Assembly (NCBI RefSeq): GCF_000306945.1
Contig: NC_018518.1
Location: 3,658,001 to 3,722,000 of the forward strand
Direction of reading: 5' to 3'
DNA length: 64,000 bases
Source of the DNA: Bordetella pertussis 18323
Lineage (GTDB): Bacteria > Pseudomonadota > Gammaproteobacteria > Burkholderiales > Burkholderiaceae_B
In this document: piece after piece, positions 1-64,000 of the stretch
How positions within the stretch are numbered: the stretch's first letter is position 1
How the letters are laid out: the number at the start of each line of letters is the position of its first letter
Notes under the pieces: model-generated
The model's database searches: none
Seen by the model: the letters and a program-made list of their open reading frames with translations, nothing else
Told to the model about the DNA's origin: nothing
Made by a program: the position numbers and the translations under genes

Positions 1-1
1 C

Positions 2-502
2 GCCCGCCCCGCGGGCACGCAGATCAGCCTGCTGGTCATCCACAACATCAGCCTGCCGCCCAGCCAGTTCGGCGGCCCGTACGTCGCCGACCTGTTCCTG
101 AACCGCCTGGATTACAGCGCCGACCCGTGGCTCGAGCGCCTGCGCGGCCTGCATGTCTCGGCCCACTTCTTCATCCGCCGCGACGGCGCCGTCATCCAGT
201 TCGCCGCCACCGAAGCGCGCGCCTGGCACGCCGGCGTATCCCGCTTCAGGGGCCGCGACAACTGCAACGACTTCTCGATCGGCATCGAACTGGAAGGCAC
301 CGACATCCTGCCCTACGCCGACGCCCAGTACGCCACGCTGGCGCGCCTGGCGCAGGTCCTGCGCGCGCGCTACCCGCTGGCCGACGCGCGCGGCCACGAA
401 CACATCGCCCCGGGCCGCAAGACCGACCCGGGACGCGCCTTCAACTGGGTGCGCTTCGGCCGCGAAAGCGGGTTCCCGCGGCGCAACCTGCCGCCCGTAT
501 AG
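2..502 (+). CDS. ampD: 1,6-anhydro-N-acetylmuramyl-L-alanine amidase AmpD (5' end outside window)
   Basis: AmpD is the cytoplasmic zinc amidase that removes the peptide from anhydro-muropeptides during cell-wall recycling. The reading frame is open from the window edge, so the first residues are missing. Visible family motifs are VIHNISLPP with a zinc-ligand His, the FFIRRDGAVIQF core, the RDNCNDFSIGIELEG strand, and GHEHIAPGRKTDPG near the C-terminus, which supplies the second His and the Asp of the active site. The TAG stop at 500-502 lies inside the 6-bp target TATAGC (498-503) duplicated by IS481 copy 1. The insertion therefore falls exactly at the end of the gene and the protein is probably intact. 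The same TATAGC follows the IS and leads to the GST gene. Confidence 0.93.
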   Translation, partial: ARPAGTQISLLVIHNISLPPSQFGGPYVADLFLNRLDYSADPWLERLRGLHVSAHFFIRRDGAVIQFAATEARAWHAGVSRFRGRDNCNDFSIGIELEGTDILPYADAQYATLARLAQVLRARYPLADARGHEHIAPGRKTDPGRAFNWVRFGRESGFPRRNLPPV

Positions 503-503
503 C

Positions 504-1546
504 TGTGAAGATTCAATAGGTTGTATGCATGGTTCATCCGAACCGGATTTGAGAAACTGGAAATCGCCACCCCCCCAGTTCACTCAAGGAGCCCGGCCGG
601 ATGAACACCCATAAGCATGCCCGATTGACCTTCCTACGTCGACTCGAAATGGTCCAGCAATTGATCGCCCATCAAGTTTGTGTGCCTGAAGCGGCCCGCG
701 CCTATGGGGTCACCGCGCCGACTGTGCGCAAATGGCTGGGCCGCTTCCTGGCTCAGGGCCAGGCGGGCTTGGCCGATGCGTCCTCGCGCCCGACGGTCTC
801 GCCCCGAGCGATTGCGCCGGCCAAGGCGCTGGCTATCGTGGAGCTGCGCCGCAAGCGGCTGACCCAAGCGCGCATCGCCCAGGCGCTGGGCGTGTCAGCC
901 AGCACCGTCAGCCGCGTCCTGGCCCGCGCCGGTCTGTCGCACCTGGCCGACCTGGAGCCGGCCGAGCCGGTGGTGCGCTACGAGCATCAGGCCCCCGGCG
1001 ATCTGCTGCACATCGACATCAAGAAGCTGGGACGTATCCAGCGCCCTGGTCACCGGGTCACGGGCAACCGACGCGATACCGTTGAGGGGGCCGGCTGGGA
1101 CTTCGTCTTCGTGGCCATCGATGACCACGCCCGCGTGGCCTTCACCGACATCCACCCCGACGAGCGCTTCCCCAGCGCCGTCCAGTTCCTCAAGGACGCA
1201 GTGGCCTACTACCAGCGCCTGGGCGTGACCATCCAGCGCTTGCTCACCGACAATGGCTCGGCCTTTCGCAGCCGCGCCTTCGCCGCGCTGTGCCATGAGC
1301 TGGGCATCAAGCACCGCTTTACCCGACCTTACCGCCCACAGACCAATGGCAAGGCCGAACGCTTCATCCAGTCGGCCTTGCGTGAGTGGGCTTACGCTCA
1401 CACCTACCAGAACTCCCAACACCGAGCCGATGCCATGAAATCCTGGCTACACCACTACAACTGGCATCGACCCCACCAAGGCATCGGGCGCGCTGTACCC
1501 ATCTCCAGACTCAACCTGGACGAATACAACCTATTGACAGTTCACA
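504..1546 (+). mobile_element. IS481: IS481 copy 1, simple insertion
   Basis: A 1,043 bp element with imperfect terminal inverted repeats: TGTGAAGATTCAATAGG at the left end and the complement of TGTGAACTGTCAATAGG at the right. It carries one transposase gene. Flanks are TATAGC at 498-503 and TATAGC at 1547-1552, a perfect 6-bp duplication that departs from the usual NCTAGN target by one base. Matching flanks plus a plausible ampD-end to GST continuity make this the clearest simple insertion in the window. Confidence 0.96.
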
Positions 1547-1551
1547 TATAG
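601..1551 (+). CDS. tnp: IS481 transposase (copy 1)
   Basis: A 316-residue IS481-family DDE transposase that cuts and joins the IS ends. An N-terminal helix-turn-helix region spans about residues 8-55, followed by a second HTH-like segment near 85-110 and a retroviral-integrase-like core. The catalytic triad reads as D139 (LLHIDIKKL), D217 (LLTDNGSAF) and E253 (TNGKAERF), with 35 residues between the last two. The start is the ATG after a GGAGCCCGGCCGG leader. The last codon straddles the IS end (A of the IS plus TA of the target), and the TAG stop at 1549-1551 lies wholly in the duplicated target. A silent T for C near 1052 separates this copy from the other six. Confidence 0.96.
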   Translation: MNTHKHARLTFLRRLEMVQQLIAHQVCVPEAARAYGVTAPTVRKWLGRFLAQGQAGLADASSRPTVSPRAIAPAKALAIVELRRKRLTQARIAQALGVSASTVSRVLARAGLSHLADLEPAEPVVRYEHQAPGDLLHIDIKKLGRIQRPGHRVTGNRRDTVEGAGWDFVFVAIDDHARVAFTDIHPDERFPSAVQFLKDAVAYYQRLGVTIQRLLTDNGSAFRSRAFAALCHELGIKHRFTRPYRPQTNGKAERFIQSALREWAYAHTYQNSQHRADAMKSWLHHYNWHRPHQGIGRAVPISRLNLDEYNLLTVHI

Positions 1552-1582
1552 CGGTACCGACAATCAAACCAGGGGTTTCGAC

Positions 1583-2203
1583 ATGCTGAAGATCTGGGGC
1601 CGGCTGAGTTCGGTCAACGTGCAAAAAGTCATGTGGGCCGTGCGCGAACTGGCGCTGCCGCACACCTTCATCGAGGCCGGCGGCCAGTTCGGCGGGCTCG
1701 ACACCCCCGAATACCTCCGCATGAACCCCAACCGCAAGGTACCGCTGATCGACGACGGCGGCTTCATCCTGTGGGAATCCAACGCCATCGTGCGCTACCT
1801 GGGCGCGCGCTACGGCGAAGGCGCCATCAGCCCCGCCGACCCCTGCGTGCGCGCCGACGCCGACCGCTGGATGGACTGGCAGACCACCGAATGGCAACCC
1901 AGCATGCTGGCCGCCTTCATGGGCCTGGTGCGCACCGCGCCCGAACAGCGCGACGCCGCCGCCATCGAAGCCTCGGCCCGCCAGGCCGGCAAGATCGCCC
2001 TGATGCTGGAAAACGCCCTGGCGGGCCGCGACTTCATCGCCGGCCCGCAATTCAGCATGGGCGACATCGCGCTGGGCTGCGCCGCGCACCGCTGGCTGGG
2101 CCTGCCCGTCGAACGCCCCGCCACGCCGCACATCTCGGCCTGGTACCGCCGCCTCATGATGCGCCCCGCCACCCAGGGCATCCTGACACTGCCGCTAACC
2201 TGA
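1583..2203 (+). CDS. glutathione S-transferase family protein
   Basis: A 206-residue cytosolic GST that would conjugate or transfer glutathione to electrophilic substrates. The N-terminal thioredoxin-like domain (about 1-80) has LSSVNVQKVMWAVREL, the conserved cis-Pro segment RKVPLIDDGGF, and ESNAIVRYL, which forms the glutathione gamma-glutamyl site. The C-terminal helical domain (about 90-200) contains DFIAGPQFSMGDIALGC, the N-capping box motif of the family. ATG 1583 follows an AGGGG-type ribosome site. The gene starts 31 bp after the IS481 copy 1 target duplication, so its promoter may have been replaced or separated by the insertion. The substrate cannot be told from sequence. Confidence 0.88.
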   Translation: MLKIWGRLSSVNVQKVMWAVRELALPHTFIEAGGQFGGLDTPEYLRMNPNRKVPLIDDGGFILWESNAIVRYLGARYGEGAISPADPCVRADADRWMDWQTTEWQPSMLAAFMGLVRTAPEQRDAAAIEASARQAGKIALMLENALAGRDFIAGPQFSMGDIALGCAAHRWLGLPVERPATPHISAWYRRLMMRPATQGILTLPLT

Positions 2204-2209
2204 CACTTC

Positions 2210-2346
2210 GGTGCCTGTCCCCGAACGGGGACTGGCACCAGCCACCTCCTCCGCGTGCCTGCCCCCGCAGGGACAGGCACCCCGTCGTACGCCCTCAATG
2301 CCAGCCTGCCAAAACGGTGTCAGCCCCCCGCGCGGGGACAGCCACC
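2210..2346. repeat. REP-like palindrome cluster A (three hairpins)
   Basis: Three imperfect inverted repeats built on GTGCCTGTCCCC...GGGGACAGGCAC lie between the convergent GST and htpG genes: 2210-2239, 2255-2280 and 2316-2346 (inverted). The second is followed by the tail CGTCGTACGCC. The same units recur at 45214-45318 and 63134-63247. They resemble bacterial REP elements, extragenic palindromes that can stop transcription or protect mRNA ends. Confidence 0.8.
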
Positions 2347-2364
2347 CCTTGATCGAGCGCATCC

Positions 2365-4272
2365 TCAAGCCTTCAACAGCAACCCATTCAAGCGCTTCAC
2401 GAAGGCCGCCGGGTCGGCGATCTGCGCGCCTTCGGCCAGCAGCGCCTGGTCCAGCAGCAGCGCGGCCCAATCGCCGAACTCCGCATCGCTGGCATCGCGG
2501 ATCCGCGCGACCAGCGCGTGGTCCGGGTTGATCTCCAGCACCGGCTTGACCTCCGGCGCCTCCTGGCCGGCCGCCTTCAGCATGCGCAGCAGATGCGGGC
2601 TGAGCTCGTTCTGGCCCACCACCACGCAGGCCGGAGAATCCACCAGGCGCTGCGTCACCCGCACCTCCTTCACCTGCTCGGCCAGCGCCTGCTGCAGGCG
2701 CTCGACCAGCGGCTTGAACGTCTCGGCCACCTCGGACTGACGCTTCTTCTCTTCTTCGTCCGCCAACTCCGCCAGATCCAGGCCGCCCTTGGCCACCGAC
2801 ACCAGCGACTTGCCGTCGAACTCGCGCAGATAGGACAGCATCCACTCGTCCACCCGATCCGACAGCAGCAGCACCTCGATGCCCTTCTTCCGGAAAATCT
2901 CCAGGTGCGGACTGTTCGCCGCCGCCGTGAACGTATCCGCCGTCACGTAGTAAATCTTGTCCTGGCCATCCTTCATGCGGCCCACATAATCCGCGAACGA
3001 CACCGTCTGCGCCTGCTCGCCATCGTGCGTCGACGCAAAGCGCAGCAGCCTGGCGATGCGCTCGCGGTTGGCCGCGTCCTCGCCCGTGCCTTCCTTCAGC
3101 ACCTGGCCGAACTCCGTCCAGAACGTCGCGTAATCCTCCGCCTTGTTCTCCGCCATGTCCTCCAGCAGCGACAGCACCCGCTTGGCCGAACCCTCGCGGA
3201 TCGCCCGCACATCGCGGCTCTCCTGCAGGATCTCGCGCGACACGTTCAGCGGCAAATCCGCCGAATCGATCACCCCGCGCACGAAACGCAGATACGACGG
3301 CAGCAACTGCTCCGCGTCGTCCATGATGAACACCCGCTTCACATACAGCTTCACCCCGCGGCGCGCATCGCGGTCCCACAGATCGAACGGCGCATGCTTG
3401 GGCACATACAGCAGCTGCGTATACTCGCTGCGGCCCTCCACCCGGTTATGCGTCCACGCCAGCGGATCGTCATAATCGTGCGACACCGTTTTGTAGAACT
3501 CGCGATACTGCTCGTCGGTAATATCCGATTTGTTGCGCGTCCACAGCGCATTCGCCTGGTTCACCGTCTCCAGCTCATCGCCCTTGACCTGCTCGCCCTT
3601 CTCCGCGTCCCAATCCTCCTTGGCCATGCGGATCGGCAGCGAAATATGGTCCGAATAGCGGCGCAGGATCTCGCGCAGCTTCCAACCATTGAGCAACTCG
3701 TCCTCGTCGGCGCGCAAGTGCAGCACCACATCCGTACCGCGCCCGGCCTTCTCGGCCGGCGCGATGCTGAACTCGCCCTGCCCGTCCGACTCCCAGCGGA
3801 TCGCCTCATTGGCCGCCAGGCCGGCGCGGCGGCTCAGCACCGTCACCTTGTCGGCCACGATGAACGAGGAATAGAACCCCACCCCGAACTGGCCGATCAG
3901 CTGCGCGTCCTTCTGCTTGTCGCCCGTCAGCTGCGAGAAAAACTCGCGCGTGCCCGAGCGGGCAATCGTGCCCAGATTGGCCACCGCCTCGTCGCGCGAC
4001 AGGCCGATACCGTTATCGGAAATCGTGATCGTGCGGGCGGCCTTGTCGTAACCCACCCGGATCGCCAGCTCCCCGTCGCCTTCCAGCAAGCCCGGCTGGT
4101 CGATCGCCTCGAAGCGCAGCTTGTCGCACGCGTCCGACGCGTTCGACACCAGCTCGCGCAGGAAGATCTCCTTGTTGCTGTAGAGAGAGTGAATCATCAG
4201 GTGCAGCAGCTGCTTCACCTCGGCCTGGAACCCCAGGGTTTCGGATGCGGAAGTCGTGGTGGTCTGGCTCAT
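2365..4272 (-). CDS. htpG: HtpG, Hsp90-family chaperone
   Basis: A 635-residue cytoplasmic ATP-dependent Hsp90 chaperone, close to the usual bacterial length of about 625-640. The N-terminal GHKL ATPase domain shows [15 protein letters not shown] with the Mg-binding Asn, [12 protein letters not shown], and [17 protein letters not shown]. The middle domain has [28 protein letters not shown] (about residues 310-340) with the catalytic-loop Arg downstream. The C-terminal dimerisation domain ends in LNGLLLKA. The gene is complete and stands alone, transcribed away from tRNA-Leu. It converges on the GST gene across palindrome cluster A, which may act as a shared terminator. A very long antisense open frame exists but is a shadow of the GC-rich codon use. 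Confidence 0.97.
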
Positions 4273-4380
4273 CGTGGTACGTAACTGGTCAGAAAATGAA
4301 CAATCGCGGGCCGGCGCACGGCAGCGGCCCCGGGCGTGCCCCTACACATGAGGGCACAAGCGAAGATTTTCAAGACCGCA

Positions 4381-4386
4381 TATAAT
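4381..4386 (+). promoter_or_regulatory. -10 box of the tRNA-Leu promoter
   Basis: A perfect TATAAT lies 48 bp upstream of tRNA-Leu in an otherwise GC-rich stretch. No good TTGACA is seen at the normal spacing, so only the -10 element is claimed. Confidence 0.55.
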
Positions 4387-4433
4387 CGCAACCTTCCTTC
4401 CAGACGGCCTTCGCTCGAAGCCCGTTCCCCCGT

Positions 4434-4518
4434 GCCCGGGTGGTGAAATTGGTAGACGCAGGGGACTCAAAATCCCCCGCCGCAAGGCGTGCCGGTTCGA
4501 TTCCGGCCCCGGGCACCA
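4434..4518 (+). tRNA. tRNA-Leu (anticodon CAA)
   Basis: An 85-nt class II tRNA. The acceptor stem GCCCGGG (4434-4440) pairs with CCCGGGC (4508-4514), followed by discriminator A and an encoded CCA at 4516-4518. The anticodon arm is GGGGA-CTCAAAA-TCCCC, giving anticodon CAA for UUG codons. A long variable arm CCGCCGCAAGGCGTG follows, as expected for Leu, then the TTCGATT T-loop. The IS3-family element lies about 100 bp downstream. Confidence 0.97.
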
Positions 4519-5468
4519 TCTGCAAAATTCCCCTGTATTTCGTTCGAGCCGGTCTTGCCCTTGCCGGGCCATGGTCGCGTCTTCGCCATGGGTCTACGGT
4601 TCGTGTGGGTGACTCCTGCCGTGTATTGACCCAGCGAAACCTGCTCAGGTTCGGCTAAAGCGTATGCCTCGGCCGGAGTCTTCATGCCCAGCGCCTGATG
4701 CGGGCGCCGGTCGTTATAAAAGCGTATCCAGTCGCCGATCACGCGGCTGGCATGTTGGATGGTCTCGAAGCGATGCCGATGTACGCACTGCTCTTTCAGC
4801 GTCCGGATGACGCGTTCGACCATGCCGTTTTGCTGTGGGCAGTGCGGCGTGATGAACTCCTGGCGCAGACCATATCCCCGCACCAGCGCGGTATAGCTGC
4901 GCGAGGTGAAGACCAAGCCGTTGTCCGATCGCAGCAGGAACGGCGCCGGCACGCGGCCCAACGTCCCGAAGCGCGCTATCAGGGCATGCTCGAGGGCACT
5001 GCCCGCAGTGCAAGCTTTACCGCTACGCGACAGGTGCCAGCCCAGCAGTTCACGGGTGTGGCAGTCGATCACCAGCGCCAGCGTCGCCCAGCCGTTCCGA
5101 CCCGCCCACACCCGGCACAAATCCGTGGACCAGCGCTCATTGGGCATCGTTGCCACTGATGGCAGCGCCTGGATGCGAGGCCTGAAGCCGATTGGACGTT
5201 TACGAACCTGCCAGCCCATCAACTGGAACACGCGCTGCACGGTGTTCTTGTTGAATCCCAACAGGTGCGCGACCGTACGGTAGCCAAATGACGGCGACTC
5301 TTCGATCATCGCCTTGATCGGCGTCGCGAACTTCGGATCAACCTTGGGCGGGACCTTCACCGGCTTGTAGTACACCGTGCGGCGCGGCACGCCGAACCAG
5401 CGGCACAGCTTGACGATCGAGACGGTGATGCCGTCGGCTTGCAGTCCCTGGCGGATCATCTCGATCAC
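4467..5468 (-). CDS. IS3-family transposase OrfB, made by -1 frameshifting
   Basis: The catalytic half of an IS3-family transposase. HTH_21-like MGWQVRKRPIGF is followed by an integrase core with the DDE residues in WSTDLCRVW, LLRSDNGLVF and QQNGMVERVIRTLKEQ. The C-terminal rve_3-type segment FYNDRRPHQALGMKTPAEAY is present. The frame is also open upstream to 5639, overlapping orfA in -1, and expression probably needs slippage at the A7 run (5498-5504). The start given is a GTG just after that site. No stop codon exists inside the IS: the frame runs past the element edge at 4622 and ends at 4467, inside antisense tRNA-Leu. That adds about 50 host-encoded residues to the C-terminus. Confidence 0.85.
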   Translation of the reverse strand: MIEMIRQGLQADGITVSIVKLCRWFGVPRRTVYYKPVKVPPKVDPKFATPIKAMIEESPSFGYRTVAHLLGFNKNTVQRVFQLMGWQVRKRPIGFRPRIQALPSVATMPNERWSTDLCRVWAGRNGWATLALVIDCHTRELLGWHLSRSGKACTAGSALEHALIARFGTLGRVPAPFLLRSDNGLVFTSRSYTALVRGYGLRQEFITPHCPQQNGMVERVIRTLKEQCVHRHRFETIQHASRVIGDWIRFYNDRRPHQALGMKTPAEAYALAEPEQVSLGQYTAGVTHTNRRPMAKTRPWPGKGKTGSNEIQGNFADGARGRNRTGTPCGGGF

Positions 5469-5779
5469 TTCTCGTCCTCGCCCAACAGGGACTGCAATTT
5501 TTTTCGCGCGCGTAGCTCCAGCATCGCCTCGCCATACGCTTCCTGCATGTCCTTGAGCTGCCGCTCGTACTGCTCTCGCACATCCTGCGGATTGGCCCGC
5601 AGGGCGTTCTCCATGCCCCGCTTGCCGTCGTCGACCCACTGCTCGACTTCCGATGGCGACAGGTCATATTGACGGCTCGCTTCGGCCACGGTGGTCTTGC
5701 CCTGGATGATGTCCAGCACCAACGCGCTCTTGCGCTTGGCCGTCCATCGTTTGATGTCTTCTTCCATCTTCATGCTCAA
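5465..5779 (-). CDS. IS3-family OrfA (DNA-binding subunit)
   Basis: A 104-residue OrfA. It contains a helix-turn-helix (LDIIQGKTTVAEASRQYDLS, about residues 23-42) followed by a Lys/Glu/Arg-rich helical region likely to form a coiled coil. OrfA proteins bind the IS ends and, fused to OrfB by frameshifting, make the active transposase. The C-terminus RARKKLQSLL crosses the frameshift site and the protein stops at GEDEK. Confidence 0.85.
   Translation of the reverse strand: MSMKMEEDIKRWTAKRKSALVLDIIQGKTTVAEASRQYDLSPSEVEQWVDDGKRGMENALRANPQDVREQYERQLKDMQEAYGEAMLELRARKKLQSLLGEDEK
5498..5504 (-). promoter_or_regulatory. A7 slippery site for -1 translational frameshifting
   Basis: On the coding (minus) strand a run of seven A is read as CGA AAA AAA TTG in orfA. 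Slipping back one base gives ATT GCA GTC, the orfB frame. A_AAA_AAA is a classic IS3-family frameshift heptamer. Confidence 0.75.
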
Positions 5780-5872
5780 CGTCGTTTCCTCGATTATGAC
5801 GTGAGCAGGTTTTCACTGGGTCAATACAGCCGTTGCGCCATGCGTCCATGCTTGATGCGGTCCGAAGTCTGA

Positions 5873-6823
5873 CTAGTTGTGAACTGTCAATAGGTTGTAT
5901 TCGTCCAGGTTGAGTCTGGAGATGGGTACAGCGCGCCCGATGCCTTGGTGGGGTCGATGCCAGTTGTAGTGGTGTAGCCAGGATTTCATGGCATCGGCTC
6001 GGTGTTGGGAGTTCTGGTAGGTGTGAGCGTAAGCCCACTCACGCAAGGCCGACTGGATGAAGCGTTCGGCCTTGCCATTGGTCTGTGGGCGGTAAGGTCG
6101 GGTAAAGCGGTGCTTGATGCCCAGCTCATGGCACAGCGCGGCGAAGGCGCGGCTGCGAAAGGCCGAGCCATTGTCGGTGAGCAAGCGCTGGATGGTCACG
6201 CCCAGGCGCTGGTAGTAGGCCACTGCGTCCTTGAGGAACTGGACGGCGCTGGGGAAGCGCTCGTCGGGGTGGATGTCGGTGAAGGCCACGCGGGCGTGGT
6301 CATCGATGGCCACGAAGACGAAGTCCCAGCCGGCCCCCTCAACGGTATCGCGTCGGTTGCCCGTGACCCGGTGGCCAGGGCGCTGGATACGTCCCAGCTT
6401 CTTGATGTCGATGTGCAGCAGATCGCCGGGGGCCTGATGCTCGTAGCGCACCACCGGCTCGGCCGGCTCCAGGTCGGCCAGGTGCGACAGACCGGCGCGG
6501 GCCAGGACGCGGCTGACGGTGCTGGCTGACACGCCCAGCGCCTGGGCGATGCGCGCTTGGGTCAGCCGCTTGCGGCGCAGCTCCACGATAGCCAGCGCCT
6601 TGGCCGGCGCAATCGCTCGGGGCGAGACCGTCGGGCGCGAGGACGCATCGGCCAAGCCCGCCTGGCCCTGAGCCAGGAAGCGGCCCAGCCATTTGCGCAC
6701 AGTCGGCGCGGTGACCCCATAGGCGCGGGCCGCTTCAGGCACACAAACTTGATGGGCGATCAATTGCTGGACCATTTCGAGTCGACGTAGGAAGGTCAAT
6801 CGGGCATGCTTATGGGTGTTCAT
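5873..6823 (-). CDS. tnp: IS481 transposase (copy 2)
   Basis: An intact 316-residue copy. The terminal residue is Asn because the target begins with A (AAC then TAG), unlike Ile in copy 1. Confidence 0.95.
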   Translation of the reverse strand: MNTHKHARLTFLRRLEMVQQLIAHQVCVPEAARAYGVTAPTVRKWLGRFLAQGQAGLADASSRPTVSPRAIAPAKALAIVELRRKRLTQARIAQALGVSASTVSRVLARAGLSHLADLEPAEPVVRYEHQAPGDLLHIDIKKLGRIQRPGHRVTGNRRDTVEGAGWDFVFVAIDDHARVAFTDIHPDERFPSAVQFLKDAVAYYQRLGVTIQRLLTDNGSAFRSRAFAALCHELGIKHRFTRPYRPQTNGKAERFIQSALREWAYAHTYQNSQHRADAMKSWLHHYNWHRPHQGIGRAVPISRLNLDEYNLLTVHN

Positions 6824-6920
6824 CCGGCCGGGCTCCTTGAGTGAACTGGGGGGGTGGCGATTTCCAGTTTCTCAAATCCGGTTCGGATGAACCATGCATA
6901 CAACCTATTGAATCTTCACA
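5878..6920 (-). mobile_element. IS481: IS481 copy 2, at a rearrangement joint
   Basis: A complete 1,043 bp copy in minus orientation. Its flanks differ: ACTAGT at 5872-5877 and GCTAGC at 6921-6926. A fresh insertion would leave identical copies. The left side is the tRNA-Leu/IS3 neighbourhood; the right side opens inside an ABC ATPase gene that lacks its start. This copy is best read as the product of recombination between two IS481 copies. Confidence 0.95.
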
Positions 6921-6925
6921 GCTAG

Positions 6926-8260
6926 CGCGCCGTCGAACTGCTGCGCCAGGTCGGCATCGACGAGCCGGAACTGCGGGTCAAGCAGTATCCGCACCAATTC
7001 TCGGGCGGCATGCGGCAACGGGTGGTGATCGCCCTGGCGCTGTCGTGCGGGCCGGAAGTCATCATCGCCGACGAGCCGACCACCGCGCTGGACGTGTCGA
7101 TCCAGGCGCAGATCCTCGACCTGTTGCGCAAGCTGTGCAGGGAGAAACAGGTCGGGATGATCATCATCACGCACGACATGGGCGTGATCGCCGACGTCAC
7201 CGACCGCGTGGCCGTACTGTACCGCGGCAAGCTGGTCGAACAGGGGCCCACCGCCAAGATACTCGGCAACCCGGACCACCCCTACACGCGCAGCCTGATC
7301 TCCGCCGTGCCGCGCCCCGACGTCAAGCTGCGGCGCTTCCCCGTGGTGACCTATATCGAGGACGTCAAGCGCCCGACCGTGGAACTGGACATCGCCACCC
7401 ACTGGCTGGGCCAGCGGCGCGAGTTCGCCCGGCGCGCCGCAGGGCCGCTGGTGGAAGTGGAAGACCTGGGCATGCGCTTCGTGCTGCGCAACGCCTTCCT
7501 GGCGCGCAACCGGCGCACGCTGGACGCGGTCAAGCAGGTCAACCTGTCGATCAACGAGGGCGAAGTGTTCGGGCTGGTGGGGGAGTCGGGTTCGGGCAAA
7601 TCCACCGTGGCCCGCCTGATCGCCGGCCTGTACACGCCCACGAACGGGCGCGTGCTCTTTAACGGCGTCGACCTGACCGGCCTGAAGGACGAGAAGCGGA
7701 TGAACGCGTTCAGGCGCCAGATCCAGATGGTGTTCCAGGATCCCTATTCGTCGCTCAACCCGCGCATGCGGGTGCAGGAAATCGTGGCCGAGCCGATCCG
7801 CTTTCACCGCCTGGCTGAAGGCGAGGCGCAGACCCGCCGCGTGGTGGCCGACCTGCTCGACGTGGTCGGCCTGGGCGCATCCGCCGCGCAGCGCTATCCG
7901 CACGAATTCTCCGGCGGCCAGCGCCAGCGCATCTGCATCGCGCGCGCGCTGGCCACCCGGCCGCGCTTCCTGATCTGCGACGAACCGACCTCGGCGCTGG
8001 ACGTGTCGATCCAGGCGCAGATTCTGAATCTGCTCAAGGATCTGCAGGAACAGCTGGGCCTGACCATGCTTTTCATCAGCCATGACTTGCCGGTCATCCG
8101 CCAGATGTGCGACCGGGTCGGCGTCATGCTGCACGGCCAACTGCTGGAAACGGCGGCCACCGAGACCCTGTTCACGCATCCGGAGCACGATTACACCCGG
8201 CACCTGCTCAGCCTGATGCCGCGGCTGCAGTCTCTGCAGCCGGTGCCGTCGGCCGGGTAG
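6926..8260 (+). pseudogene. dipeptide/oligopeptide-type ABC transporter ATPase (DppD-DppF fusion), N-terminus lost
   Basis: The remnant of a double ATPase that would power periplasmic-binding-protein-dependent peptide import. The first nucleotide-binding domain starts at [14 protein letters not shown] and keeps the signature FSGGMRQR, Walker [13 protein letters not shown] and the H-loop ITHDMG, but its Walker A is gone. The second domain is complete: GESGSGKST, FSGGQRQR, FLICDEPTSALD and FISHDL, with the oligopeptide C-terminal extension. An in-frame TAG (6923-6925) from the IS481 flank closes the frame upstream. The first possible ATG is at 7010. It has the size and order of GsiA-like fused ATPases with roughly the first 150 residues missing. 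Permease genes are not in the window. Confidence 0.88.
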
Positions 8261-8266
8261 GCCGGC

Positions 8267-9175
8267 CTACCAGCGGCCCGAGGCGCCGCCTCCGCCGCTG
8301 CGCCCGCCGCCCCCGCCACGAAAGCCGCCGAAGCCGCCGCTGCCCGACCCGCCGCGCCAGCCGCCGAAACCGCCCCCGCCGCTGCCGCCGCCTCCGCCAC
8401 CTCCACCTCCACCTCCACCGCCGCTGGGCAAGGCCTTGATGATGACCTTGATGCCCAGCACCAGCAGCGCCATAGCCAGGCCGGCGGAAATGCTCTGCAT
8501 GTAGATCGCCACGCCCACGCCGGCCAGCGCCGCCGCGATCGGCCCCGGCAGGATGAGCAGCACCACCAGCGCCGCGATGCCGTTCTCGCCCAGCCAGCCG
8601 CGTATGCCGGCCAGCCGCGAGCCCTCGTCGCGCCCGCTGGCGGCGGGCGGCGGCAACTCCTCGCCTTCGATGCGCCGCTCGAGCGCCGTGACGCCGGCCT
8701 GCACCGCGCCGGGCCAGTCGCCGGCGCGCAGGCGCGGCACGATGTATTCATTGATGATGCGGCCGGCCGCGGAGTCCGGAATCGCGCCCTCCAGGCCGTA
8801 GCCCACCTCGATGCGCAGCGCGCGGTCGTCGCTGGCCATCAGCAACAGCACGCCGTCATCCACTTTGTCGCGGCCTATCTTCCACTTCTCGAAGGCGCGC
8901 GTGGCGTACTGCTCGATGGTTTCCGGGGCAGTGCTCGGCACGATCAGCACCGCCACCTGCGCGCCCTTGCGCTGTTCCAGCGCCGCCAGCTGGGCCTCCA
9001 GCCGTTGGCGCTGCGCCGCGTCCAGTACGCCCGATTGGTCGACGACGCGGGCGCCGAACTCCGGCACCGGCGCCAGCTGCTGCGCCTGCGCCAGCAGCGC
9101 CCAGCCCGCCAGCCACGCGCCCAGCCACAGCGTCCGCAGGAAGCGCCAGGCGTTACTGGGCCGGACGTGGGGCAC
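8267..9175 (-). CDS. TPM-domain (YgcG-family) membrane protein with glycine-rich tail
   Basis: A 302-residue protein with an N-terminal signal sequence ([21 protein letters not shown]). A TPM domain follows at about 40-165 ([58 protein letters not shown]). Two hydrophobic segments lie near 190-240 ([34 protein letters not shown]). The last 55-60 residues are almost all Gly with Ser, Phe and Arg. TPM proteins are exported, membrane-anchored proteins of uncertain role, usually encoded beside LemA. Here the gene overlaps the end of the lemA-like gene by 23 bp, so the two are probably translated together. The Gly-rich tail is typical of the family and is not a sequencing artefact. Confidence 0.88.
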
Positions 9176-9782
9176 TGCCGCCCTCGTTGCTGAACTTCAC
9201 CTCCGGCGCGCGGGTGATCTCGGCCTCGTTGTCCACGCCGAAATTGGCCTTGGGCGCATAGCCGAAGACCTTGGCCGTGATCACTTCGGGGAACTGCCGC
9301 ACCAGCACGTTATAGGCCTGCACCGAGCGCACATAGCGCTCGCGTTCGACCGCCAGCCGATTCTCGGTGCCGGCCAGCTCGGTCTGCAGATCGCGGAACA
9401 GGCCCTCGGCCTTGAGCTGCGGGTAGTTCTCGGTCACCACCAGCAGCCGCGACAGGGCCGAGGACAGCTCGCCCTGCGCCTGCTGGAAGCGCTGCACCGC
9501 GGCCGGATCGTCGAGCTGGTCGGCCGTCAGCTGCACGCGGCCCACCTTGGCGCGCGCCTCGGTCACTTCGACCAGCACCTGGCGTTCGTGCGTCATGTAG
9601 GCATCCACCACCTTGACCAGCCGCGGCACCAGGTCGGCGCGGCGCTGGTACTGGTTGAGCACCTGCGACCAGGACGCCTTGACCTGCTCGTCGGCGGCCT
9701 GGATGGCGTTGTATCCGCAGCCCGACAGCAACGTGGTCAGCAGCGCCAGCAGGCCGGCGCCCAGCCAACGGGTAATCGTCAT
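9153..9782 (-). CDS. LemA-family lipoprotein
   Basis: A 209-residue LemA-family protein. It begins with a lipoprotein signal whose lipobox is LLSGC (Cys about residue 22), so it is probably anchored in a membrane facing the periplasm. The body is a long helical bundle with the family pattern [53 protein letters not shown] and [18 protein letters not shown]. LemA proteins have no firmly known function. The paired TPM gene follows with overlap. Confidence 0.9.
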
Positions 9783-9910
9783 GGCATGTCTTCCTGTAAC
9801 AATGGATCGCCGGCATTACAACAGGTCGGAGCCGGCTTGCCTATGACTGGACGCGGCCGAGCTGTTACAGGTTATGGCCAAACAGGGCGCCTCCCGGGGC
9901 CGGCATGGGA

Positions 9911-9916
9911 TACAAT
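9911..9916 (+). promoter_or_regulatory. candidate -10 box upstream of rhlE
   Basis: TACAAT within GGGATACAATCATT lies about 150 bp upstream of the rhlE start, in the 282 bp divergent region between the lemA-like gene and rhlE. No other feature is seen in that region. The assignment rests on the hexamer alone. Confidence 0.35.
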
Positions 9917-10064
9917 CATTCTCCGTGTGCATAGCCAATCGGCACACGTCTGCTGGCGCTTTCACCGCCATGCCCGTGAAAACGGGTTTCCTGTATCTCC
10001 TCACATTCGTCCGCCTGGATTGGAGTCTCTCAACTTTGAGCGACAGGCTACCGCTGGAGTTGTT

Positions 10065-11495
<1,431 letters not shown>

Positions 11496-11528
11496 TCCCG
11501 CTCACGCGGCATCGACAGGAGCCAGCGC

Positions 11529-12158
11529 ATGACGCTCTCGACGTGGTTGACCTTTTTCGTCGCATCATGGGCGATCTCATTCTCGCCCGGGGCGGGCGCC
11601 ATTTCGGCCATGTCCTCGGGCCTGAAGTACGGGTTCGCGCGCGGCTACTGGAACACGGCCGGGCTGATCCTCGGCATCCTGTTCCAGTTCCTGATCGTCG
11701 CCGTCGGGCTGGGCGCGGTGCTGGCCACCTCCGAGCTGGCCTTCACCCTCGTCAAGTACGCCGGCGTGGTCTACCTGATCTACCTGGGCATGCGCCAGAT
11801 CCGCACCGACGCCGCGCCGGTGACGGTCGATGCCGGCGATCCGCATCGCGCCTCGATTCGCGAACTGGTGGGCCGCGGCTTCCTGATCAACACCATGAAC
11901 CCCAAGGGCACGGTGTTCCTGCTGGCGGTCGTGCCGCAGTTCGTCGACCCCGCGCAGCCGCTGACCCAGCAATACCTGGCGCTGGCCGGCACGCTGGCCT
12001 TCACCGACCTGGTGGCCATGGACGTGTATACGCTGCTGGCCGCCAAGGTGCTGCGGATGTTGCGCAAGGCGCACCACATCCGCTGGATGAACCGCGTCTT
12101 CGGTTCGCTGTTCATCCTGGCCGGCGTATTCCTGGCTACATTCCGTCGCCACTCGTAA
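11529..12158 (+). CDS. LysE/RhtB-family amino-acid exporter
   Basis: A 209-residue inner-membrane protein with about six hydrophobic segments. The family's N-terminal signature FVASWAISFSPGAGAISAMSSGLKYG (PGP-like turn) and the mid-protein segment RGFLINTMNPKGTVFLLAVVPQFV are both clear. LysE/RhtB proteins export amino acids such as threonine, homoserine or lysine; the substrate here cannot be named. ATG 11529 follows an AGGAG site with good spacing. It lies 33 bp after rhlE and 48 bp before prfC on the same strand, so co-transcription is possible. Confidence 0.88.
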   Translation: MTLSTWLTFFVASWAISFSPGAGAISAMSSGLKYGFARGYWNTAGLILGILFQFLIVAVGLGAVLATSELAFTLVKYAGVVYLIYLGMRQIRTDAAPVTVDAGDPHRASIRELVGRGFLINTMNPKGTVFLLAVVPQFVDPAQPLTQQYLALAGTLAFTDLVAMDVYTLLAAKVLRMLRKAHHIRWMNRVFGSLFILAGVFLATFRRHS

Positions 12159-12206
12159 AGACACCCCGCTGGCGCGCCCGCGGTGCGCCAGTACAATCCA
12201 CCCGCC

Positions 12207-13793
12207 ATGAACATTCCCCAAGAAGTCGCGCGGCGACGCACCTTCGCCATCATTTCCCACCCGGACGCCGGTAAAACGACGCTGACCGAAAAACTGCTGC
12301 TGTTCGCAGGAGCGATCCAGATCGCCGGCAGCGTGAAGGCGCGCAAGGCCTCGCGCCATGCGTCGTCGGACTGGATGGAAATCGAAAAGCAGCGCGGCAT
12401 CTCGGTGGCATCGTCGGTCATGCAGATGGAGTACCGCGACTGCGTCATCAACCTGCTTGACACCCCGGGCCACCAGGACTTCTCGGAAGACACCTACCGG
12501 GTGCTGACGGCGGTGGACGCCGCGCTGATGGTCATCGACGCCGCCAATGGCGTCGAACCGCAGACGATCCGCCTGCTGCAGGTCTGCCGCGCGCGCAACA
12601 CGCCCATCATCACCTTCATCAACAAACTCGACCGCGAAGTCCGCGAGCCGCTCGAGCTGCTGTCGGAAATCGAAGGCCACCTCGGGTGGCCGGTGGGCAT
12701 GGGCAAGGCGTTTGGCGGCGTGTTCGACATCCGGCGCAACCGCATGCGCATTTTCCGCGCCGGGCAGGAGCGCCGCGGCGAGGACGACGAATTCATCGAC
12801 GGCCTGGACAACCCCGAGATCCCGCGCCGCTTCGGCGCCGCCTTCGCGCAGGCCAGCGGCGAGATCGAGCTGATCAACGAAGCCGCGCCGGCGTTCGACC
12901 GCGAGGCCTTCCTGGCCGGCAAGCAAACGCCCGTGTTCTTCGGTTCGGCCATCAACAACTTCGGCGTGCAGGAAGTCCTGGACGCGCTGGTCGACCAGGC
13001 GCCGGCCCCCGGCCCGCGCCAGGCGCTGGAGCGCGAAGTCCGCCCCGACGAACCCAAGTTCACCGGCGTGGTCTTCAAGGTGCAGGCCAACATGGATCCG
13101 GCGCACCGCGACCGGGTCGCCTTCGTGCGCGTGAGCTCGGGCCGCTTCGAACGCGGCATGCGCCTGAAGGTCGCGCGCACCGGCAAGGAAATGCGGCCCA
13201 ACAACGTGGTGTCGTTCCTGTCACAGCGCCGCGAGCTGCTCGACGAAGCCTATGCCGGCGACGTCATCGGCATTCCCAACCACGGCGTGCTGCAGCTGGG
13301 CGACGTGCTGACCGAAGGCGAGAGCCTGCGCTTTACCGGACTGCCGTTCTTCGCCCCGGAACTGTTCCAGGCGGTGGAAGTCAAAGATCCATTGCGTACC
13401 AAGCAATTGCGCGTGGGCCTGACGCAGCTGGGCGAGGAGGGCGCCATCCAGGTGTTCCGCCCCGAGGCCGCCGGCGGCGCGCTGCTGCTGGGCGCGGTGG
13501 GCCAGCTGCAGTTCGAAGTGGTCGCGCACCGGCTCAAGACCGAGTACGGCGTGGACGCCCGGATGATGCCTTCGCGCTACACCAGCGCGCGCTGGATCAC
13601 CTCCGACGACCCGCGCGCGCTGCGCAAGTTCATGGATGCCAATGCAGCCCATATCGCCTATGATGTGGTCGATGCGGCGGCGTTCCTTATCACTTCGCCC
13701 GCGCAATTGCGCGTGGCCGAAGACCTGTATCCGAATGTGAAATTCCACGCCTTGCGCGAGCATGGCGGCAAAGTCTTCGGAGACAAGGCGTAA
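12207..13793 (+). CDS. prfC: peptide chain release factor 3
   Basis: RF3 is the GTPase that recycles RF1/RF2 from the ribosome after termination. The 528-residue length equals the family norm. G motifs are clear: G1 SHPDAGKTTLTEK, the RGISVASSV switch I segment, G3 DTPGHQDF, G4 TFINKLDRE. Domain 2 begins about residue 280 (VFKVQANMDPAHRDRVAF) and the C-terminal domain holds LGAVGQLQFEVVAHRLKTEYGVD. I start at ATG 12207 (MNIPQEVARRRTFAI), as in other RF3 proteins, instead of an in-frame upstream ATG that adds eight unsupported residues. Confidence 0.96.
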   Translation: MNIPQEVARRRTFAIISHPDAGKTTLTEKLLLFAGAIQIAGSVKARKASRHASSDWMEIEKQRGISVASSVMQMEYRDCVINLLDTPGHQDFSEDTYRVLTAVDAALMVIDAANGVEPQTIRLLQVCRARNTPIITFINKLDREVREPLELLSEIEGHLGWPVGMGKAFGGVFDIRRNRMRIFRAGQERRGEDDEFIDGLDNPEIPRRFGAAFAQASGEIELINEAAPAFDREAFLAGKQTPVFFGSAINNFGVQEVLDALVDQAPAPGPRQALEREVRPDEPKFTGVVFKVQANMDPAHRDRVAFVRVSSGRFERGMRLKVARTGKEMRPNNVVSFLSQRRELLDEAYAGDVIGIPNHGVLQLGDVLTEGESLRFTGLPFFAPELFQAVEVKDPLRTKQLRVGLTQLGEEGAIQVFRPEAAGGALLLGAVGQLQFEVVAHRLKTEYGVDARMMPSRYTSARWITSDDPRALRKFMDANAAHIAYDVVDAAAFLITSPAQLRVAEDLYPNVKFHALREHGGKVFGDKA

Positions 13794-13829
13794 GCCGGGT
13801 CGGAGACCGCACGGCAGATGAGGGTAGCA

Positions 13830-14501
13830 ATGTCTTGGCGTTTATTGATCGCAACGCTTCTGGTCGCCCTGGGCGCAGCCGCCTGGGGCGGTATTCAACT
13901 GGGTGACTGGCTGGTGGCGCATGCCCCGCAGGCCGCGCCCGCGCCTGGCCAGGAAGGCGACGCATCGCAGCAACCCGTCCTCGACGCCAATGGCCGGCCG
14001 TATGTCGCGCAGCCTCCCCAGCCGCGCGTCGACGGCACGCTGGGCGTGCCGGACCAACCCGCCAGCCGCGACTGGGCGGTGAACACCGTCTCGCTGTTCG
14101 ACACCACCGGCGACCCGGCGGTACAGATCTCCCGCGACAGCATCACCATGGACCGCGCGCGCGAGATCGCCGCCAATTCCGATGTGCCGCTGCCTTCGGG
14201 CAACTCCGACATCACCACGCTGGACTTGCAGGCGCTGGGCGGCCAGGCGCCGATCGTGCCGCAGGAAGCCATCCCCGCGTCCGGCATGCAGCAGAATCCC
14301 GCGGCGGTCGCGCAGGTCGCGCCGCAAACCAACCGCGCCGGCGGCGGCAACTGGCAGGACGCGCTGCGCCGCGAACTGGCCCACTGCGCCACGCAGGGCT
14401 TTTTCGAGCGCCCCAGTTGCTCCTGGGCGGCACGCAACAAGTACTGTGCGCCCAACCGCGCATGGGGCACCATGGCCGAGTGCCCGCGCCGTCCCGACTG
14501 A
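13830..14501 (+). CDS. uncharacterised single-pass membrane or exported protein
   Basis: A 223-residue protein I do not recognise. An N-terminal hydrophobic segment (about residues 3-24, LLIATLLVALGAAAWGGI) suggests a membrane anchor or uncleaved signal. A Pro/Ala/Gln-rich linker follows. The C-terminal 50 residues are compact and Cys-rich (HCATQGFFERPSCSWAARNKYC followed by APNRAWG and a last Cys in AECP), with four Cys that could form disulfides outside the cytoplasm. GAGGG sits 6 nt before ATG 13830, so I prefer it over the ATG at 13818. A strong terminator follows. Confidence 0.7.
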   Translation: MSWRLLIATLLVALGAAAWGGIQLGDWLVAHAPQAAPAPGQEGDASQQPVLDANGRPYVAQPPQPRVDGTLGVPDQPASRDWAVNTVSLFDTTGDPAVQISRDSITMDRAREIAANSDVPLPSGNSDITTLDLQALGGQAPIVPQEAIPASGMQQNPAAVAQVAPQTNRAGGGNWQDALRRELAHCATQGFFERPSCSWAARNKYCAPNRAWGTMAECPRRPD

Positions 14502-14520
14502 CCGCACCCAGCCGCAATGC

Positions 14521-14550
14521 AAAGGGCGCACCGCATGGTGCGCCCTTTTT
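14521..14550 (+). terminator. Rho-independent terminator
   Basis: A perfect 12-bp stem AAAGGGCGCACC / GGTGCGCCCTTT with a GCAT loop runs into TTTTT. It lies 20 bp after the Cys-rich membrane protein gene. The A-tract on the other side lets it also serve bfr, which converges from the right. Confidence 0.9.
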
Positions 14551-14582
14551 CATGCCATGGCCGCCGAAGCGGCCACGATGCC

Positions 14583-15059
14583 TCAGCCGTCGACTTCCAT
14601 CTGGCTTTGCAGGTAGTTCTGCAGCCCCACCTGGTCGACCAGGCCGATTTGCGTTTCGAGGTAATCGATATGCTCTTCGGTGTCGTCCAGGATGTCCTGG
14701 AACAGATCGCGCGACACATAGTCGCGCACCGATTCACAGTGCGCGATGGCTTCCTTGACGGTCGCCTGCGCGGCCTGTTCCAGCTTCAGGTCACAGGCCA
14801 GCAGTTCCGGCACGTCCTCGCCGATCAGCAGCTTGTGCAGGTCTTGCAGGTTGGGCAGGCCATCGAGCATGAAAATGCGTTCGATGAGACGGTCGGCGTG
14901 CTTCATCTCGCCGATGGACTCTTCGTATTCATGCTTGCCCAGTTTGTTGAAGCCCCAGTGGCGCAGCATGCGGGCATGCAGGAAATATTGGTTGATTGCC
15001 GTCAGTTCGTTGGTGAGTTGCTTGTTGAGGAACTGGATGACGGTTTTATCGCCTTTCAT
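14583..15059 (-). CDS. bfr: bacterioferritin
   Basis: A 158-residue bacterioferritin, exactly the family length. It forms a 24-mer shell that oxidises and stores iron and binds heme between subunits. Ferroxidase ligands are visible in [36 protein letters not shown] and [13 protein letters not shown]. The heme-ligand Met is likely M52 in [17 protein letters not shown]. The start ATG (15057-15059) has AGGAG 6 nt upstream; an open frame extends further only because IS481 copy 3 continues it. IS481 copy 3 sits 109 bp upstream of the start, possibly displacing the native promoter. No clear Fur box is seen in the remaining upstream DNA. Confidence 0.96.
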
Positions 15060-15168
15060 GATGTACTCCTGGCAGACAGGCGCGTAAAGCTGGCGCGCAG
15101 TGACGCGCATGCGCCCAGCACATGCGCAACCCCGGCAGACTACCATCGCTTGCGCCTTGACTGCTAGC

Positions 15169-16211
15169 TGTGAAGATTCAATAGGTTGTATGCATGGTTC
15201 ATCCGAACCGGATTTGAGAAACTGGAAATCGCCAACCCCCCAGTTCACTCAAGGAGCCCGGCCGGATGAACACCCATAAGCATGCCCGATTGACCTTCCT
15301 ACGTCGACTCGAAATGGTCCAGCAATTGATCGCCCATCAAGTTTGTGTGCCTGAAGCGGCCCGCGCCTATGGGGTCACCGCGCCGACTGTGCGCAAATGG
15401 CTGGGCCGCTTCCTGGCTCAGGGCCAGGCGGGCTTGGCCGATGCGTCCTCGCGCCCGACGGTCTCGCCCCGAGCGATTGCGCCGGCCAAGGCGCTGGCTA
15501 TCGTGGAGCTGCGCCGCAAGCGGCTGACCCAAGCGCGCATCGCCCAGGCGCTGGGCGTGTCAGCCAGCACCGTCAGCCGCGTCCTGGCCCGCGCCGGTCT
15601 GTCGCACCTGGCCGACCTGGAGCCGGCCGAGCCGGTGGTGCGCTACGAGCATCAGGCCCCCGGCGATCTGCTGCACATCGACATCAAGAAGCTGGGACGT
15701 ATCCAGCGCCCTGGCCACCGGGTCACGGGCAACCGACGCGATACCGTTGAGGGGGCCGGCTGGGACTTCGTCTTCGTGGCCATCGATGACCACGCCCGCG
15801 TGGCCTTCACCGACATCCACCCCGACGAGCGCTTCCCCAGCGCCGTCCAGTTCCTCAAGGACGCAGTGGCCTACTACCAGCGCCTGGGCGTGACCATCCA
15901 GCGCTTGCTCACCGACAATGGCTCGGCCTTTCGCAGCCGCGCCTTCGCCGCGCTGTGCCATGAGCTGGGCATCAAGCACCGCTTTACCCGACCTTACCGC
16001 CCACAGACCAATGGCAAGGCCGAACGCTTCATCCAGTCGGCCTTGCGTGAGTGGGCTTACGCTCACACCTACCAGAACTCCCAACACCGAGCCGATGCCA
16101 TGAAATCCTGGCTACACCACTACAACTGGCATCGACCCCACCAAGGCATCGGGCGCGCTGTACCCATCTCCAGACTCAACCTGGACGAATACAACCTATT
16201 GACAGTTCACA
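15169..16211 (+). mobile_element. IS481: IS481 copy 3
   Basis: A complete 1,043 bp plus-strand copy flanked by GCTAGC at 15163-15168 and GCTAGC at 16212-16217. The flanks match, but GCTAGC is the commonest flank in this window, so matching alone does not prove a simple insertion. Neither flank is inside a gene, so continuity cannot be tested. Confidence 0.95.
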
Positions 16212-16216
16212 GCTAG
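15266..16216 (+). CDS. tnp: IS481 transposase (copy 3)
   Basis: Intact, 316 residues. The last codon is AGC (Ser) and the stop TAG comes from the GCTAGC flank. Confidence 0.95.
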   Translation: MNTHKHARLTFLRRLEMVQQLIAHQVCVPEAARAYGVTAPTVRKWLGRFLAQGQAGLADASSRPTVSPRAIAPAKALAIVELRRKRLTQARIAQALGVSASTVSRVLARAGLSHLADLEPAEPVVRYEHQAPGDLLHIDIKKLGRIQRPGHRVTGNRRDTVEGAGWDFVFVAIDDHARVAFTDIHPDERFPSAVQFLKDAVAYYQRLGVTIQRLLTDNGSAFRSRAFAALCHELGIKHRFTRPYRPQTNGKAERFIQSALREWAYAHTYQNSQHRADAMKSWLHHYNWHRPHQGIGRAVPISRLNLDEYNLLTVHS

Positions 16217-16255
16217 CGAAAAGCCAGAAAAATGGCAATCCTGAGGCAATATGGA

Positions 16256-16285
16256 GCAGATCGCCAGCTACGGCTGGCGATCTGC
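16256..16285 (+). promoter_or_regulatory. perfect 13-bp hairpin with TACG loop in the Lrp-gene leader
   Basis: Arms GCAGATCGCCAGC and GCTGGCGATCTGC pair perfectly across a TACG loop closed by C-G, the ultra-stable UNCG tetraloop type in RNA. No T-tract follows, so it is not an ordinary terminator. It ends 21 bp before the start of the Lrp-family gene. It could be an RNA structure or, as a palindrome, the regulator's own binding site. Confidence 0.6.
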
Positions 16286-16306
16286 CCAAACGGCCTGGAG
16301 ACTGCC

Positions 16307-16735
16307 ATGGATCATGCGCTCGACGCCCTGGACCGCCGCCTGCTGGCGCTGCTGCGCGCGGACGCCCGCCTGCCCACCGCCACGCTGGCCCGCCAGCTGC
16401 ACGTGTCGCGCGGAACGGTGCAGAACCGCATGGCGCGGCTCGAGCGCAGCGGCATCGTGGCCGGGTACACGGTGCGCCTGCGCAACGAGGACGAGCACGG
16501 CATACGCGCCATCACGCTGATCGAAGTGCGCGGCGCGGCCACCGATGCCGTGGTCGCGGCGCTGCGCCGCATCCCCGAGGCGCTGCAGGTGCATTCCACC
16601 AACGGCCGCTGGGACCTGGTGGTGGAGCTGCGCGCCGCCGACCTGCCCGCCTTCGACCGCGTGCTGCGCGACCTGCGCAGCATCGACGGCGTGGCCAACT
16701 CGGAAAGCAACCTGCTGTTGACGGCCCACCGATGA
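16307..16735 (+). CDS. Lrp/AsnC-family transcriptional regulator
   Basis: A 142-residue regulator. The N-terminal winged helix (about 5-60) reads LDALDRRLLALLRADARLP, then TLARQLHVSRGTVQNRMARLERSGIVAGY, as in Lrp/AsnC. The C-terminal RAM ligand-binding domain follows (ITLIEVRGAATDAVVAAL, ALQVHSTNGRWDLVVELRA). ATG 16307 has GGAG 7 nt upstream. The stop overlaps the ATG of the TonB receptor gene (ATGA at 16732-16735), so the pair was one translation unit, and the regulator may have controlled receptor expression. The receptor is now broken. The inducer is unknown. Confidence 0.88.
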   Translation: MDHALDALDRRLLALLRADARLPTATLARQLHVSRGTVQNRMARLERSGIVAGYTVRLRNEDEHGIRAITLIEVRGAATDAVVAALRRIPEALQVHSTNGRWDLVVELRAADLPAFDRVLRDLRSIDGVANSESNLLLTAHR

Positions 16736-18872
16736 ACACGCTGCGACGCCTGCGCATCCTGGGCGCCGCCGCCACGCTGGGCGGGCCGGCCGCCGCGCAG
16801 GAGGCGCCCGCCATGCTGGAGCCGGTGCGCATCAGCGGCACGCGCACCGGCACCTCGGTGCTCGATACGCCCGCGTCCGTGGACGTGGTCGATGGCCACG
16901 AGCTGCGCGCGCGCAACCTGCAGGTCAACCTGTCCGAAGGCTTGGCCGGCGTGCCCGGACTGCAGCTGCAGAACCGCCAGAATTACGCGCAGGACCTGCA
17001 GCTGTCGATACGCGGCTTCGGCGCGCGCTCGACCTTCGGCGTGCGCGGCGTGCGGCTGTACGTGGACGGCATCCCGGCCACCATGCCCGACGGCCAGGGC
17101 CAGACCTCGAACATCGACATCGGCTCGGCCGGCCGCGTGGAAGTGCTGCGCGGCCCGTTCTCGGCCCTGTACGGCAATTCGTCGGGCGGCGTGGTGCAGG
17201 TGTTCACCGAACAGGGCAGCGATCCGCCCGAGGCGACGGGCAGCGCGGCGGCGGGCAGCTTCGGCACCTGGCGCTACGGCGCCAAGCTGCGCGGCGCCAG
17301 CGCGGCAGACGGCCTGGATTACGTGCTGGACTTCAATCGCTTCACGACCGAGGGCTATCGCGACCACAGCGCCGCGCGCAAGAACCTGGGCAACGCGCGG
17401 CTGGGCCTGCGCATGGACGACGGCAGCCGCCTGACGCTGAGCGCCAACCACGTGGACCTGACCGCGCAGGATCCGCTGGGCCTGACGCGCGAGCAATTCG
17501 AGGACGACCCGCGCAGCGCGCCGGTGGCCGAGCGCTTCGATACGCGCAAGACCGTGCGCCAGACCCAGGGCGGCCTGCTGTACGAGCGCGCCTTCGACAC
17601 GCGCAACGACCTGCGCGTGATGCTGTACTACGGACAACGCCGCACCACGCAATACCAATCCATCCCGGTGGCCGTGCAGCAAAGCCCCACGCAGGCCGGC
17701 GGCGTGATCGACCTGGGCCGCGACTACGGCGGCGCCGACCTACGCTGGACCTCGCGCCAGCAGGTGGCCGGCCTGCCGCTGACCCTGATCGGCGGACTGG
17801 CCTATGACACCATGAAGGAGCAGCGCCGCGGCTACGACAACTACACCGGCCCGCCCGCCGCGCCCACCGGCCATGGGCGTCAAGGGCGCGTTGCGGCGCG
17901 ACGAGACCAACACGGTCTACAACCTGGACCCGTACCTGCAGGCCTCGTGGCAGTTCGCCGAGCGCTGGACGCTGGACGCGGGGCTGCGCTACAGCACGGT
18001 GCGCTTCGACTCGGACGATCATTACCAGGCGCCGGGCAACGGCGACGACAGCGGACGCGCCACCTATCGCAAGGCCTTGCCGGTGGCGGCGCTGCGCTAT
18101 GCGGCCAACGAGAACCTGAGCCTGTACGCCTCGTACGGACGCGGCTTCGAGACGCCCACGCTCAATGAACTGTCGTACCGGCCCGACCAGGCCCCGGGAC
18201 TGAACTTCGGCCTGCGGCCAGCCGTCAGCACCAACCTGGAGGCCGGCGTCAAATGGCGCACCGGCGCCGGCCTGGTGACCGCCGCGCTATTCCATACGCA
18301 AACCGACGACGAAATCGTCTCGGCTGGCAGCCTGGGCGGGCGCGCCACGTACCGCAACGCCGGCCGCACGCGGCGCGACGGCGTGGAGCTGCAATGGAAC
18401 GGCGAGTTCGCCCGCCACGCGCGCGCAGCTGGCCTATACCTGGCTGGACGCGCGCTATCGCGACGACGGTCCGGGCGCCATCCGGGCCGGCAACCGCATC
18501 CCGGGCGTGGCGGCGCAGGCGCTTTACGCCGCGCTGTCGTGGGCCCCGCCGCAAGGGTGGCAGGCCGGCATCGAAGCGCGCTACCTGGGCCGCATCGAGG
18601 TCAACGACGCCGACCAGACCCTCACCATCGAAGCGCCCCTGACCGAAGTGCGCTATCGCAACCCGCACGCCGAAGTCAAAGTGGATTATCAGGGCGCCAG
18701 CTGGGAAGTGGTGCTGGCGCCCGTTTCGCGCATGGAGTCGCGCGGCCTGGCCAAGGATGCGCTGGCGGTCGGCAAGACGGTCACCATCGTCGGTTATCCG
18801 CGCAAGGACGGCACGCACGAGGTGCGGGCCGAGCGCATCACCGTCGATGGCAAGACCATAGAGCTGCGCTGA
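16732..18872 (+). pseudogene. TonB-dependent receptor, two frameshifts, fused to a DUF6152-like domain
   Basis: It begins as an outer-membrane TonB receptor: signal peptide, then the plug (VLDTPASVDVVDGHEL, LQLSIRGFGARSTFGVRGVR, VEVLRGPFSALYGNSSGG) and early barrel strands. The frame breaks near 17860-17875 (..NYTGPPAAPTG to GVKGALRRDETNTVYNLDPY) and again near 18410-18425 in a CGCGCGCG tract. Barrel sequence then continues (LAYTWLDARYRDDGPG, ARYLGRIEVNDAD) until about 18620. There it changes, in frame, into QTLTIEAPLTEVRYRNPHAEV...GYPRKDGTHEVRAERITVDGK, which looks like the mature part of a small DUF6152-type exported protein. The last barrel strands of the receptor and the start of the second protein are missing, consistent with a deletion. 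The next gene encodes a DUF6644-like membrane protein, the usual partner of DUF6152, which supports this reading. Confidence 0.82.
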
Positions 18873-18887
18873 AGCGGGCCGGCCGGC

Positions 18888-19367
18888 ATGGATCCGCCTG
18901 CCTGGGCCGCGCTGCTCGAAGCCTGCGCGCTGGGCGCGTGGATGCGCGGCTCGTCCTGGGCCTATCCCGCGGCCAACCTGGCCCACCTGCTGGGCCTGGT
19001 GCTGCTGGTGGGTGCCATGCTGCTGCTGGACCTGCGGCTGCTGGGACTGGGCCGCCGCTTTGCGCTGGCCGATGTGTCGGCCGTGCTGACGCCGCTGGCC
19101 GCGGGCGGACTGCTGCTGCAGCTGGCCAGCGGCGCGCTGCTGTTCAGCGCCGACGCCGTGCCCCTGTCGGGCAACGCGCTGATGCAATACAAGGCGGCGG
19201 GCATCGCCCTGGGCGTGGCCAACGCCCTGCTGTTTCGCGCGCTGTGGGGCGCCCGCCTGGCGGGCTGGGACAGCCGCCCGCCGCCCTGGGGCCGCCTGCA
19301 GGCGGCCCTGTCGCTGCTGCTGTGGCTGGCGGTCGCCACGCTGGGCAGGCTGATCGCCTACGCCTGA
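18888..19367 (+). CDS. DUF6644-like integral membrane protein
   Basis: A 159-residue protein with four hydrophobic helices: about 24-47 (WAYPAANLAHLLGLVLLVGAM), 63-85, 95-117 and 135-155. An N-terminal amphipathic stretch has the pattern LLEACALGAWMRGSSWAYP, typical of DUF6644 proteins. Function is unknown. It starts 15 bp after the DUF6152-like remnant, so it was probably co-transcribed with that partner before the deletion. The reading frame itself is intact. Confidence 0.68.
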   Translation: MDPPAWAALLEACALGAWMRGSSWAYPAANLAHLLGLVLLVGAMLLLDLRLLGLGRRFALADVSAVLTPLAAGGLLLQLASGALLFSADAVPLSGNALMQYKAAGIALGVANALLFRALWGARLAGWDSRPPPWGRLQAALSLLLWLAVATLGRLIAYA

Positions 19368-19418
19368 GATTGCTATCGGCGGAATACGAAAAAACAATGG
19401 GGCCATGACTTGCCTATC

Positions 19419-19434
19419 TATCTACTAGTAGATA
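19419..19434. promoter_or_regulatory. 16-bp perfect palindrome, operator-like (site 1)
   Basis: TATCTACTAGTAGATA is a perfect palindrome upstream of the DUF4148 gene. A near-copy lies 68 bp downstream at 19487-19502. The pair looks like two binding sites for one dimeric repressor, of the size used by TetR or MarR-type proteins; the regulator is not identifiable here. Confidence 0.6.
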
Positions 19435-19486
19435 ACATGCAGTCCATGAACCACCGCCTTCCGGCGTTTTTATTTCCCTCGACATC

Positions 19487-19502
19487 TATCTAGTAGTAGA
19501 TA
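19487..19502. promoter_or_regulatory. 16-bp near-palindrome, operator-like (site 2)
   Basis: TATCTAGTAGTAGATA differs from site 1 only at the centre and lies 17 bp before the DUF4148 start codon, where a bound repressor would block transcription or initiation. Confidence 0.6.
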
Positions 19503-19518
19503 ACTTTCTGGAGCCATC

Positions 19519-19818
19519 ATGAGAACCTTCACGTCCGCCGCCCTGCTCGCCGCCGCCCTGTTCGGCTTCAACGCCTTTGCCGGCTCCGGCGAGCTGGACT
19601 ATCCGCCCGCCGGCGCCCAGGGCGGCAGCCTGACGCGCTCGCAGGTGCAGCACGAACTGGCGATCGCGCGCGCCGCGGGGCAACTGGTGTTCGGCGAAGC
19701 GCAGGAACCCGCGGCCCGGCCGGCCGGCGACGCCGCCACCCGTGCGCAGGTCCAGGCCGAACTGGCCCAGGCGCGCGATGCGTCGGCCGCGTCCGAGTAC
19801 GTCGAAACCGGCGCATAA
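19519..19818 (+). CDS. small exported DUF4148-family protein
   Basis: A 99-residue precursor with a signal peptide (FTSAALLAAALFGFNAFAG). Two repeats of the DUF4148 signature follow: LTRSQVQHELAIARAAGQL and TRAQVQAELAQARDA. DUF4148 proteins are small periplasmic proteins of unknown role that are numerous in Bordetella and Burkholderia. ATG 19519 has TCTGGAG upstream. Two operator-like palindromes precede it, and a second very small exported-peptide gene follows, so the pair may form a regulated unit. Confidence 0.8.
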   Translation: MRTFTSAALLAAALFGFNAFAGSGELDYPPAGAQGGSLTRSQVQHELAIARAAGQLVFGEAQEPAARPAGDAATRAQVQAELAQARDASAASEYVETGA

Positions 19819-19863
19819 CCCCGCCATCGCGGCCCGCCGCCCATCCCTCGCAAGGAGCCCATC

Positions 19864-19986
19864 ATGAAGCAGTTTGCCGTTACCTTGTTGGCCCTGTTCG
19901 GCGTCGACGCCCAGGCCAGCGTCGCCGGGCCCCAACGCCTGTTGCCCATCCTGTCCGGCGAACCGACGCGCACTGAGCGACGCTAA
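19864..19986 (+). CDS. putative 40-residue exported peptide
   Basis: A short frame with a good ribosome site (AAGGAG, 6 nt before ATG 19864). The peptide starts MKQFAVTLLALFGVDAQASV, which looks like a signal peptide cut after AQA, leaving about 22 residues (SVAGPQRLLPILSGEPTRTERR without the cut site fixed). It lies 45 bp after the DUF4148 gene and just before a hairpin terminator. I do not recognise it; it may be a decayed DUF4148 paralogue, since those start in a similar way. Confidence 0.5.
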   Translation: MKQFAVTLLALFGVDAQASVAGPQRLLPILSGEPTRTERR

Positions 19987-20014
19987 GCGCCGCGACGTCG
20001 GTCTCGCCCCATGA

Positions 20015-20044
20015 CGGCCGCCCCCCGGGGCGGCCGCGTCCTTT
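20015..20044 (+). terminator. GC-rich hairpin terminator
   Basis: Arms CGGCCGCCCC and GGGGCGGCCG (20015-20024 and 20027-20036) followed by CGTCCTTTT. It lies between the DUF4148/peptide genes and the convergent CGNR gene. Confidence 0.6.
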
Positions 20045-20078
20045 TGCGGTACGCGCCGGCGCCCTGCCCGGCCCGGCG

Positions 20079-20660
20079 TCAGCCGGCGCCCTGCCTGCGG
20101 GAACGGAACGCCGCCACCTTCATCCGGTTGCCGCACAAGGCCATGCTGCACCAGCGCCGGCGGTGCGACTTGGTGACATCCAGGAAAACCAGCGTGCAAT
20201 CGTGCGCCTCGCACCGGCGCACATGCCGCAGCGCATCGCCGGCGAGCAAATCGGCCAGCGCGGCGGCCACCGGTTCGAGCAGGCTGGCCGCGCTGTGGTC
20301 GCGCGGGCATTCGGCAAGCGTGTAGCCGCCCTGGCCGTTGTCCCACGCCAGCTTCCTGGCCGGCCGGCCCGCCTCGAGGACTTGGTTCACCAGCGCCGCG
20401 TCGCCGCCCTGCCCGGCCTGGGCGGCCCGCACCATGCGCGCCGCCGCCTCGCGCAGCGCGCGGGCCAGTTCGGCCAAACCCGCGGGCGGGCCCGCCAGGC
20501 CGGCCGGCACATGTCCCGCCGCCTCGAGCCAGGCGAGGGCGCTCTCGTCGTCGCCCAGGCAGTCATGGCTGGCCGGCCCGACGCCGAACGCGCTGTTGAT
20601 GAAATCCAGCGCCAGGTTGTTGGCGATGAAATGCGGGGGATGCGTGGCAGGCGTCGCCAT
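20079..20660 (-). CDS. CGNR zinc-finger (ABATE-domain) putative regulator
   Basis: A 193-residue protein. The N-terminal ABATE-like region (about 8-130) has NNLALDFINSAFG and the C-terminal treble-clef zinc finger has RRCEAHDCTLVFLDVTKSHRRRWCS then ALCGNRMK, with four Cys and the CGNR tetrad that names the family. Such proteins are presumed DNA-binding stress regulators. I start at ATG 20660 (MATPATHPPHF); an upstream in-frame extension lacks family similarity. It is divergent from the alpha/beta hydrolase gene, with a long inverted repeat between them, so it probably controls that gene and itself. Confidence 0.82.
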   Translation of the reverse strand: MATPATHPPHFIANNLALDFINSAFGVGPASHDCLGDDESALAWLEAAGHVPAGLAGPPAGLAELARALREAAARMVRAAQAGQGGDAALVNQVLEAGRPARKLAWDNGQGGYTLAECPRDHSAASLLEPVAAALADLLAGDALRHVRRCEAHDCTLVFLDVTKSHRRRWCSMALCGNRMKVAAFRSRRQGAG

Positions 20661-20673
20661 ATTCGTAACTAGT

Positions 20674-20721
20674 GAATTTGAGATTGACAGGTTACACCGG
20701 ATCCACGTAACCTTCAAATTC
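20674..20721. promoter_or_regulatory. 15-bp inverted repeat in the CGNR/hydrolase divergent promoter
   Basis: GTAACCTTCAAATTC (20707-20721) is matched by its exact complement on the left, GAATTTGA (20674-20681) plus AGGTTAC (20689-20695), once 7 inserted bases GATTGAC are skipped. The insertion creates TTGACA at 20684-20689, a perfect -35 hexamer reading toward the hydrolase. This is a likely operator for the CGNR protein. Confidence 0.6.
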
Positions 20722-20750
20722 AATTTTCAATGGTTACCAAGGAGGCCATG

Positions 20751-21632
20751 ATGCCTGGCAACGCCGCCCCACGCCCCGTCCACTATCGCCATGAGCAGGT
20801 CGGCGACGTGAAGATCTTCTACCGCGAGGCGGGCGACCCCGCCTCGCCCGCCGTGCTGCTGCTGCACGGGTTCGCGGCCTCGTCGTACATGTACCGCGAC
20901 GTGATCGCGGCGCTGGCCGACGGCTATCGCGTCGTGGCGCCCGACCTGCCGTCCTTCGGCTTCACGGAATCGCCGGCACGGGACGCCTACGCCTATACGT
21001 TCGACAACATCACCAGGACCATGGACCGGTTCACCGAACAGCTGAAGCTGGACCGCTATGCGTTGATGGTGCACGACTACGGCGCGCCGGTGGGCTGGCG
21101 CCTGGCGAGCGCGCATCCGGACCGCGTCACCGCCCTCGTTTCCCAGAACGGCAACGCCTATGAAGAAGGCCTGGCGCAAGGCTGGGATGCGATCAGGCGA
21201 TACTGGGCGTCGCCGACGGCCGAGAACCGCGCCGCGTTGCATGGCTTTCCCACCCCTGCGTCGATCAAGTGGCAGTACCTGGAAGGAGTGCCCGACCCCA
21301 GCCTGGTCGCCCCGGACGGCTACACGCTGGAAGGGCTGCAGGTATCCCGGCCGGGCAATGCCGAGATCCAGCTGGACCTGCTGCTCGACTACGCGTCCAA
21401 CGTGCAGCGCTATCCGCAGTTCCAGGCCTATTTCCGCGACAGGCAGCCGCCGCTGCTGGCGGTCTGGGGCAGGAACGATCCGTACTTCCTGCCCGCCGGC
21501 GCCGAGGCCTGGAAACGCGACATCCCCGCGGCCGAGGTGCGCTTCTACGACACCGGCCACTTCGCCCTGGAGACGCACGGCGCGGAAATCATCCCGGCGA
21601 TCCGGGCCTTCCTGGACGCCAAGGTCCGCTAA
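20751..21632 (+). CDS. alpha/beta-hydrolase (haloalkane dehalogenase/epoxide hydrolase-like)
   Basis: A 293-residue alpha/beta-fold hydrolase. The oxyanion-hole motif is [16 protein letters not shown]; the nucleophile elbow reads [12 protein letters not shown], with Asp as nucleophile (HDYGxPVG), as in haloalkane dehalogenases and epoxide hydrolases and unlike Ser hydrolases. The acid is likely in [11 protein letters not shown] and the base His in [12 protein letters not shown] start at ATG 20751, 5 nt after AAGGAGG; an ATG three bases earlier is too close and another at 20730 precedes the ribosome site. It is divergent from and probably controlled by the CGNR gene. The natural substrate is unknown. 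Confidence 0.85.
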
Positions 21633-22523
<891 letters not shown>

Positions 22524-22544
22524 CCCCTTGCAGGAGTCCCGCCC

Positions 22545-23225
22545 TTGTCGCTGACCAGCGCCGACTGGGCCGCCATCTGGCTGACGATAGAACTGGCCTC
22601 GCTGACCACGCTGCTGCTGCTGGTGATCGGCACGCCCATCGCCTGGTGGCTGGCGCGCACGCGCTCGCGCCTGAAGGGGCCGGTGGGCGCCATCGTGGCG
22701 CTGCCGCTGGTGCTGCCCCCCACGGTGATCGGCTTCTACCTGCTGGTGGCGATGGGACCCAACGGCTATGTGGGGCAACTGACCCAGAGCCTGGGGCTGG
22801 GCACGCTGCCGTTCACCTTCGCCGGGCTGGTGGTGGGCTCGGTGTTCTACTCCATGCCGTTCGTGGTGCAGCCGCTGCACAACGCCTTCGAGGCCATCGG
22901 CCGCCGTCCGCTGGAGGCCGCCGCGACCCTGCGCGCCGGCCCGTGGGACCGGTTCGTCTCGGTAGCCCTGCCGCTGGCGCGGCCCGGCTTCGTGACCGCC
23001 GGCATCCTGGGCTTTGCCCACACGGTGGGCGAGTTCGGCGTGGTGCTGATGATAGGCGGCAACATCCCGGGCAAGACCCGTGTCGTATCGGTGCAGATTT
23101 TCGACCACGTCGAGGCGCTGGAATATGCGCAGGCGCATTGGCTGGCCGGCGGCATGGTCGTGTTCTCGTTCATCATCCTGCTGTTGCTGTACTCGCGCCG
23201 CCAGCGCGCCACGGCGGCACTCTGA
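22545..23225 (+). CDS. modB: ModB, molybdate ABC transporter permease
   Basis: A 226-residue inner-membrane permease with about five hydrophobic helices. It has the ABC permease EAA loop ([42 protein letters not shown] split over about residues 125-165), the docking site for ModC. The start is TTG 22545, with AGGAG 8 nt upstream. Its end is 11 bp before modC. Confidence 0.94.
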
Positions 23226-23236
23226 GCGCATACCGC

Positions 23237-24346
23237 ATGCCATCCGATTTCCCGCCGGGCCAGGCCGGCATCCACGCCCGCTTCCGGGTGGACTATCCCG
23301 AGTTCTCCCTCGATGTCGATCTGCGGCTGCCCGGCCGCGGCGTCACGGCGCTGTTCGGCCAGTCGGGCTCGGGCAAGACCACCTGCCTGCGCTGCATGGC
23401 CGGGCTGGCCCCGGTCAGCGACGGTTACCTCGACATCAACGGCGAGGTGTGGCTGGACAGCGCGGCGCGCCGCGCCGTACCCACGCACAAGCGCGCGCTG
23501 GGCTATGTATTCCAGGAAGCCAGCCTGTTCGAACACCTGGACGTGCTGGCCAACCTGCGCTACGGCATGAAGCGCGTGCCGCCCGCGCTGCGCCGCGTCG
23601 ACCTGGAGCAGGCCACCGGGCTGCTGGGCATCGGCCACCTGCTGGCGCGCATGCCGGCCGGCCTGTCGGGCGGCGAACGCCAGCGCGTGGGCATCGCCCG
23701 CGCGCTGCTGACCAGCCCGCGCCTGCTGCTGATGGACGAGCCGCTGGCGGCGCTGGACGTGCAGCGCAAGCGCGAAATCCTGCCCTACCTGGAGCGCCTG
23801 CACGACGAACTGGACATCCCGGTGATTTACGTCAGCCATTCGCCCGACGAAGTGGCGCGGCTGGCCGATCACCTGGTGCTGCTGGAGCAGGGCCGCGCGG
23901 TGGCCAGCGGCCCGCTGGACGCGCTGCTGACGCGGCTGGACCTGCCCATGGCGATGACCGACGACGCCTCGGTCGTGGTGACCGGCGAGGCCGCCGGTTT
24001 CGACCCCGGCTATGCCTTGCTGACGCTGCAGCTGCCCGGCGGGCGGGCGCGGCTGCGCTTCGTGCACCAGGCCGCGCCGGCCGGCCAGCGCCTGCGCGTG
24101 GTGGTGCATGCGCGCGATGTCAGCCTGGCGCTGCAGCAGCCGCGCGAGGGCAGCATCCTGAACGTGCTGGCGGTGCGCGTGCTGGAGATGGCGCCGGCGG
24201 CCAACCCGGCCCATGTCATGGTGCGCCTGGACGCCGACGGCACGCCGCTGCTGGCGCGCATCACCCGCTACTCGCGCGACCGGCTGGCGCTGGCGCCCGA
24301 GATGCAGGCCTGGGCGCAGATCAAGGCCGTGTCGCTGCTGGCCTGA
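23237..24346 (+). CDS. modC: ModC, molybdate ABC transporter ATPase
   Basis: A 369-residue cytoplasmic ATPase that drives molybdate import. Walker [12 protein letters not shown]-loop YVFQEASLF, signature [10 protein letters not shown], Walker [13 protein letters not shown] and H-loop [10 protein letters not shown] are all present. The C-terminal MOP/TOBE domain (about 295-365, [20 protein letters not shown]) is the regulatory molybdate-binding module. The gene closes the modABC operon and converges on the PLD gene just 6 bp away. Confidence 0.95.
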
Positions 24347-24352
24347 GCGCGC

Positions 24353-25927
24353 CTACAGCAGCGGCTCGAGCGGCAGCAGCGAGAACAGCCACACGCTGAA
24401 GCGCCGCCACAGGCTGACGCCCGGCTCGCTGTCGTGCCGCACGGTGGCGCCGTCGCGCTGTTCCAGCCAGTACAGGCTGCCGTCGTCGTCCAGGCGCACC
24501 TCGTAAGTGGCGGCGGGAATATCCTGGTCGAACGTGGCGGCGATGTGGCGCGCCATGTCGGGGCTTTCGATCACGAAGCCCAGTTCGGTGTTGAGATTGG
24601 CCGAGCGCGGATCGAAGTTGAACGAGCCTATGAAGACGCGCTCGCCGTCGACGCCGAAGGTCTTGGCGTGCAGGCTGGACCCGGAGCTGCCGAATCGGCC
24701 CCTGCCCTGCGGCTTGGGCCCGGCGTAGCTGCGCCGCATTTCGTAAAGCCGCACGCCCGCCTGCAGCAGCGCCTTGCGGCGCTTGGCGTAGCCGGAATGC
24801 ACCACGGCCACGTCGGTCGCTTCCAGTGCATTGGTGAGCACGCGCACCTGCGCGCCGCCCCGGGCCAGCGCGGCGAACGCCTGCGTGCCGGCCTCGGCAG
24901 GCACGAAATACGGCGACACCAGGTCGAGCGTGCGGCGCGGCTCGCCCAGGATGTTCCTGAGCTGCTGCGTCAGCAGGCCGGCCGGCGGCGCCTTGCCCAG
25001 GCCCTTGGCCGGATCGTCGCTGACCATGCGGGCCGGCGCCCATTGCAGCGGCAGGCGGCCGGCCATCAATTCGCGGATGAAGGGCAACTCGCGCAGCGCG
25101 CTCATGTAGTCGCCGGCGGCCGGGTCCTGTTCGATGCGCGCGGCGCGCTCGGCCAGGGCGCGCAGTGTCTGCGCGCCCGGCGCGGGCAGCAGCGGGCCGG
25201 CCGGCCAGGCGGACTCGCTGGCCCAGTAGGCGTCGAACTCGGCGGACACATCGCCCACCACCGGCCCCACCGCCAGCACGTCCAGGTCGGCGAACAGCAC
25301 GCCGTCGGTCGCGCCGAAGTACTCGTCGCCGATATTGCGCCCGCCGATGATGGTGGCCTGGTTGTCGACGGTGAATGATTTGTTGTGCATGCGCCGGTTC
25401 AGGCGCGAGAAATCCGTCAGGTAGCCCAGCGCCTTGAACGAGCGCGTGGGAAACGGATTGAACAGCCGCACTTCGGCGTTGGGATGCGCGTCCAGCGCGG
25501 CCAGCGCGTCGTCCAGGCCGGAGATGCCGTTGTCGTCGAGCAGCAGCCGCACCCGCACGCCGCGCTCGGCGGCCGCGTGCAAGGCCTGCAGCAACAGGGT
25601 GCCGGTCATGTCGTTGCGCCAGATGTAGTACTGCACGTCCAGCGTGCGCGTGGCCGCGCGCGCCAGCAGCATGCGCGCGGCGAAGGCGTCCTGCGCGTCG
25701 CCCAGCACATGAAAGCCGCTAAGCCCCGGATGCGCGTCGGCCAGCTCGCCGACGCCCTGGCCCAGTGGCGTGGCGCGCGCCTGCGTGGCGTCCAGGGCGT
25801 GCGAGGCGGTGCGGTCGACAGGCGGCGGCAAGGTACAGGCTCCCAGCAGAATGGCGCAGCCGGCCAGCGCCAGCAGCGCGGCCGCCCGCGCGCGGGCGGC
25901 CCGGATACGCGAGAGGAGACGAGGCAT
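24353..25927 (-). CDS. phospholipase D-family lipoprotein (cardiolipin synthase C-like)
   Basis: A 524-residue protein with two HKD catalytic motifs, HNKSFTVDNQATIIGGRNIGDEYF-type (about residue 230, split HNKSFTVD / GGRNIGDEYF) and HAKTFGVDGERVFIGS (about 415), the mark of the phospholipase D superfamily. The N-terminus is a signal peptide with lipobox LLGAC, giving a lipid-anchored protein. Size, HKD spacing and RNDMTGTLLLQALHAAAERGV fit ClsC-type cardiolipin synthases, which make cardiolipin from phosphatidylglycerol and another phospholipid. I start at ATG 25927 (MPRLLSRIRAARARA), because the longer frame loses the signal peptide. No ymdB-like partner is seen. Confidence 0.85.
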   Translation of the reverse strand: MPRLLSRIRAARARAAALLALAGCAILLGACTLPPPVDRTASHALDATQARATPLGQGVGELADAHPGLSGFHVLGDAQDAFAARMLLARAATRTLDVQYYIWRNDMTGTLLLQALHAAAERGVRVRLLLDDNGISGLDDALAALDAHPNAEVRLFNPFPTRSFKALGYLTDFSRLNRRMHNKSFTVDNQATIIGGRNIGDEYFGATDGVLFADLDVLAVGPVVGDVSAEFDAYWASESAWPAGPLLPAPGAQTLRALAERAARIEQDPAAGDYMSALRELPFIRELMAGRLPLQWAPARMVSDDPAKGLGKAPPAGLLTQQLRNILGEPRRTLDLVSPYFVPAEAGTQAFAALARGGAQVRVLTNALEATDVAVVHSGYAKRRKALLQAGVRLYEMRRSYAGPKPQGRGRFGSSGSSLHAKTFGVDGERVFIGSFNFDPRSANLNTELGFVIESPDMARHIAATFDQDIPAATYEVRLDDDGSLYWLEQRDGATVRHDSEPGVSLWRRFSVWLFSLLPLEPLL

Positions 25928-26143
25928 GGAACTCCGGAGGGCCTTGAAACGGAATCGGACGCGGCAGGGCCGGCCGACGCAGGCCACGATTATGCAAAAG
26001 ATCACCGGCAGGCGAAAGCGCGCCGGCCGCGTGCATTGATACATAAAGACGCAATATTCAAATCCAGAAACGCAATAAAGCGCAACAATCGGCATTGGCG
26101 CCGGCCCGTACGCGGGCGCGCCGTCCTGATCTCAAGCTGGTCG

Positions 26144-27094
26144 CTAGTTGTGAACTGTCAATAGGTTGTATTCGTCCAGGTTGAGTCTGGAGATGGGTAC
26201 AGCGCGCCCGATGCCTTGGTGGGGTCGATGCCAGTTGTAGTGGTGTAGCCAGGATTTCATGGCATCGGCTCGGTGTTGGGAGTTCTGGTAGGTGTGAGCG
26301 TAAGCCCACTCACGCAAGGCCGACTGGATGAAGCGTTCGGCCTTGCCATTGGTCTGTGGGCGGTAAGGTCGGGTAAAGCGGTGCTTGATGCCCAGCTCAT
26401 GGCACAGCGCGGCGAAGGCGCGGCTGCGAAAGGCCGAGCCATTGTCGGTGAGCAAGCGCTGGATGGTCACGCCCAGGCGCTGGTAGTAGGCCACTGCGTC
26501 CTTGAGGAACTGGACGGCGCTGGGGAAGCGCTCGTCGGGGTGGATGTCGGTGAAGGCCACGCGGGCGTGGTCATCGATGGCCACGAAGACGAAGTCCCAG
26601 CCGGCCCCCTCAACGGTATCGCGTCGGTTGCCCGTGACCCGGTGGCCAGGGCGCTGGATACGTCCCAGCTTCTTGATGTCGATGTGCAGCAGATCGCCGG
26701 GGGCCTGATGCTCGTAGCGCACCACCGGCTCGGCCGGCTCCAGGTCGGCCAGGTGCGACAGACCGGCGCGGGCCAGGACGCGGCTGACGGTGCTGGCTGA
26801 CACGCCCAGCGCCTGGGCGATGCGCGCTTGGGTCAGCCGCTTGCGGCGCAGCTCCACGATAGCCAGCGCCTTGGCCGGCGCAATCGCTCGGGGCGAGACC
26901 GTCGGGCGCGAGGACGCATCGGCCAAGCCCGCCTGGCCCTGAGCCAGGAAGCGGCCCAGCCATTTGCGCACAGTCGGCGCGGTGACCCCATAGGCGCGGG
27001 CCGCTTCAGGCACACAAACTTGATGGGCGATCAATTGCTGGACCATTTCGAGTCGACGTAGGAAGGTCAATCGGGCATGCTTATGGGTGTTCAT
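26144..27094 (-). CDS. tnp: IS481 transposase (copy 4)
   Basis: Intact, 316 residues from ATG 27094; last residue Asn. The extra base in the leader opens the frame further upstream, but that extension is not coding. Confidence 0.94.
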   Translation of the reverse strand: MNTHKHARLTFLRRLEMVQQLIAHQVCVPEAARAYGVTAPTVRKWLGRFLAQGQAGLADASSRPTVSPRAIAPAKALAIVELRRKRLTQARIAQALGVSASTVSRVLARAGLSHLADLEPAEPVVRYEHQAPGDLLHIDIKKLGRIQRPGHRVTGNRRDTVEGAGWDFVFVAIDDHARVAFTDIHPDERFPSAVQFLKDAVAYYQRLGVTIQRLLTDNGSAFRSRAFAALCHELGIKHRFTRPYRPQTNGKAERFIQSALREWAYAHTYQNSQHRADAMKSWLHHYNWHRPHQGIGRAVPISRLNLDEYNLLTVHN

Positions 27095-27192
27095 CCGGCC
27101 GGGCTCCTTGAGTGAACTGGGGGGGGTGGCGATTTCCAGTTTCTCAAATCCGGTTCGGATGAACCATGCATACAACCTATTGAATCTTCACA
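26149..27192 (-). mobile_element. IS481: IS481 copy 4 (1,044 bp), at a rearrangement joint
   Basis: A complete minus-strand copy one base longer than the others, because the homopolymer upstream of the transposase has eight G (8 C on the coding strand). Flanks differ: GCTAGT at 26143-26148 and CCTAGC at 27193-27198. The right flank opens inside a LysR-type gene whose first half is absent, so this is a joint made by recombination between IS copies. Confidence 0.94.
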
Positions 27193-27198
27193 CCTAGC

Positions 27199-27749
27199 CG
27201 CCTTGCGGCCGCGCGTGCACGTCCAGCTGATCGAACGCCCCGTGCCCGAACTGTTCGCCGCGCTCCAGGAAGGCGACGCCGACGCGCTCGTCACCACCTA
27301 CGCGCCGCAGCACATCGAAGCCGTCAAGATGCCGTTGCACCAGGAAAAACTCTACGAATCGACCTACCAGCTCGTCGCGCCCCCGGAACATCGGTTCGCC
27401 AGATCGCGCCGGCCCGTGCCGCTGGCGAAACTGGTCAACGAAGACTGGATCCTGCCCGCCCAGGACTCGATGCTGCGCAAGGAGATAGACTGGGTCTTCC
27501 GCCGCGCCGGGCTGCTGCCCCCGGTGCCCGTGGTCGAAGCCAACAACCCCACCACCAGCATCCAGCTGGTCGTGGCCGGCATAGGGCTGGGTTTCGCGCA
27601 CGGCGAAACGCTGCAGAACGTCCCCCCCCGGCACCGTCGCCCCCATCCGCATCTCGCCCTCCCCGGCCAGCGCGCAGGTCGCGCTGATCTATCGCGCCAA
27701 GCGGGTCAATGAAAAGGTCCAGGCATTGCGGGCGGCGCTGGGGTTGTAG
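27199..27749 (+). pseudogene. LysR-type regulator fragment (effector-binding half), frameshifted
   Basis: Only the substrate-binding domain of a LysR-family regulator remains: VQLIERPVPELFAALQEGDADALVT, LYESTYQLVAPPEHRFA, VNEDWILPAQDSMLRKEIDWVFRRAG and TSIQLVVAGIGLGFAHGETLQN. The DNA-binding half would lie left of IS481 copy 4 and is not there. The frame breaks at a run of eight C (27622-27629); reading one base over restores a normal ending (GTVAPIRISPSPASAQVALIYRAKRV then EKVQALRAALGL) with TAG at 27747-27749. It is dead twice over. Its former target genes are not identifiable. Confidence 0.85.
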
Positions 27750-27895
27750 AGGGATTTCAAAGGCTGCGCAAAGCGCTGCGGCCACATCGCAAGCAATGGC
27801 TGGACCATCGCTGTCTGCACCCACTCTTTCACGCACGACCGCAGCGACGATTTACGGCAATTCGTGCCAGTTTGATGGGCCTGGATAGTACGGCC

Positions 27896-29122
27896 CTACG
27901 CAAATGCGGGCTCGAAATCCACCAGATCAGTGCCTTGCATGCCGAGCCCCCTGGCCACGACGCGCCAGCTGCCTACGGCCTGAGCTACCTCCGTCCAGAT
28001 TGCGGCCGCTTCTTCCGCAGCCAATCTGAAGTAAGGCGCCCCTTCCATCAACATGTCCCGGCTCTCAATCGGCCCGGAATCCTCCGTCAACCATGTCTTG
28101 CTCTCGCGGCGATCCCCTGGCATCGGATTGAGGTCGAATGCTGGCGACAGACGCCAGCCATGGTTACGCGAGTCATACAGGAACCCGGTATTCCGCAAAT
28201 GGTCATCGGTATTGCAGATCAGAAAATTGAGGACCAGCCGGCGCCACAACTGATGTATGTCGGCAATCGGGTCCGCACCTTCCCGCAGCAGGACATCGAC
28301 CAGTTCCGTATAGGCGTGCACGGTGTCCCGGCCATCAGACTGCAGCATCGTCGCGGCCGATACATAGGGAATACGGCCGCCATCGTCGGTACGATCGAAC
28401 CGCCGGATGATGGCAACCGCCGTCCCGCCGATCAACTCCACACGCGCCGCTGCCACCTTGATGCCTGCTTTGGCAGCAAGATGCATGGCCAGCACTTCGC
28501 CTCGGATGACATCGCGTCGGTCAGCCTGGCTGGGAAACTTGCCCAATGCCAGGCGGCCATCCGTATCCCGCACGCTCGATTTGGGCCGAGCTCCGCCCAG
28601 CGAAGTCCCTTGCCCGAGCAGATATTGCAGGTCGCGCGCGGTCTCCGTTCCAGCCTCCAACGCTCGAGCCGCTTGCACGACCTTATCCAGCTCCACCAAC
28701 GGCGGCACATGCCCGGGCGTTGCGCCTGAGCGCAAATAGACTTTGGCGTGAGGATCGAAAAGCCGCAGCGCGCCGACACGAGCCTCGTCATCGACCCACA
28801 TCAGGAAGTCGACAGGCTCCAGCGGAGGCGTCTCTCCGTCCTGCTGTCGCAACCTCGCATGCGCACGCCGGATCACGCGTTCGCCCCACGAGTCCGGCGC
28901 AGTGTCCTCCAGCGCGCGAAAGAATACTTCCTGAGGGTGCTGTACGCTGAGGACGGGCAGCAAATCAGGCGACAGCGTGAAGAACCTCGCATCGCGCAAC
29001 CAGCGCTCGTCGTAGCTGAACGCACTGCGCTTGCCGCTGCCCAGATACAAGCGCCCGACAACCTGGCCGGTAGATCCCAGATGCACTTCCAGGTCCTGAC
29101 GCCTCAAGGACTTGGTCGCCAT
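27896..29122 (-). CDS. HipA-family serine/threonine kinase toxin
   Basis: A 408-residue HipA-type kinase. The N-terminal subdomain has VVGRLYLGSGKRSAFSYDERWL; the glycine-rich loop is GTSLGGARPKSSV (about 172-184), with the Ser that HipA-type kinases autophosphorylate. The catalytic loop is FLICNTDDHLRNTGF (D306/D307 region) and the metal-binding motif is LSPAFDLNP (D330). In E. coli HipA phosphorylates Glu-tRNA synthetase and causes dormancy; the target here is unknown. Its start overlaps the HipB-like stop by one base (TGATG), the usual antitoxin-toxin coupling. All key residues look intact, so it may be active. Confidence 0.88.
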   Translation of the reverse strand: MATKSLRRQDLEVHLGSTGQVVGRLYLGSGKRSAFSYDERWLRDARFFTLSPDLLPVLSVQHPQEVFFRALEDTAPDSWGERVIRRAHARLRQQDGETPPLEPVDFLMWVDDEARVGALRLFDPHAKVYLRSGATPGHVPPLVELDKVVQAARALEAGTETARDLQYLLGQGTSLGGARPKSSVRDTDGRLALGKFPSQADRRDVIRGEVLAMHLAAKAGIKVAAARVELIGGTAVAIIRRFDRTDDGGRIPYVSAATMLQSDGRDTVHAYTELVDVLLREGADPIADIHQLWRRLVLNFLICNTDDHLRNTGFLYDSRNHGWRLSPAFDLNPMPGDRRESKTWLTEDSGPIESRDMLMEGAPYFRLAAEEAAAIWTEVAQAVGSWRVVARGLGMQGTDLVDFEPAFA

Positions 29123-29541
29123 CAGAAACCCTCCAGTTCATCGGCGTCATCGGACGCACCTTCCTTGACTGCAGCGGAATGACCGACTCGCGGCTTGCTG
29201 CCGCGAACCGTACGCACTCGTTGCGGCAGTTGCTCCCGCACCAGTTCCATCCCCAGCACATCATTCTCGGTGGCCATCACGCGCAGCACATCGTCAAGAC
29301 GGCCAAGCACATGCAAGGCGCGCAGGAAAGTATGCAAGGCAGTGCCGGGATGGCCGTCTTCCATACGCCTGACTGTACTGAGCGAAGTGCCAACACGCTG
29401 CGCCAAGTCTTCCTGGCTCAAGCGACGCACACGGCGCGCGGTGGAGATGTCCTGTCCAAGGCGTTGCAACGCACGCTCCACAGGCCGAGGCATCGCGACC
29501 CGCGGGCTGCAATTTCTCTGTTCGGAAGTCGGCATGCGCAC
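29122..29541 (-). CDS. HipB-like XRE-family antitoxin/regulator
   Basis: A 139-residue protein with one Cro/XRE helix-turn-helix (about residues 28-75: LGQDISTARRVRRLSQEDLA, VGTSLSTVRRMEDGHPGTALHTFLRAL). It is expected to bind and silence the HipA-like kinase and to repress the operon. The tail (about 95-139) is charged and probably disordered, longer than in E. coli HipB (88 residues). Start could be 29541, 29535 or an internal Met (MPRPVERAL); the HTH is in all versions. An 11-bp inverted repeat lies just upstream. Confidence 0.82.
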   Translation of the reverse strand: MRMPTSEQRNCSPRVAMPRPVERALQRLGQDISTARRVRRLSQEDLAQRVGTSLSTVRRMEDGHPGTALHTFLRALHVLGRLDDVLRVMATENDVLGMELVREQLPQRVRTVRGSKPRVGHSAAVKEGASDDADELEGF

Positions 29542-29578
29542 ACCTGCTCAGATATGGATGAAAATCGCCACTAGGCGC

Positions 29579-29644
29579 TCATATTTGAACATATCGACAC
29601 AGCACAATCAACGAGGCGACTTAACAATAAAAATTCAAATATGA
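29579..29644. promoter_or_regulatory. 11-bp inverted repeat upstream of hipBA, candidate operator
   Basis: TCATATTTGAA (29579-29589) and its exact complement TTCAAATATGA (29634-29644) lie 38-103 bp before the antitoxin start, in an AT-rich 183 bp gap. Two spaced half-sites suggest binding by the HipB-like protein, but the arms differ from the E. coli HipB site. Confidence 0.5.
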
Positions 29645-29724
29645 ATGTTTAATTTAGTTAAAGGCTTATAAAAGAACGAAGTACTCTGCAAGCCCTGTAA
29701 TCAGCGAAGCGAGCGACGGATCAG

Positions 29725-30666
29725 TTAAGTACCAACCTCGTTAAACCAATGAACTACTTCGAACAAATGTGGCTCAGTGGTCAACAACATCCGAACGGCT
29801 TCAAGCACACGGTGTGACACGACAGGATTACGCGCGCCCGCACGTGCTTCGCCGATAGTGAAGCCGCAGAATCGCTCGCCGTTGTTTGACAGCGTCAGCG
29901 CGATCACTCGGTAACCGACCTCTACCGGCAGGCCTAAAGCAAGCACTCTACCTTCTTGCCGCCTGGCACTGGCCAGAGGGAAAGGGTCGAATATAAAGTA
30001 CTCACCTGTTTCTATCAGCTCACCATTCGAGCCCGCGATGTCAGATATCTCTGGAACCTCCCAGTGCATATGCGAGGGCATAGACTCCGGCACAGAGATA
30101 TGTACTAAACCCACAAATGGGAAACCATAGCACAGCAACCCTCTTACCTGTGCTCTCCCCATTGTGTTTGCATTCCGCCCCGGATTGCTAATTGATGGAC
30201 GAACGATCTTGGCTTCAATGGCAATCGTCCGTTCTAAGAGGATTTCGTTGTCAGAGAACGGAACGATCAAACAGTCAACGTCTCCTGGCCGTTGATCAGG
30301 AGAAAGCTGCAGCTTGGCTCTTGGAATGTTGATCCCGACGTAAACGCTTTGAGCGAAGGCATGTTCAGGATAAGGAAATGCGGAGTCAAGCGCAAAGTAC
30401 ATCGTGCTGGCAAGCGCTTGCCGATTAGCAACAATACGCTTGAGAACTTCTGCCTCGGAGCTAAGCCAATCAAGCATAAGTGCCGCTATCTGACGGATTC
30501 GGAACGCACCAAGCAGTCTTGGGCGCGAAACGAGCCTGCTGTCCCAAAGAAAATCGCATCGAAATTCAGCTTCGGGCATCCGGAATGCCCGGGTCAGTTC
30601 CGGAACAGCACCGCCTATAACTGCCCCACCGTCCGCATGCTCCAAGGACGGAAGTTCGGTATCCAT
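29725..30666 (-). CDS. unrecognised protein with PD-(D/E)XK nuclease-like motifs
   Basis: A 313-residue protein from ATG 30666. I cannot name a family. Residues 128-153 show GDVDCLIVP, then 19 residues after D131 the EAK triad (E151, K153), followed by GRAQVRGLLCYGF with Q173. D-(19)-E-x-K on predicted strands, followed by a helix with Gln, is the layout of PD-(D/E)XK nucleases. Elsewhere there are RPRLLGAFRIRQIAALMLDW and FEVVHWFNE at the C-terminus. No signal peptide or membrane segment is seen. The frame is also open upstream to 30918, but that part is antisense to a transposase remnant and not native. It lies 183 bp downstream of the hipBA promoter region, on the same strand and upstream of it in transcription order. 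Codon use is less GC-rich than in core genes. Function is not assigned; a role in DNA or RNA cleavage is inference only. Confidence 0.6.
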   Translation of the reverse strand: MDTELPSLEHADGGAVIGGAVPELTRAFRMPEAEFRCDFLWDSRLVSRPRLLGAFRIRQIAALMLDWLSSEAEVLKRIVANRQALASTMYFALDSAFPYPEHAFAQSVYVGINIPRAKLQLSPDQRPGDVDCLIVPFSDNEILLERTIAIEAKIVRPSISNPGRNANTMGRAQVRGLLCYGFPFVGLVHISVPESMPSHMHWEVPEISDIAGSNGELIETGEYFIFDPFPLASARRQEGRVLALGLPVEVGYRVIALTLSNNGERFCGFTIGEARAGARNPVVSHRVLEAVRMLLTTEPHLFEVVHWFNEVGT

Positions 30667-30712
30667 ATGGGTTTGCGGTGAAAGTTGGAACGGGTGATGG
30701 CGTAAAAGGGCA

Positions 30713-30935
30713 TAGCGATCCGCTATATCCAGCCTGGCAAGCCAAATCAGAACGCCTTTATCGAGCGCTTCAATCGAACTTATCGGACCGAGGTGCTCGA
30801 CGCGCACCTGTTCGCCAACCTTGAGCTGGTCCAAGCGATTACCGATCAATGGCTGGTCGATTACAACCAGTACCCGTCCGCACAAATCGCTGGGCGGCCT
30901 CCCGCCGATGCAATTCATGCCCCGGTTAACCCTCG
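30713..30935 (+). pseudogene. IS3-family transposase C-terminal remnant
   Basis: The frame reads IQPGKPNQNAFIERFNRTYR then TEVLDAHLFANLELVQAITD and WLVDYNQ, the end of an IS3-family OrfB carrying the catalytic Glu (NAFIERFNRTYR). Everything before and the two Asp residues are missing, and the normal RPHEALG motif is already degraded (YPSAQIAGRPP). No inverted repeats were found. It marks an old IS insertion at the left edge of the aromatic operon. It is unrelated to IS481 and to the 4622-5828 element. Confidence 0.8.
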
Positions 30936-31089
30936 CTCCGGTCGTCTATCAGACAATGTCTACTTGACAGGGGGGGCTTACGACAGCAAACGCTCATGGC
31001 CCACTGCCTCTGCCTCGATCAAGGGCCGTTTGAACGACCATCGTGGTCCCTATTTTGAGTTGCATAAAGAGACGTACAACCGGCTCACA

Positions 31090-32064
31090 TCACTCGTCTT
31101 CTTTCAGCGCTTCGGTGGCGGAGGCTCCCCAAGCGCGTACATTTTCATTAAATAGCGCCTGCCACTCTCCGGGCGATGTAGACGGTGTTATCGGAACAGT
31201 GCCGCTTGCAACGACTAATTTTTGCATCTCGGGCTTAGCCAAAATTTTATTAACCGCCACGTTCAGGATTTGCGTTATCGCTGGTGACAGGCCTGCTGGA
31301 GCAAACAAGCCAAACCAACCTACATCATCATACGAAATGCCAGCCTCGACAAGCGTTGGCACATCTGGCAGCGCCTGAGCCCGCACAGGTCCTGTTATGG
31401 CCAATGCTTTCAATTTCCCATCTTTGACCATGGGCATCATCGATATAACATCGAGAATGCCAATGGACACCTGCCCGGACAGCAGCTCGGTGATTGCCTC
31501 GCTGCCACCCTTGTATGGAATGTGCAGCATTTTCATGCCTGCCAACTCCTGTATTTTCTGCCCGGCGAGATGGGGTGGAGAGGCGACGCCAAAGGTAGCA
31601 AAAGAAATACTATCTTCATTTTGTTTTGCCGCTGCGACAAGATCTGAAATCGAGTTCAGTGGTGAGTTCGCACGCGTTACCACCAGCAACGGCACCATGG
31701 ATATCTGCGTTATTGCAGTAAAGTCCTTGATGGGGTGAAAGCTGAGATCTGGAAAAATGGCGGGAGCGATGGCAAATGGAGCGGATGTCATTAATAGTGT
31801 ATAGCCATCATTATCCGCACGCGCCACGGAAGCCGCCCCAATATTACCGGCAGCTCCACTCCGATTTACCACAATGACCGGCTGCTTTAACTCCCTGCCT
31901 AACTGTTCTGCAAGGGCGCGGCCCATGATATCCGTGCCCCCACCGGGTGGGAACGGTACGACCAGTGTAATAGCTTTGTCGGGATAGGCCGCAGCATTCG
32001 CACCCCCCCATGCCCCTAAGATACCGAGCGCCGTTCCCACTACCGTCTTAGCAATCCAGTTCAT
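31090..32064 (-). CDS. Bug (TctC)-family periplasmic solute-binding protein
   Basis: A 324-residue precursor with a signal peptide (TVVGTALGILGAWGGANAAA). The Bug signature YPDKAITLVVPFPPGGGTD is followed by KQPVIVVNRSGAAGNIGAA, LHIPYKGGSEAITELLSGQV and PDVPTLVEAGI. Bug proteins bind carboxylic or aromatic acids, amino acids or related anions, and are exceptionally numerous in Bordetella. This is the last gene of the AT-richer minus-strand operon, so it probably binds the substrate of the dioxygenase system or a product. No TctA/TctB permease is nearby. Confidence 0.88.
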   Translation of the reverse strand: MNWIAKTVVGTALGILGAWGGANAAAYPDKAITLVVPFPPGGGTDIMGRALAEQLGRELKQPVIVVNRSGAAGNIGAASVARADNDGYTLLMTSAPFAIAPAIFPDLSFHPIKDFTAITQISMVPLLVVTRANSPLNSISDLVAAAKQNEDSISFATFGVASPPHLAGQKIQELAGMKMLHIPYKGGSEAITELLSGQVSIGILDVISMMPMVKDGKLKALAITGPVRAQALPDVPTLVEAGISYDDVGWFGLFAPAGLSPAITQILNVAVNKILAKPEMQKLVVASGTVPITPSTSPGEWQALFNENVRAWGASATEALKEDE

Positions 32065-32120
32065 TTGTCTCTTCCTTTATTTTTAATATGATTTATTTTT
32101 ACTGGAAAGGTCGGCCCTGC

Positions 32121-32702
32121 TTAATTGTGAGTAATTTTTGTTCCCAGCAACGTTGCAAACTGAGCAATCCACGCCGGGTGTGAAGGCCAGGCAAAGGCGG
32201 TAACCAAGTTTCTATCGGTAATCGCTTCATCCATGGGAATATCGACATACGTCCCCCCCGCGGCTGTCACCTCGGGGGCGCAGGTGTTATAGCAGGCGCA
32301 TTTATACCCTTCCAACACACCCGCAGTACTGAGAATTTGAATGCCGTGGCAGATACAGGCAACTGGCTTTTCGGCTTCAAAGAAATAACGAACCAACGCC
32401 AACAATTTCGAGTTGAGACGCAAATACTCGGGCGCCCTGCCTCCCGGGATCACCAGTCCGTCGTACTTCTCCATCTCTATCTGATCGAATGAAGCATTCA
32501 ATGTGAACCTGTGGCCCGGCTTTTCACTATAGGTTTGCGCTCCTTCGAAGTCATGAACGGCTGTCATGACGTAGTCCCCAGCAGCCTTGTCCGGGCACAC
32601 AGCATCCACCTGATACCCGAGCGCCTGAAAGGCCTGAAAAGGCACCATCACTTCATAATCTTCAACGTAGTCCCCTACAAGCATCAGCAATTTCCTGGCC
32701 AT
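32121..32702 (-). CDS. DJ-1/PfpI-family protein
   Basis: A 193-residue class I glutamine amidotransferase-like protein. The nucleophile elbow is [11 protein letters not shown] (Cys about 115), preceded by [16 protein letters not shown] with the partner Glu/Arg region. N-terminal [22 protein letters not shown] carries the conserved acidic residue. Members act as glyoxalases, chaperones, proteases or small-molecule hydrolases, so the activity is open. It lies 12 bp after the Rieske ferredoxin gene, clearly in the operon; a role on a ring-cleavage intermediate or in protection from reactive products is inference. Confidence 0.82.
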
Positions 32703-32714
32703 ACTGTTCTCCTA

Positions 32715-33032
32715 TTAATTATCCACACCTACGTAGACGACACCTTCTTTTACAGTCGTCTTGTATATCTGAATCGGCTTCTCTGCGGCGCCCAAGGGTT
32801 TCCCCGTTTCAAGATCCCACTGCCAGAGATGCTTGGTACATATCAATTTTGTTTTCTTGAACAATCCATTGCACAGCTTTTCATCCATATGTGGACAGAT
32901 AGCCTGGGCCGCGAAGAACTGCTCTCCATTTCGCATCAATATGATATCGAGCCCGTTAATTTTCTTTTCAACTATATCGCCTTCTCTTATCTCATTTTCT
33001 TCGCAGGCTTTAACCAAGTTAGCGCCCGTCAC
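32715..33032 (-). CDS. Rieske [2Fe-2S] ferredoxin of an aromatic dioxygenase system
   Basis: A 105-residue soluble ferredoxin. Cluster ligands are in AICPHMDEKL (C-x-H) and ICTKHLWQWDLETG (C-x2-H), with about 17 residues between. The WQWDLETGKP ending and small size match ferredoxins that pass electrons from reductase to the terminal ring-hydroxylating oxygenase. The spacing motif MDEKLCNGLF between the ligand pairs is normal for the group. The reductase gene precedes it by 103 bp. Confidence 0.9.
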   Translation of the reverse strand: MTGANLVKACEENEIREGDIVEKKINGLDIILMRNGEQFFAAQAICPHMDEKLCNGLFKKTKLICTKHLWQWDLETGKPLGAAEKPIQIYKTTVKEGVVYVGVDN

Positions 33033-33135
33033 AGAGAACCTTTATTTAAATATGCAGTGATCGTTTTCACTGCTCTTTGAAAAAATATTTCCAGGGCTTT
33101 CGGAATTTGGGCTTTCAATGATAATCGCTGCAACT

Positions 33136-34197
33136 TCAAACAAAACTATCGCACTCGATATCAAGCGCATCGATCTCTGTGTTGATCATCAGCTGCCTAA
33201 TCGTATGATCCACCATCGGCGGTGGCCCTGAAATATATACTTCCTTGCCTTCCCAGCTTATGCTCGCATCATTAACGATGTGATCAGCGGGATACCCTGT
33301 AAAAAACTCGATATACGGGAATCGGCCCCTGTCCTGTACGCTTGGCGATATATCGCTGCATACGGCAACCCGGAGGTTGGAATGAACCGCCGCATATCGA
33401 TTGAACACTCCGATAAGGTCGATGGGCGATGTGTCTCGAACACCCCAGAATATCGTCAGGTGCCGATCATCTATGTAATGGGAGGAAATGGCCCACTCCA
33501 ATGTGGACAGAGCCACCGACACGCCCGACCCGCCGACTAACATGACAAGTTCGTTATCTTTCTTGGGACGGATGTAGGCTTTACCCAGTGGCCCATATCC
33601 CTGCAATTGCATACCGATATTGTTGATATCACAGAGCTGCGGCGACATCGCTCCATTTGGGTTGCATGAAAGAATGAATTCCAACTGGCGGGAATCCTGC
33701 GCAAAATTTGCGACGGAATATGCGCGCGCCCGCCCCCCCGCCTTTGTAGCCAGCATCACATACTGGCCAGGTAAAAAACGAATGCTATCGTCAAGATCCA
33801 CCAATAAACGATACAAGCCAGAACCCAACGGCCGTACATCGTTAAGCGACGCGGCGTAATGTTTTGGCGCTGCCAAATCAGGCGGTACATTCTTGTCGTA
33901 TAAGGCCTCGAATACGCAATCAGACACGGCGTGGCTTTGACACAAATGCACCTCGGGGCATTCGCATGCTTGGCCCGCTGAATGCGAAACCTGTATGAAG
34001 TCGGTACCGGTATAGACTTTCAACGCTCCTTGAATGAGACGCGCCTTGCAAGAACCGCAGCTACCACTTGCGCAATGATAATTAAGCGGAACCGACTGCC
34101 GCAGCCCAGCTTGCAGTACCGATTCTTCTCCTGCAGCTACTGCAGCGTAATCGCCGACATCGTTCTTGAATAATATGCGTTGTTCTTGCTGCATCAA
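33136..34197 (-). CDS. NAD(P)H-dependent oxidoreductase with plant-type ferredoxin, FAD and NAD domains
   Basis: A 353-residue electron-transfer flavoprotein. N-terminal plant-type [2Fe-2S] domain (about 8-100): NYHCASGSCGSCKARL then CQSHAVSD gives the four Cys ligands. The FAD domain has RAYSVANFAQDSRQLEF (RxYS motif). The NAD domain has VMLVGGSGVSVALSTLEWA and the C-terminal YISGPPPMVDHTIRQL. The order matches reductases of multi-component ring-hydroxylating dioxygenases such as naphthalene and benzoate systems. It takes electrons from NAD(P)H and hands them to the Rieske ferredoxin. Start could be either of two adjacent Met codons. Confidence 0.9.
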   Translation of the reverse strand: MMQQEQRILFKNDVGDYAAVAAGEESVLQAGLRQSVPLNYHCASGSCGSCKARLIQGALKVYTGTDFIQVSHSAGQACECPEVHLCQSHAVSDCVFEALYDKNVPPDLAAPKHYAASLNDVRPLGSGLYRLLVDLDDSIRFLPGQYVMLATKAGGRARAYSVANFAQDSRQLEFILSCNPNGAMSPQLCDINNIGMQLQGYGPLGKAYIRPKKDNELVMLVGGSGVSVALSTLEWAISSHYIDDRHLTIFWGVRDTSPIDLIGVFNRYAAVHSNLRVAVCSDISPSVQDRGRFPYIEFFTGYPADHIVNDASISWEGKEVYISGPPPMVDHTIRQLMINTEIDALDIECDSFV

Positions 34198-34228
34198 TTT
34201 TTACCCTTCAAATAAGCCAGCATCTCAT

Positions 34229-35515
34229 CTATACAAAAACAAGGCTGATATATGGGAAAGCGGCAACGATAAGCCAGGCAACAAGAATTGGAATAATCAT
34301 TCTCACAATCTCGGCCATCAACTCCCCGTAATCTATTTTCATTGTCATCGACGTAATGAACAGATTCAGGCCATGCGGAGGGCTAATAAATCCTATCGAC
34401 GCGCCAATAATAAAAATCATGCCCCAGTGCACACCATTCATGCCAATTTCTGTTGCGATAGGAGCAAATATCGGCGCCAAAATCAGTATTACTGCAATGA
34501 CTTCCATGAACGTGCCGAAGAGCAAAACAATGCCCATCATTACCGCTAGCGTAACCGTTGCGCCATAAGCAGATGAAAGTTCTACCAACTGAACCAATAT
34601 CAAGTCTGGAATTTCCATTACGGAAAGAATCTGTTGAAACTGGATGGAAAAAACAACGATCGGCCCGATGATTCCGGTCACCGAAGCGCTTTCCATAAGT
34701 ATTTTTGGTATGTCTCGAATGCCAAACTGGCTAGACCAATATAGTCCGATCACCGCGCAGTAAATCGTGACGACGCCCGCGGCTTCGGTCGGGCTAAACA
34801 GGCCCGAATACAGGCCGACAAACAAAAGCGCGATAGCGATAAAGGCTGGGGTTGCCCCAAGCACCGAGGTTCCTACTTCTTTAAAGTAGCCATCTGTGGA
34901 TTTCGATGCGGGCTCATACTGACGCGTACGCATGATCGACACGAAAAATATGAACAGCAGTATGAGTATGCCTGGCAATATCGCTGCCAGATTCAGCTCA
35001 ACCGGAGAAACGTTAACCGTCAAGCTATAAATGATGATGATGGTGCTTGGCGGAATGAGTCCGCCAAGGATTCCGCCGGCGGCTACCGTCGCGCCTCCTC
35101 GTCGCATGGGAATTTGGGCCCGTTTAAATTCCGGAGCCATCAACTTGCCCATGGTCGCTGCAGCGGCTGCACTCGAACCACTAATGGCGCAAAACATGCC
35201 ACTGGCCAGCACCGAGGTGGCTGCCGTTCGACCTGGCACGGCACGGATAACCGCGCGCGAAAATTTGATCAATTGTTGTGAAACGCCGCCCGCGGTGAGT
35301 AGATCCCCCGTAGCAATAAATAAAGGTACTGCCAGGAATGTATAGTTCTTTAACGAATCAATGGACGTCAATCCCATACTCATCAAAGGATAATCAATTA
35401 CCCAATAAGATGTTGCCGCCACCCACACAGCAAGCAAGAGGACCATCGGCGTGCCGAGAATGAACAGCGCTATACAAAAAAATGAAATTAGTAAGAGCAT
35501 AAATAGTCCCGACAA
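34229..35515 (-). CDS. TRAP transporter large permease (DctM-type)
   Basis: A 428-residue inner-membrane protein with about twelve hydrophobic segments. The family core is evident in VPLFIATGDLLTAGGVSQQL, SGSSAAAAATMGKLMAPEF, GGLIPPSTIIIIYSLTVNVS and FISPPHGLNLFITSMTMK. It is the ion-coupled transport subunit that, with DctQ and the binding protein DctP, imports carboxylates. Its start lies 15 bp after the DctQ frame, which is broken, so the whole transporter is probably inactive unless DctM works alone or with another DctQ. Confidence 0.92.
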   Translation of the reverse strand: MSGLFMLLLISFFCIALFILGTPMVLLLAVWVAATSYWVIDYPLMSMGLTSIDSLKNYTFLAVPLFIATGDLLTAGGVSQQLIKFSRAVIRAVPGRTAATSVLASGMFCAISGSSAAAAATMGKLMAPEFKRAQIPMRRGGATVAAGGILGGLIPPSTIIIIYSLTVNVSPVELNLAAILPGILILLFIFFVSIMRTRQYEPASKSTDGYFKEVGTSVLGATPAFIAIALLFVGLYSGLFSPTEAAGVVTIYCAVIGLYWSSQFGIRDIPKILMESASVTGIIGPIVVFSIQFQQILSVMEIPDLILVQLVELSSAYGATVTLAVMMGIVLLFGTFMEVIAVILILAPIFAPIATEIGMNGVHWGMIFIIGASIGFISPPHGLNLFITSMTMKIDYGELMAEIVRMIIPILVAWLIVAAFPYISLVFV

Positions 35516-35530
35516 TTAATTTCAGCTGAC

Positions 35531-36069
35531 TCAAGCGCTCAAATAATTATTAATTCGCTCGTTTTCAAGAAAGTCCCACTGAAACAGAACCAGCCATAAC
35601 CGCTGAACAATTCTCAACATTGAAAAGGCCCAACCCAGGGGTACCCCCAAATTGATGATCCATGCGGGAATAGGCGTACTCATGACCATTTGCTCGGTCA
35701 CAAAATTGCTCGAGATAAGTTCGGCCGTACTCCAGAACACGACGGCGCCAATGGCCAGCCATAGAATTGCATCGATGACTTCCAATACTCTTCTGACAGG
35801 CGCAGGAAGGGAGTTTCTGATCTTTGTGAAGCCCAGGTTGGTTCCGTAGCGACAATGCCTTGCCATGGCAAACCAAGATAGCCAGATAAATGAGTACATC
35901 GCAATCTCAGGCCCCCACAAGTTGCTTGCTCTTGGAAAATGGCTCTGCGAATAGTCTCTCCGCCCACCAGACAGATGAGTATGAGATAAGTGACTATCAT
36001 CACCGAGTTCTCTATTCTCAGGAGAACCCGGTCAAGATTGGCGTTTGTGCAAATCTTCTTCAGCGTCAT
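35531..36069 (-). pseudogene. TRAP transporter small permease (DctQ-type), frameshifted
   Basis: The N-terminal part MTLKKICTNANLDRVLLRIE with its first helix VMIVTYLILICLVGGETIRR is in one frame from 36069. The rest (WGPEIAMYSFIWLSWFAMAR, VLEVIDAILWLAIGAVVFWS, IPAWIINLGVPLGWAFSMLR) is in another, down to 35531. The frame change lies near 35920-35935, around CAAGAGCAAGCAACTTGTGGGGG on the coding strand (only part shown by key bases GAGCAAGCAAC). Together the two pieces make a normal four-helix DctQ of about 175 residues. One indel therefore inactivates it. It sits between dctP and dctM as usual. Confidence 0.85.
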
Positions 36070-36129
36070 CTTTTCCCGCCGCTTTTAGTATTCAAATTTT
36101 TGATGCATTGGCGAATTGCAGAGACGTGC

Positions 36130-37311
36130 TTATGTCCACCACTTCTCGGCCATTAATTCTGTACTTGATGTATTTTTGGCATACTCGCTCAGGGCACCGT
36201 AGACATCGATTCCTGCAATGTCATCAAGTTGCTTTCTCAGATTTGCATACAACTGTGAGTTGTTTTCAACCGAGCCGCTCTCCTTGAACGCTGCGTGCTG
36301 CTCGTGGCTCAGTTTTATCTGGCGGATTTTGCCTCGTTGATACGCGGAATCAGGAGATGGGTTGGGGCCAATACCTACTAGCGTAGACTCGGCAATAATC
36401 GAAGTTTGGTATGCTTCGACCATGCTCTCGTATGCAGATTCGTAGATCAGCTCTTGCAAGCGCTCAGGCAGTTTGTCAAAAGTCTTGGCTGCCATGAAAA
36501 TCATCGAATAGCCTGGACAAAACTGAACGTCAATATCCTGAGACAAGACCGAGTACATACCGAACCCCGCGGCAGCGCTTGGGTAGGTTTCTGTCGCGTC
36601 CACCAACCCAGACTTCAAACCCTCCAGCAGTTCTCCCCAGGCTAATGGGATGGGTGCCATCCCCATACTCTTGGCGAAATTGCTGATCATCTCGCTATTC
36701 GTAATTCGGATCTTGGCGCCGTTGAGTGCATCGGGCGATGTGATATCCGCTGCCTCGGAATATTTTTTGCCCATCATAATGTTGCGCATACTTCCGCTTG
36801 CATACAGAGGCACCACGCCGTATTTGTTTCGCAGCACGTCGCGATACAGGCGATTCGATTCTTTACTCAACAAAAAATTATGATAGGCGACTCGGCTTTT
36901 CCAAAGAAATGGCCAGTCCAACGCGACGGAATACGGCATGGTTGCGCCGGTATTCTGAAAGGTCGAGGAACCCATGTGCAGAATGCCACTCATTACTCGC
37001 TGAGCACACTGATCTTCAGAGCACGCCTGGGCTTTATCAATCAGCTGAATTGCAATCTCGCCATCCGATTTTCGCTGGACGCGCTCCACGAAGTCGTAAA
37101 TACCAGGAGCTGTATACTCTGCCGCTGACGGAGTATAAATAGTGCCGAATCTGAATCGGTAAGCCGCCTTTGCTTCCGATTTGGCAAAAGAATTAAACGG
37201 TGCGAGGACCGCGGCGGCACCGGCTCCAGCCGTCAGAATGGTGCCCATGCCAAGACCAGTCAACTTGCGCAGCGTGCTACGGCGCATACTGTTGTGATTG
37301 CTGTGTGTCAT
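36130..37311 (-). CDS. TRAP transporter solute-binding protein (DctP-type) with Tat-like signal
   Basis: A 393-residue periplasmic protein. The N-terminus has SMRRSTLRKLTGLGMGTILT, a twin-arginine signal (RRxxLRK) followed by a hydrophobic stretch and AKSEAKA. The DctP fold is seen in IYTPSAAEYTAPGIYDFVER, GSMRNIMMGKK and GAKIRITNSEMISNFAKSMG, the last containing the conserved substrate-carboxylate Arg, then WGELLEGLKSGLVDATETYP. It captures an organic acid for the DctQM permease. It starts 20 bp after the dioxygenase beta fragment, so the acid is probably the aromatic substrate of the oxygenase (inference). Confidence 0.88.
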   Translation of the reverse strand: MTHSNHNSMRRSTLRKLTGLGMGTILTAGAGAAAVLAPFNSFAKSEAKAAYRFRFGTIYTPSAAEYTAPGIYDFVERVQRKSDGEIAIQLIDKAQACSEDQCAQRVMSGILHMGSSTFQNTGATMPYSVALDWPFLWKSRVAYHNFLLSKESNRLYRDVLRNKYGVVPLYASGSMRNIMMGKKYSEAADITSPDALNGAKIRITNSEMISNFAKSMGMAPIPLAWGELLEGLKSGLVDATETYPSAAAGFGMYSVLSQDIDVQFCPGYSMIFMAAKTFDKLPERLQELIYESAYESMVEAYQTSIIAESTLVGIGPNPSPDSAYQRGKIRQIKLSHEQHAAFKESGSVENNSQLYANLRKQLDDIAGIDVYGALSEYAKNTSSTELMAEKWWT

Positions 37312-37331
37312 ACCTCGTCTCCGTTAATTTA

Positions 37332-37631
37332 TTAGATAGGCACATGAATGCCTGAGCCAAGATCACGGGTATTCAAATACACCTTGCGCTCCAGCAGCCG
37401 CAGTTGATCCTGTTTACGTGTGACTTTGTCTGTATAACTACCTACTGCAAACAACTTGGTGGTTCCGCACTGGTCGGTGTGCATGACCATGATCTGCGAG
37501 CGGACCTCATAGCAGTTCTCCTCAGCAGCTCTAATGCGCACCATGCTGATATTTCTGGTGAAATCTCCCTTCATCCGAACATGCTGATAAATCAGCAGCA
37601 TCAGATTACGTATTTCCTTGTAATCATGATC
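37332..37631 (-). pseudogene. ring-hydroxylating dioxygenase beta subunit, C-terminal fragment
   Basis: About 100 residues of a small (beta) subunit of a Rieske non-heme iron ring-hydroxylating dioxygenase. RNISMVRIRAAEENCYEVRS, TKLFAVGSYTDKV, RLLERKVYLNTRDLG and the final GIHVPI match the SnoaL-like fold end of the family. The N-terminal half is missing at IS481 copy 5. The catalytic alpha subunit, normally just upstream, is absent from the window. Beta subunits are structural, so the oxygenase cannot be assembled from this locus. This was the first or second gene of the operon. Confidence 0.78.
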
Positions 37632-37635
37632 TAGC

Positions 37636-38678
37636 TGTGAAGATTCAATAGGTTGTATGCATGGTTCATCCGAACCGGATTTGAGAAACTGGAAATCGCC
37701 GACCCCCCAGTTCACTCAAGGAGCCCGGCCGGATGAACACCCATAAGCATGCCCGATTGACCTTCCTACGTCGACTCGAAATGGTCCAGCAATTGATCGC
37801 CCATCAAGTTTGTGTGCCTGAAGCGGCCCGCGCCTATGGGGTCACCGCGCCGACTGTGCGCAAATGGCTGGGCCGCTTCCTGGCTCAGGGCCAGGCGGGC
37901 TTGGCCGATGCGTCCTCGCGCCCGACGGTCTCGCCCCGAGCGATTGCGCCGGCCAAGGCGCTGGCTATCGTGGAGCTGCGCCGCAAGCGGCTGACCCAAG
38001 CGCGCATCGCCCAGGCGCTGGGCGTGTCAGCCAGCACCGTCAGCCGCGTCCTGGCCCGCGCCGGTCTGTCGCACCTGGCCGACCTGGAGCCGGCCGAGCC
38101 GGTGGTGCGCTACGAGCATCAGGCCCCCGGCGATCTGCTGCACATCGACATCAAGAAGCTGGGACGTATCCAGCGCCCTGGCCACCGGGTCGCGGGCAAC
38201 CGACGCGATACCGTTGAGGGGGCCGGCTGGGACTTCGTCTTCGTGGCCATCGATGACCACGCCCGCGTGGCCTTCACCGACATCCACCCCGACGAGCGCT
38301 TCCCCAGCGCCGTCCAGTTCCTCAAGGACGCAGTGGCCTACTACCAGCGCCTGGGCGTGACCATCCAGCGCTTGCTCACCGACAATGGCTCGGCCTTTCG
38401 CAGCCGCGCCTTCGCCGCGCTGTGCCATGAGCTGGGCATCAAGCACCGCTTTACCCGACCTTACCGCCCACAGACCAATGGCAAGGCCGAACGCTTCATC
38501 CAGTCGGCCTTGCGTGAGTGGGCTTACGCTCACACCTACCAGAACTCCCAACACCGAGCCGATGCCATGAAATCCTGGCTACACCACTACAACTGGCATC
38601 GACCCCACCAAGGCATCGGGCGCGCTGTACCCATCTCCAGACTCAACCTGGACGAATACAACCTATTGACAGTTCACA
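37636..38678 (+). mobile_element. IS481: IS481 copy 5, likely joint between AT-rich and GC-rich DNA
   Basis: A complete 1,043 bp plus-strand copy with TCTAGC on both sides (37630-37635 and 38679-38684). The left side is the broken dioxygenase gene; the right side is immediately very GC-rich and does not continue that gene. The matching flanks could be chance (only 16 NCTAGN variants exist) or the deletion may predate the insertion. Confidence 0.94.
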
Positions 38679-38683
38679 TCTAG
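37733..38683 (+). CDS. tnp: IS481 transposase (copy 5)
   Basis: Intact, 316 residues, with T154A (HRVAGN instead of HRVTGN), a substitution not in the other copies. Last residue Ile, stop TAG from the target. Confidence 0.94.
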   Translation: MNTHKHARLTFLRRLEMVQQLIAHQVCVPEAARAYGVTAPTVRKWLGRFLAQGQAGLADASSRPTVSPRAIAPAKALAIVELRRKRLTQARIAQALGVSASTVSRVLARAGLSHLADLEPAEPVVRYEHQAPGDLLHIDIKKLGRIQRPGHRVAGNRRDTVEGAGWDFVFVAIDDHARVAFTDIHPDERFPSAVQFLKDAVAYYQRLGVTIQRLLTDNGSAFRSRAFAALCHELGIKHRFTRPYRPQTNGKAERFIQSALREWAYAHTYQNSQHRADAMKSWLHHYNWHRPHQGIGRAVPISRLNLDEYNLLTVHI

Positions 38684-38739
38684 CCTGGCGGGCACGGCGC
38701 ATGCGGGCAGGGCCGCGCGCCTATTGTTTTGGTAAATGG

Positions 38740-38754
38740 AAATGACTATCATTT
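38740..38754. promoter_or_regulatory. Fur box upstream of sodA
   Basis: AAATGACTATCATTT is a perfect inverted repeat (AAATGA / TCATTT) close to the Fur consensus (repeats of NAT[A/T]AT). It lies 32 bp before the sodA ATG, so sodA is likely repressed when iron is plentiful, as reported for Mn-SOD genes of other bacteria. Confidence 0.8.
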
Positions 38755-38785
38755 GTCTTTACCAAATGCAAATGCCGGAGACCGC

Positions 38786-39421
38786 ATGCCATACGTCCTG
38801 CCTGCCCTTTCGTATGCCTACGATGCGCTCGAGCCGCATATCGATGCACGCACGATGGAAATACACCATACGCGCCATCACCAGACCTACGTCAACGGCC
38901 TGAACGCCGCGCTCGAAGGCGCCGGCCTGGACAGCGAGGAGCCGGTCGAGCAACTGTTGCGCCGCATCCCGGCGCTGCCGCCGGGCATCCACGGCGCGGT
39001 GCGCAACCACGGCGGCGGCCATGCCAACCACAGCCTGTTGTGGACCGTCATGTCGCCGTCGGGCGGCGGCCGCCCGGATGGACGGCTGGCGGCCGACATC
39101 CAGGCCCAGCTGGGCGGGCACGACGCCTTCCAGGCGGCCTTCACGCAGGCCGCGCTGGGCCGATTCGGCAGCGGCTGGGCCTGGCTGACCGTCACGCCTG
39201 CCGGCCGCCTGCGGGTCGACAGCAGCGCCAACCAGGATTCGCCGCTCATGGAGGGCAACACCCCGATACTCGGCCTGGATGTCTGGGAGCACGCGTATTA
39301 CCTCCAGTACCAGAACCGCCGCCCCGAATACATCGAGGCCTTCTACCGGGTGGTGGACTGGGCCGAAGTGGCGCGCCGCTACGAGATCGCCCTGGCCGAG
39401 CTCGGCCGGGAGGCCGCATGA
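38786..39421 (+). CDS. sodA: superoxide dismutase SodA (Mn type)
   Basis: A 211-residue Mn/Fe superoxide dismutase that converts superoxide to oxygen and peroxide in the cytoplasm. Metal ligands are visible in [17 protein letters not shown] (His 27 region), [13 protein letters not shown] (His 83 region) and [12 protein letters not shown] (Asp and His near 170). The start ATG 38786 gives [20 protein letters not shown], the normal N-terminus; an upstream in-frame extension crosses the Fur box and is not coding. GGSGWAWL and the Gln-poor GHANHS pattern favour Mn over Fe, as does Fur control. Its stop overlaps the ATG of the ZIP gene. Confidence 0.93.
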
Positions 39422-40311
39422 ATACCCACAGCCGCCACCGCGTCCGTCCGGCGCTCACCAGCGTCAGCGCCATGACCCTGGCGGTGCTGGTGGCCTGCCT
39501 GGCCTGCTACCAGCTGTGGGAGTTCCTCGACCGGCGCTGGCCGCACGTCGCCCTGGCCATGGCCGGCGGCATGGTGGCCGCCGGCGCCACCGCCCTGGGC
39601 GCGGTGCCGGTGCTCTTCTCCCAGACCCTGTCGCAGCGCGTGCAGGACTGCATGTTCGGCTTCGGCGCCGGCGTCATGCTGGCGGCCAGCGCCTTCTCGC
39701 TGGTGGTGCCGGGCATCGCCGCGGCCGGCGCGCAGGGCTACGGCCCCTGGGGGGCGGGCATCCTGGTGGGGGCGGCCATCCTGCTGGGCGGCGCGGTCCT
39801 GCTGGCCAGCGACAGGCTGCTGCCGCACGAGCACTTCATCAAGGGCAAGGAAGGGCGCGCCTCGCGCACCCTGCGCCGCACCTGGCTGTTCGTCTTCGCC
39901 ATCATGCTGCACAACGTGCCCGAAGGCCTGGCCATCGGCGTGGGCTACGCGGGCAGCGACAGCCTGCGCGGCGCGGCGCTGGCAACCGGCATCGCCATCC
40001 AGGACGTGCCCGAAGGGCTGGTGGTGGCGCTGGCCTTGCTGGCCGCCGGCTACAGCCGTGCGTTCTCGGTGGCGCTGGGCATGCTGTCCGGCCTGGTCGA
40101 GCCGCTGGGCGCCATCGTGGGCGCGGCGGTGGTGGGCTGGTCGGCGGCGATGCTGCCGTGGGGGCTGGGTTTCGCGGCCGGCGCCATGCTGTTCGTCATC
40201 AGCCACGAGATCATCCCCGAGTCGCACCGCAAGGGGCATGAGGTGCCGGCCACCGCCGGCCTGATGCTGGGGTTCGTGCTGATGATGCTGCTCGATACCG
40301 CGCTGGGCTGA
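39418..40311 (+). CDS. ZIP-family divalent metal transporter
   Basis: A 297-residue inner-membrane protein with eight hydrophobic helices. The two conserved ZIP motifs are present: [12 protein letters not shown] (TM4) and [12 protein letters not shown] plus [12 protein letters not shown] (TM5-6), which hold the metal-binding His/Asn/Asp/Glu residues. A charged loop ([20 protein letters not shown]) lies between TM3 and TM4. ATG 39418 overlaps the sodA stop (ATGA), so the two are translationally coupled. The pairing under a Fur box suggests import of manganese for SodA when iron is low; that is inference. Confidence 0.88.
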
Positions 40312-40396
40312 GGCGCCGAAACAGGGGCGGATCGGCGCCCATCCGGACGCTTTGCGGCATGGCGCTTTCGATGTATGCTTTGCGCGCTGTCACGCA

Positions 40397-40622
40397 TGTC
40401 GCGGGAGAGAGCGGCCGATTGCGGCTGCCGCCGAAGGCGCAATTCGCCCGGAATCGCTCAGGTAACCCATACCGCGACTGCATCGAGTAGCGCCTGGCGC
40501 GCTCGAAACAGCACTCTGGAGAGACCTGGCGCGGCCACCTTCGCGGTGCGCAAGCAGCCCAGGCGCCGAAGGTGCAAACCCGCTCGCGCGGGGCAACTCT
40601 CAGGCAAAAGGACAGAGGGGCG
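40397..40622 (+). ncRNA. tandem glycine riboswitch controlling gcvTHP
   Basis: The 394 bp between the ZIP gene and gcvT holds two aptamer-like domains. Domain 1 (about 40397-40485) has CGGGAGAG, the GCCGCCGAAGGCGC core and ATCGCTCAGGTAACCC. Domain 2 (about 40510-40622) has CTCTGGAGAGACC, GGCGCCGAAGGTGCAAAC, CTCTCAGGCAAAAGGACAGAG. These are the class signatures of the gcvT glycine riboswitch, with a short linker as in cooperative tandem forms. It should turn on gcvTHP when glycine is abundant. Confidence 0.93.
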
Positions 40623-40705
40623 GAAAATTCGACCGGTTCCCGGACGCTTTCCGCATCGGGGCCGGCATTCCGTAATCCTGGCAATGCTGCCGCTGGAGCC
40701 CTCGC

Positions 40706-41806
40706 ATGTCCGCACCGCTCAAACGCACCCCCTTGGCCGAAGAACATCTTGCCGCCGGCGCCTGTATGGTCGACTTCGGCGGCTGGAACATGCCGCTGGC
40801 CTATGGCTCGCAACTGGAAGAGCACCACGCGGTGCGCCAGGACGCCGGCATGTTCGACGTCTCGCACATGCTCAACGTCGATGTCGGCGGCGCCGACGCC
40901 ACCGCCTTCCTGCGCCGCCTGGTGGCCAACGACGTGGCCCGCCTGGCCACGCCGGGTAAGGCCCTGTACAGCTGCATGCTGAACCCGCAGGGCGGCATCA
41001 TCGACGACCTCATCATCTACTACTTCGCGCCCGACCAATGGCGCGTGGTGGTCAACGCCGGCACGGCCGACAAGGACATCGCCTGGATGCAGCGCGTGGC
41101 CGCCGCCGACGGCTTCGATGTCGTGATCGCGCCGCGCCGCGACCTGGCCATGGTGGCGGTGCAGGGCCCCAACGCCCGCGCCAAGGTGTGGGCGGCCCGT
41201 CCCGCGTGGCAGGCGGCGTCCGAGCCGCTGGCGCCGTTCTCGGCCGCGGCCGTCGAGGCCGGCACGCTGGTGGCGCGTACCGGCTATACCGGCGAGGACG
41301 GGTTCGAAATCGTGCTGCCCGCCGACGCGGTGGTCCAGCTGTGGCGCGACCTGCTGGCGCAGGGCGTGCGGCCCTGCGGCCTGGGCGCGCGCGACACGCT
41401 GCGCCTGGAGGCGGGCATGAATCTCTACGGCCAGGACATGGACGAACTCGTCCATCCCGACCAGGCCGGCCTGAGCTGGACCGTTGCGCTCAAGGACGAG
41501 GCGCGCCGCTTCGTGGGGCGCGATGCCATCGAGCAGTTCGCCGTGCCGCGCGCCTTCGTCGGCCTGAAGCTGCAGGAGCGCGGCGTGATGCGCGCCCACA
41601 TGCCGGTGCGCTGCGCGCAGGGCATGGGCGAGCTCACCAGCGGCACCATGTCGCCCACCCTGGGCGTGTCGGTGGGCTTTGCCCGCATGCCGGTGGGCGT
41701 GCAGCCCGGCGACGCCGTCGAGGTGGAAATCCGCGGCAAGTGGGTGCCCGCCCTGGTATGCAAATTGCCGTTCGTGCGTCACGGCAAAGCCGTCGAACAC
41801 TCGTAA
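40706..41806 (+). CDS. gcvT: GcvT, glycine cleavage aminomethyltransferase (T protein)
   Basis: A 366-residue cytoplasmic enzyme that transfers the methylene group from the H-protein lipoyl arm to tetrahydrofolate and releases ammonia. Family motifs include [45 protein letters not shown] and [19 protein letters not shown]. The C-terminal barrel domain (about 270-366) has [19 protein letters not shown]. It is the first gene of gcvTHP, behind the tandem riboswitch. GGAG sits 8 nt before the ATG. Confidence 0.96.
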
Positions 41807-41887
41807 ACTCGAGGCTTCCGCGCGGCCGTTGGCCGCCGGAGGCGCGCAAACTTTCTCCATTCCCACTGAATTGCCAGAGGAGCTCCC

Positions 41888-42262
41888 ATGAGCCTGCCCA
41901 CCGATCGCAAGTACACCGAGTCCCACGAATGGGTCCAAGCCGAAGGCGATGTGTTCGTCGTCGGCATCACCGACAACGCCCAGGAGCAGCTGGGCGATCT
42001 GGTCTTCGTCGGCGACGTCAAGGTCGGCGCCACGCTGAAGGCCGGCGAAACCGCCGGCGTGGTCGAGTCGGTCAAGGCCGCCTCGGACATTTATGCGCCG
42101 GTCGACGGCGAGATCGTCGCGTTCAACGACGAACTCGAAGCCAACCCCAGCCTGATCAACGAATCGGCCTATACCGCCTGGATCTTCAAGATCAAGCCGG
42201 CCAACGCGGCCGACCTGGACAAGCTGCTTGACGCGGCCGGCTACCAGGCCGTCGCCGGCTGA
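41888..42262 (+). CDS. gcvH: GcvH, glycine cleavage H protein
   Basis: A 124-residue lipoyl carrier protein that shuttles the aminomethyl group between P, T and L proteins. The lipoylated Lys is in [15 protein letters not shown] (about residue 63). [25 protein letters not shown] is the family N-terminus. It starts 81 bp after gcvT with AGAGGAG upstream. The sequence between has no other feature. Confidence 0.97.
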
Positions 42263-42321
42263 CAGGCCGCAACGGGCCGGCCCGCGGGCCGGCCCCGCCT
42301 CCCCGTTATTTCGAGAAAACC

Positions 42322-45186
<2,865 letters not shown>

Positions 45187-45213
45187 GCGGTGCGCGCTCA
45201 TGGCGCATGACGA

Positions 45214-45318
45214 GGTGCCTGTCCCCCCATGGGGACTGGCACCTGCAAGATTTCATGGCGTCTGCCCGTGCGTGCGCCTGTCCCCGCTGGGACAGGCACA
45301 TTGCCGTACGCCATCGAC
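45214..45318. repeat. REP-like palindrome cluster B (two hairpins and tail)
   Basis: Units at 45214-45243 (GGTGCCTGTCCCC...GGGGACTGGCACC) and 45272-45299 (core CCTGTCCCCGCTGGGACAGG), the latter followed by CCGTACGCCATCGAC. It lies between the convergent gcvP and GntR genes. Same family as clusters A and C. Confidence 0.8.
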
Positions 45319-45330
45319 GCTTGCCGGCGA

Positions 45331-46083
45331 TCACGCCGAAGGCGTGAGGCCCAGCCGCTCGTAGTGTTCCTGGTAGCCGGCGACGTGGCGCTCCATGCGG
45401 CGGCGGGCGGCCGGCGCGTCGCCGGCGATGACGGCTTCGACCACGCGGCGGTGCGACTGCAGGATGAGGCGCCGGGTGGGTTCGGGCGTTTGCCCTTCGC
45501 GGCTGGTCGCCGTCAGGATCAGGCCGGCGATGGACACGATGAACGCGCGCAACAGGTCGTTGTGGCAGGCGTCGGCCAGCGCGAAGTACCAGCGCACGTT
45601 GAGATCCAGGAACTGCTCCACGTGCGGCAGGGCCTCCTGCAGCAGGTCGGTCGCCTGTATCAGCGCCTGCAGGTCTTCGGGCGTGCGGCGCAGCGCGGCG
45701 AGTTCGGCGATGGTCGGCTCGATGGAGACGCGGGCTTCGATCATCTCCTGCAGCGAGATGCCGCGCGCGCGGGCAAACAGCGCCACGGGGCGGGCCAGCG
45801 CGTCGTTGGCCGGCAGCTTGACGACCGAGCCGCCATAGCGCCCCTGGCGGGTTTCGATCAGGCCTTCGCTTTCCAGCACACGCAGCGCGTCGCGGACGGC
45901 GGCGCGGCTCAGGCCGGTCTCTTCGGTGAGCTCCCGTTCCGAAGGCAAGGCCACGCCGCTGGGGCGGGCGCCGCTGAGGATCTGTTCGCGCAGGGCGTCG
46001 GCCAGCAGGTCGCGCGAACGCACGGCCTTGATCGGACCCAGCGGATTAGGGTTTGTCTCTACGGTTTTCATCGCTGCAGCCAT
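45331..46083 (-). CDS. GntR/FadR-family transcriptional regulator
   Basis: A 250-residue regulator (from ATG 46083; a second ATG at 46071 is equally possible). The N-terminal winged helix reads LADALREQILSGARPSGVALPSERELTEETGLSRAAVRDALRVLESEGLIETRQGRYGG in overlapping segments (key motif LPSERELTEETGLSRAAVRD). The C-terminal FCD ligand-binding domain (about 90-235) has EARVSIEPTIAELAA, LDLNVRWYFALADACHNDLL and SHRRVVEAVIAGDAPAAR, with His/Asp metal-site residues. It is divergent from the CoA-transferase operon, with a TGGT-CA-ACCA site between, so it probably represses that operon until an acyl or organic-acid inducer appears. Confidence 0.87.
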   Translation of the reverse strand: MAAAMKTVETNPNPLGPIKAVRSRDLLADALREQILSGARPSGVALPSERELTEETGLSRAAVRDALRVLESEGLIETRQGRYGGSVVKLPANDALARPVALFARARGISLQEMIEARVSIEPTIAELAALRRTPEDLQALIQATDLLQEALPHVEQFLDLNVRWYFALADACHNDLLRAFIVSIAGLILTATSREGQTPEPTRRLILQSHRRVVEAVIAGDAPAARRRMERHVAGYQEHYERLGLTPSA

Positions 46084-46107
46084 TGTACAGCGTTTGGTTA
46101 TCCATAT

Positions 46108-46121
46108 AATGGTCAACCATT
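46108..46121. promoter_or_regulatory. GntR/FadR-type operator
   Basis: AATGGTCAACCATT contains TGGT-CA-ACCA, the pattern bound by FadR-subfamily GntR regulators, midway between the divergent GntR and CoA-transferase genes. A weaker TGGTTATCCA lies at 46094-46103. Confidence 0.68.
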
Positions 46122-46140
46122 GAACTTTTAATCGAGCATC

Positions 46141-47352
46141 ATGGCTGCAGTCTCTTCTTCCGTGCCGCCCACTCCGCTGGGCGGCGTGCGCGTGCTGGAC
46201 CTGTCCAAGGTCCTGGCCGGGCCGCTGTGCACGCAATACATGGCCGACATGGGCGCCGACGTGATCAAGGTCGAAGCGGCCGGGCAGGGCGACGATACGC
46301 GCGGCTGGCCGCCGTTCCAGGATGGCCAGGCGGCGGTGTTCCTCAGCTGCAACCGCAACAAGCGCAGCATCGCGCTGGACCTGAAATCGGCGCACGGGCG
46401 CGCCGTGGTGCAGCGGCTGGCCGCCTGGGCCGACGTGGTGGTCCACAGCTTCGGTCCGGGCGTGGCGCAAAAGCTGGGCGTCGATTGGGAGGCCCTGTCC
46501 GAAATCAATCCCCGCCTCGTGTACTGCGCCATCTCCGGCTTCGGCCCGGTCGGCAGCCTGAGCCACGGCAAGGGGTTCGATGTGGTGCTGCAGGCGTTCT
46601 GCGGCATGATCTCGATCACCGGCGAGACCGAGGGCGGCGCGGTGCGCAGCCCGTTCTCGCCGGTGGACCAGGCCACCGGCCTGCATGCCCTGATCGGCAT
46701 CCTGGCGGCCTTGCGCCAGCGCGACGCCAGCGGCCGCGGCGTCACCGTGGACGCCTCGCTGTTCGATACCGCGCTCGGTTTCATGGGCTACTTCATGCAG
46801 GGTTACTGGGCCCGCGGCACCGAGCCGGCGCGCGCGGGCGCCGGGCACGAGTCGCTGTGCCCGTACCAGGATTTCGCGACCGCCGACAAGCCCATCATCC
46901 TGGGCATCGCCAACGATGCGCTGTGGCGCGCCTTCTGCGCCCTGGCCGAGCGTCCCGAACTGGCCAGCGACCCGCGCTTTGCCACCAACGCGCAGCGCGT
47001 GGCCAACCGCGCGCAGACCCTGGCGGCCACGCGCGCACTGCTGGCGGCGCGCACGCGCGGCGAATGGCTGCCCGCGCTCGAGCAGGCCGGCATTCCCTGT
47101 TCGCCCATCCATACGCTGGTCGAGGTCGATGCGCATCCGCACACGCGCGAATCGGGCATGGTGTTCGACTACCCCGAGACCGGTACCGATGCCGGGCCGC
47201 TCAAGGGCGTGGCCCAGCCGGTGCGCTTTGACGGCATGCGCCTGACCACGCCCAAGCGGCCGCCGAGCCTCAATCAGGACTGGGCGTCGGTGCTTGCCGA
47301 CGCCGGCTACTCCGATCCGGAAGTCCGGGATCTATTGCAACAGATGGCCTGA
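46141..47352 (+). CDS. CaiB/BaiF (class III) CoA-transferase
   Basis: A 403-residue class III CoA-transferase that moves CoA between organic acids. Motifs include GGVRVLDLSKVLAGPLCTQYMADMGADVIKVE (read as VRVLDLSKVLAGP and ADMGADVIKVE), RNKRSIALDLK, GFGPVGSLSHGKGFDVVLQA, and GVTVDASLFDTALG near residue 200; the catalytic Asp of the family falls in the FSPVDQATGLHAL region (about 180). It is the first gene of an operon with a Bug protein and an enoyl-CoA hydratase, a typical Bordetella layout for catabolism of an organic acid as its CoA ester. The substrate is unknown and the operon is broken by IS481 copy 6. Confidence 0.88.
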   Translation: MAAVSSSVPPTPLGGVRVLDLSKVLAGPLCTQYMADMGADVIKVEAAGQGDDTRGWPPFQDGQAAVFLSCNRNKRSIALDLKSAHGRAVVQRLAAWADVVVHSFGPGVAQKLGVDWEALSEINPRLVYCAISGFGPVGSLSHGKGFDVVLQAFCGMISITGETEGGAVRSPFSPVDQATGLHALIGILAALRQRDASGRGVTVDASLFDTALGFMGYFMQGYWARGTEPARAGAGHESLCPYQDFATADKPIILGIANDALWRAFCALAERPELASDPRFATNAQRVANRAQTLAATRALLAARTRGEWLPALEQAGIPCSPIHTLVEVDAHPHTRESGMVFDYPETGTDAGPLKGVAQPVRFDGMRLTTPKRPPSLNQDWASVLADAGYSDPEVRDLLQQMA

Positions 47353-47383
47353 AAGAGCCATCCCACTCGTACAAGGAGACATG

Positions 47384-48349
47384 ATGAATGTTTTGATACG
47401 CCGCGCCCTGTGCGCCGCCATCGCCTCGCTGGCGGCAGCCGCCGCGCACGCCGCCTATCCCGAACAGCCGGTCCGCATCGTGGTGGCGTTCGCGCCCGGC
47501 AGCGGCACCGACAACGTCGCCCGCTACTACGCGACGCGCCTGAGCGAGGAACTGAAGCAGCCCTTCGTCGTCGAGAACAAGCCCGGGGCCAACGGCAGCA
47601 TCGCGGCCACGCAGGTGGCCCGCACGCAGCCCGACGGCTACACCCTGTTCCTGGGGTCGAACTCCACGTTGTCGGCCGCGCCGTTCCTGTTCAAGAAGCT
47701 GCCGTACGAGCCGCTCAAGGATTTCACGGCCGTCGCGCGCCTGTCCGATATCCCGTCCATGCTGGTGGTCGGCGCCGACTCGCCGATCCGCGACTTCGAC
47801 CAATTCATCGGCAAGGCGCGCGCCGAGCCGGGCAGGGTGACCTGGGCCAACGCCAATACGGCCCACCTCGCCGCCGGCATGGCGCTGACCAAGCAGGCGC
47901 AGCTGGACATGATTTCGGTGCCCTACAAGAGCAGCCCCCAGGCGCTGACCGATGTGATCGGCGGCCAGGTCACGGCCATGGTCGTCGATACGTCCGCGGG
48001 CACCGCGTTCGTGCAGCAGGGCAAGGTGCGCGCGCTGGCCGTGACCACGGCCCGTCCGGTGGCGGCCATGCCCGGCGTGCCCAGCATGAGCGAGCGCTTT
48101 CCCGGCATCGACGTCTATTCCTGGCTGGGCATCGTGGGCCCCGCCGGCATGCCCGACGAGGTGGTGACCGTGGTCAACAAGGCCATCCTGAAGATCAACG
48201 CCAGCGAGGACACGGTCCGCTTCCTGCGCGAGAACGCCGGCGCCGAGCCGCCGCCGTCCTCCAGCCCGGCCGAGTTCACGCAGTTCATGCACGCGCAGCT
48301 CGAGGTGTGGCGCAAGCTGTTGCGCGACGCCAACGTGGAACCCATGTGA
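47384..48349 (+). CDS. Bug (TctC)-family periplasmic solute-binding protein
   Basis: A 321-residue precursor with a signal peptide (RRALCAAIASLAAAAAHAA). YPEQPVRIVVAFAPGSGTDN is the Bug signature with the usual GG replaced by GS; QPFVVENKPGANGSIAATQV, ISVPYKSSPQALTDVIGGQV and MPGVPSMSERFPG follow. ATG 47384 is preferred because AAGGAG lies 6 nt upstream; an ATG three bases earlier is too close. It sits between the CoA-transferase and hydratase genes, so it likely captures the acid those enzymes use. Confidence 0.88.
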   Translation: MNVLIRRALCAAIASLAAAAAHAAYPEQPVRIVVAFAPGSGTDNVARYYATRLSEELKQPFVVENKPGANGSIAATQVARTQPDGYTLFLGSNSTLSAAPFLFKKLPYEPLKDFTAVARLSDIPSMLVVGADSPIRDFDQFIGKARAEPGRVTWANANTAHLAAGMALTKQAQLDMISVPYKSSPQALTDVIGGQVTAMVVDTSAGTAFVQQGKVRALAVTTARPVAAMPGVPSMSERFPGIDVYSWLGIVGPAGMPDEVVTVVNKAILKINASEDTVRFLRENAGAEPPPSSSPAEFTQFMHAQLEVWRKLLRDANVEPM

Positions 48350-48366
48350 CCCGGCAGGAGAGCCGC

Positions 48367-48864
48367 ATGTCCGCACCCGCCTGCGTGTCCGAGTTCGTCC
48401 GCTACGACGTCGACGCGGGGGTGGCCCGCATCACGCTCGACCGGCCGGATCGCCGCAACGCCATCGACGTTCCCATGCGCGCGGCCCTGCTGGCCGCGGT
48501 CCAGGCCGCCACGGCCGACCCGGCGGTGCGCGCCGTCGTCCTGGCCGGGGCGGGCGGCCATTTCTGCAGCGGCGGCGACGTCTCGACCATGCGCGGCGCG
48601 TCCATGAGCGCCGAGCAGGGACGCGACCGGATGGCGCCGATCGGCGCCTGTGCGCGGGCCTTGCTGGAAATGCCCAAGCCGGTGATCGCCGCCGTCGACG
48701 GGATCGCCTTCGGCGGCGGCTTCGGCCTGTGCCTGTGCGCCGACCTGGTGCTGGCCACGCCAGCGGCGCGCTTTTGCCTGTCGTTCATGCGGATCGGGCT
48801 GGTGCCCGATTTCGCCGCGGCGTTCACCTTGCCGCGCCTGGTCGGCCTGCAGCGCGCGCGCTAG
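48367..48864 (+). pseudogene. enoyl-CoA hydratase/isomerase, C-terminus lost at IS481 copy 6
   Basis: The first about 165 residues of a crotonase-family protein: VRYDVDAGVARITLDRPDRRNA, VLAGAGGHFCSGGDVSTMRG (oxyanion-hole region) and KPVIAAVDGIAFGGGFGLCL. The catalytic Glu area and the C-terminal helices (about 90 residues) are missing; a TAG from the IS flank closes the frame. The DNA on the far side of the IS is an unrelated glycosyltransferase, so the lost half is elsewhere or deleted. This was the third gene of the GntR-linked operon. Confidence 0.9.
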
Positions 48865-49811
48865 CTGTGAACTGTCAATAGGTTGTATTCGTCCAGGTTG
48901 AGTCTGGAGATGGGTACAGCGCGCCCGATGCCTTGGTGGGGTCGATGCCAGTTGTAGTGGTGTAGCCAGGATTTCATGGCATCGGCTCGGTGTTGGGAGT
49001 TCTGGTAGGTGTGAGCGTAAGCCCACTCACGCAAGGCCGACTGGATGAAGCGTTCGGCCTTGCCATTGGTCTGTGGGCGGTAAGGTCGGGTAAAGCGGTG
49101 CTTGATGCCCAGCTCATGGCACAGCGCGGCGAAGGCGCGGCTGCGAAAGGCCGAGCCATTGTCGGTGAGCAAGCGCTGGATGGTCACGCCCAGGCGCTGG
49201 TAGTAGGCCACTGCGTCCTTGAGGAACTGGACGGCGCTGGGGAAGCGCTCGTCGGGGTGGATGTCGGTGAAGGCCACGCGGGCGTGGTCATCGATGGCCA
49301 CGAAGACGAAGTCCCAGCCGGCCCCCTCAACGGTATCGCGTCGGTTGCCCGTGACCCGGTGGCCAGGGCGCTGGATACGTCCCAGCTTCTTGATGTCGAT
49401 GTGCAGCAGATCGCCGGGGGCCTGATGCTCGTAGCGCACCACCGGCTCGGCCGGCTCCAGGTCGGCCAGGTGCGACAGACCGGCGCGGGCCAGGACGCGG
49501 CTGACGGTGCTGGCTGACACGCCCAGCGCCTGGGCGATGCGCGCTTGGGTCAGCCGCTTGCGGCGCAGCTCCACGATAGCCAGCGCCTTGGCCGGCGCAA
49601 TCGCTCGGGGCGAGACCGTCGGGCGCGAGGACGCATCGGCCAAGCCCGCCTGGCCCTGAGCCAGGAAGCGGCCCAGCCATTTGCGCACAGTCGGCGCGGT
49701 GACCCCATAGGCGCGGGCCGCTTCAGACACACAAACTTGATGGGCGATCAATTGCTGGACCATTTCGAGTCGACGTAGGAAGGTCAATCGGGCATGCTTA
49801 TGGGTGTTCAT
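48861..49811 (-). CDS. tnp: IS481 transposase (copy 6)
   Basis: Full length with P29S (VCVSEAARAYG) in the helix-turn-helix, unique among the seven copies. An A-for-G change (GGAGCTCGGCC) also sits in its leader. Confidence 0.93.
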   Translation of the reverse strand: MNTHKHARLTFLRRLEMVQQLIAHQVCVSEAARAYGVTAPTVRKWLGRFLAQGQAGLADASSRPTVSPRAIAPAKALAIVELRRKRLTQARIAQALGVSASTVSRVLARAGLSHLADLEPAEPVVRYEHQAPGDLLHIDIKKLGRIQRPGHRVTGNRRDTVEGAGWDFVFVAIDDHARVAFTDIHPDERFPSAVQFLKDAVAYYQRLGVTIQRLLTDNGSAFRSRAFAALCHELGIKHRFTRPYRPQTNGKAERFIQSALREWAYAHTYQNSQHRADAMKSWLHHYNWHRPHQGIGRAVPISRLNLDEYNLLTVHS

Positions 49812-49908
49812 CCGGCCGAGCTCCTTGAGTGAACTGGGGGGTTGGCGATTTCCAGTTTCTCAAATCCGGTTCGGATGAACCATGCATACAACCTATTGAA
49901 TCTTCACA
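48866..49908 (-). mobile_element. IS481: IS481 copy 6, joins two unrelated genes
   Basis: A complete 1,043 bp minus-strand copy with GCTAGC on both sides (48860-48865 and 49909-49914). The left flank is a cut enoyl-CoA hydratase gene and the right flank is the end of an ArnT-like gene on the opposite strand. The two halves do not belong together, so the matching flanks are coincidental. Confidence 0.95.
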
Positions 49909-49909
49909 G

Positions 49910-51527
49910 CTAGCCGCCTGTGGGCGTTCCGTCACAGACACGCCCCTTGAAGGCTTCGTCCACCAGCACCAGCCAGAGGCTGCGCCGCGCGTCGGCAAAG
50001 CGCGCCGCCTGGCCGCGCAGCGGCGCGTACGCCTCTTCGTCGGCCGCCGTGCCCCAGACCCAGTAACGGCTGCCCTCCGGCGCCTGGCACAGGCGCTGCT
50101 GGAAAGTATCTGCCGAGACCAGCAGCCGCTCGCCCAGGGCCGGCTCGAACTGGACCGCGTCGTAGAGCTCCCTGCGCCAATTGTCGCGCTTGGGAATTTC
50201 GGGGTTGCTCCAGTCGTCGACCACCCACATCGGCCGGGCCGCATGGGCATACAGCTGCAGGTCGAACGGATAGGTATGCAGGGCCACCAGCGTGTCGTCC
50301 GGCCGCAGCTCGCCGCGCAGCGACAGGGCCAGCTCGCGCGAACTGCCGCGGGCGTTGAACGACGCCACGAACACCGCGGTCACGCAGATGGCCACCGCCA
50401 CCAGGGCGCTGACGCGCGCCATGCGGCGCGTGGCCCGCGCCACCGCCGGGTCGCGCAAGGCGCCCATCACCACTTCGGCCAGCAGGAAGGCCAGCGGCGG
50501 CAGCACCGGCATGATGTAGCCGACCAGCTTGGACTGCGGCATGGAGAAACGCCACGATGACCGCCAGCCAGACCAGCGCCAGGCGGCGCAAGCCGTCCGG
50601 GTCGGCGTCGGCGGCCCAGAATTGCTTGCGCAGCAAGCCGCCGGCCCACAACGACCACGGCAATGCCAGGCCCGCGATGACGGGCAGGTAGAACCAGAAC
50701 GGCTGCACATTGTTGAAGCCGGTCTGCGCGAAACGCTCGAAATGCTGGTGGACGAAGAAGTACTGGAAAAAGCCCGGGTAGCGTACCTGCATCAGCCAGA
50801 ACCAGGGCACGGCCACCACCGCGAACGCCAGGATGGCGGGCGGCCACAGCAAGGCCCGCAGGCCGCGCCAGTCGCGCCGCCACGCCAGCCAGGCCAGCAG
50901 GATCGCGCCCGGCAGCACCAGCCCGATCAGCCCCTTGGCCAGCATGGCCAGCGCGGCGCACACGCCGGTGGCCAGCGCCATGGCGCGCCAGGCCTGCCCG
51001 CCGCGGACACGCAGCGCCGTGTCGGCGCCGGCCAGCACGCACAGCGTGATCATGCCGGCCACCAGCATATCCATGTTGGCGTACTGGGCGCCGCCGAAAA
51101 ACAGCGGCAGCGTGGCCAGCACCAGCACGCAGAGCGTCGCGGACGCGGCGTCGCGATGGCGGCGCACGAACAGGTACAGCGCGACGGCGCTGGCCCAGGC
51201 GGCCAGCGCCGAGGGCAGGCGCGCCGCCCATTCGTTGACGCCGAACAGGCGGAACGACAGCTCGGCCAGCCAGTAGTACAGCGGCGGCTTGTGGAAATAC
51301 GGCATGCCGTCGATGAGCGGCACCGCGAACGAGCCGTTGCGCAGCATGTCCCAGGCCACGCCGGCGTAGCGCCCTTCGTCGGGCAGCGCCAGGGGCCGCA
51401 TCCAGGACAGGAAGGCCAGCCAGACGCCGACCGCGAGAAGCAGCCAGCCCGCCGCGGGCAGGGGCCAGGACCTGGCCTGGCCAGGGGAAACCGCATGGGG
51501 TTGCATGGATCGGGTAGCGAGAGTCAT
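49910..51527 (-). pseudogene. ArnT-like lipid A glycosyltransferase, frameshifted
   Basis: A membrane glycosyltransferase of the ArnT/PMT type: LALPDEGRYAGVAWDML with the catalytic Asp-Glu pair, MPYFHKPPLYYWLAELSFRLFG, then many hydrophobic helices. The frame breaks near 50540-50550 (VWLAVIVAF / MPQSKLVGYIMPVLPPLAFL), where two bases seem lost, and the soluble C-terminal domain continues in another frame to the stop supplied by the GCTAGC flank of IS481 copy 6. ArnT enzymes add an amino sugar from undecaprenyl phosphate to lipid A phosphates. The upstream glycosyltransferase overlaps by 4 bp. In B. pertussis an ArnC/ArnT-like pair (lgm genes) adds glucosamine to lipid A; this could be that locus or a paralogue. 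Confidence 0.82.
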
Positions 51528-52576
51528 TGGGAACGCGCCTTGGCCGCGCGCTTGGCGCGCCCGCGGCGTTGACGGGCGATGAACAGGGGCCGGCCTTTCA
51601 CTTCGTCGAAGATCCGGGCCACGTACTCGCCCACCACGCCCAGCGAAATCAGGTTGATGCCGGCAAAGAACAGCAGCGCGGTGACGATGGTGGTCCAGCC
51701 GGACACCGCGTTGCCGCTGATGAGATAGTCGGCCACCAGGTAACCGCCGTAGGACAGCGACAGCAGCGCGAACAGCACGCCGATGAGGCTGACCAGCCGC
51801 AGCGGCCAGGTGGTGAAGGCGGTCAGGCCGTCGCAGGCCAGGCGAAACAGCTTCCAGGCGCTGAAGTGGCTGGCGCCATGGCGGCGCGCTTGCGGGGTGT
51901 AGGGCACGGCCTGCGACTTGAAGCCCACCCAGGCATACAGCCCCTTCATGAAGCGGGTGCGTTCGGGCAGCGCCACCAGGGCCTCGACCACGCGGCGGTC
52001 CATCAGGCGGAAGTCGCCCGCGTGCGGCGGCACCTCGACGCCGCGCGCCGTGCTCAGCAGGCGGTAGAACGCGCGGGCGCCGACACGCTTGAACCACGGC
52101 TCGTCGTCGCGCTGGCGCCGCACCGCGTAGACCATGTCGGCGCCGTTGCGCCAGGCCGCCAGCATGTCGCCTATCAGTTCGGGCGGATGCTGCATGTCGG
52201 CGTCCAGACAGATGACGGCGTCGCCGTCCGCGGCTTCCAGGCCGGCCGTCAGGGCGGCCTCCTTGCCGAAATTGCGCGACAGCTGCACGTAGCGGATGCC
52301 CTCGACCGCGGACCATTGCGCCATCAGCTCGGCGGTATCGTCGGTGCTGCCGTCGTCGACGACGATGATTTCCCAGCTGGCACACCATTGCTCCAGGCAG
52401 GCGCGCAGGGCCGGCACCAGCACCCGCAGGTTGGCCGCCTCGTTCAGGCCCGGCACCACGCAGCTGACCTGCACGCCGGTGGCGCCGTCCCCCGCCAGCA
52501 CCGCCATGCGCGCGGACTGCCCGGCGGCGGACGTGCCGGCGCCGGCAAGCAGCTGGGATCGGAATTCGGTATACAT
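51524..52576 (-). CDS. family 2 polyprenyl-phosphate glycosyltransferase (ArnC/GtrB-like)
   Basis: A 350-residue GT2 enzyme. The catalytic domain has VSCVVPGLNEAANLRVLVPAL, EIIVVDDGSTDDTAELM (DxD-type), CLDADMQHPPELIGDML (nucleotide-sugar metal site) and FRLMDRRVVEALVALPERTRFMKGLYAWVG (read in parts). Two C-terminal helices anchor it in the membrane (SLIGVLFALLSLSYGGYLVA, TIVTALLFFAGINLISLGVV). It makes a sugar-phosphate-undecaprenol donor for the downstream ArnT-like transferase, whose ATG overlaps this gene's TGA. I use ATG 52576; a GTG two codons earlier is possible. The donor sugar is probably glucosamine or N-acetylglucosamine, by analogy only. Confidence 0.87.
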   Translation of the reverse strand: MYTEFRSQLLAGAGTSAAGQSARMAVLAGDGATGVQVSCVVPGLNEAANLRVLVPALRACLEQWCASWEIIVVDDGSTDDTAELMAQWSAVEGIRYVQLSRNFGKEAALTAGLEAADGDAVICLDADMQHPPELIGDMLAAWRNGADMVYAVRRQRDDEPWFKRVGARAFYRLLSTARGVEVPPHAGDFRLMDRRVVEALVALPERTRFMKGLYAWVGFKSQAVPYTPQARRHGASHFSAWKLFRLACDGLTAFTTWPLRLVSLIGVLFALLSLSYGGYLVADYLISGNAVSGWTTIVTALLFFAGINLISLGVVGEYVARIFDEVKGRPLFIARQRRGRAKRAAKARSQ

Positions 52577-52711
52577 GAACACACCACGGCGAAATTGACG
52601 GGAACGGCCGCCAGTATTCGTGAAGCCCCGTCAAATTTTCATCAAATCCGCTGCCGTTGGGAGCGTTCGCCGGGCTTCGGTAAAATCGCCGCACCCCGAA
52701 CGGAGAAGTAC

Positions 52712-53227
52712 GTGCCCCAAAGTTACATTGTGCGAACAATGCGGCCGGCCGACGTGGAGGCAGTGCTGCGAGTCCAGGCCGCTGTGTACCCGGCCAGCCT
52801 GCTCGAGAGCGCCGCCCTGTTCCAGAACCGGATCGAGATCGCGCCAGCCACCTGCCAGGTCGCGCTGGACGGCCAGGATCTCATCGGTTACCTGATCGCC
52901 TATCCCTGGGACGCCGGCCTGCCGCCGGCCCTGGACCGATCGCTCGAGCGCCTGCCGGGCGCCGCCGATACCTGGTTCGTCCATGATTGCGCCGTGCTGC
53001 CCGCCGCCCAGGGCGGCGGCGTGGCCGCGGCCTTGCTGGCCGGCGGACGCGCGCAGGCGCGGCGCCTGGGCCTGCGGCGCGCCAGCCTGGTGGCGCTGGC
53101 CCAGGCCGTCGGCTACTGGCTGCGGCACGGCTACCAGCCCCTGGCGGATTCGGACGCGCTGCGCGCCAAGCTGGCCGGCTATGGCGACGGGGCCCGCTAC
53201 ATGGTGCGCGCCGACCTGGCCGGCTGA
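52712..53227 (+). CDS. GNAT-family acetyltransferase
   Basis: A 171-residue N-acetyltransferase-like protein from GTG 52712, which has CGGAGAAG upstream; longer frames enter the divergent glycosyltransferase promoter. VRTMRPADVEAVLRVQAAVYP is the N-terminal helix, and VHDCAVLPAAQGGGVAAALL is the acetyl-CoA-binding motif A (here QGGGVA where R-G-x-G-x-A/G is usual). The C-terminal motif B region has AQAVGYWLRHGYQPL. The acceptor is unknown. The Arg of motif A seems replaced by Gln, so CoA binding may be weaker. Confidence 0.82.
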   Translation: MPQSYIVRTMRPADVEAVLRVQAAVYPASLLESAALFQNRIEIAPATCQVALDGQDLIGYLIAYPWDAGLPPALDRSLERLPGAADTWFVHDCAVLPAAQGGGVAAALLAGGRAQARRLGLRRASLVALAQAVGYWLRHGYQPLADSDALRAKLAGYGDGARYMVRADLAG

Positions 53228-53422
53228 AATATTGAGCCCGGCGGTCAACTGGCCCACAATAGGCCATCAGCGAGACTGCCCGCCGCCCGGAAATCCGGCC
53301 AGCGGACAGGCCGGTCATGGAGCAGCCGGCCAGGCGCACGCGCCGTTGCGCCCGGCCACGGCTTTCGCGCAGCGCTAGTTCGTCCTGAGGTTTCAACCGG
53401 CCCCGGAGGGCCAAAGGCTCGC

Positions 53423-54628
53423 ATGATTTCCCTCACGCCCGTTCAGTCGCTTCTGGCCTGCTGCCTGGTGCTGGTCGCAGGCCGCATTCTGACCACGCGC
53501 ATCGGCGTGCTGTCGCGCTACAGCATTCCCGACCCCATCGTCGGCGGCCTGCTGTTCGCGGTCCTGGCCACCGCCCTGGACACCTGGGGCGGGATCCAGA
53601 TCTCGCTCGAGACCAACATCAAACCCACCCTGCTGCTGATCTTCTTCGGCTGCATCGGCCTGACCGCCGACCTCAAGCTGCTGGCGCGCGGCGGGCCGCG
53701 CCTGATCGCCTTCCTGCTGGCGCTGATTCCCTTCCTGGTGCTGCAGAACGCCGTCGGCCTGGGCCTGGCCTGGCTGCTGGACATGCATCCGCTGATGGGG
53801 CTGATCGGCGGCACCATCACCCTGGTGGGCGGGCACGGCACCGGCGCCGCCTACGCGGCGCGCTTTGCCGACATCAACAATATCCAGGACGTCATGGCGC
53901 TGGCCATGACCGCCGCCACGATCGGCCTGGTGCTCGGCGGCATCATCGGCGGCCCGGTGGCCGAATGGCTGATCCGCCGGCACAAGCTGGACCCGCGCAT
54001 GGCCGGCAAGGACGCCAACCAGGTACTGCCCGAAGTCGAGACCACCGCCGAGGCGCCCACCGCCACGTCGTTCATCACCTCGCTGACGGCGGTATTCGTG
54101 ACGGTCGTGGTCGGCACCTACCTGGCGGGCCTGGTCGAGGACGCCCCGATCAGCCTACCGAATTTCCTGTGGTGCCTGGCCACCGGCGCGATCATCCGCA
54201 ACTTCGGCGGATACGTCGGCATACGGCTGGACGACCGGGTCTCGGAAATCATCGGATCGATCTCGCTGTCGCTGTTCCTGGGCCTGACCATGATGACGCT
54301 GGACCTGTCCAGCGTGGTGCGGCTGGCCGGCCCGCTGGCGCTGATGCTGGTGGCGCAGGCGCTGGTGTGCGCGCTGTATGCCGGCTGGGCGGTGTTCCGG
54401 ATGCTCAAGCGCGACTACGAGGCGGCCGTCATGGCGGCGGCGTTCTGCGGTTTCGCCATGGGCGCCACCGCGACGGCCATCGCCAATATGCAGGCGCTGA
54501 CGCGGCGCCACGGCCCGGCGCCCGAATCGTTCATCGTGGTGCCGGTCACCGGCGCGTTCCTGGTCGACATCCTGAACGTGATCGTCCTGACCTCGCTGAT
54601 CGCCCTGCCGTTCGTGGGAGGCATGTGA
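53423..54628 (+). CDS. gltS: sodium/glutamate symporter GltS
   Basis: A 401-residue inner-membrane symporter with about ten helices in two inverted halves. Hallmarks are SIPDPIVGGLLFAVLATAL, MGLIGGTITLVGGHGTGAAYAARF (the re-entrant GGHGTG loop) and FCGFAMGATATAIANMQAL (the second GxGxAxA loop). It imports glutamate with sodium. ATG 53423 follows GGAGGG. The 195 bp upstream hold no feature I can support. It lies 2 bp before the TAXI lipoprotein gene. Confidence 0.93.
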   Translation: MISLTPVQSLLACCLVLVAGRILTTRIGVLSRYSIPDPIVGGLLFAVLATALDTWGGIQISLETNIKPTLLLIFFGCIGLTADLKLLARGGPRLIAFLLALIPFLVLQNAVGLGLAWLLDMHPLMGLIGGTITLVGGHGTGAAYAARFADINNIQDVMALAMTAATIGLVLGGIIGGPVAEWLIRRHKLDPRMAGKDANQVLPEVETTAEAPTATSFITSLTAVFVTVVVGTYLAGLVEDAPISLPNFLWCLATGAIIRNFGGYVGIRLDDRVSEIIGSISLSLFLGLTMMTLDLSSVVRLAGPLALMLVAQALVCALYAGWAVFRMLKRDYEAAVMAAAFCGFAMGATATAIANMQALTRRHGPAPESFIVVPVTGAFLVDILNVIVLTSLIALPFVGGM

Positions 54629-54630
54629 CC

Positions 54631-56136
54631 ATGTTCATCCGCTGGCTCATTCTCTCCGCCTGCCTGCTGCTGGCCGCCTGCAGCCGCGCTCCCGATACCG
54701 AGATCCTGCAGCGCGATGTCGGCCAGACCCTGGCCGCCACGTACGGCCCGGACCTGTTCGACATCGTCGCGCTGCGCCGCATGGGCTCGGCCACCGACAG
54801 CACGGCCCCGCCGGGCCAGACGCGCCGGGTGGTCTATTACGATGTGGTGCTGGGCCTGAAGAAGGACCTCACCCTGGGCGCCTGGGACCAGCCCGGCGCC
54901 GCCGCGCTGGTCAGCCTGCTGGGCGCCGGGCCGCGCAGCATCTCGGGGGTGAAATCCAGCGGCAATGCCGCCGGCGACCAGATCGTCGCCCACGCCAGCG
55001 CCATCTACCAGCGCGACGCAGAGCAATGGGTGCACGTCGCCCCGGCCAGCTTCACGGCCACCGAAGCGCCCTCGCTGGACACCGGCGCGCCGCCGCCGGT
55101 GACGCGCCAGCTGCTCCAGACGCTGGAGCAGATCACGCGTTCCGTGCCCTACAGCGCCTCCAGCACCGCCCAGCACGTGGTGCAACAGGAGCTGGAGCGC
55201 TCGGTGGCGCGCATCAATGGCCGGCTTGCCCGCCTGCAAAAGGGCTACCCGCTGGCGACCGGCCCCGACAAGGGCGAGTACCTGGCGTTCGGCCAGGCGC
55301 TGGCCGCGATCGGGCGCAACGAGCAGGTGCGCGTCATTCCCCTCATTACCGGCGGCAGCGCGGACAACATGGCCATGCTGCGCAGCGGCGCGGCGGTGGC
55401 CGCCCTGTCGCAGGCCGACATCGCGCAACTGGCCTACGAGGGCAAGGGGCCGTTCGAAAGCCAGGGACCGTTCTCCGGGTTGCGCGCGCTGGGCAGCCTG
55501 TATCCGGAGCTGGTGCACATCGTGGTGCGCCAGGGCGATGGCATCGCCACGGTGGGCGCGCTGCGCGGCAAGAAGATTGCCCTGGGCCCGTCGGGCTCGG
55601 CGGTACGCACCACGCTGGAGACCGTGCTGGCAGCCCATGGGCTGCAGCCGGGGCGCGACTATGCAGTCATCGACACGCCGGCCGCCGCGGCCCTGCCGCA
55701 GCTGAGCGAAGGACGGGTCGACGCGGTGGCGCAGGTCATCGGTACGCCGGCCGCGCCCTTGCGCGCGGCGCTGACCCAGGCGCGCCTGGCGCTGCTGCCG
55801 CTGGACCGGGCTGCGATCGACAAGCTGGTGCAGGCCGATCCGACCCTGATGGCGCTGGACATCCCGGCCAACACCTACCCCAGCCAGGCCGCGGCCATCC
55901 CCACGGTGGGCATGGCGGCGCTGCTGGTCACCACGGCCGATCTGACGCGCGACGAGGCCGCGCATATGGTGGACGTGGTATACCGGGCCGGGCAGGACCT
56001 GCTGGCCGCCGGGTCCGCGCAGGGCGCGCAGGTATCCGCGGCCAACGCCGGGCGCGGATTGAGCATTCCCCTGCACGACGGCGCCGTGGAAGCCTTCGAG
56101 AAACTGGGCGCGCCGCCCCTGCCCGAGGGCAGGTAG
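54631..56136 (+). CDS. TAXI-type solute-binding lipoprotein
   Basis: A 501-residue protein with a lipobox LLLAAC (Cys about 16). A long N-terminal region (20-200) of unknown fold is followed by a TRAP-TAXI binding domain (about 210-490): TGPDKGEYLAFGQALAA, VIPLITGGSADNMAMLRSG, VGALRGKKIALGPSGSAVRT and VDAVAQVIGTPAAPLRAAL. TAXI proteins bind glutamate or similar anions. Its start is 2 bp after gltS, so the two are surely co-transcribed; it may present glutamate to, or sense it for, GltS. This combination of GltS with a TAXI lipoprotein is unusual. Confidence 0.8.
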   Translation: MFIRWLILSACLLLAACSRAPDTEILQRDVGQTLAATYGPDLFDIVALRRMGSATDSTAPPGQTRRVVYYDVVLGLKKDLTLGAWDQPGAAALVSLLGAGPRSISGVKSSGNAAGDQIVAHASAIYQRDAEQWVHVAPASFTATEAPSLDTGAPPPVTRQLLQTLEQITRSVPYSASSTAQHVVQQELERSVARINGRLARLQKGYPLATGPDKGEYLAFGQALAAIGRNEQVRVIPLITGGSADNMAMLRSGAAVAALSQADIAQLAYEGKGPFESQGPFSGLRALGSLYPELVHIVVRQGDGIATVGALRGKKIALGPSGSAVRTTLETVLAAHGLQPGRDYAVIDTPAAAALPQLSEGRVDAVAQVIGTPAAPLRAALTQARLALLPLDRAAIDKLVQADPTLMALDIPANTYPSQAAAIPTVGMAALLVTTADLTRDEAAHMVDVVYRAGQDLLAAGSAQGAQVSAANAGRGLSIPLHDGAVEAFEKLGAPPLPEGR

Positions 56137-56151
56137 GCGGCTGGCGCCGGG

Positions 56152-57465
56152 CTAGAAGAAGCTCAGTCCCACCGAAATGATGACGCCGGTCACCAGCAGC
56201 TGGATGATGCAATAGCCCATGATGTCCTTGGCCTTCAGGCCGGCAATCGCCAGCACCGGCAAGGCCCAGAACGGCTGGAGCATGTTGGTCCAGGCGTCGC
56301 CCCAGGCAACGGCCATCGCCACCCTCGGCATATCCGCGCCGAGCGCCTGCGCCGCGCTGATCACGATGGGGCTTTGCACCGCCCATTGCCCGCCGCCCGA
56401 CGGAATGAAGATGTTCACGATGCCGGCGCTGATGAAGGTCCAGAACGGCAGCGTGGCGGCCGAGGCGATCGACACGAACCACTCGGACAAGGTGGCGGCC
56501 AGCCCCGAGTCCATCATGATGGCCATGATTCCCGCATAGAACGGGAACTGGATCACGATGCCCGCGCCTCCCTTGATGGCTTCGTCCAGGCTGGCCAGCA
56601 GGCGGCGCGGCGTGCCGTGCAGCAGGATGGCCAGAATCAGGAAGCTGAAGTTGATGACATTGAGGTTCAGGCCGGCGCCGCGCACGACGTAGTAGTCGAA
56701 CATGTAGGCCAGCCCGCCCGCGGCGATCAGCCAGGCCAGCAGCCTGCTGTTCTCCAGGCGCGCGGCCGGACGCTTGTCGTCGTCCGAGGCCGGCACCGAG
56801 GCCTCTTCCAGGCGCGCCGGATCGACATAGACGCTTTCCTTCTCGTCGGGCAGCATCAGCCGGTTGACCAGCGGCACGAGGATGAACATCGCCACCACGA
56901 TCACCAGGTTGAATACCGCGAAAATCGTATCGCCGGTGGGAATGATGCCGATCTTGTCGGCGGAGAAATGCCCCTCGGTCGCGATGGTCAGCGGAATCGA
57001 GCCGGCCAGACCGCCGTGCCAGATGATGAAGCCGGAATAGGCGCTGGCCACCAGCAGCCGGTAATCGACCCGCACCTGGCGGGCGATCTGCTTGGCGAAC
57101 AGCGCGCCCACCACCAGCCCGAAGCCCCAGTTGATCCAGCTGGCGGCCAGCGACACCACGCTGACCAGGATGATCGCCCCGCCGGCGCTGGTGGCCAGGC
57201 TGGCCAGCCGCGCCAGCATCCGCTTGACCAGCGGCGTGCTGGCCAGCATGTAGCCGGTGACCAGCACCAGCAGCATCTGCATCGCGAAAGTCAGCAGCCC
57301 CCAGAAGCCGTTGCCCCACCAGCGCACGACGGCCATGGGGGTCTGGCCTTCGATGATCATGGCCGCGCCGGCGGCGACCAGCGTCAGCAGCACCACGAAT
57401 ACGTAAGGGTCGGGCAAATAGCGCTCAACCATTTTCACGGCTGAACGAGACATCAGTTTGAACAC
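56152..57465 (-). CDS. AtoE-type short-chain fatty acid transporter
   Basis: A 437-residue inner-membrane permease with about 11 helices. Family segments include FWGLLTFAMQMLLVLVTGYMLA, INWGFGLVVGALFAKQIA, AYSGFIIWHGGLAGSIPLTIA, and IVNIFIPSGGGQWAVQSPIV with WGDAWTNMLQPFWALPVL. It takes up butyrate-like acids. I start at GTG 57465, 5 nt after AGGAGG; ATG 57453 is possible, and the longer open frame upstream has no similarity to the family. The gene stands alone and converges on the TAXI gene 15 bp away. Confidence 0.9.
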   Translation of the reverse strand: MFKLMSRSAVKMVERYLPDPYVFVVLLTLVAAGAAMIIEGQTPMAVVRWWGNGFWGLLTFAMQMLLVLVTGYMLASTPLVKRMLARLASLATSAGGAIILVSVVSLAASWINWGFGLVVGALFAKQIARQVRVDYRLLVASAYSGFIIWHGGLAGSIPLTIATEGHFSADKIGIIPTGDTIFAVFNLVIVVAMFILVPLVNRLMLPDEKESVYVDPARLEEASVPASDDDKRPAARLENSRLLAWLIAAGGLAYMFDYYVVRGAGLNLNVINFSFLILAILLHGTPRRLLASLDEAIKGGAGIVIQFPFYAGIMAIMMDSGLAATLSEWFVSIASAATLPFWTFISAGIVNIFIPSGGGQWAVQSPIVISAAQALGADMPRVAMAVAWGDAWTNMLQPFWALPVLAIAGLKAKDIMGYCIIQLLVTGVIISVGLSFF

Positions 57466-57655
57466 ATCATCCTCCTGTTGGCTGGCCAGGCGCCACGGAG
57501 GTCCATGGATAATGAACGGGCGGCGCGCAAGCCATGGTCGTTGTTCGACGATAGCCCAGGCCTGGCGCGCAGGCCCGGGGATGCGCACAGACAGCACCCG
57601 GCCGTCCGCACGCGGCGCATCCTAACATGCCGCGCGTGCCGGCCCCGCGGCCGGC

Positions 57656-57835
57656 TCAGTAGTAGAAAGAGTTGAAGGTAATGTATGCCTTGTAGGCGAT
57701 CGTCGCGAGCGCGGCGATCAGGCCGATGCCCAGCAGGCCCAGGCCAAGGTTGCGGTCGCGCAGGCCGAAGCCCACGATCATCAAGGCGACGGCCGCCGCG
57801 ATGATGATCAGCATCGTGTTCGTATCCGGGTGCAT
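57656..57835 (-). CDS. small two-helix membrane protein
   Basis: A 59-residue protein from ATG 57835 (GGGAG 9 nt upstream). Residues about 8-25 (MLIIIAAAVALMIVGFGL) and 30-50 (NLGLGLLGIGLIAALATIAY) form two hydrophobic helices joined by RDR. No family recognised. The start Met after the leader is preferred to the longer frame, which would add a Gly/Arg-rich unstructured N-terminus. About 190 bp of DNA between it and the AtoE-like gene shows nothing else. Confidence 0.65.
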   Translation of the reverse strand: MHPDTNTMLIIIAAAVALMIVGFGLRDRNLGLGLLGIGLIAALATIAYKAYITFNSFYY

Positions 57836-58066
57836 GCTTTTGTTCTCCCTGGTTGACCTGGCCGCGGCCGCCCCGCGACGATGCGGCCCGCGCGCGCCAC
57901 CGGCGCCTCCCCAAAACGGCAACCCCGCCCCATCTTAGCTGCCGTGCCTGCCTTGCGGACTCTACCGCATGGCGCAGGCTTGCGCCAAATCAACGGCGAC
58001 GGCCCGCCCGCGCCACAAGACGCAGCACGCGCTCGCGCAAAGGTAGAAAAAAGGAAGCGGAAATGA

Positions 58067-58103
58067 AGAAGGGCCGGTGCTTTTGCAAGCGACCGGCCCT
58101 TCT
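58067..58103 (-). terminator. hairpin downstream of tRNA-Val
   Basis: Arms AGAAGGGCCGGT (58067-58078) and ACCGGCCCTTCT (58092-58103) are perfectly complementary around a 13-nt loop, 8 bp beyond the tRNA-Val 3' end. The downstream side is only moderately T-rich, so strength is uncertain. Confidence 0.65.
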
Positions 58104-58110
58104 GGGATGC

Positions 58111-58185
58111 TGGTGGGTGGTACAAGTTTCGAACTTGTGACCCCTGCCGTGTGAAGGCAGTGCTCTACCACTGAGCTAACCACCC
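58111..58185 (-). tRNA. tRNA-Val (anticodon CAC)
   Basis: On the minus strand: acceptor GGGTGGT pairs with ACCACCC, then discriminator A and an encoded CCA (58113-58111). D-arm TAGCTCAGTGGTAGAGC; anticodon arm CTGCC-TTCACAC-GGCAG with anticodon CAC; T-arm ACAAG-TTCGAAA-CTTGT. All stems are Watson-Crick. It reads GUG codons. Confidence 0.96.
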
Positions 58186-58244
58186 CGAAAGAGGCGAAAT
58201 TCTAGCACGAAAAAAACATTGTGTGCAAACGACCGCCCGCAGGC

Positions 58245-58979
58245 TCAGCCAGGCTGCCCGGATTCCGCGGGCAGCGGCTCGATCGCGCGCCAGGCGCAGG
58301 CCCCGCCGACCGCCTTGTCCAGCGCCTGCAGATAGGCCGCATGCTCGGCCAATTCCGCTTCGCTGGCGGCCAGCACGGTCAGCACCGAGGCATCGAACTT
58401 GCCCAGCACCAACGCGCCGTTGGCGTTCGCGCCCTGGTCATCGACGTCGATCAGCAAGGCGTCCTGGCCGCGCGTCATCGCCAGCCAGACCTCGGCCAGC
58501 AGCTGCGAGTCGAGCAAGGCGCCGTGCAGGGTCCGGTGGGCGTTGGAGATGCCGTAGCGGTCGCACAGCGCGTCGAGCGAGTTGCGCTTGCCGGGGTGCA
58601 GGCTGCGCGCATGCAGCAGCGAATCGACAATGTTCTCGCAGTGGGTGTTCAGCGGATCGCGGCCGATGCGCTGCAGCTCGGCGTTGAAGAACTTGACGTC
58701 GAACGCGGCGTTGTGGGCGATCAGCTCGGCGTCGGCGATGAAAGCCAGGAATTGCTCGGCCACTTCGGCAAAGCGCGGCTTGTCGGCCAGGAACTCGGTG
58801 GTCAGGCCGTGCACCGCCAGCGCCTCGGGGTCGCTGTCGCGGTCGGGGTTCAGGTAGAGGTGCAGATTGTTGCCCGTGACCATCCGGTTGACGATCTCGA
58901 CGCAACCGATTTCGACGATGCGATGGCCCTGGGCCGGGTCCAGGCCGGTGGTTTCCGTATCGAAAATGATCTGGCGCAT
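58245..58979 (-). CDS. dnaQ: DnaQ, DNA polymerase III epsilon (proofreading exonuclease)
   Basis: A 244-residue DEDDh 3'-5' exonuclease. Exo I FDTETTGLDP, Exo II LIAHNAAFDVKFF and Exo III HRTLHGALLDSQLLAEV carry the Asp, Glu and His residues for two-metal catalysis. The C-terminal 60 residues (from GALVLGKFDASV) are the tail that links to the alpha subunit. It edits replication errors. The start ATG is 58979. Its start is 9 bp from the end of the RND fragment, on the same strand. Confidence 0.94.
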   Translation of the reverse strand: MRQIIFDTETTGLDPAQGHRIVEIGCVEIVNRMVTGNNLHLYLNPDRDSDPEALAVHGLTTEFLADKPRFAEVAEQFLAFIADAELIAHNAAFDVKFFNAELQRIGRDPLNTHCENIVDSLLHARSLHPGKRNSLDALCDRYGISNAHRTLHGALLDSQLLAEVWLAMTRGQDALLIDVDDQGANANGALVLGKFDASVLTVLAASEAELAEHAAYLQALDKAVGGACAWRAIEPLPAESGQPG

Positions 58980-58987
58980 AAGCGGTG

Positions 58988-61320
58988 CTACTCCGAGGCG
59001 GGCGGCACGACGGCCGGCCCGGTATGGCTGGCGCCGGTGCGCTGCCCTTGCGGGCGCGCCGCGGCGATCATCGAATACGCCACCGGCACCACGAACAAAG
59101 TCAGTAGTGTACCCAGCATCAGCCCGCCGACCAGCACCCAGCCGATCTGCTGGCGCGATTCGGCGCCCGCGCCCTGCGCCAGCGCCAGCGGCACGGTGCC
59201 CAGCACCATGGCGCCGGTCGTCATCAGGATGGGACGCAGGCGCAGCACGCTGGCCTCGACCACGGCCTCGTGCATGGCCTTGCCCTGGTCGCGCAGCTGG
59301 TTGGCGAATTCGACGATCAGGATGCCGTGCTTGGTGATCAGCCCCACCAGGGTGATCAGGCCGATCTGGCTGTAGATGGACAGCGTGCCGCCGGTCAGCC
59401 ACAGCGCCAGCAACGCCCCGGTCATCGACAGCGGCACCGACAGCATGATGATGAAGGGATTGCGCCAGCTCTCGAACTGGGCCGCCAGCACCAGGTAGAT
59501 GAAGGCCAGCGCCATGGCAAACACCAGGTAGATGCTGCCCGACGAGTCGCGGAACTCGCGCGACTGGCCATCGAGGTCGGTGATCACCGTATTGGGCAGC
59601 ACGTCGCGCGCCACCCGGTGCATGTGGTCGAGCACTTCGCCCAGCGCATAGCCCGGCGCCACCGCCGCGTCGACCTTGACCGCGCGCAAGCGGTTGAAGT
59701 GGTTGAGCGACTGCGGCGACACGCTTTCGCGCACCGACAGCAGGTTGTCCAGCTGCACCATGCTGCCATCGCGCGCCCGCACGTAAATGCCCGAGATGTC
59801 GGTGGGCGTGGCGCGGTCGCCCTGCACCACCTGCACGATCACGTCGTACTGTTCGCCCTGGTCCTTGTAGCGCGTAACCTGCCGCCCCCCCAGCATGGAT
59901 TCCAGGGTGCGCCCGACCACTTCGACGCTGGCCCCCACGTCGGCCATCTTGTCGCGATCGACGTGCACGCGCAGTTCGGGGGTGTTCAGGCGCAGGTCGG
60001 TATCGATGTTCTGCAGGCCGGGATAGTCGCGCAGCGCATTGGTGAACACGCCGACCAGCTTGGCCAGCTCGGGATACGAGGCCTGGCTCATGATGATGAA
60101 TTCCACCGGCTTGGAACGGGCCGACTGCCCCAGCGAGGGCGGATTGGTCGGGAACGCCCGCACGCCCGGCAGCGACGCGAACTTGGGCTGCAGCTCCTGG
60201 GCGATCTGCTGCTGGCGCCGGGTGCGCTCCTCCCAGGGCGTCAGGCGCAGGATGGCCGTGCCGTCGGTGACCGTCGGAAAGCCCACCGTCACCTGGGCGG
60301 TGGCGGCCTCCGGGATGGCGGCGTAGAACTGTTCGATACCCAGCATGCTGTCGAGCGTGTAGTTCAGCGTGGCGCCTTCGGGCGCACTGACGATGCCGAA
60401 CACGACGCCGCGGTCCTCGATCGGGGCCAGTTCGCTCTTGACCACCGAGAACAGCACCCCGCTGGCGGCCGCCACCACGGCGCCCACGCCCACCACCGTC
60501 CAGCGATGGCGCAAGGCCAGCTCCAGCGCGCGCCGGTAGCCGCGCCCCAGCGCTTCCAGCCAGCCCTCGATCAGGTTGTACCAGCGATTGTGGCTGTACT
60601 GGTGCCGCAGCAGCACCGAGCACATCATGGGGGTAAGCGTCAGCGCCACGAAGCCCGACACCAGCACGGCGCCCGCCAGCGCCAGCGCGAATTCGATGAA
60701 CAGCCGCCCGGTGCGGCCGGTGGCGAACGCCAGCGGCGCGTACACCGTGACCAGGGTCAGGGTCATCGCCACCACCGCGAAGCCGATCTCGCGCGACCCC
60801 TGGAACGCCGCCTGCTTGCGCGGCATGCCTTCCTCGATGTGCCGGAAGATGTTCTCCAGCACCACGATGGCGTCGTCGACCACCAGCCCGATGGCCAGCA
60901 CCATCGCGAGCAGGGTCAGGGTGTTGATCGAAAAGCCGAACAGGTACATCAGGGCGCAGGCGCCCACCAGCGATACCGGGATGGTGACGATGGGGATGAT
61001 GCTGGCGCGCAGGTTGCGCAGGAAGAAGAAGATCACCAGCACCACCAGGATGATGGCTTCGCCGATGGTCTTGAACACCGAGTCGATCGAGCGCTCGATG
61101 AACACCGACGAGTCATAGGCGATGTTCAGCTTCATTCCGGCCGGCAGGCTCTGGTTGAGCTGCACGATCTCGGCGCGCACCGCCTTGGAGAGCTCCAGCG
61201 GATTGGCGGTGGACTGGCGCGTCAGGCCGATATTGATGGCCGAACGCCCGTTGTAGCGCGACAGCACGCGATCATTGGCCGCGCCGATCTCCACCTTGGC
61301 CACGTCGCGCAGGCGCACCG
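58988..61320 (-). pseudogene. RND (HAE1-type) efflux pump inner-membrane subunit, N-terminus lost
   Basis: About 777 residues of a roughly 1,030-residue multidrug-efflux permease remain. Present are VRLRDVAKVEIGAANDRVLSRY (porter domain), FLRNLRASIIPIVTIPVSLVG, the proton-relay helix TLLAMVLAIGLVVDDAIVVLEN with its Asp pair, and FIIMLSVPLSMTGALLALWL in the second half. Helix 1 and the first porter subdomain (about 250 residues) are absent, cut at IS481 copy 7. The IS supplies a chance in-frame Met, but a protein without helix 1 should not assemble. The adaptor (MFP) gene would lie beyond the IS and is not seen. Confidence 0.9.
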
Positions 61321-61326
61321 GATAGC

Positions 61327-62369
61327 TGTGAAGATTCAATAGGTTGTATGCATGGTTCATCCGAACCGGATTTGAGAAACTGGAAATCGCCAACCCCCCA
61401 GTTCACTCAAGGAGCCCGGCCGGATGAACACCCATAAGCATGCCCGATTGACCTTCCTACGTCGACTCGAAATGGTCCAGCAATTGATCGCCCATCAAGT
61501 TTGTGTGCCTGAAGCGGCCCGCGCCTATGGGGTCACCGCGCCGACTGTGCGCAAATGGCTGGGCCGCTTCCTGGCTCAGGGCCAGGCGGGCTTGGCCGAT
61601 GCGTCCTCGCGCCCGACGGTCTCGCCCCGAGCGATTGCGCCGGCCAAGGCGCTGGCTATCGTGGAGCTGCGCCGCAAGCGGCTGACCCAAGCGCGCATCG
61701 CCCAGGCGCTGGGCGTGTCAGCCAGCACCGTCAGCCGCGTCCTGGCCCGCGCCGGTCTGTCGCACCTGGCCGACCTGGAGCCGGCCGAGCCGGTGGTGCG
61801 CTACGAGCATCAGGCCCCCGGCGATCTGCTGCACATCGACATCAAGAAGCTGGGACGTATCCAGCGCCCTGGCCACCGGGTCACGGGCAACCGACGCGAT
61901 ACCGTTGAGGGGGCCGGCTGGGACTTCGTCTTCGTGGCCATCGATGACCACGCCCGCGTGGCCTTCACCGACATCCACCCCGACGAGCGCTTCCCCAGCG
62001 CCGTCCAGTTCCTCAAGGACGCAGTGGCCTACTACCAGCGCCTGGGCGTGACCATCCAGCGCTTGCTCACCGACAATGGCTCGGCCTTTCGCAGCCGCGC
62101 CTTCGCCGCGCTGTGCCATGAGCTGGGCATCAAGCACCGCTTTACCCGACCTTACCGCCCACAGACCAATGGCAAGGCCGAACGCTTCATCCAGTCGGCC
62201 TTGCGTGAGTGGGCTTACGCTCACACCTACCAGAACTCCCAACACCGAGCCGATGCCATGAAATCCTGGCTACACCACTACAACTGGCATCGACCCCACC
62301 AAGGCATCGGGCGCGCTGTACCCATCTCCAGACTCAACCTGGACGAATACAACCTATTGACAGTTCACA
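61327..62369 (+). mobile_element. IS481: IS481 copy 7, at a rearrangement joint
   Basis: A complete 1,043 bp plus-strand copy. The left flank is GATAGC (61321-61326), inside the RND gene; the right is GCTAGG (62370-62375). They differ at two positions, and the right side does not continue the RND gene, so this is a recombination joint. Confidence 0.95.
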
Positions 62370-62374
62370 GCTAG
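61424..62374 (+). CDS. tnp: IS481 transposase (copy 7)
   Basis: Intact, 316 residues, last residue Ser, stop TAG in the flank. Confidence 0.95.
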   Translation: MNTHKHARLTFLRRLEMVQQLIAHQVCVPEAARAYGVTAPTVRKWLGRFLAQGQAGLADASSRPTVSPRAIAPAKALAIVELRRKRLTQARIAQALGVSASTVSRVLARAGLSHLADLEPAEPVVRYEHQAPGDLLHIDIKKLGRIQRPGHRVTGNRRDTVEGAGWDFVFVAIDDHARVAFTDIHPDERFPSAVQFLKDAVAYYQRLGVTIQRLLTDNGSAFRSRAFAALCHELGIKHRFTRPYRPQTNGKAERFIQSALREWAYAHTYQNSQHRADAMKSWLHHYNWHRPHQGIGRAVPISRLNLDEYNLLTVHS

Positions 62375-62469
62375 GAGGTGACATGGGAAAGATTTGCCTC
62401 TGGATGGGAGAAAGCGGCCGGCCGGGCTTGCCGTGCCGGCGCATTGGTGTCACTCTACGCATAGATATC

Positions 62470-62485
62470 GGTACAGTACCGGTAC
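62470..62485. promoter_or_regulatory. overlapping GGTAC palindromes, operator-like
   Basis: GGTACAGTACC (62470-62480) and GTACCGGTAC (62476-62485) are overlapping perfect palindromes in the 136 bp between IS481 copy 7 and the fusA-like fragment. They could be a TetR-type operator left from a lost gene; the rest of that gap shows no gene. Confidence 0.4.
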
Positions 62486-62505
62486 ACTTTTTCATGTCAC
62501 TTTAA

Positions 62506-62904
62506 TCACTGGCCTGGTAAAACCACCATGACAGTTGCGACTTCTTGCACGCCGCCCACCGAGTCGTAGACCATGCAGGCGCCGTCGAGCACCCGCATCG
62601 AGCGCTCGACCTCGATGGTGAAGTCCACGTGCCCCGGGGTGTCGATGATGTTGATGCGGTGTTCGGGATAATTGCCGGCCATGCCGCGCCAGAACGCCGT
62701 GGTGGCGGCCGACGTGATGGTGATGCCGCGCCCCTGCTCCTGCTCCATCCAGTCCATGGTCGCCGCGCCTTCGTGCACCTCGCCCAGCTTGTGGGTGATG
62801 CCGGTGTAGAAAAGGATGCGCTCGGTGGTGGTGGCCTTGCCCGCGTCGATATGGGCGCTGATGCCGATGTTGCGGTAGCGTTCGATGCTCGTCCTGCGAG
62901 TCAT
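62506..62904 (-). pseudogene. elongation factor G (fusA-like) N-terminal fragment
   Basis: The first about 120 residues of an EF-G GTPase: [20 protein letters not shown], then [35 protein letters not shown] and [20 protein letters not shown]. It stops shortly after [13 protein letters not shown], where EF-G normally goes on to the G4 motif NKMD, domains II-V and about 580 more residues. The P-loop Thr that binds Mg (GKT) is Ala here. It cannot act in translocation. It is a degraded paralogue of fusA, truncated about 135 bp from IS481 copy 7. Confidence 0.87.
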
Positions 62905-63133
62905 GATGGCCTCTTGATGGCAAGGGATCGTGGTTTTTCCACGCGTCGCGGAGGTCGTCCGCGCCGCCTTGCGCACCTGCGCTGCAATCGGCTGTGGCTG
63001 GATCTGGCGCCGATGCGCTATTGCAGACAATACTACGACTGGCGCCGCCCATGGCAGATATCCCTGGCGTCGCCGGGGTGGCTTGCCGCAAGGCGCGGGA
63101 CATCTCCCGCGCCTGTCCCGTCCTGTCGCCGGA
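62905..63133. other. non-coding spacer without recognised gene
   Basis: The stretch upstream of the fusA-like fragment is GC-rich and has no frame with family similarity or a good ribosome site. Together with repeat cluster C it makes a 410 bp gene-free interval up to the uspA-type gene. It could hold the old promoter of the fusA-like gene. Confidence 0.5.
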
Positions 63134-63247
63134 GGTGCCTGTCCCCGCCGGGACAGGCACCCGGGCCCAGGAAAACCCCCACGCTGCGCCCGCTGTGCGG
63201 GCGTGCCTGTCCCCGCCGGGACAGGCACACTGTCGTACGCCATCGAC
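63134..63247. repeat. REP-like palindrome cluster C (two hairpins and tail)
   Basis: Units at 63134-63161 (GGTGCCTGTCCCC...GGGACAGGCACC) and 63203-63228, the second followed by TGTCGTACGCCATCGAC. These are the best-conserved copies in the window; both stems are perfect. Cluster C lies downstream of the universal stress gene. Confidence 0.82.
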
Positions 63248-63253
63248 GACAGG

Positions 63254-63290
63254 CCGAAAAAAAGCCCCGCGGCCTGCGGCCGGCGGGGCG
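63254..63290 (-). terminator. Rho-independent terminator of the universal stress gene
   Basis: On the minus strand CGCCCCGCCGGCC-GCA-GGCCGCGGGGC runs into TTTTTTT, 25 bp after the gene's stop codon. The stem has one small bulge. Confidence 0.85.
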
Positions 63291-63314
63291 TGTACGGCGC
63301 CGGGACTGCCGGCG

Positions 63315-63785
63315 CTATTTCTTGTCCTTGTCTTCCTTGACCCGGTACACCAGCACGGCCGTGTGGGCCAGCGACAGCACCTTGGCGGTCACGCTGCCCA
63401 GCAGCAGGCGCGACAGGCCGCTGCGGCCGTGGCTGCCGATGAAGATCAGGTCGCAGCCGGCCTCGCCGGCGGCCTGGACGATGCCGTCGGCCACGTTGAA
63501 ATTGGACACCGCGCGCGACTCGGCCTTGACCCCGGCGGTTTCGGCCCGGTCGAGGATCAGCTTGAGGTATTTCTCAGCCTGTTCGGCCGAGGCCTTTTCG
63601 TAGTCTTCGTCGGTAATGGCGTAGGCGGCGGCCATGCCATCGAACCCGATGGTGGCGGCAAACGGCTGCGTGACATGCAGCGCGACGACTTCGGCGCCGG
63701 TGGAGCGGGCAAAGCAGATGCCCGCATTGGCTGCTTGCGCGGACAGCGGGGAACCGTCCGTGGGAATCAGGATCTTCTTGAACAT
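63315..63785 (-). CDS. universal stress protein (UspA family)
   Basis: A 156-residue UspA-type protein. [20 protein letters not shown] is the N-terminal strand and loop, and the ATP-binding motif G-x2-G-x9-G-[S/T] is seen in [22 protein letters not shown]. This suggests an ATP-binding member. Such proteins help survival in growth arrest or stress. AGGAG lies upstream of ATG 63785; a terminator follows. It appears to be a single-gene unit. Confidence 0.92.
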
Positions 63786-63873
63786 GCTGCCTGCTCCTGT
63801 CTGGTAAGAGACTCCATGCTAACGGAAAACCACCCGCCGACGCACCCCGGGGGAGACCCGCCCTTGACCCGCG

Positions 63874-64000
63874 TCAACCCAGTTGCTGGGCGGCCGCGAA
63901 CAGGTTGGTGCAACGGGTGCCGGTACGGCAGTAGGCGAGCACAGGGCCCGGCATCGTGCGCAACAGCTCGGCGAAGCGCGCGACGTCGGCGGCGGTCATC
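63874..64000 (-). CDS. TIGR01244/DUF442 sulfurtransferase-like protein (5' end outside window)
   Basis: Only the last 42 residues are in the window: MTAADVARFAELLRTMPGPV, then LAYCRTGTRCTNLFAAAQQLG and stop TGA (complement of 63874-63876). The active-site loop C-R-T-G-T-R is the protein-tyrosine-phosphatase-like C-x5-R signature of this family, found in beta-lactamase-hydrolase-like and sulfide-related proteins. Met at the window edge is internal to the usual family length of about 110, so the true start lies beyond. Confidence 0.72.
   Translation of the reverse strand, partial: MTAADVARFAELLRTMPGPVLAYCRTGTRCTNLFAAAQQLG

Follow-up and report, generated by a model that had tools for sequence, protein, structure and literature searches.

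What does the gene beside a HipBA-like toxin-antitoxin pair in Bordetella pertussis 18323 encode, and does its product act together with that pair? The original prediction read the gene as encoding a 313-residue protein that fits no family, with D131, E151, K153 and Q173 laid out as in PD-(D/E)XK nuclease cores, and placed it in a defence or mobile-element setting. We followed up that reading within the 64,000-nucleotide stretch of the genome that contains the gene (hereafter, the window), and in related loci of other genomes. The interpretation we favor, to which we assign a probability of roughly 0.6, is that the gene encodes a stand-alone, metal-dependent PD-(D/E)XK nuclease that is carried as restriction-like defence cargo and is not an obligate partner of HipBA.

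The gene, its family and the predicted fold

The predicted open reading frame exists on the minus strand (313 codons, 29725-30666), while the plus-strand frame over the same positions is interrupted by several stops. The minus-strand frame remains open further upstream, to 30918 (397 codons). Homologue starts nevertheless favored a shorter product. In an alignment of 30 proteins, 27 came from outside the gene's own lineage, and 19 of these begin at M64 (position 30477), at most six residues before it, or after it; the other eight have 11-57 extra N-terminal residues before M64. Residues 1-63 are common only to the near-identical database copies P0002, P0003 and P0010. For both reasons we rejected the 313-residue start and take the gene to begin at the ATG of M64, yielding 250 residues (Table 1); judged by these sequence comparisons, the upstream extension is probably not translated. 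The reading frame of the original prediction thus stood, but its length did not. Residue numbers below follow the 313-residue reading, in which M64 is the first residue of the 250-residue protein. When the 753-nt gene was subjected to mononucleotide shuffling, 0 of 2000 shuffles kept the frame open. The database entries P0002 and P0003 have a length of 397 residues, an example of how an over-long start can hide a family.

The 313-residue protein matched no family at E <= 1 in Pfam, PADLOC, NCBIfam or PHROGs, so that the earlier statement that it fits no family holds for these collections. Twenty-three diverse members gave only chance-level matches to Pfam and PADLOC (best E 0.12 and 0.043, respectively), and neither they nor the window protein had a Pfam match to Mrr or McrC. 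When about 5.8 billion proteins were searched, 47 relatives emerged at E <= 0.001, and 42 of these have 230-290 residues (median 250). Profile searching with a wider alignment yielded 115 proteins, scoring being confined to the 7,997 candidates with the most shared words, and exposed a second subfamily, whose members have about 265 residues against about 250 in the first. The predicted nuclease represents a new family of a known kind, PD-(D/E)XK, without a name in the four collections. No description of it was found among the matches listed in literature searches on HipA and anti-phage activity, Bordetella hipA islands, defence-island nucleases, and hipBA at tRNA-Gly, which does not prove that none exists.

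The distribution of the family is rare and sporadic. The first-subfamily profile detected the nuclease in 6 of the 268 genomes searched in the bacterial family, and the order (399 genomes) and class (369) yielded one each, in both cases the window's own genome. The second-subfamily profile found 2 of 330 genomes in the order (the own genome and one match taken as spurious); in the phylum it found 3 of 299 (the own genome, the same presumed-spurious match, and genome G1065). All these searches scored just a handful of candidates in each genome and may have overlooked some relatives. Two queries found no homologue in 50,697 phage records, and plasmids gave one match, which is truncated. Two alignments were run against IMG/VR, and one contig was recovered, with nothing from the first-subfamily alignment. 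Two candidate loci were dropped: L003 (24% identity), where tblastn gave no match, and L084 (E 5.7e-4), where the matching ORF looks spurious.

The four residues singled out by the original prediction are present as described, and their conservation bears out the nuclease reading. In a 150-row alignment (the window core, 146 database proteins and three locus proteins), D131 is aspartate in 147 rows with 3 gaps, and E151 and K153 are each kept in 149 with 1 gap; all three are thus invariant in every row with a letter there. These rows include close relatives and are not independent events, although local identity to the window protein is 22-30% for many. The conserved core also contains D129 (aspartate in 146 rows, glutamate in one, 3 gaps), Q173 (glutamine in 146, threonine in one, arginine in one, 2 gaps) and H189 (histidine in 144, isoleucine in one, tyrosine in one, 4 gaps), and in the C-terminal half D227 (140), P230 (145), R236 (147), R240 (144) and N280 (137) are conserved. 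An acidic residue followed by E-x-K on the neighboring strand, the hallmark of PD-(D/E)XK enzymes, is found across the family. In such enzymes the acidic residues coordinate a divalent metal ion, and the lysine assists in activating water.

Structure prediction, which had been suggested as a check on the nuclease reading, came out in its favor. AlphaFold models of the 250-residue protein (pLDDT 92.5, pTM 0.88) and of a second-subfamily member (pLDDT 94.4, pTM 0.91) both contain a helix, strand, strand, strand, helix, strand succession, i.e., an alpha-beta-beta-beta-alpha-beta core. In both, D131 lies on strand 2, E151 and K153 on strand 3, Q173 on the next helix and H189 on strand 4, so that, placed by strand, the predicted site occupies strands 2 and 3 as in PD-(D/E)XK folds. 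The best VIA-align neighbors were the PaqCI nuclease domain, SfsA, EndoMS and restriction enzymes; most of the named enzymes in the top 20 rows are ones that we take to belong to the PD-(D/E)XK superfamily, with proteins of unknown function interspersed and unrelated chains lower down. Foldseek gave no significant match in the PDB for either subfamily model; among viral models it returned herpesvirus UL24 (best E 8.9e-4), whose family member KSHV ORF20 has a conserved PD-(D/E)XK site according to the abstract of its description. We treat this match as a likeness at the superfamily level only. A sequence search of PDB chains gave two sc-apCC-6 matches (E 2.1e-5 and 0.012), which were ignored because they cover only the C-terminal 30-35 residues and are named as designed coiled coils. 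Taken from the models, the protein almost certainly has a PD-(D/E)XK fold, and the family very probably contains an active nuclease, as predicted from the conserved site.

The hipBA neighbors and the tRNA-Gly(CCC) slot

The apparently intact, same-strand HipBA-like pair described in the original prediction was recovered (Table 1). By sequence, it forms a putative HipBA module, with a HipA_C kinase domain and an HTH antitoxin in one operon. The DNA is AT-richer, as had been stated: the nuclease gene has 51.5% GC and hipBA 62.4%, versus 61-72% in 2-kb windows outside 27-39 kb. The bordering transposase remnant could be read from its translation, but its profile support is weak. No methyltransferase was seen among the genes adjoining the nuclease in the window, and the pairing of a type II restriction-modification system was thus not found there.

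Table 1. Features around the nuclease gene (positions in the window; E-values from profile searches)
Feature	Coordinates	Strand	Evidence
PD-(D/E)XK-type nuclease gene (predicted), 250 aa, 753 nt	29725..30477	-	Homologues, alignments, AlphaFold model, VIA-align neighbors
ORF extension, residues 1-63 of the 313-residue reading (probably not translated)	30478..30666	-	Near-identical copies only
hipB-like antitoxin/regulator gene, 139 aa	29122..29541	-	couple_hipB E 4.1e-11 (below NCBIfam cut-off); HTH_31 E 1.1e-6
hipA-like kinase toxin gene, 408 aa, intact	27896..29122	-	HipA_C E 5.6e-41; Couple_hipA 2.9e-5
IS481 transposase, intact, one of seven IS481 copies	26144..27175	-	NF033577 E 3e-99
IS3-like transposase remnant (integrase core C-terminus), broken	30690..31155, left edge approximate	+	rve_3 E 0.049 (below cut-off) and reading of translation

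Several other features of the window were recorded. IS481 occurs seven times (500-1553, 5873-6931, 15163-16219, about 26142-27203, 37631-38684, 48859-49919 and 61319-62374), the six other copies matching the one at 26 kb with 99.4-99.7% identity along about 1,055 bp. Beside the 26-kb copy lies a C-terminal fragment of a LysR-type regulator (27203-27712), apparently cut by IS481 (by reading). On the other side of the nuclease, a low-GC (49.6%) minus-strand cluster at 31090-37311 contains a TctC receptor gene and, by reading, DJ-1/PfpI-like, Rieske ferredoxin, ferredoxin reductase and TRAP transporter genes, and looks like an acquired catabolic island.

We asked how often the nuclease and hipBA occur together. 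HipA was found at 69 places in 63 of the 268 genomes of the bacterial family, of which 37 were examined with their flanks: the window, L016, L018 and 34 further loci. The 32 places left out were mostly weaker matches. The nuclease adjoins hipBA in three of the 37, namely the window, L018 and L016, and is absent from the 34 others. Locus L018, from another genus, has the same nuc-hipB-hipA order with all genes co-directional, but its nuclease is reduced to about 75 residues, while L016 carries a second-subfamily nuclease beside a different hipBA, in convergent orientation. Conversely, seven of ten distinct nuclease loci gave no tblastn match to the window's HipA or HipB.

A tRNA-Gly(CCC) gene lies in 19 of 36 relatives' hip loci (12 among the 18 that carry the close HipA type and 7 among the 18 that carry the other), and in these 19 its 3' end faces the hip genes (L016, L018, L050, L052, L053, L055-L058, L060, L063-L065, L069, L070, L072, L074, L075 and L080). 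The gap between tRNA and hip genes is 248-530 bp in nine of the 12 close-type loci and 69-151 bp in four of the seven other-type loci. Five of the remaining six gaps hold an extra gene or frame: the nuclease (L016 and L018), a RES-domain protein (L057), a dehydrogenase (L055) or a 485-residue protein (L072); the sixth (L075) is 623 bp without a recognizable gene. Because this gap in relatives holds the nuclease or other genes, we conclude that hipBA and the nuclease share one insertion slot at the tRNA-Gly(CCC) 3' end. Two hipBA types recur at this tRNA gene in relatives, and the cargo in between varies, including the toxin-like RES-domain protein. The slot offers a defined site in the genomes of the family at which to look for more toxin-antitoxin and defence cargo.

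In the window's own genome, tRNA-Gly(CCC) is at 3648320-3648391, about 39 kb from the nuclease. Given this distance and the seven near-identical IS481 copies in the window, the nuclease-hipBA block has probably moved away from the tRNA. An N-terminal remnant of an IS3 transposase (by reading) sits beside this tRNA (L090 9315-9830; G000:C1 about 3647814-3648329), 39 kb from the IS3-like C-terminal remnant at the nuclease, and the orientations of the two misfit one simple split element.

If the three genes formed one tripartite defence or toxin system, HipBA would sense or arrest and the nuclease would cut. The shared order on one strand in the window and in L018 (there with a truncated nuclease) would fit such a system, as would the second-subfamily nuclease adjoining a different hipBA in L016. 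A close HipA also lies within 3 kb in three of the six nuclease-bearing genomes of the bacterial family, by rough calculation far above random placement (assuming a mean genome of 4.6 Mb), even when the window and L018 are treated as a single case. This excess is explained by the shared slot without any joint function. The gap can carry other cargo, and both the many hipBA loci without the nuclease and the nuclease loci without window-type HipA and HipB, together with an orientation that varies between loci, argue against an obligate unit. We consider the tripartite system very unlikely.

Nuclease loci in other genomes and the proposed function

Looking at the neighbors of homologues had been suggested as a further check. 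After merging duplicates (L004, L005, L009 and L083 with the window; L006 and L010 with L017; L007 and L014 with L018; L011 with L002; L012 with L015; L013 with L016; L085 with L087), ten distinct loci remained, of which seven, by plain count, have toxin-antitoxin or restriction/defence genes nearby. PADLOC was used to scan 30 neighboring genes in six loci (L001, 9; L002, 3; L008, 3; L015, 4; L017, 10; L086, 1) and the window's HipA and HipB; the genes of L087 were scanned with Pfam only, and the remaining neighbors were assessed by eye or annotation. HipBA accounts for three of the seven loci (the window, L016 and L018). In L087, a type I operon (hsdR - Fic/DUF4172 - hsdM - hsdS - Mrr, 1120-10668) is divergent from the nuclease, which has tRNA-Met on its other side. 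In L086, the IMG/VR contig, HsdR adjoins the nuclease, and there are phage tail-like genes by reading. In L015, guaA immediately precedes the nuclease (by reading), and DUF3800, LmuA and LmuB occur no more than about 11 kb away; L002 contains T5orf172 and a protein matching the PADLOC type II REase (E 1.7e-14). No defence or toxin-antitoxin genes were counted at L001, L017 or the truncated plasmid copy L008, where PADLOC gave nothing or partial matches; the latter, left uncounted, were regulator and kinase parts and PDC-S33 (E 6.4e-10, 149 of 1005 residues) in L001 and regulator-like parts in L017 and L008. The plasmid nuclease of L008 is next to an integrase and an IS3 transposase, and umuDC/LexA-like genes lie a few kb from the nuclease in L001 (by reading). 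The neighbors in other genomes thus support the predicted defence or mobile-element setting, but the link to HipBA itself looks like a consequence of the shared slot.

The same neighborhoods bear on three further explanations. A homing-like or excision-helper nuclease that promotes the spread of a tRNA-end element, rather than defence, would account for the tRNA-Gly neighbors in L016 and L018 and tRNA-Met in L087, as well as for the position at guaA in L015 and the company of mobility genes on the L008 plasmid. No integrase or recombinase constantly adjoins the nuclease in the loci read, though; L001, L002, L008, L015, L017 and L086 have no tRNA within the locus, and two queries found no homologue in the phage records and two alignments found one in IMG/VR; moreover, tRNA-end sites gather cargo of every kind. 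We regard this explanation as unlikely, if slightly less so than the two that follow. The rank of SfsA and EndoMS among the best structural neighbors, and the umuDC/LexA-like genes of L001, would be in keeping with a DNA-repair or housekeeping-like nuclease (EndoMS/NucS- or SfsA-like) that lies in accessory regions by chance, but so sporadic an occurrence, with only the window's own genome drawn from the order and class, is unlike that of a housekeeping gene, and this origin seems improbable. Equally improbable, in our estimation, is that the B. pertussis 18323 copy is a decaying passenger without present function. Its displacement of about 39 kb from the tRNA in an IS481-rich region, the truncation of the L018 copy, and P0010, an altered, shortened allele on a 4,142,753-bp contig, point in that direction; on the other hand, the copy in the window is of full length and retains all residues of the conserved core, and the 98% identical, full-length P0003 represents 18 member sequences on 20 contigs.

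We thus return to the stand-alone nuclease carried as defence cargo. In the proposed mechanism, D131 (perhaps with D129) and E151 would bind Mg2+ or Mn2+, K153 would serve hydrolysis, and the substrate cut would be DNA. As its context suggests, the target would be phage or other incoming DNA, and the gene would be horizontally spread cargo of tRNA-end and other hot spots that collect toxin-antitoxin and restriction genes; it probably works without HipBA. A role against phages or mobile elements is, on balance, the more probable one. Of the loci read, L087 alone showed a methyltransferase gene near the nuclease, within its type I operon (as judged by annotation, Pfam or eye), and for this reason recognition of modified DNA or the need for a trigger, as in type IV enzymes, is most likely, with a classical type II enzyme less favored. 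Whether the enzyme is type IV-like, as opposed to triggered or otherwise controlled, we can suggest only tentatively. The C-terminal half may be the seat of family-specific recognition, which is a guess. Speculative, and in our estimation less likely than not, is the full picture of an undescribed single-gene anti-phage or anti-plasmid nuclease of the Pseudomonadota, in two subfamilies, occupying tRNA-end and defence slots by HipBA, type I restriction-modification and Lamassu-type genes, with an H189-assisted site and a C-terminal half (D227, P230, R236, R240, N280) that reads modified or phage DNA.

In one recent E. coli study, PD-(D/E)XK is the commonest domain among uncharacterized predicted defence proteins (9% of clusters), and such nucleases occur in 13 of 31 further validated systems; of 24 tested low-score units with remote defence homology, six of which were PD-(D/E)XK nucleases, only one was protective (PMC13092281), a rate that urges caution about a defence role here. 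The family is nonetheless a compact, single-gene, testable defence candidate.

Comparison with known systems

SfsA and EndoMS/NucS, at 9-19% sequence identity, are chromosomal housekeeping or repair genes, whereas the nuclease is sporadic accessory cargo. DS-6/HipAD resembles the window in placing a HipA-like kinase in a defence setting; as far as the available text describes it, its second gene (DUF3037 and DUF1829) is unlike HipB, and it includes no PD-(D/E)XK nuclease (PMC13092281). The N-terminal endonuclease domain of the type IIS enzyme PaqCI shares 12-15% identity with the nuclease, but PaqCI has a C-terminal target recognition domain, whereas the nuclease has none and, in the window, no methyltransferase gene beside it. 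Type IV enzymes (Mrr, McrBC, MspJI and AspBHI) differ in that the nuclease has neither a recognized domain for reading modified bases nor a Pfam match to Mrr or McrC, yet it resembles them in showing scant indication of a methyltransferase partner. Both lists of structural neighbors include McrC and MspJI, one of them also includes AspBHI, and Mrr itself is present in the L087 locus.
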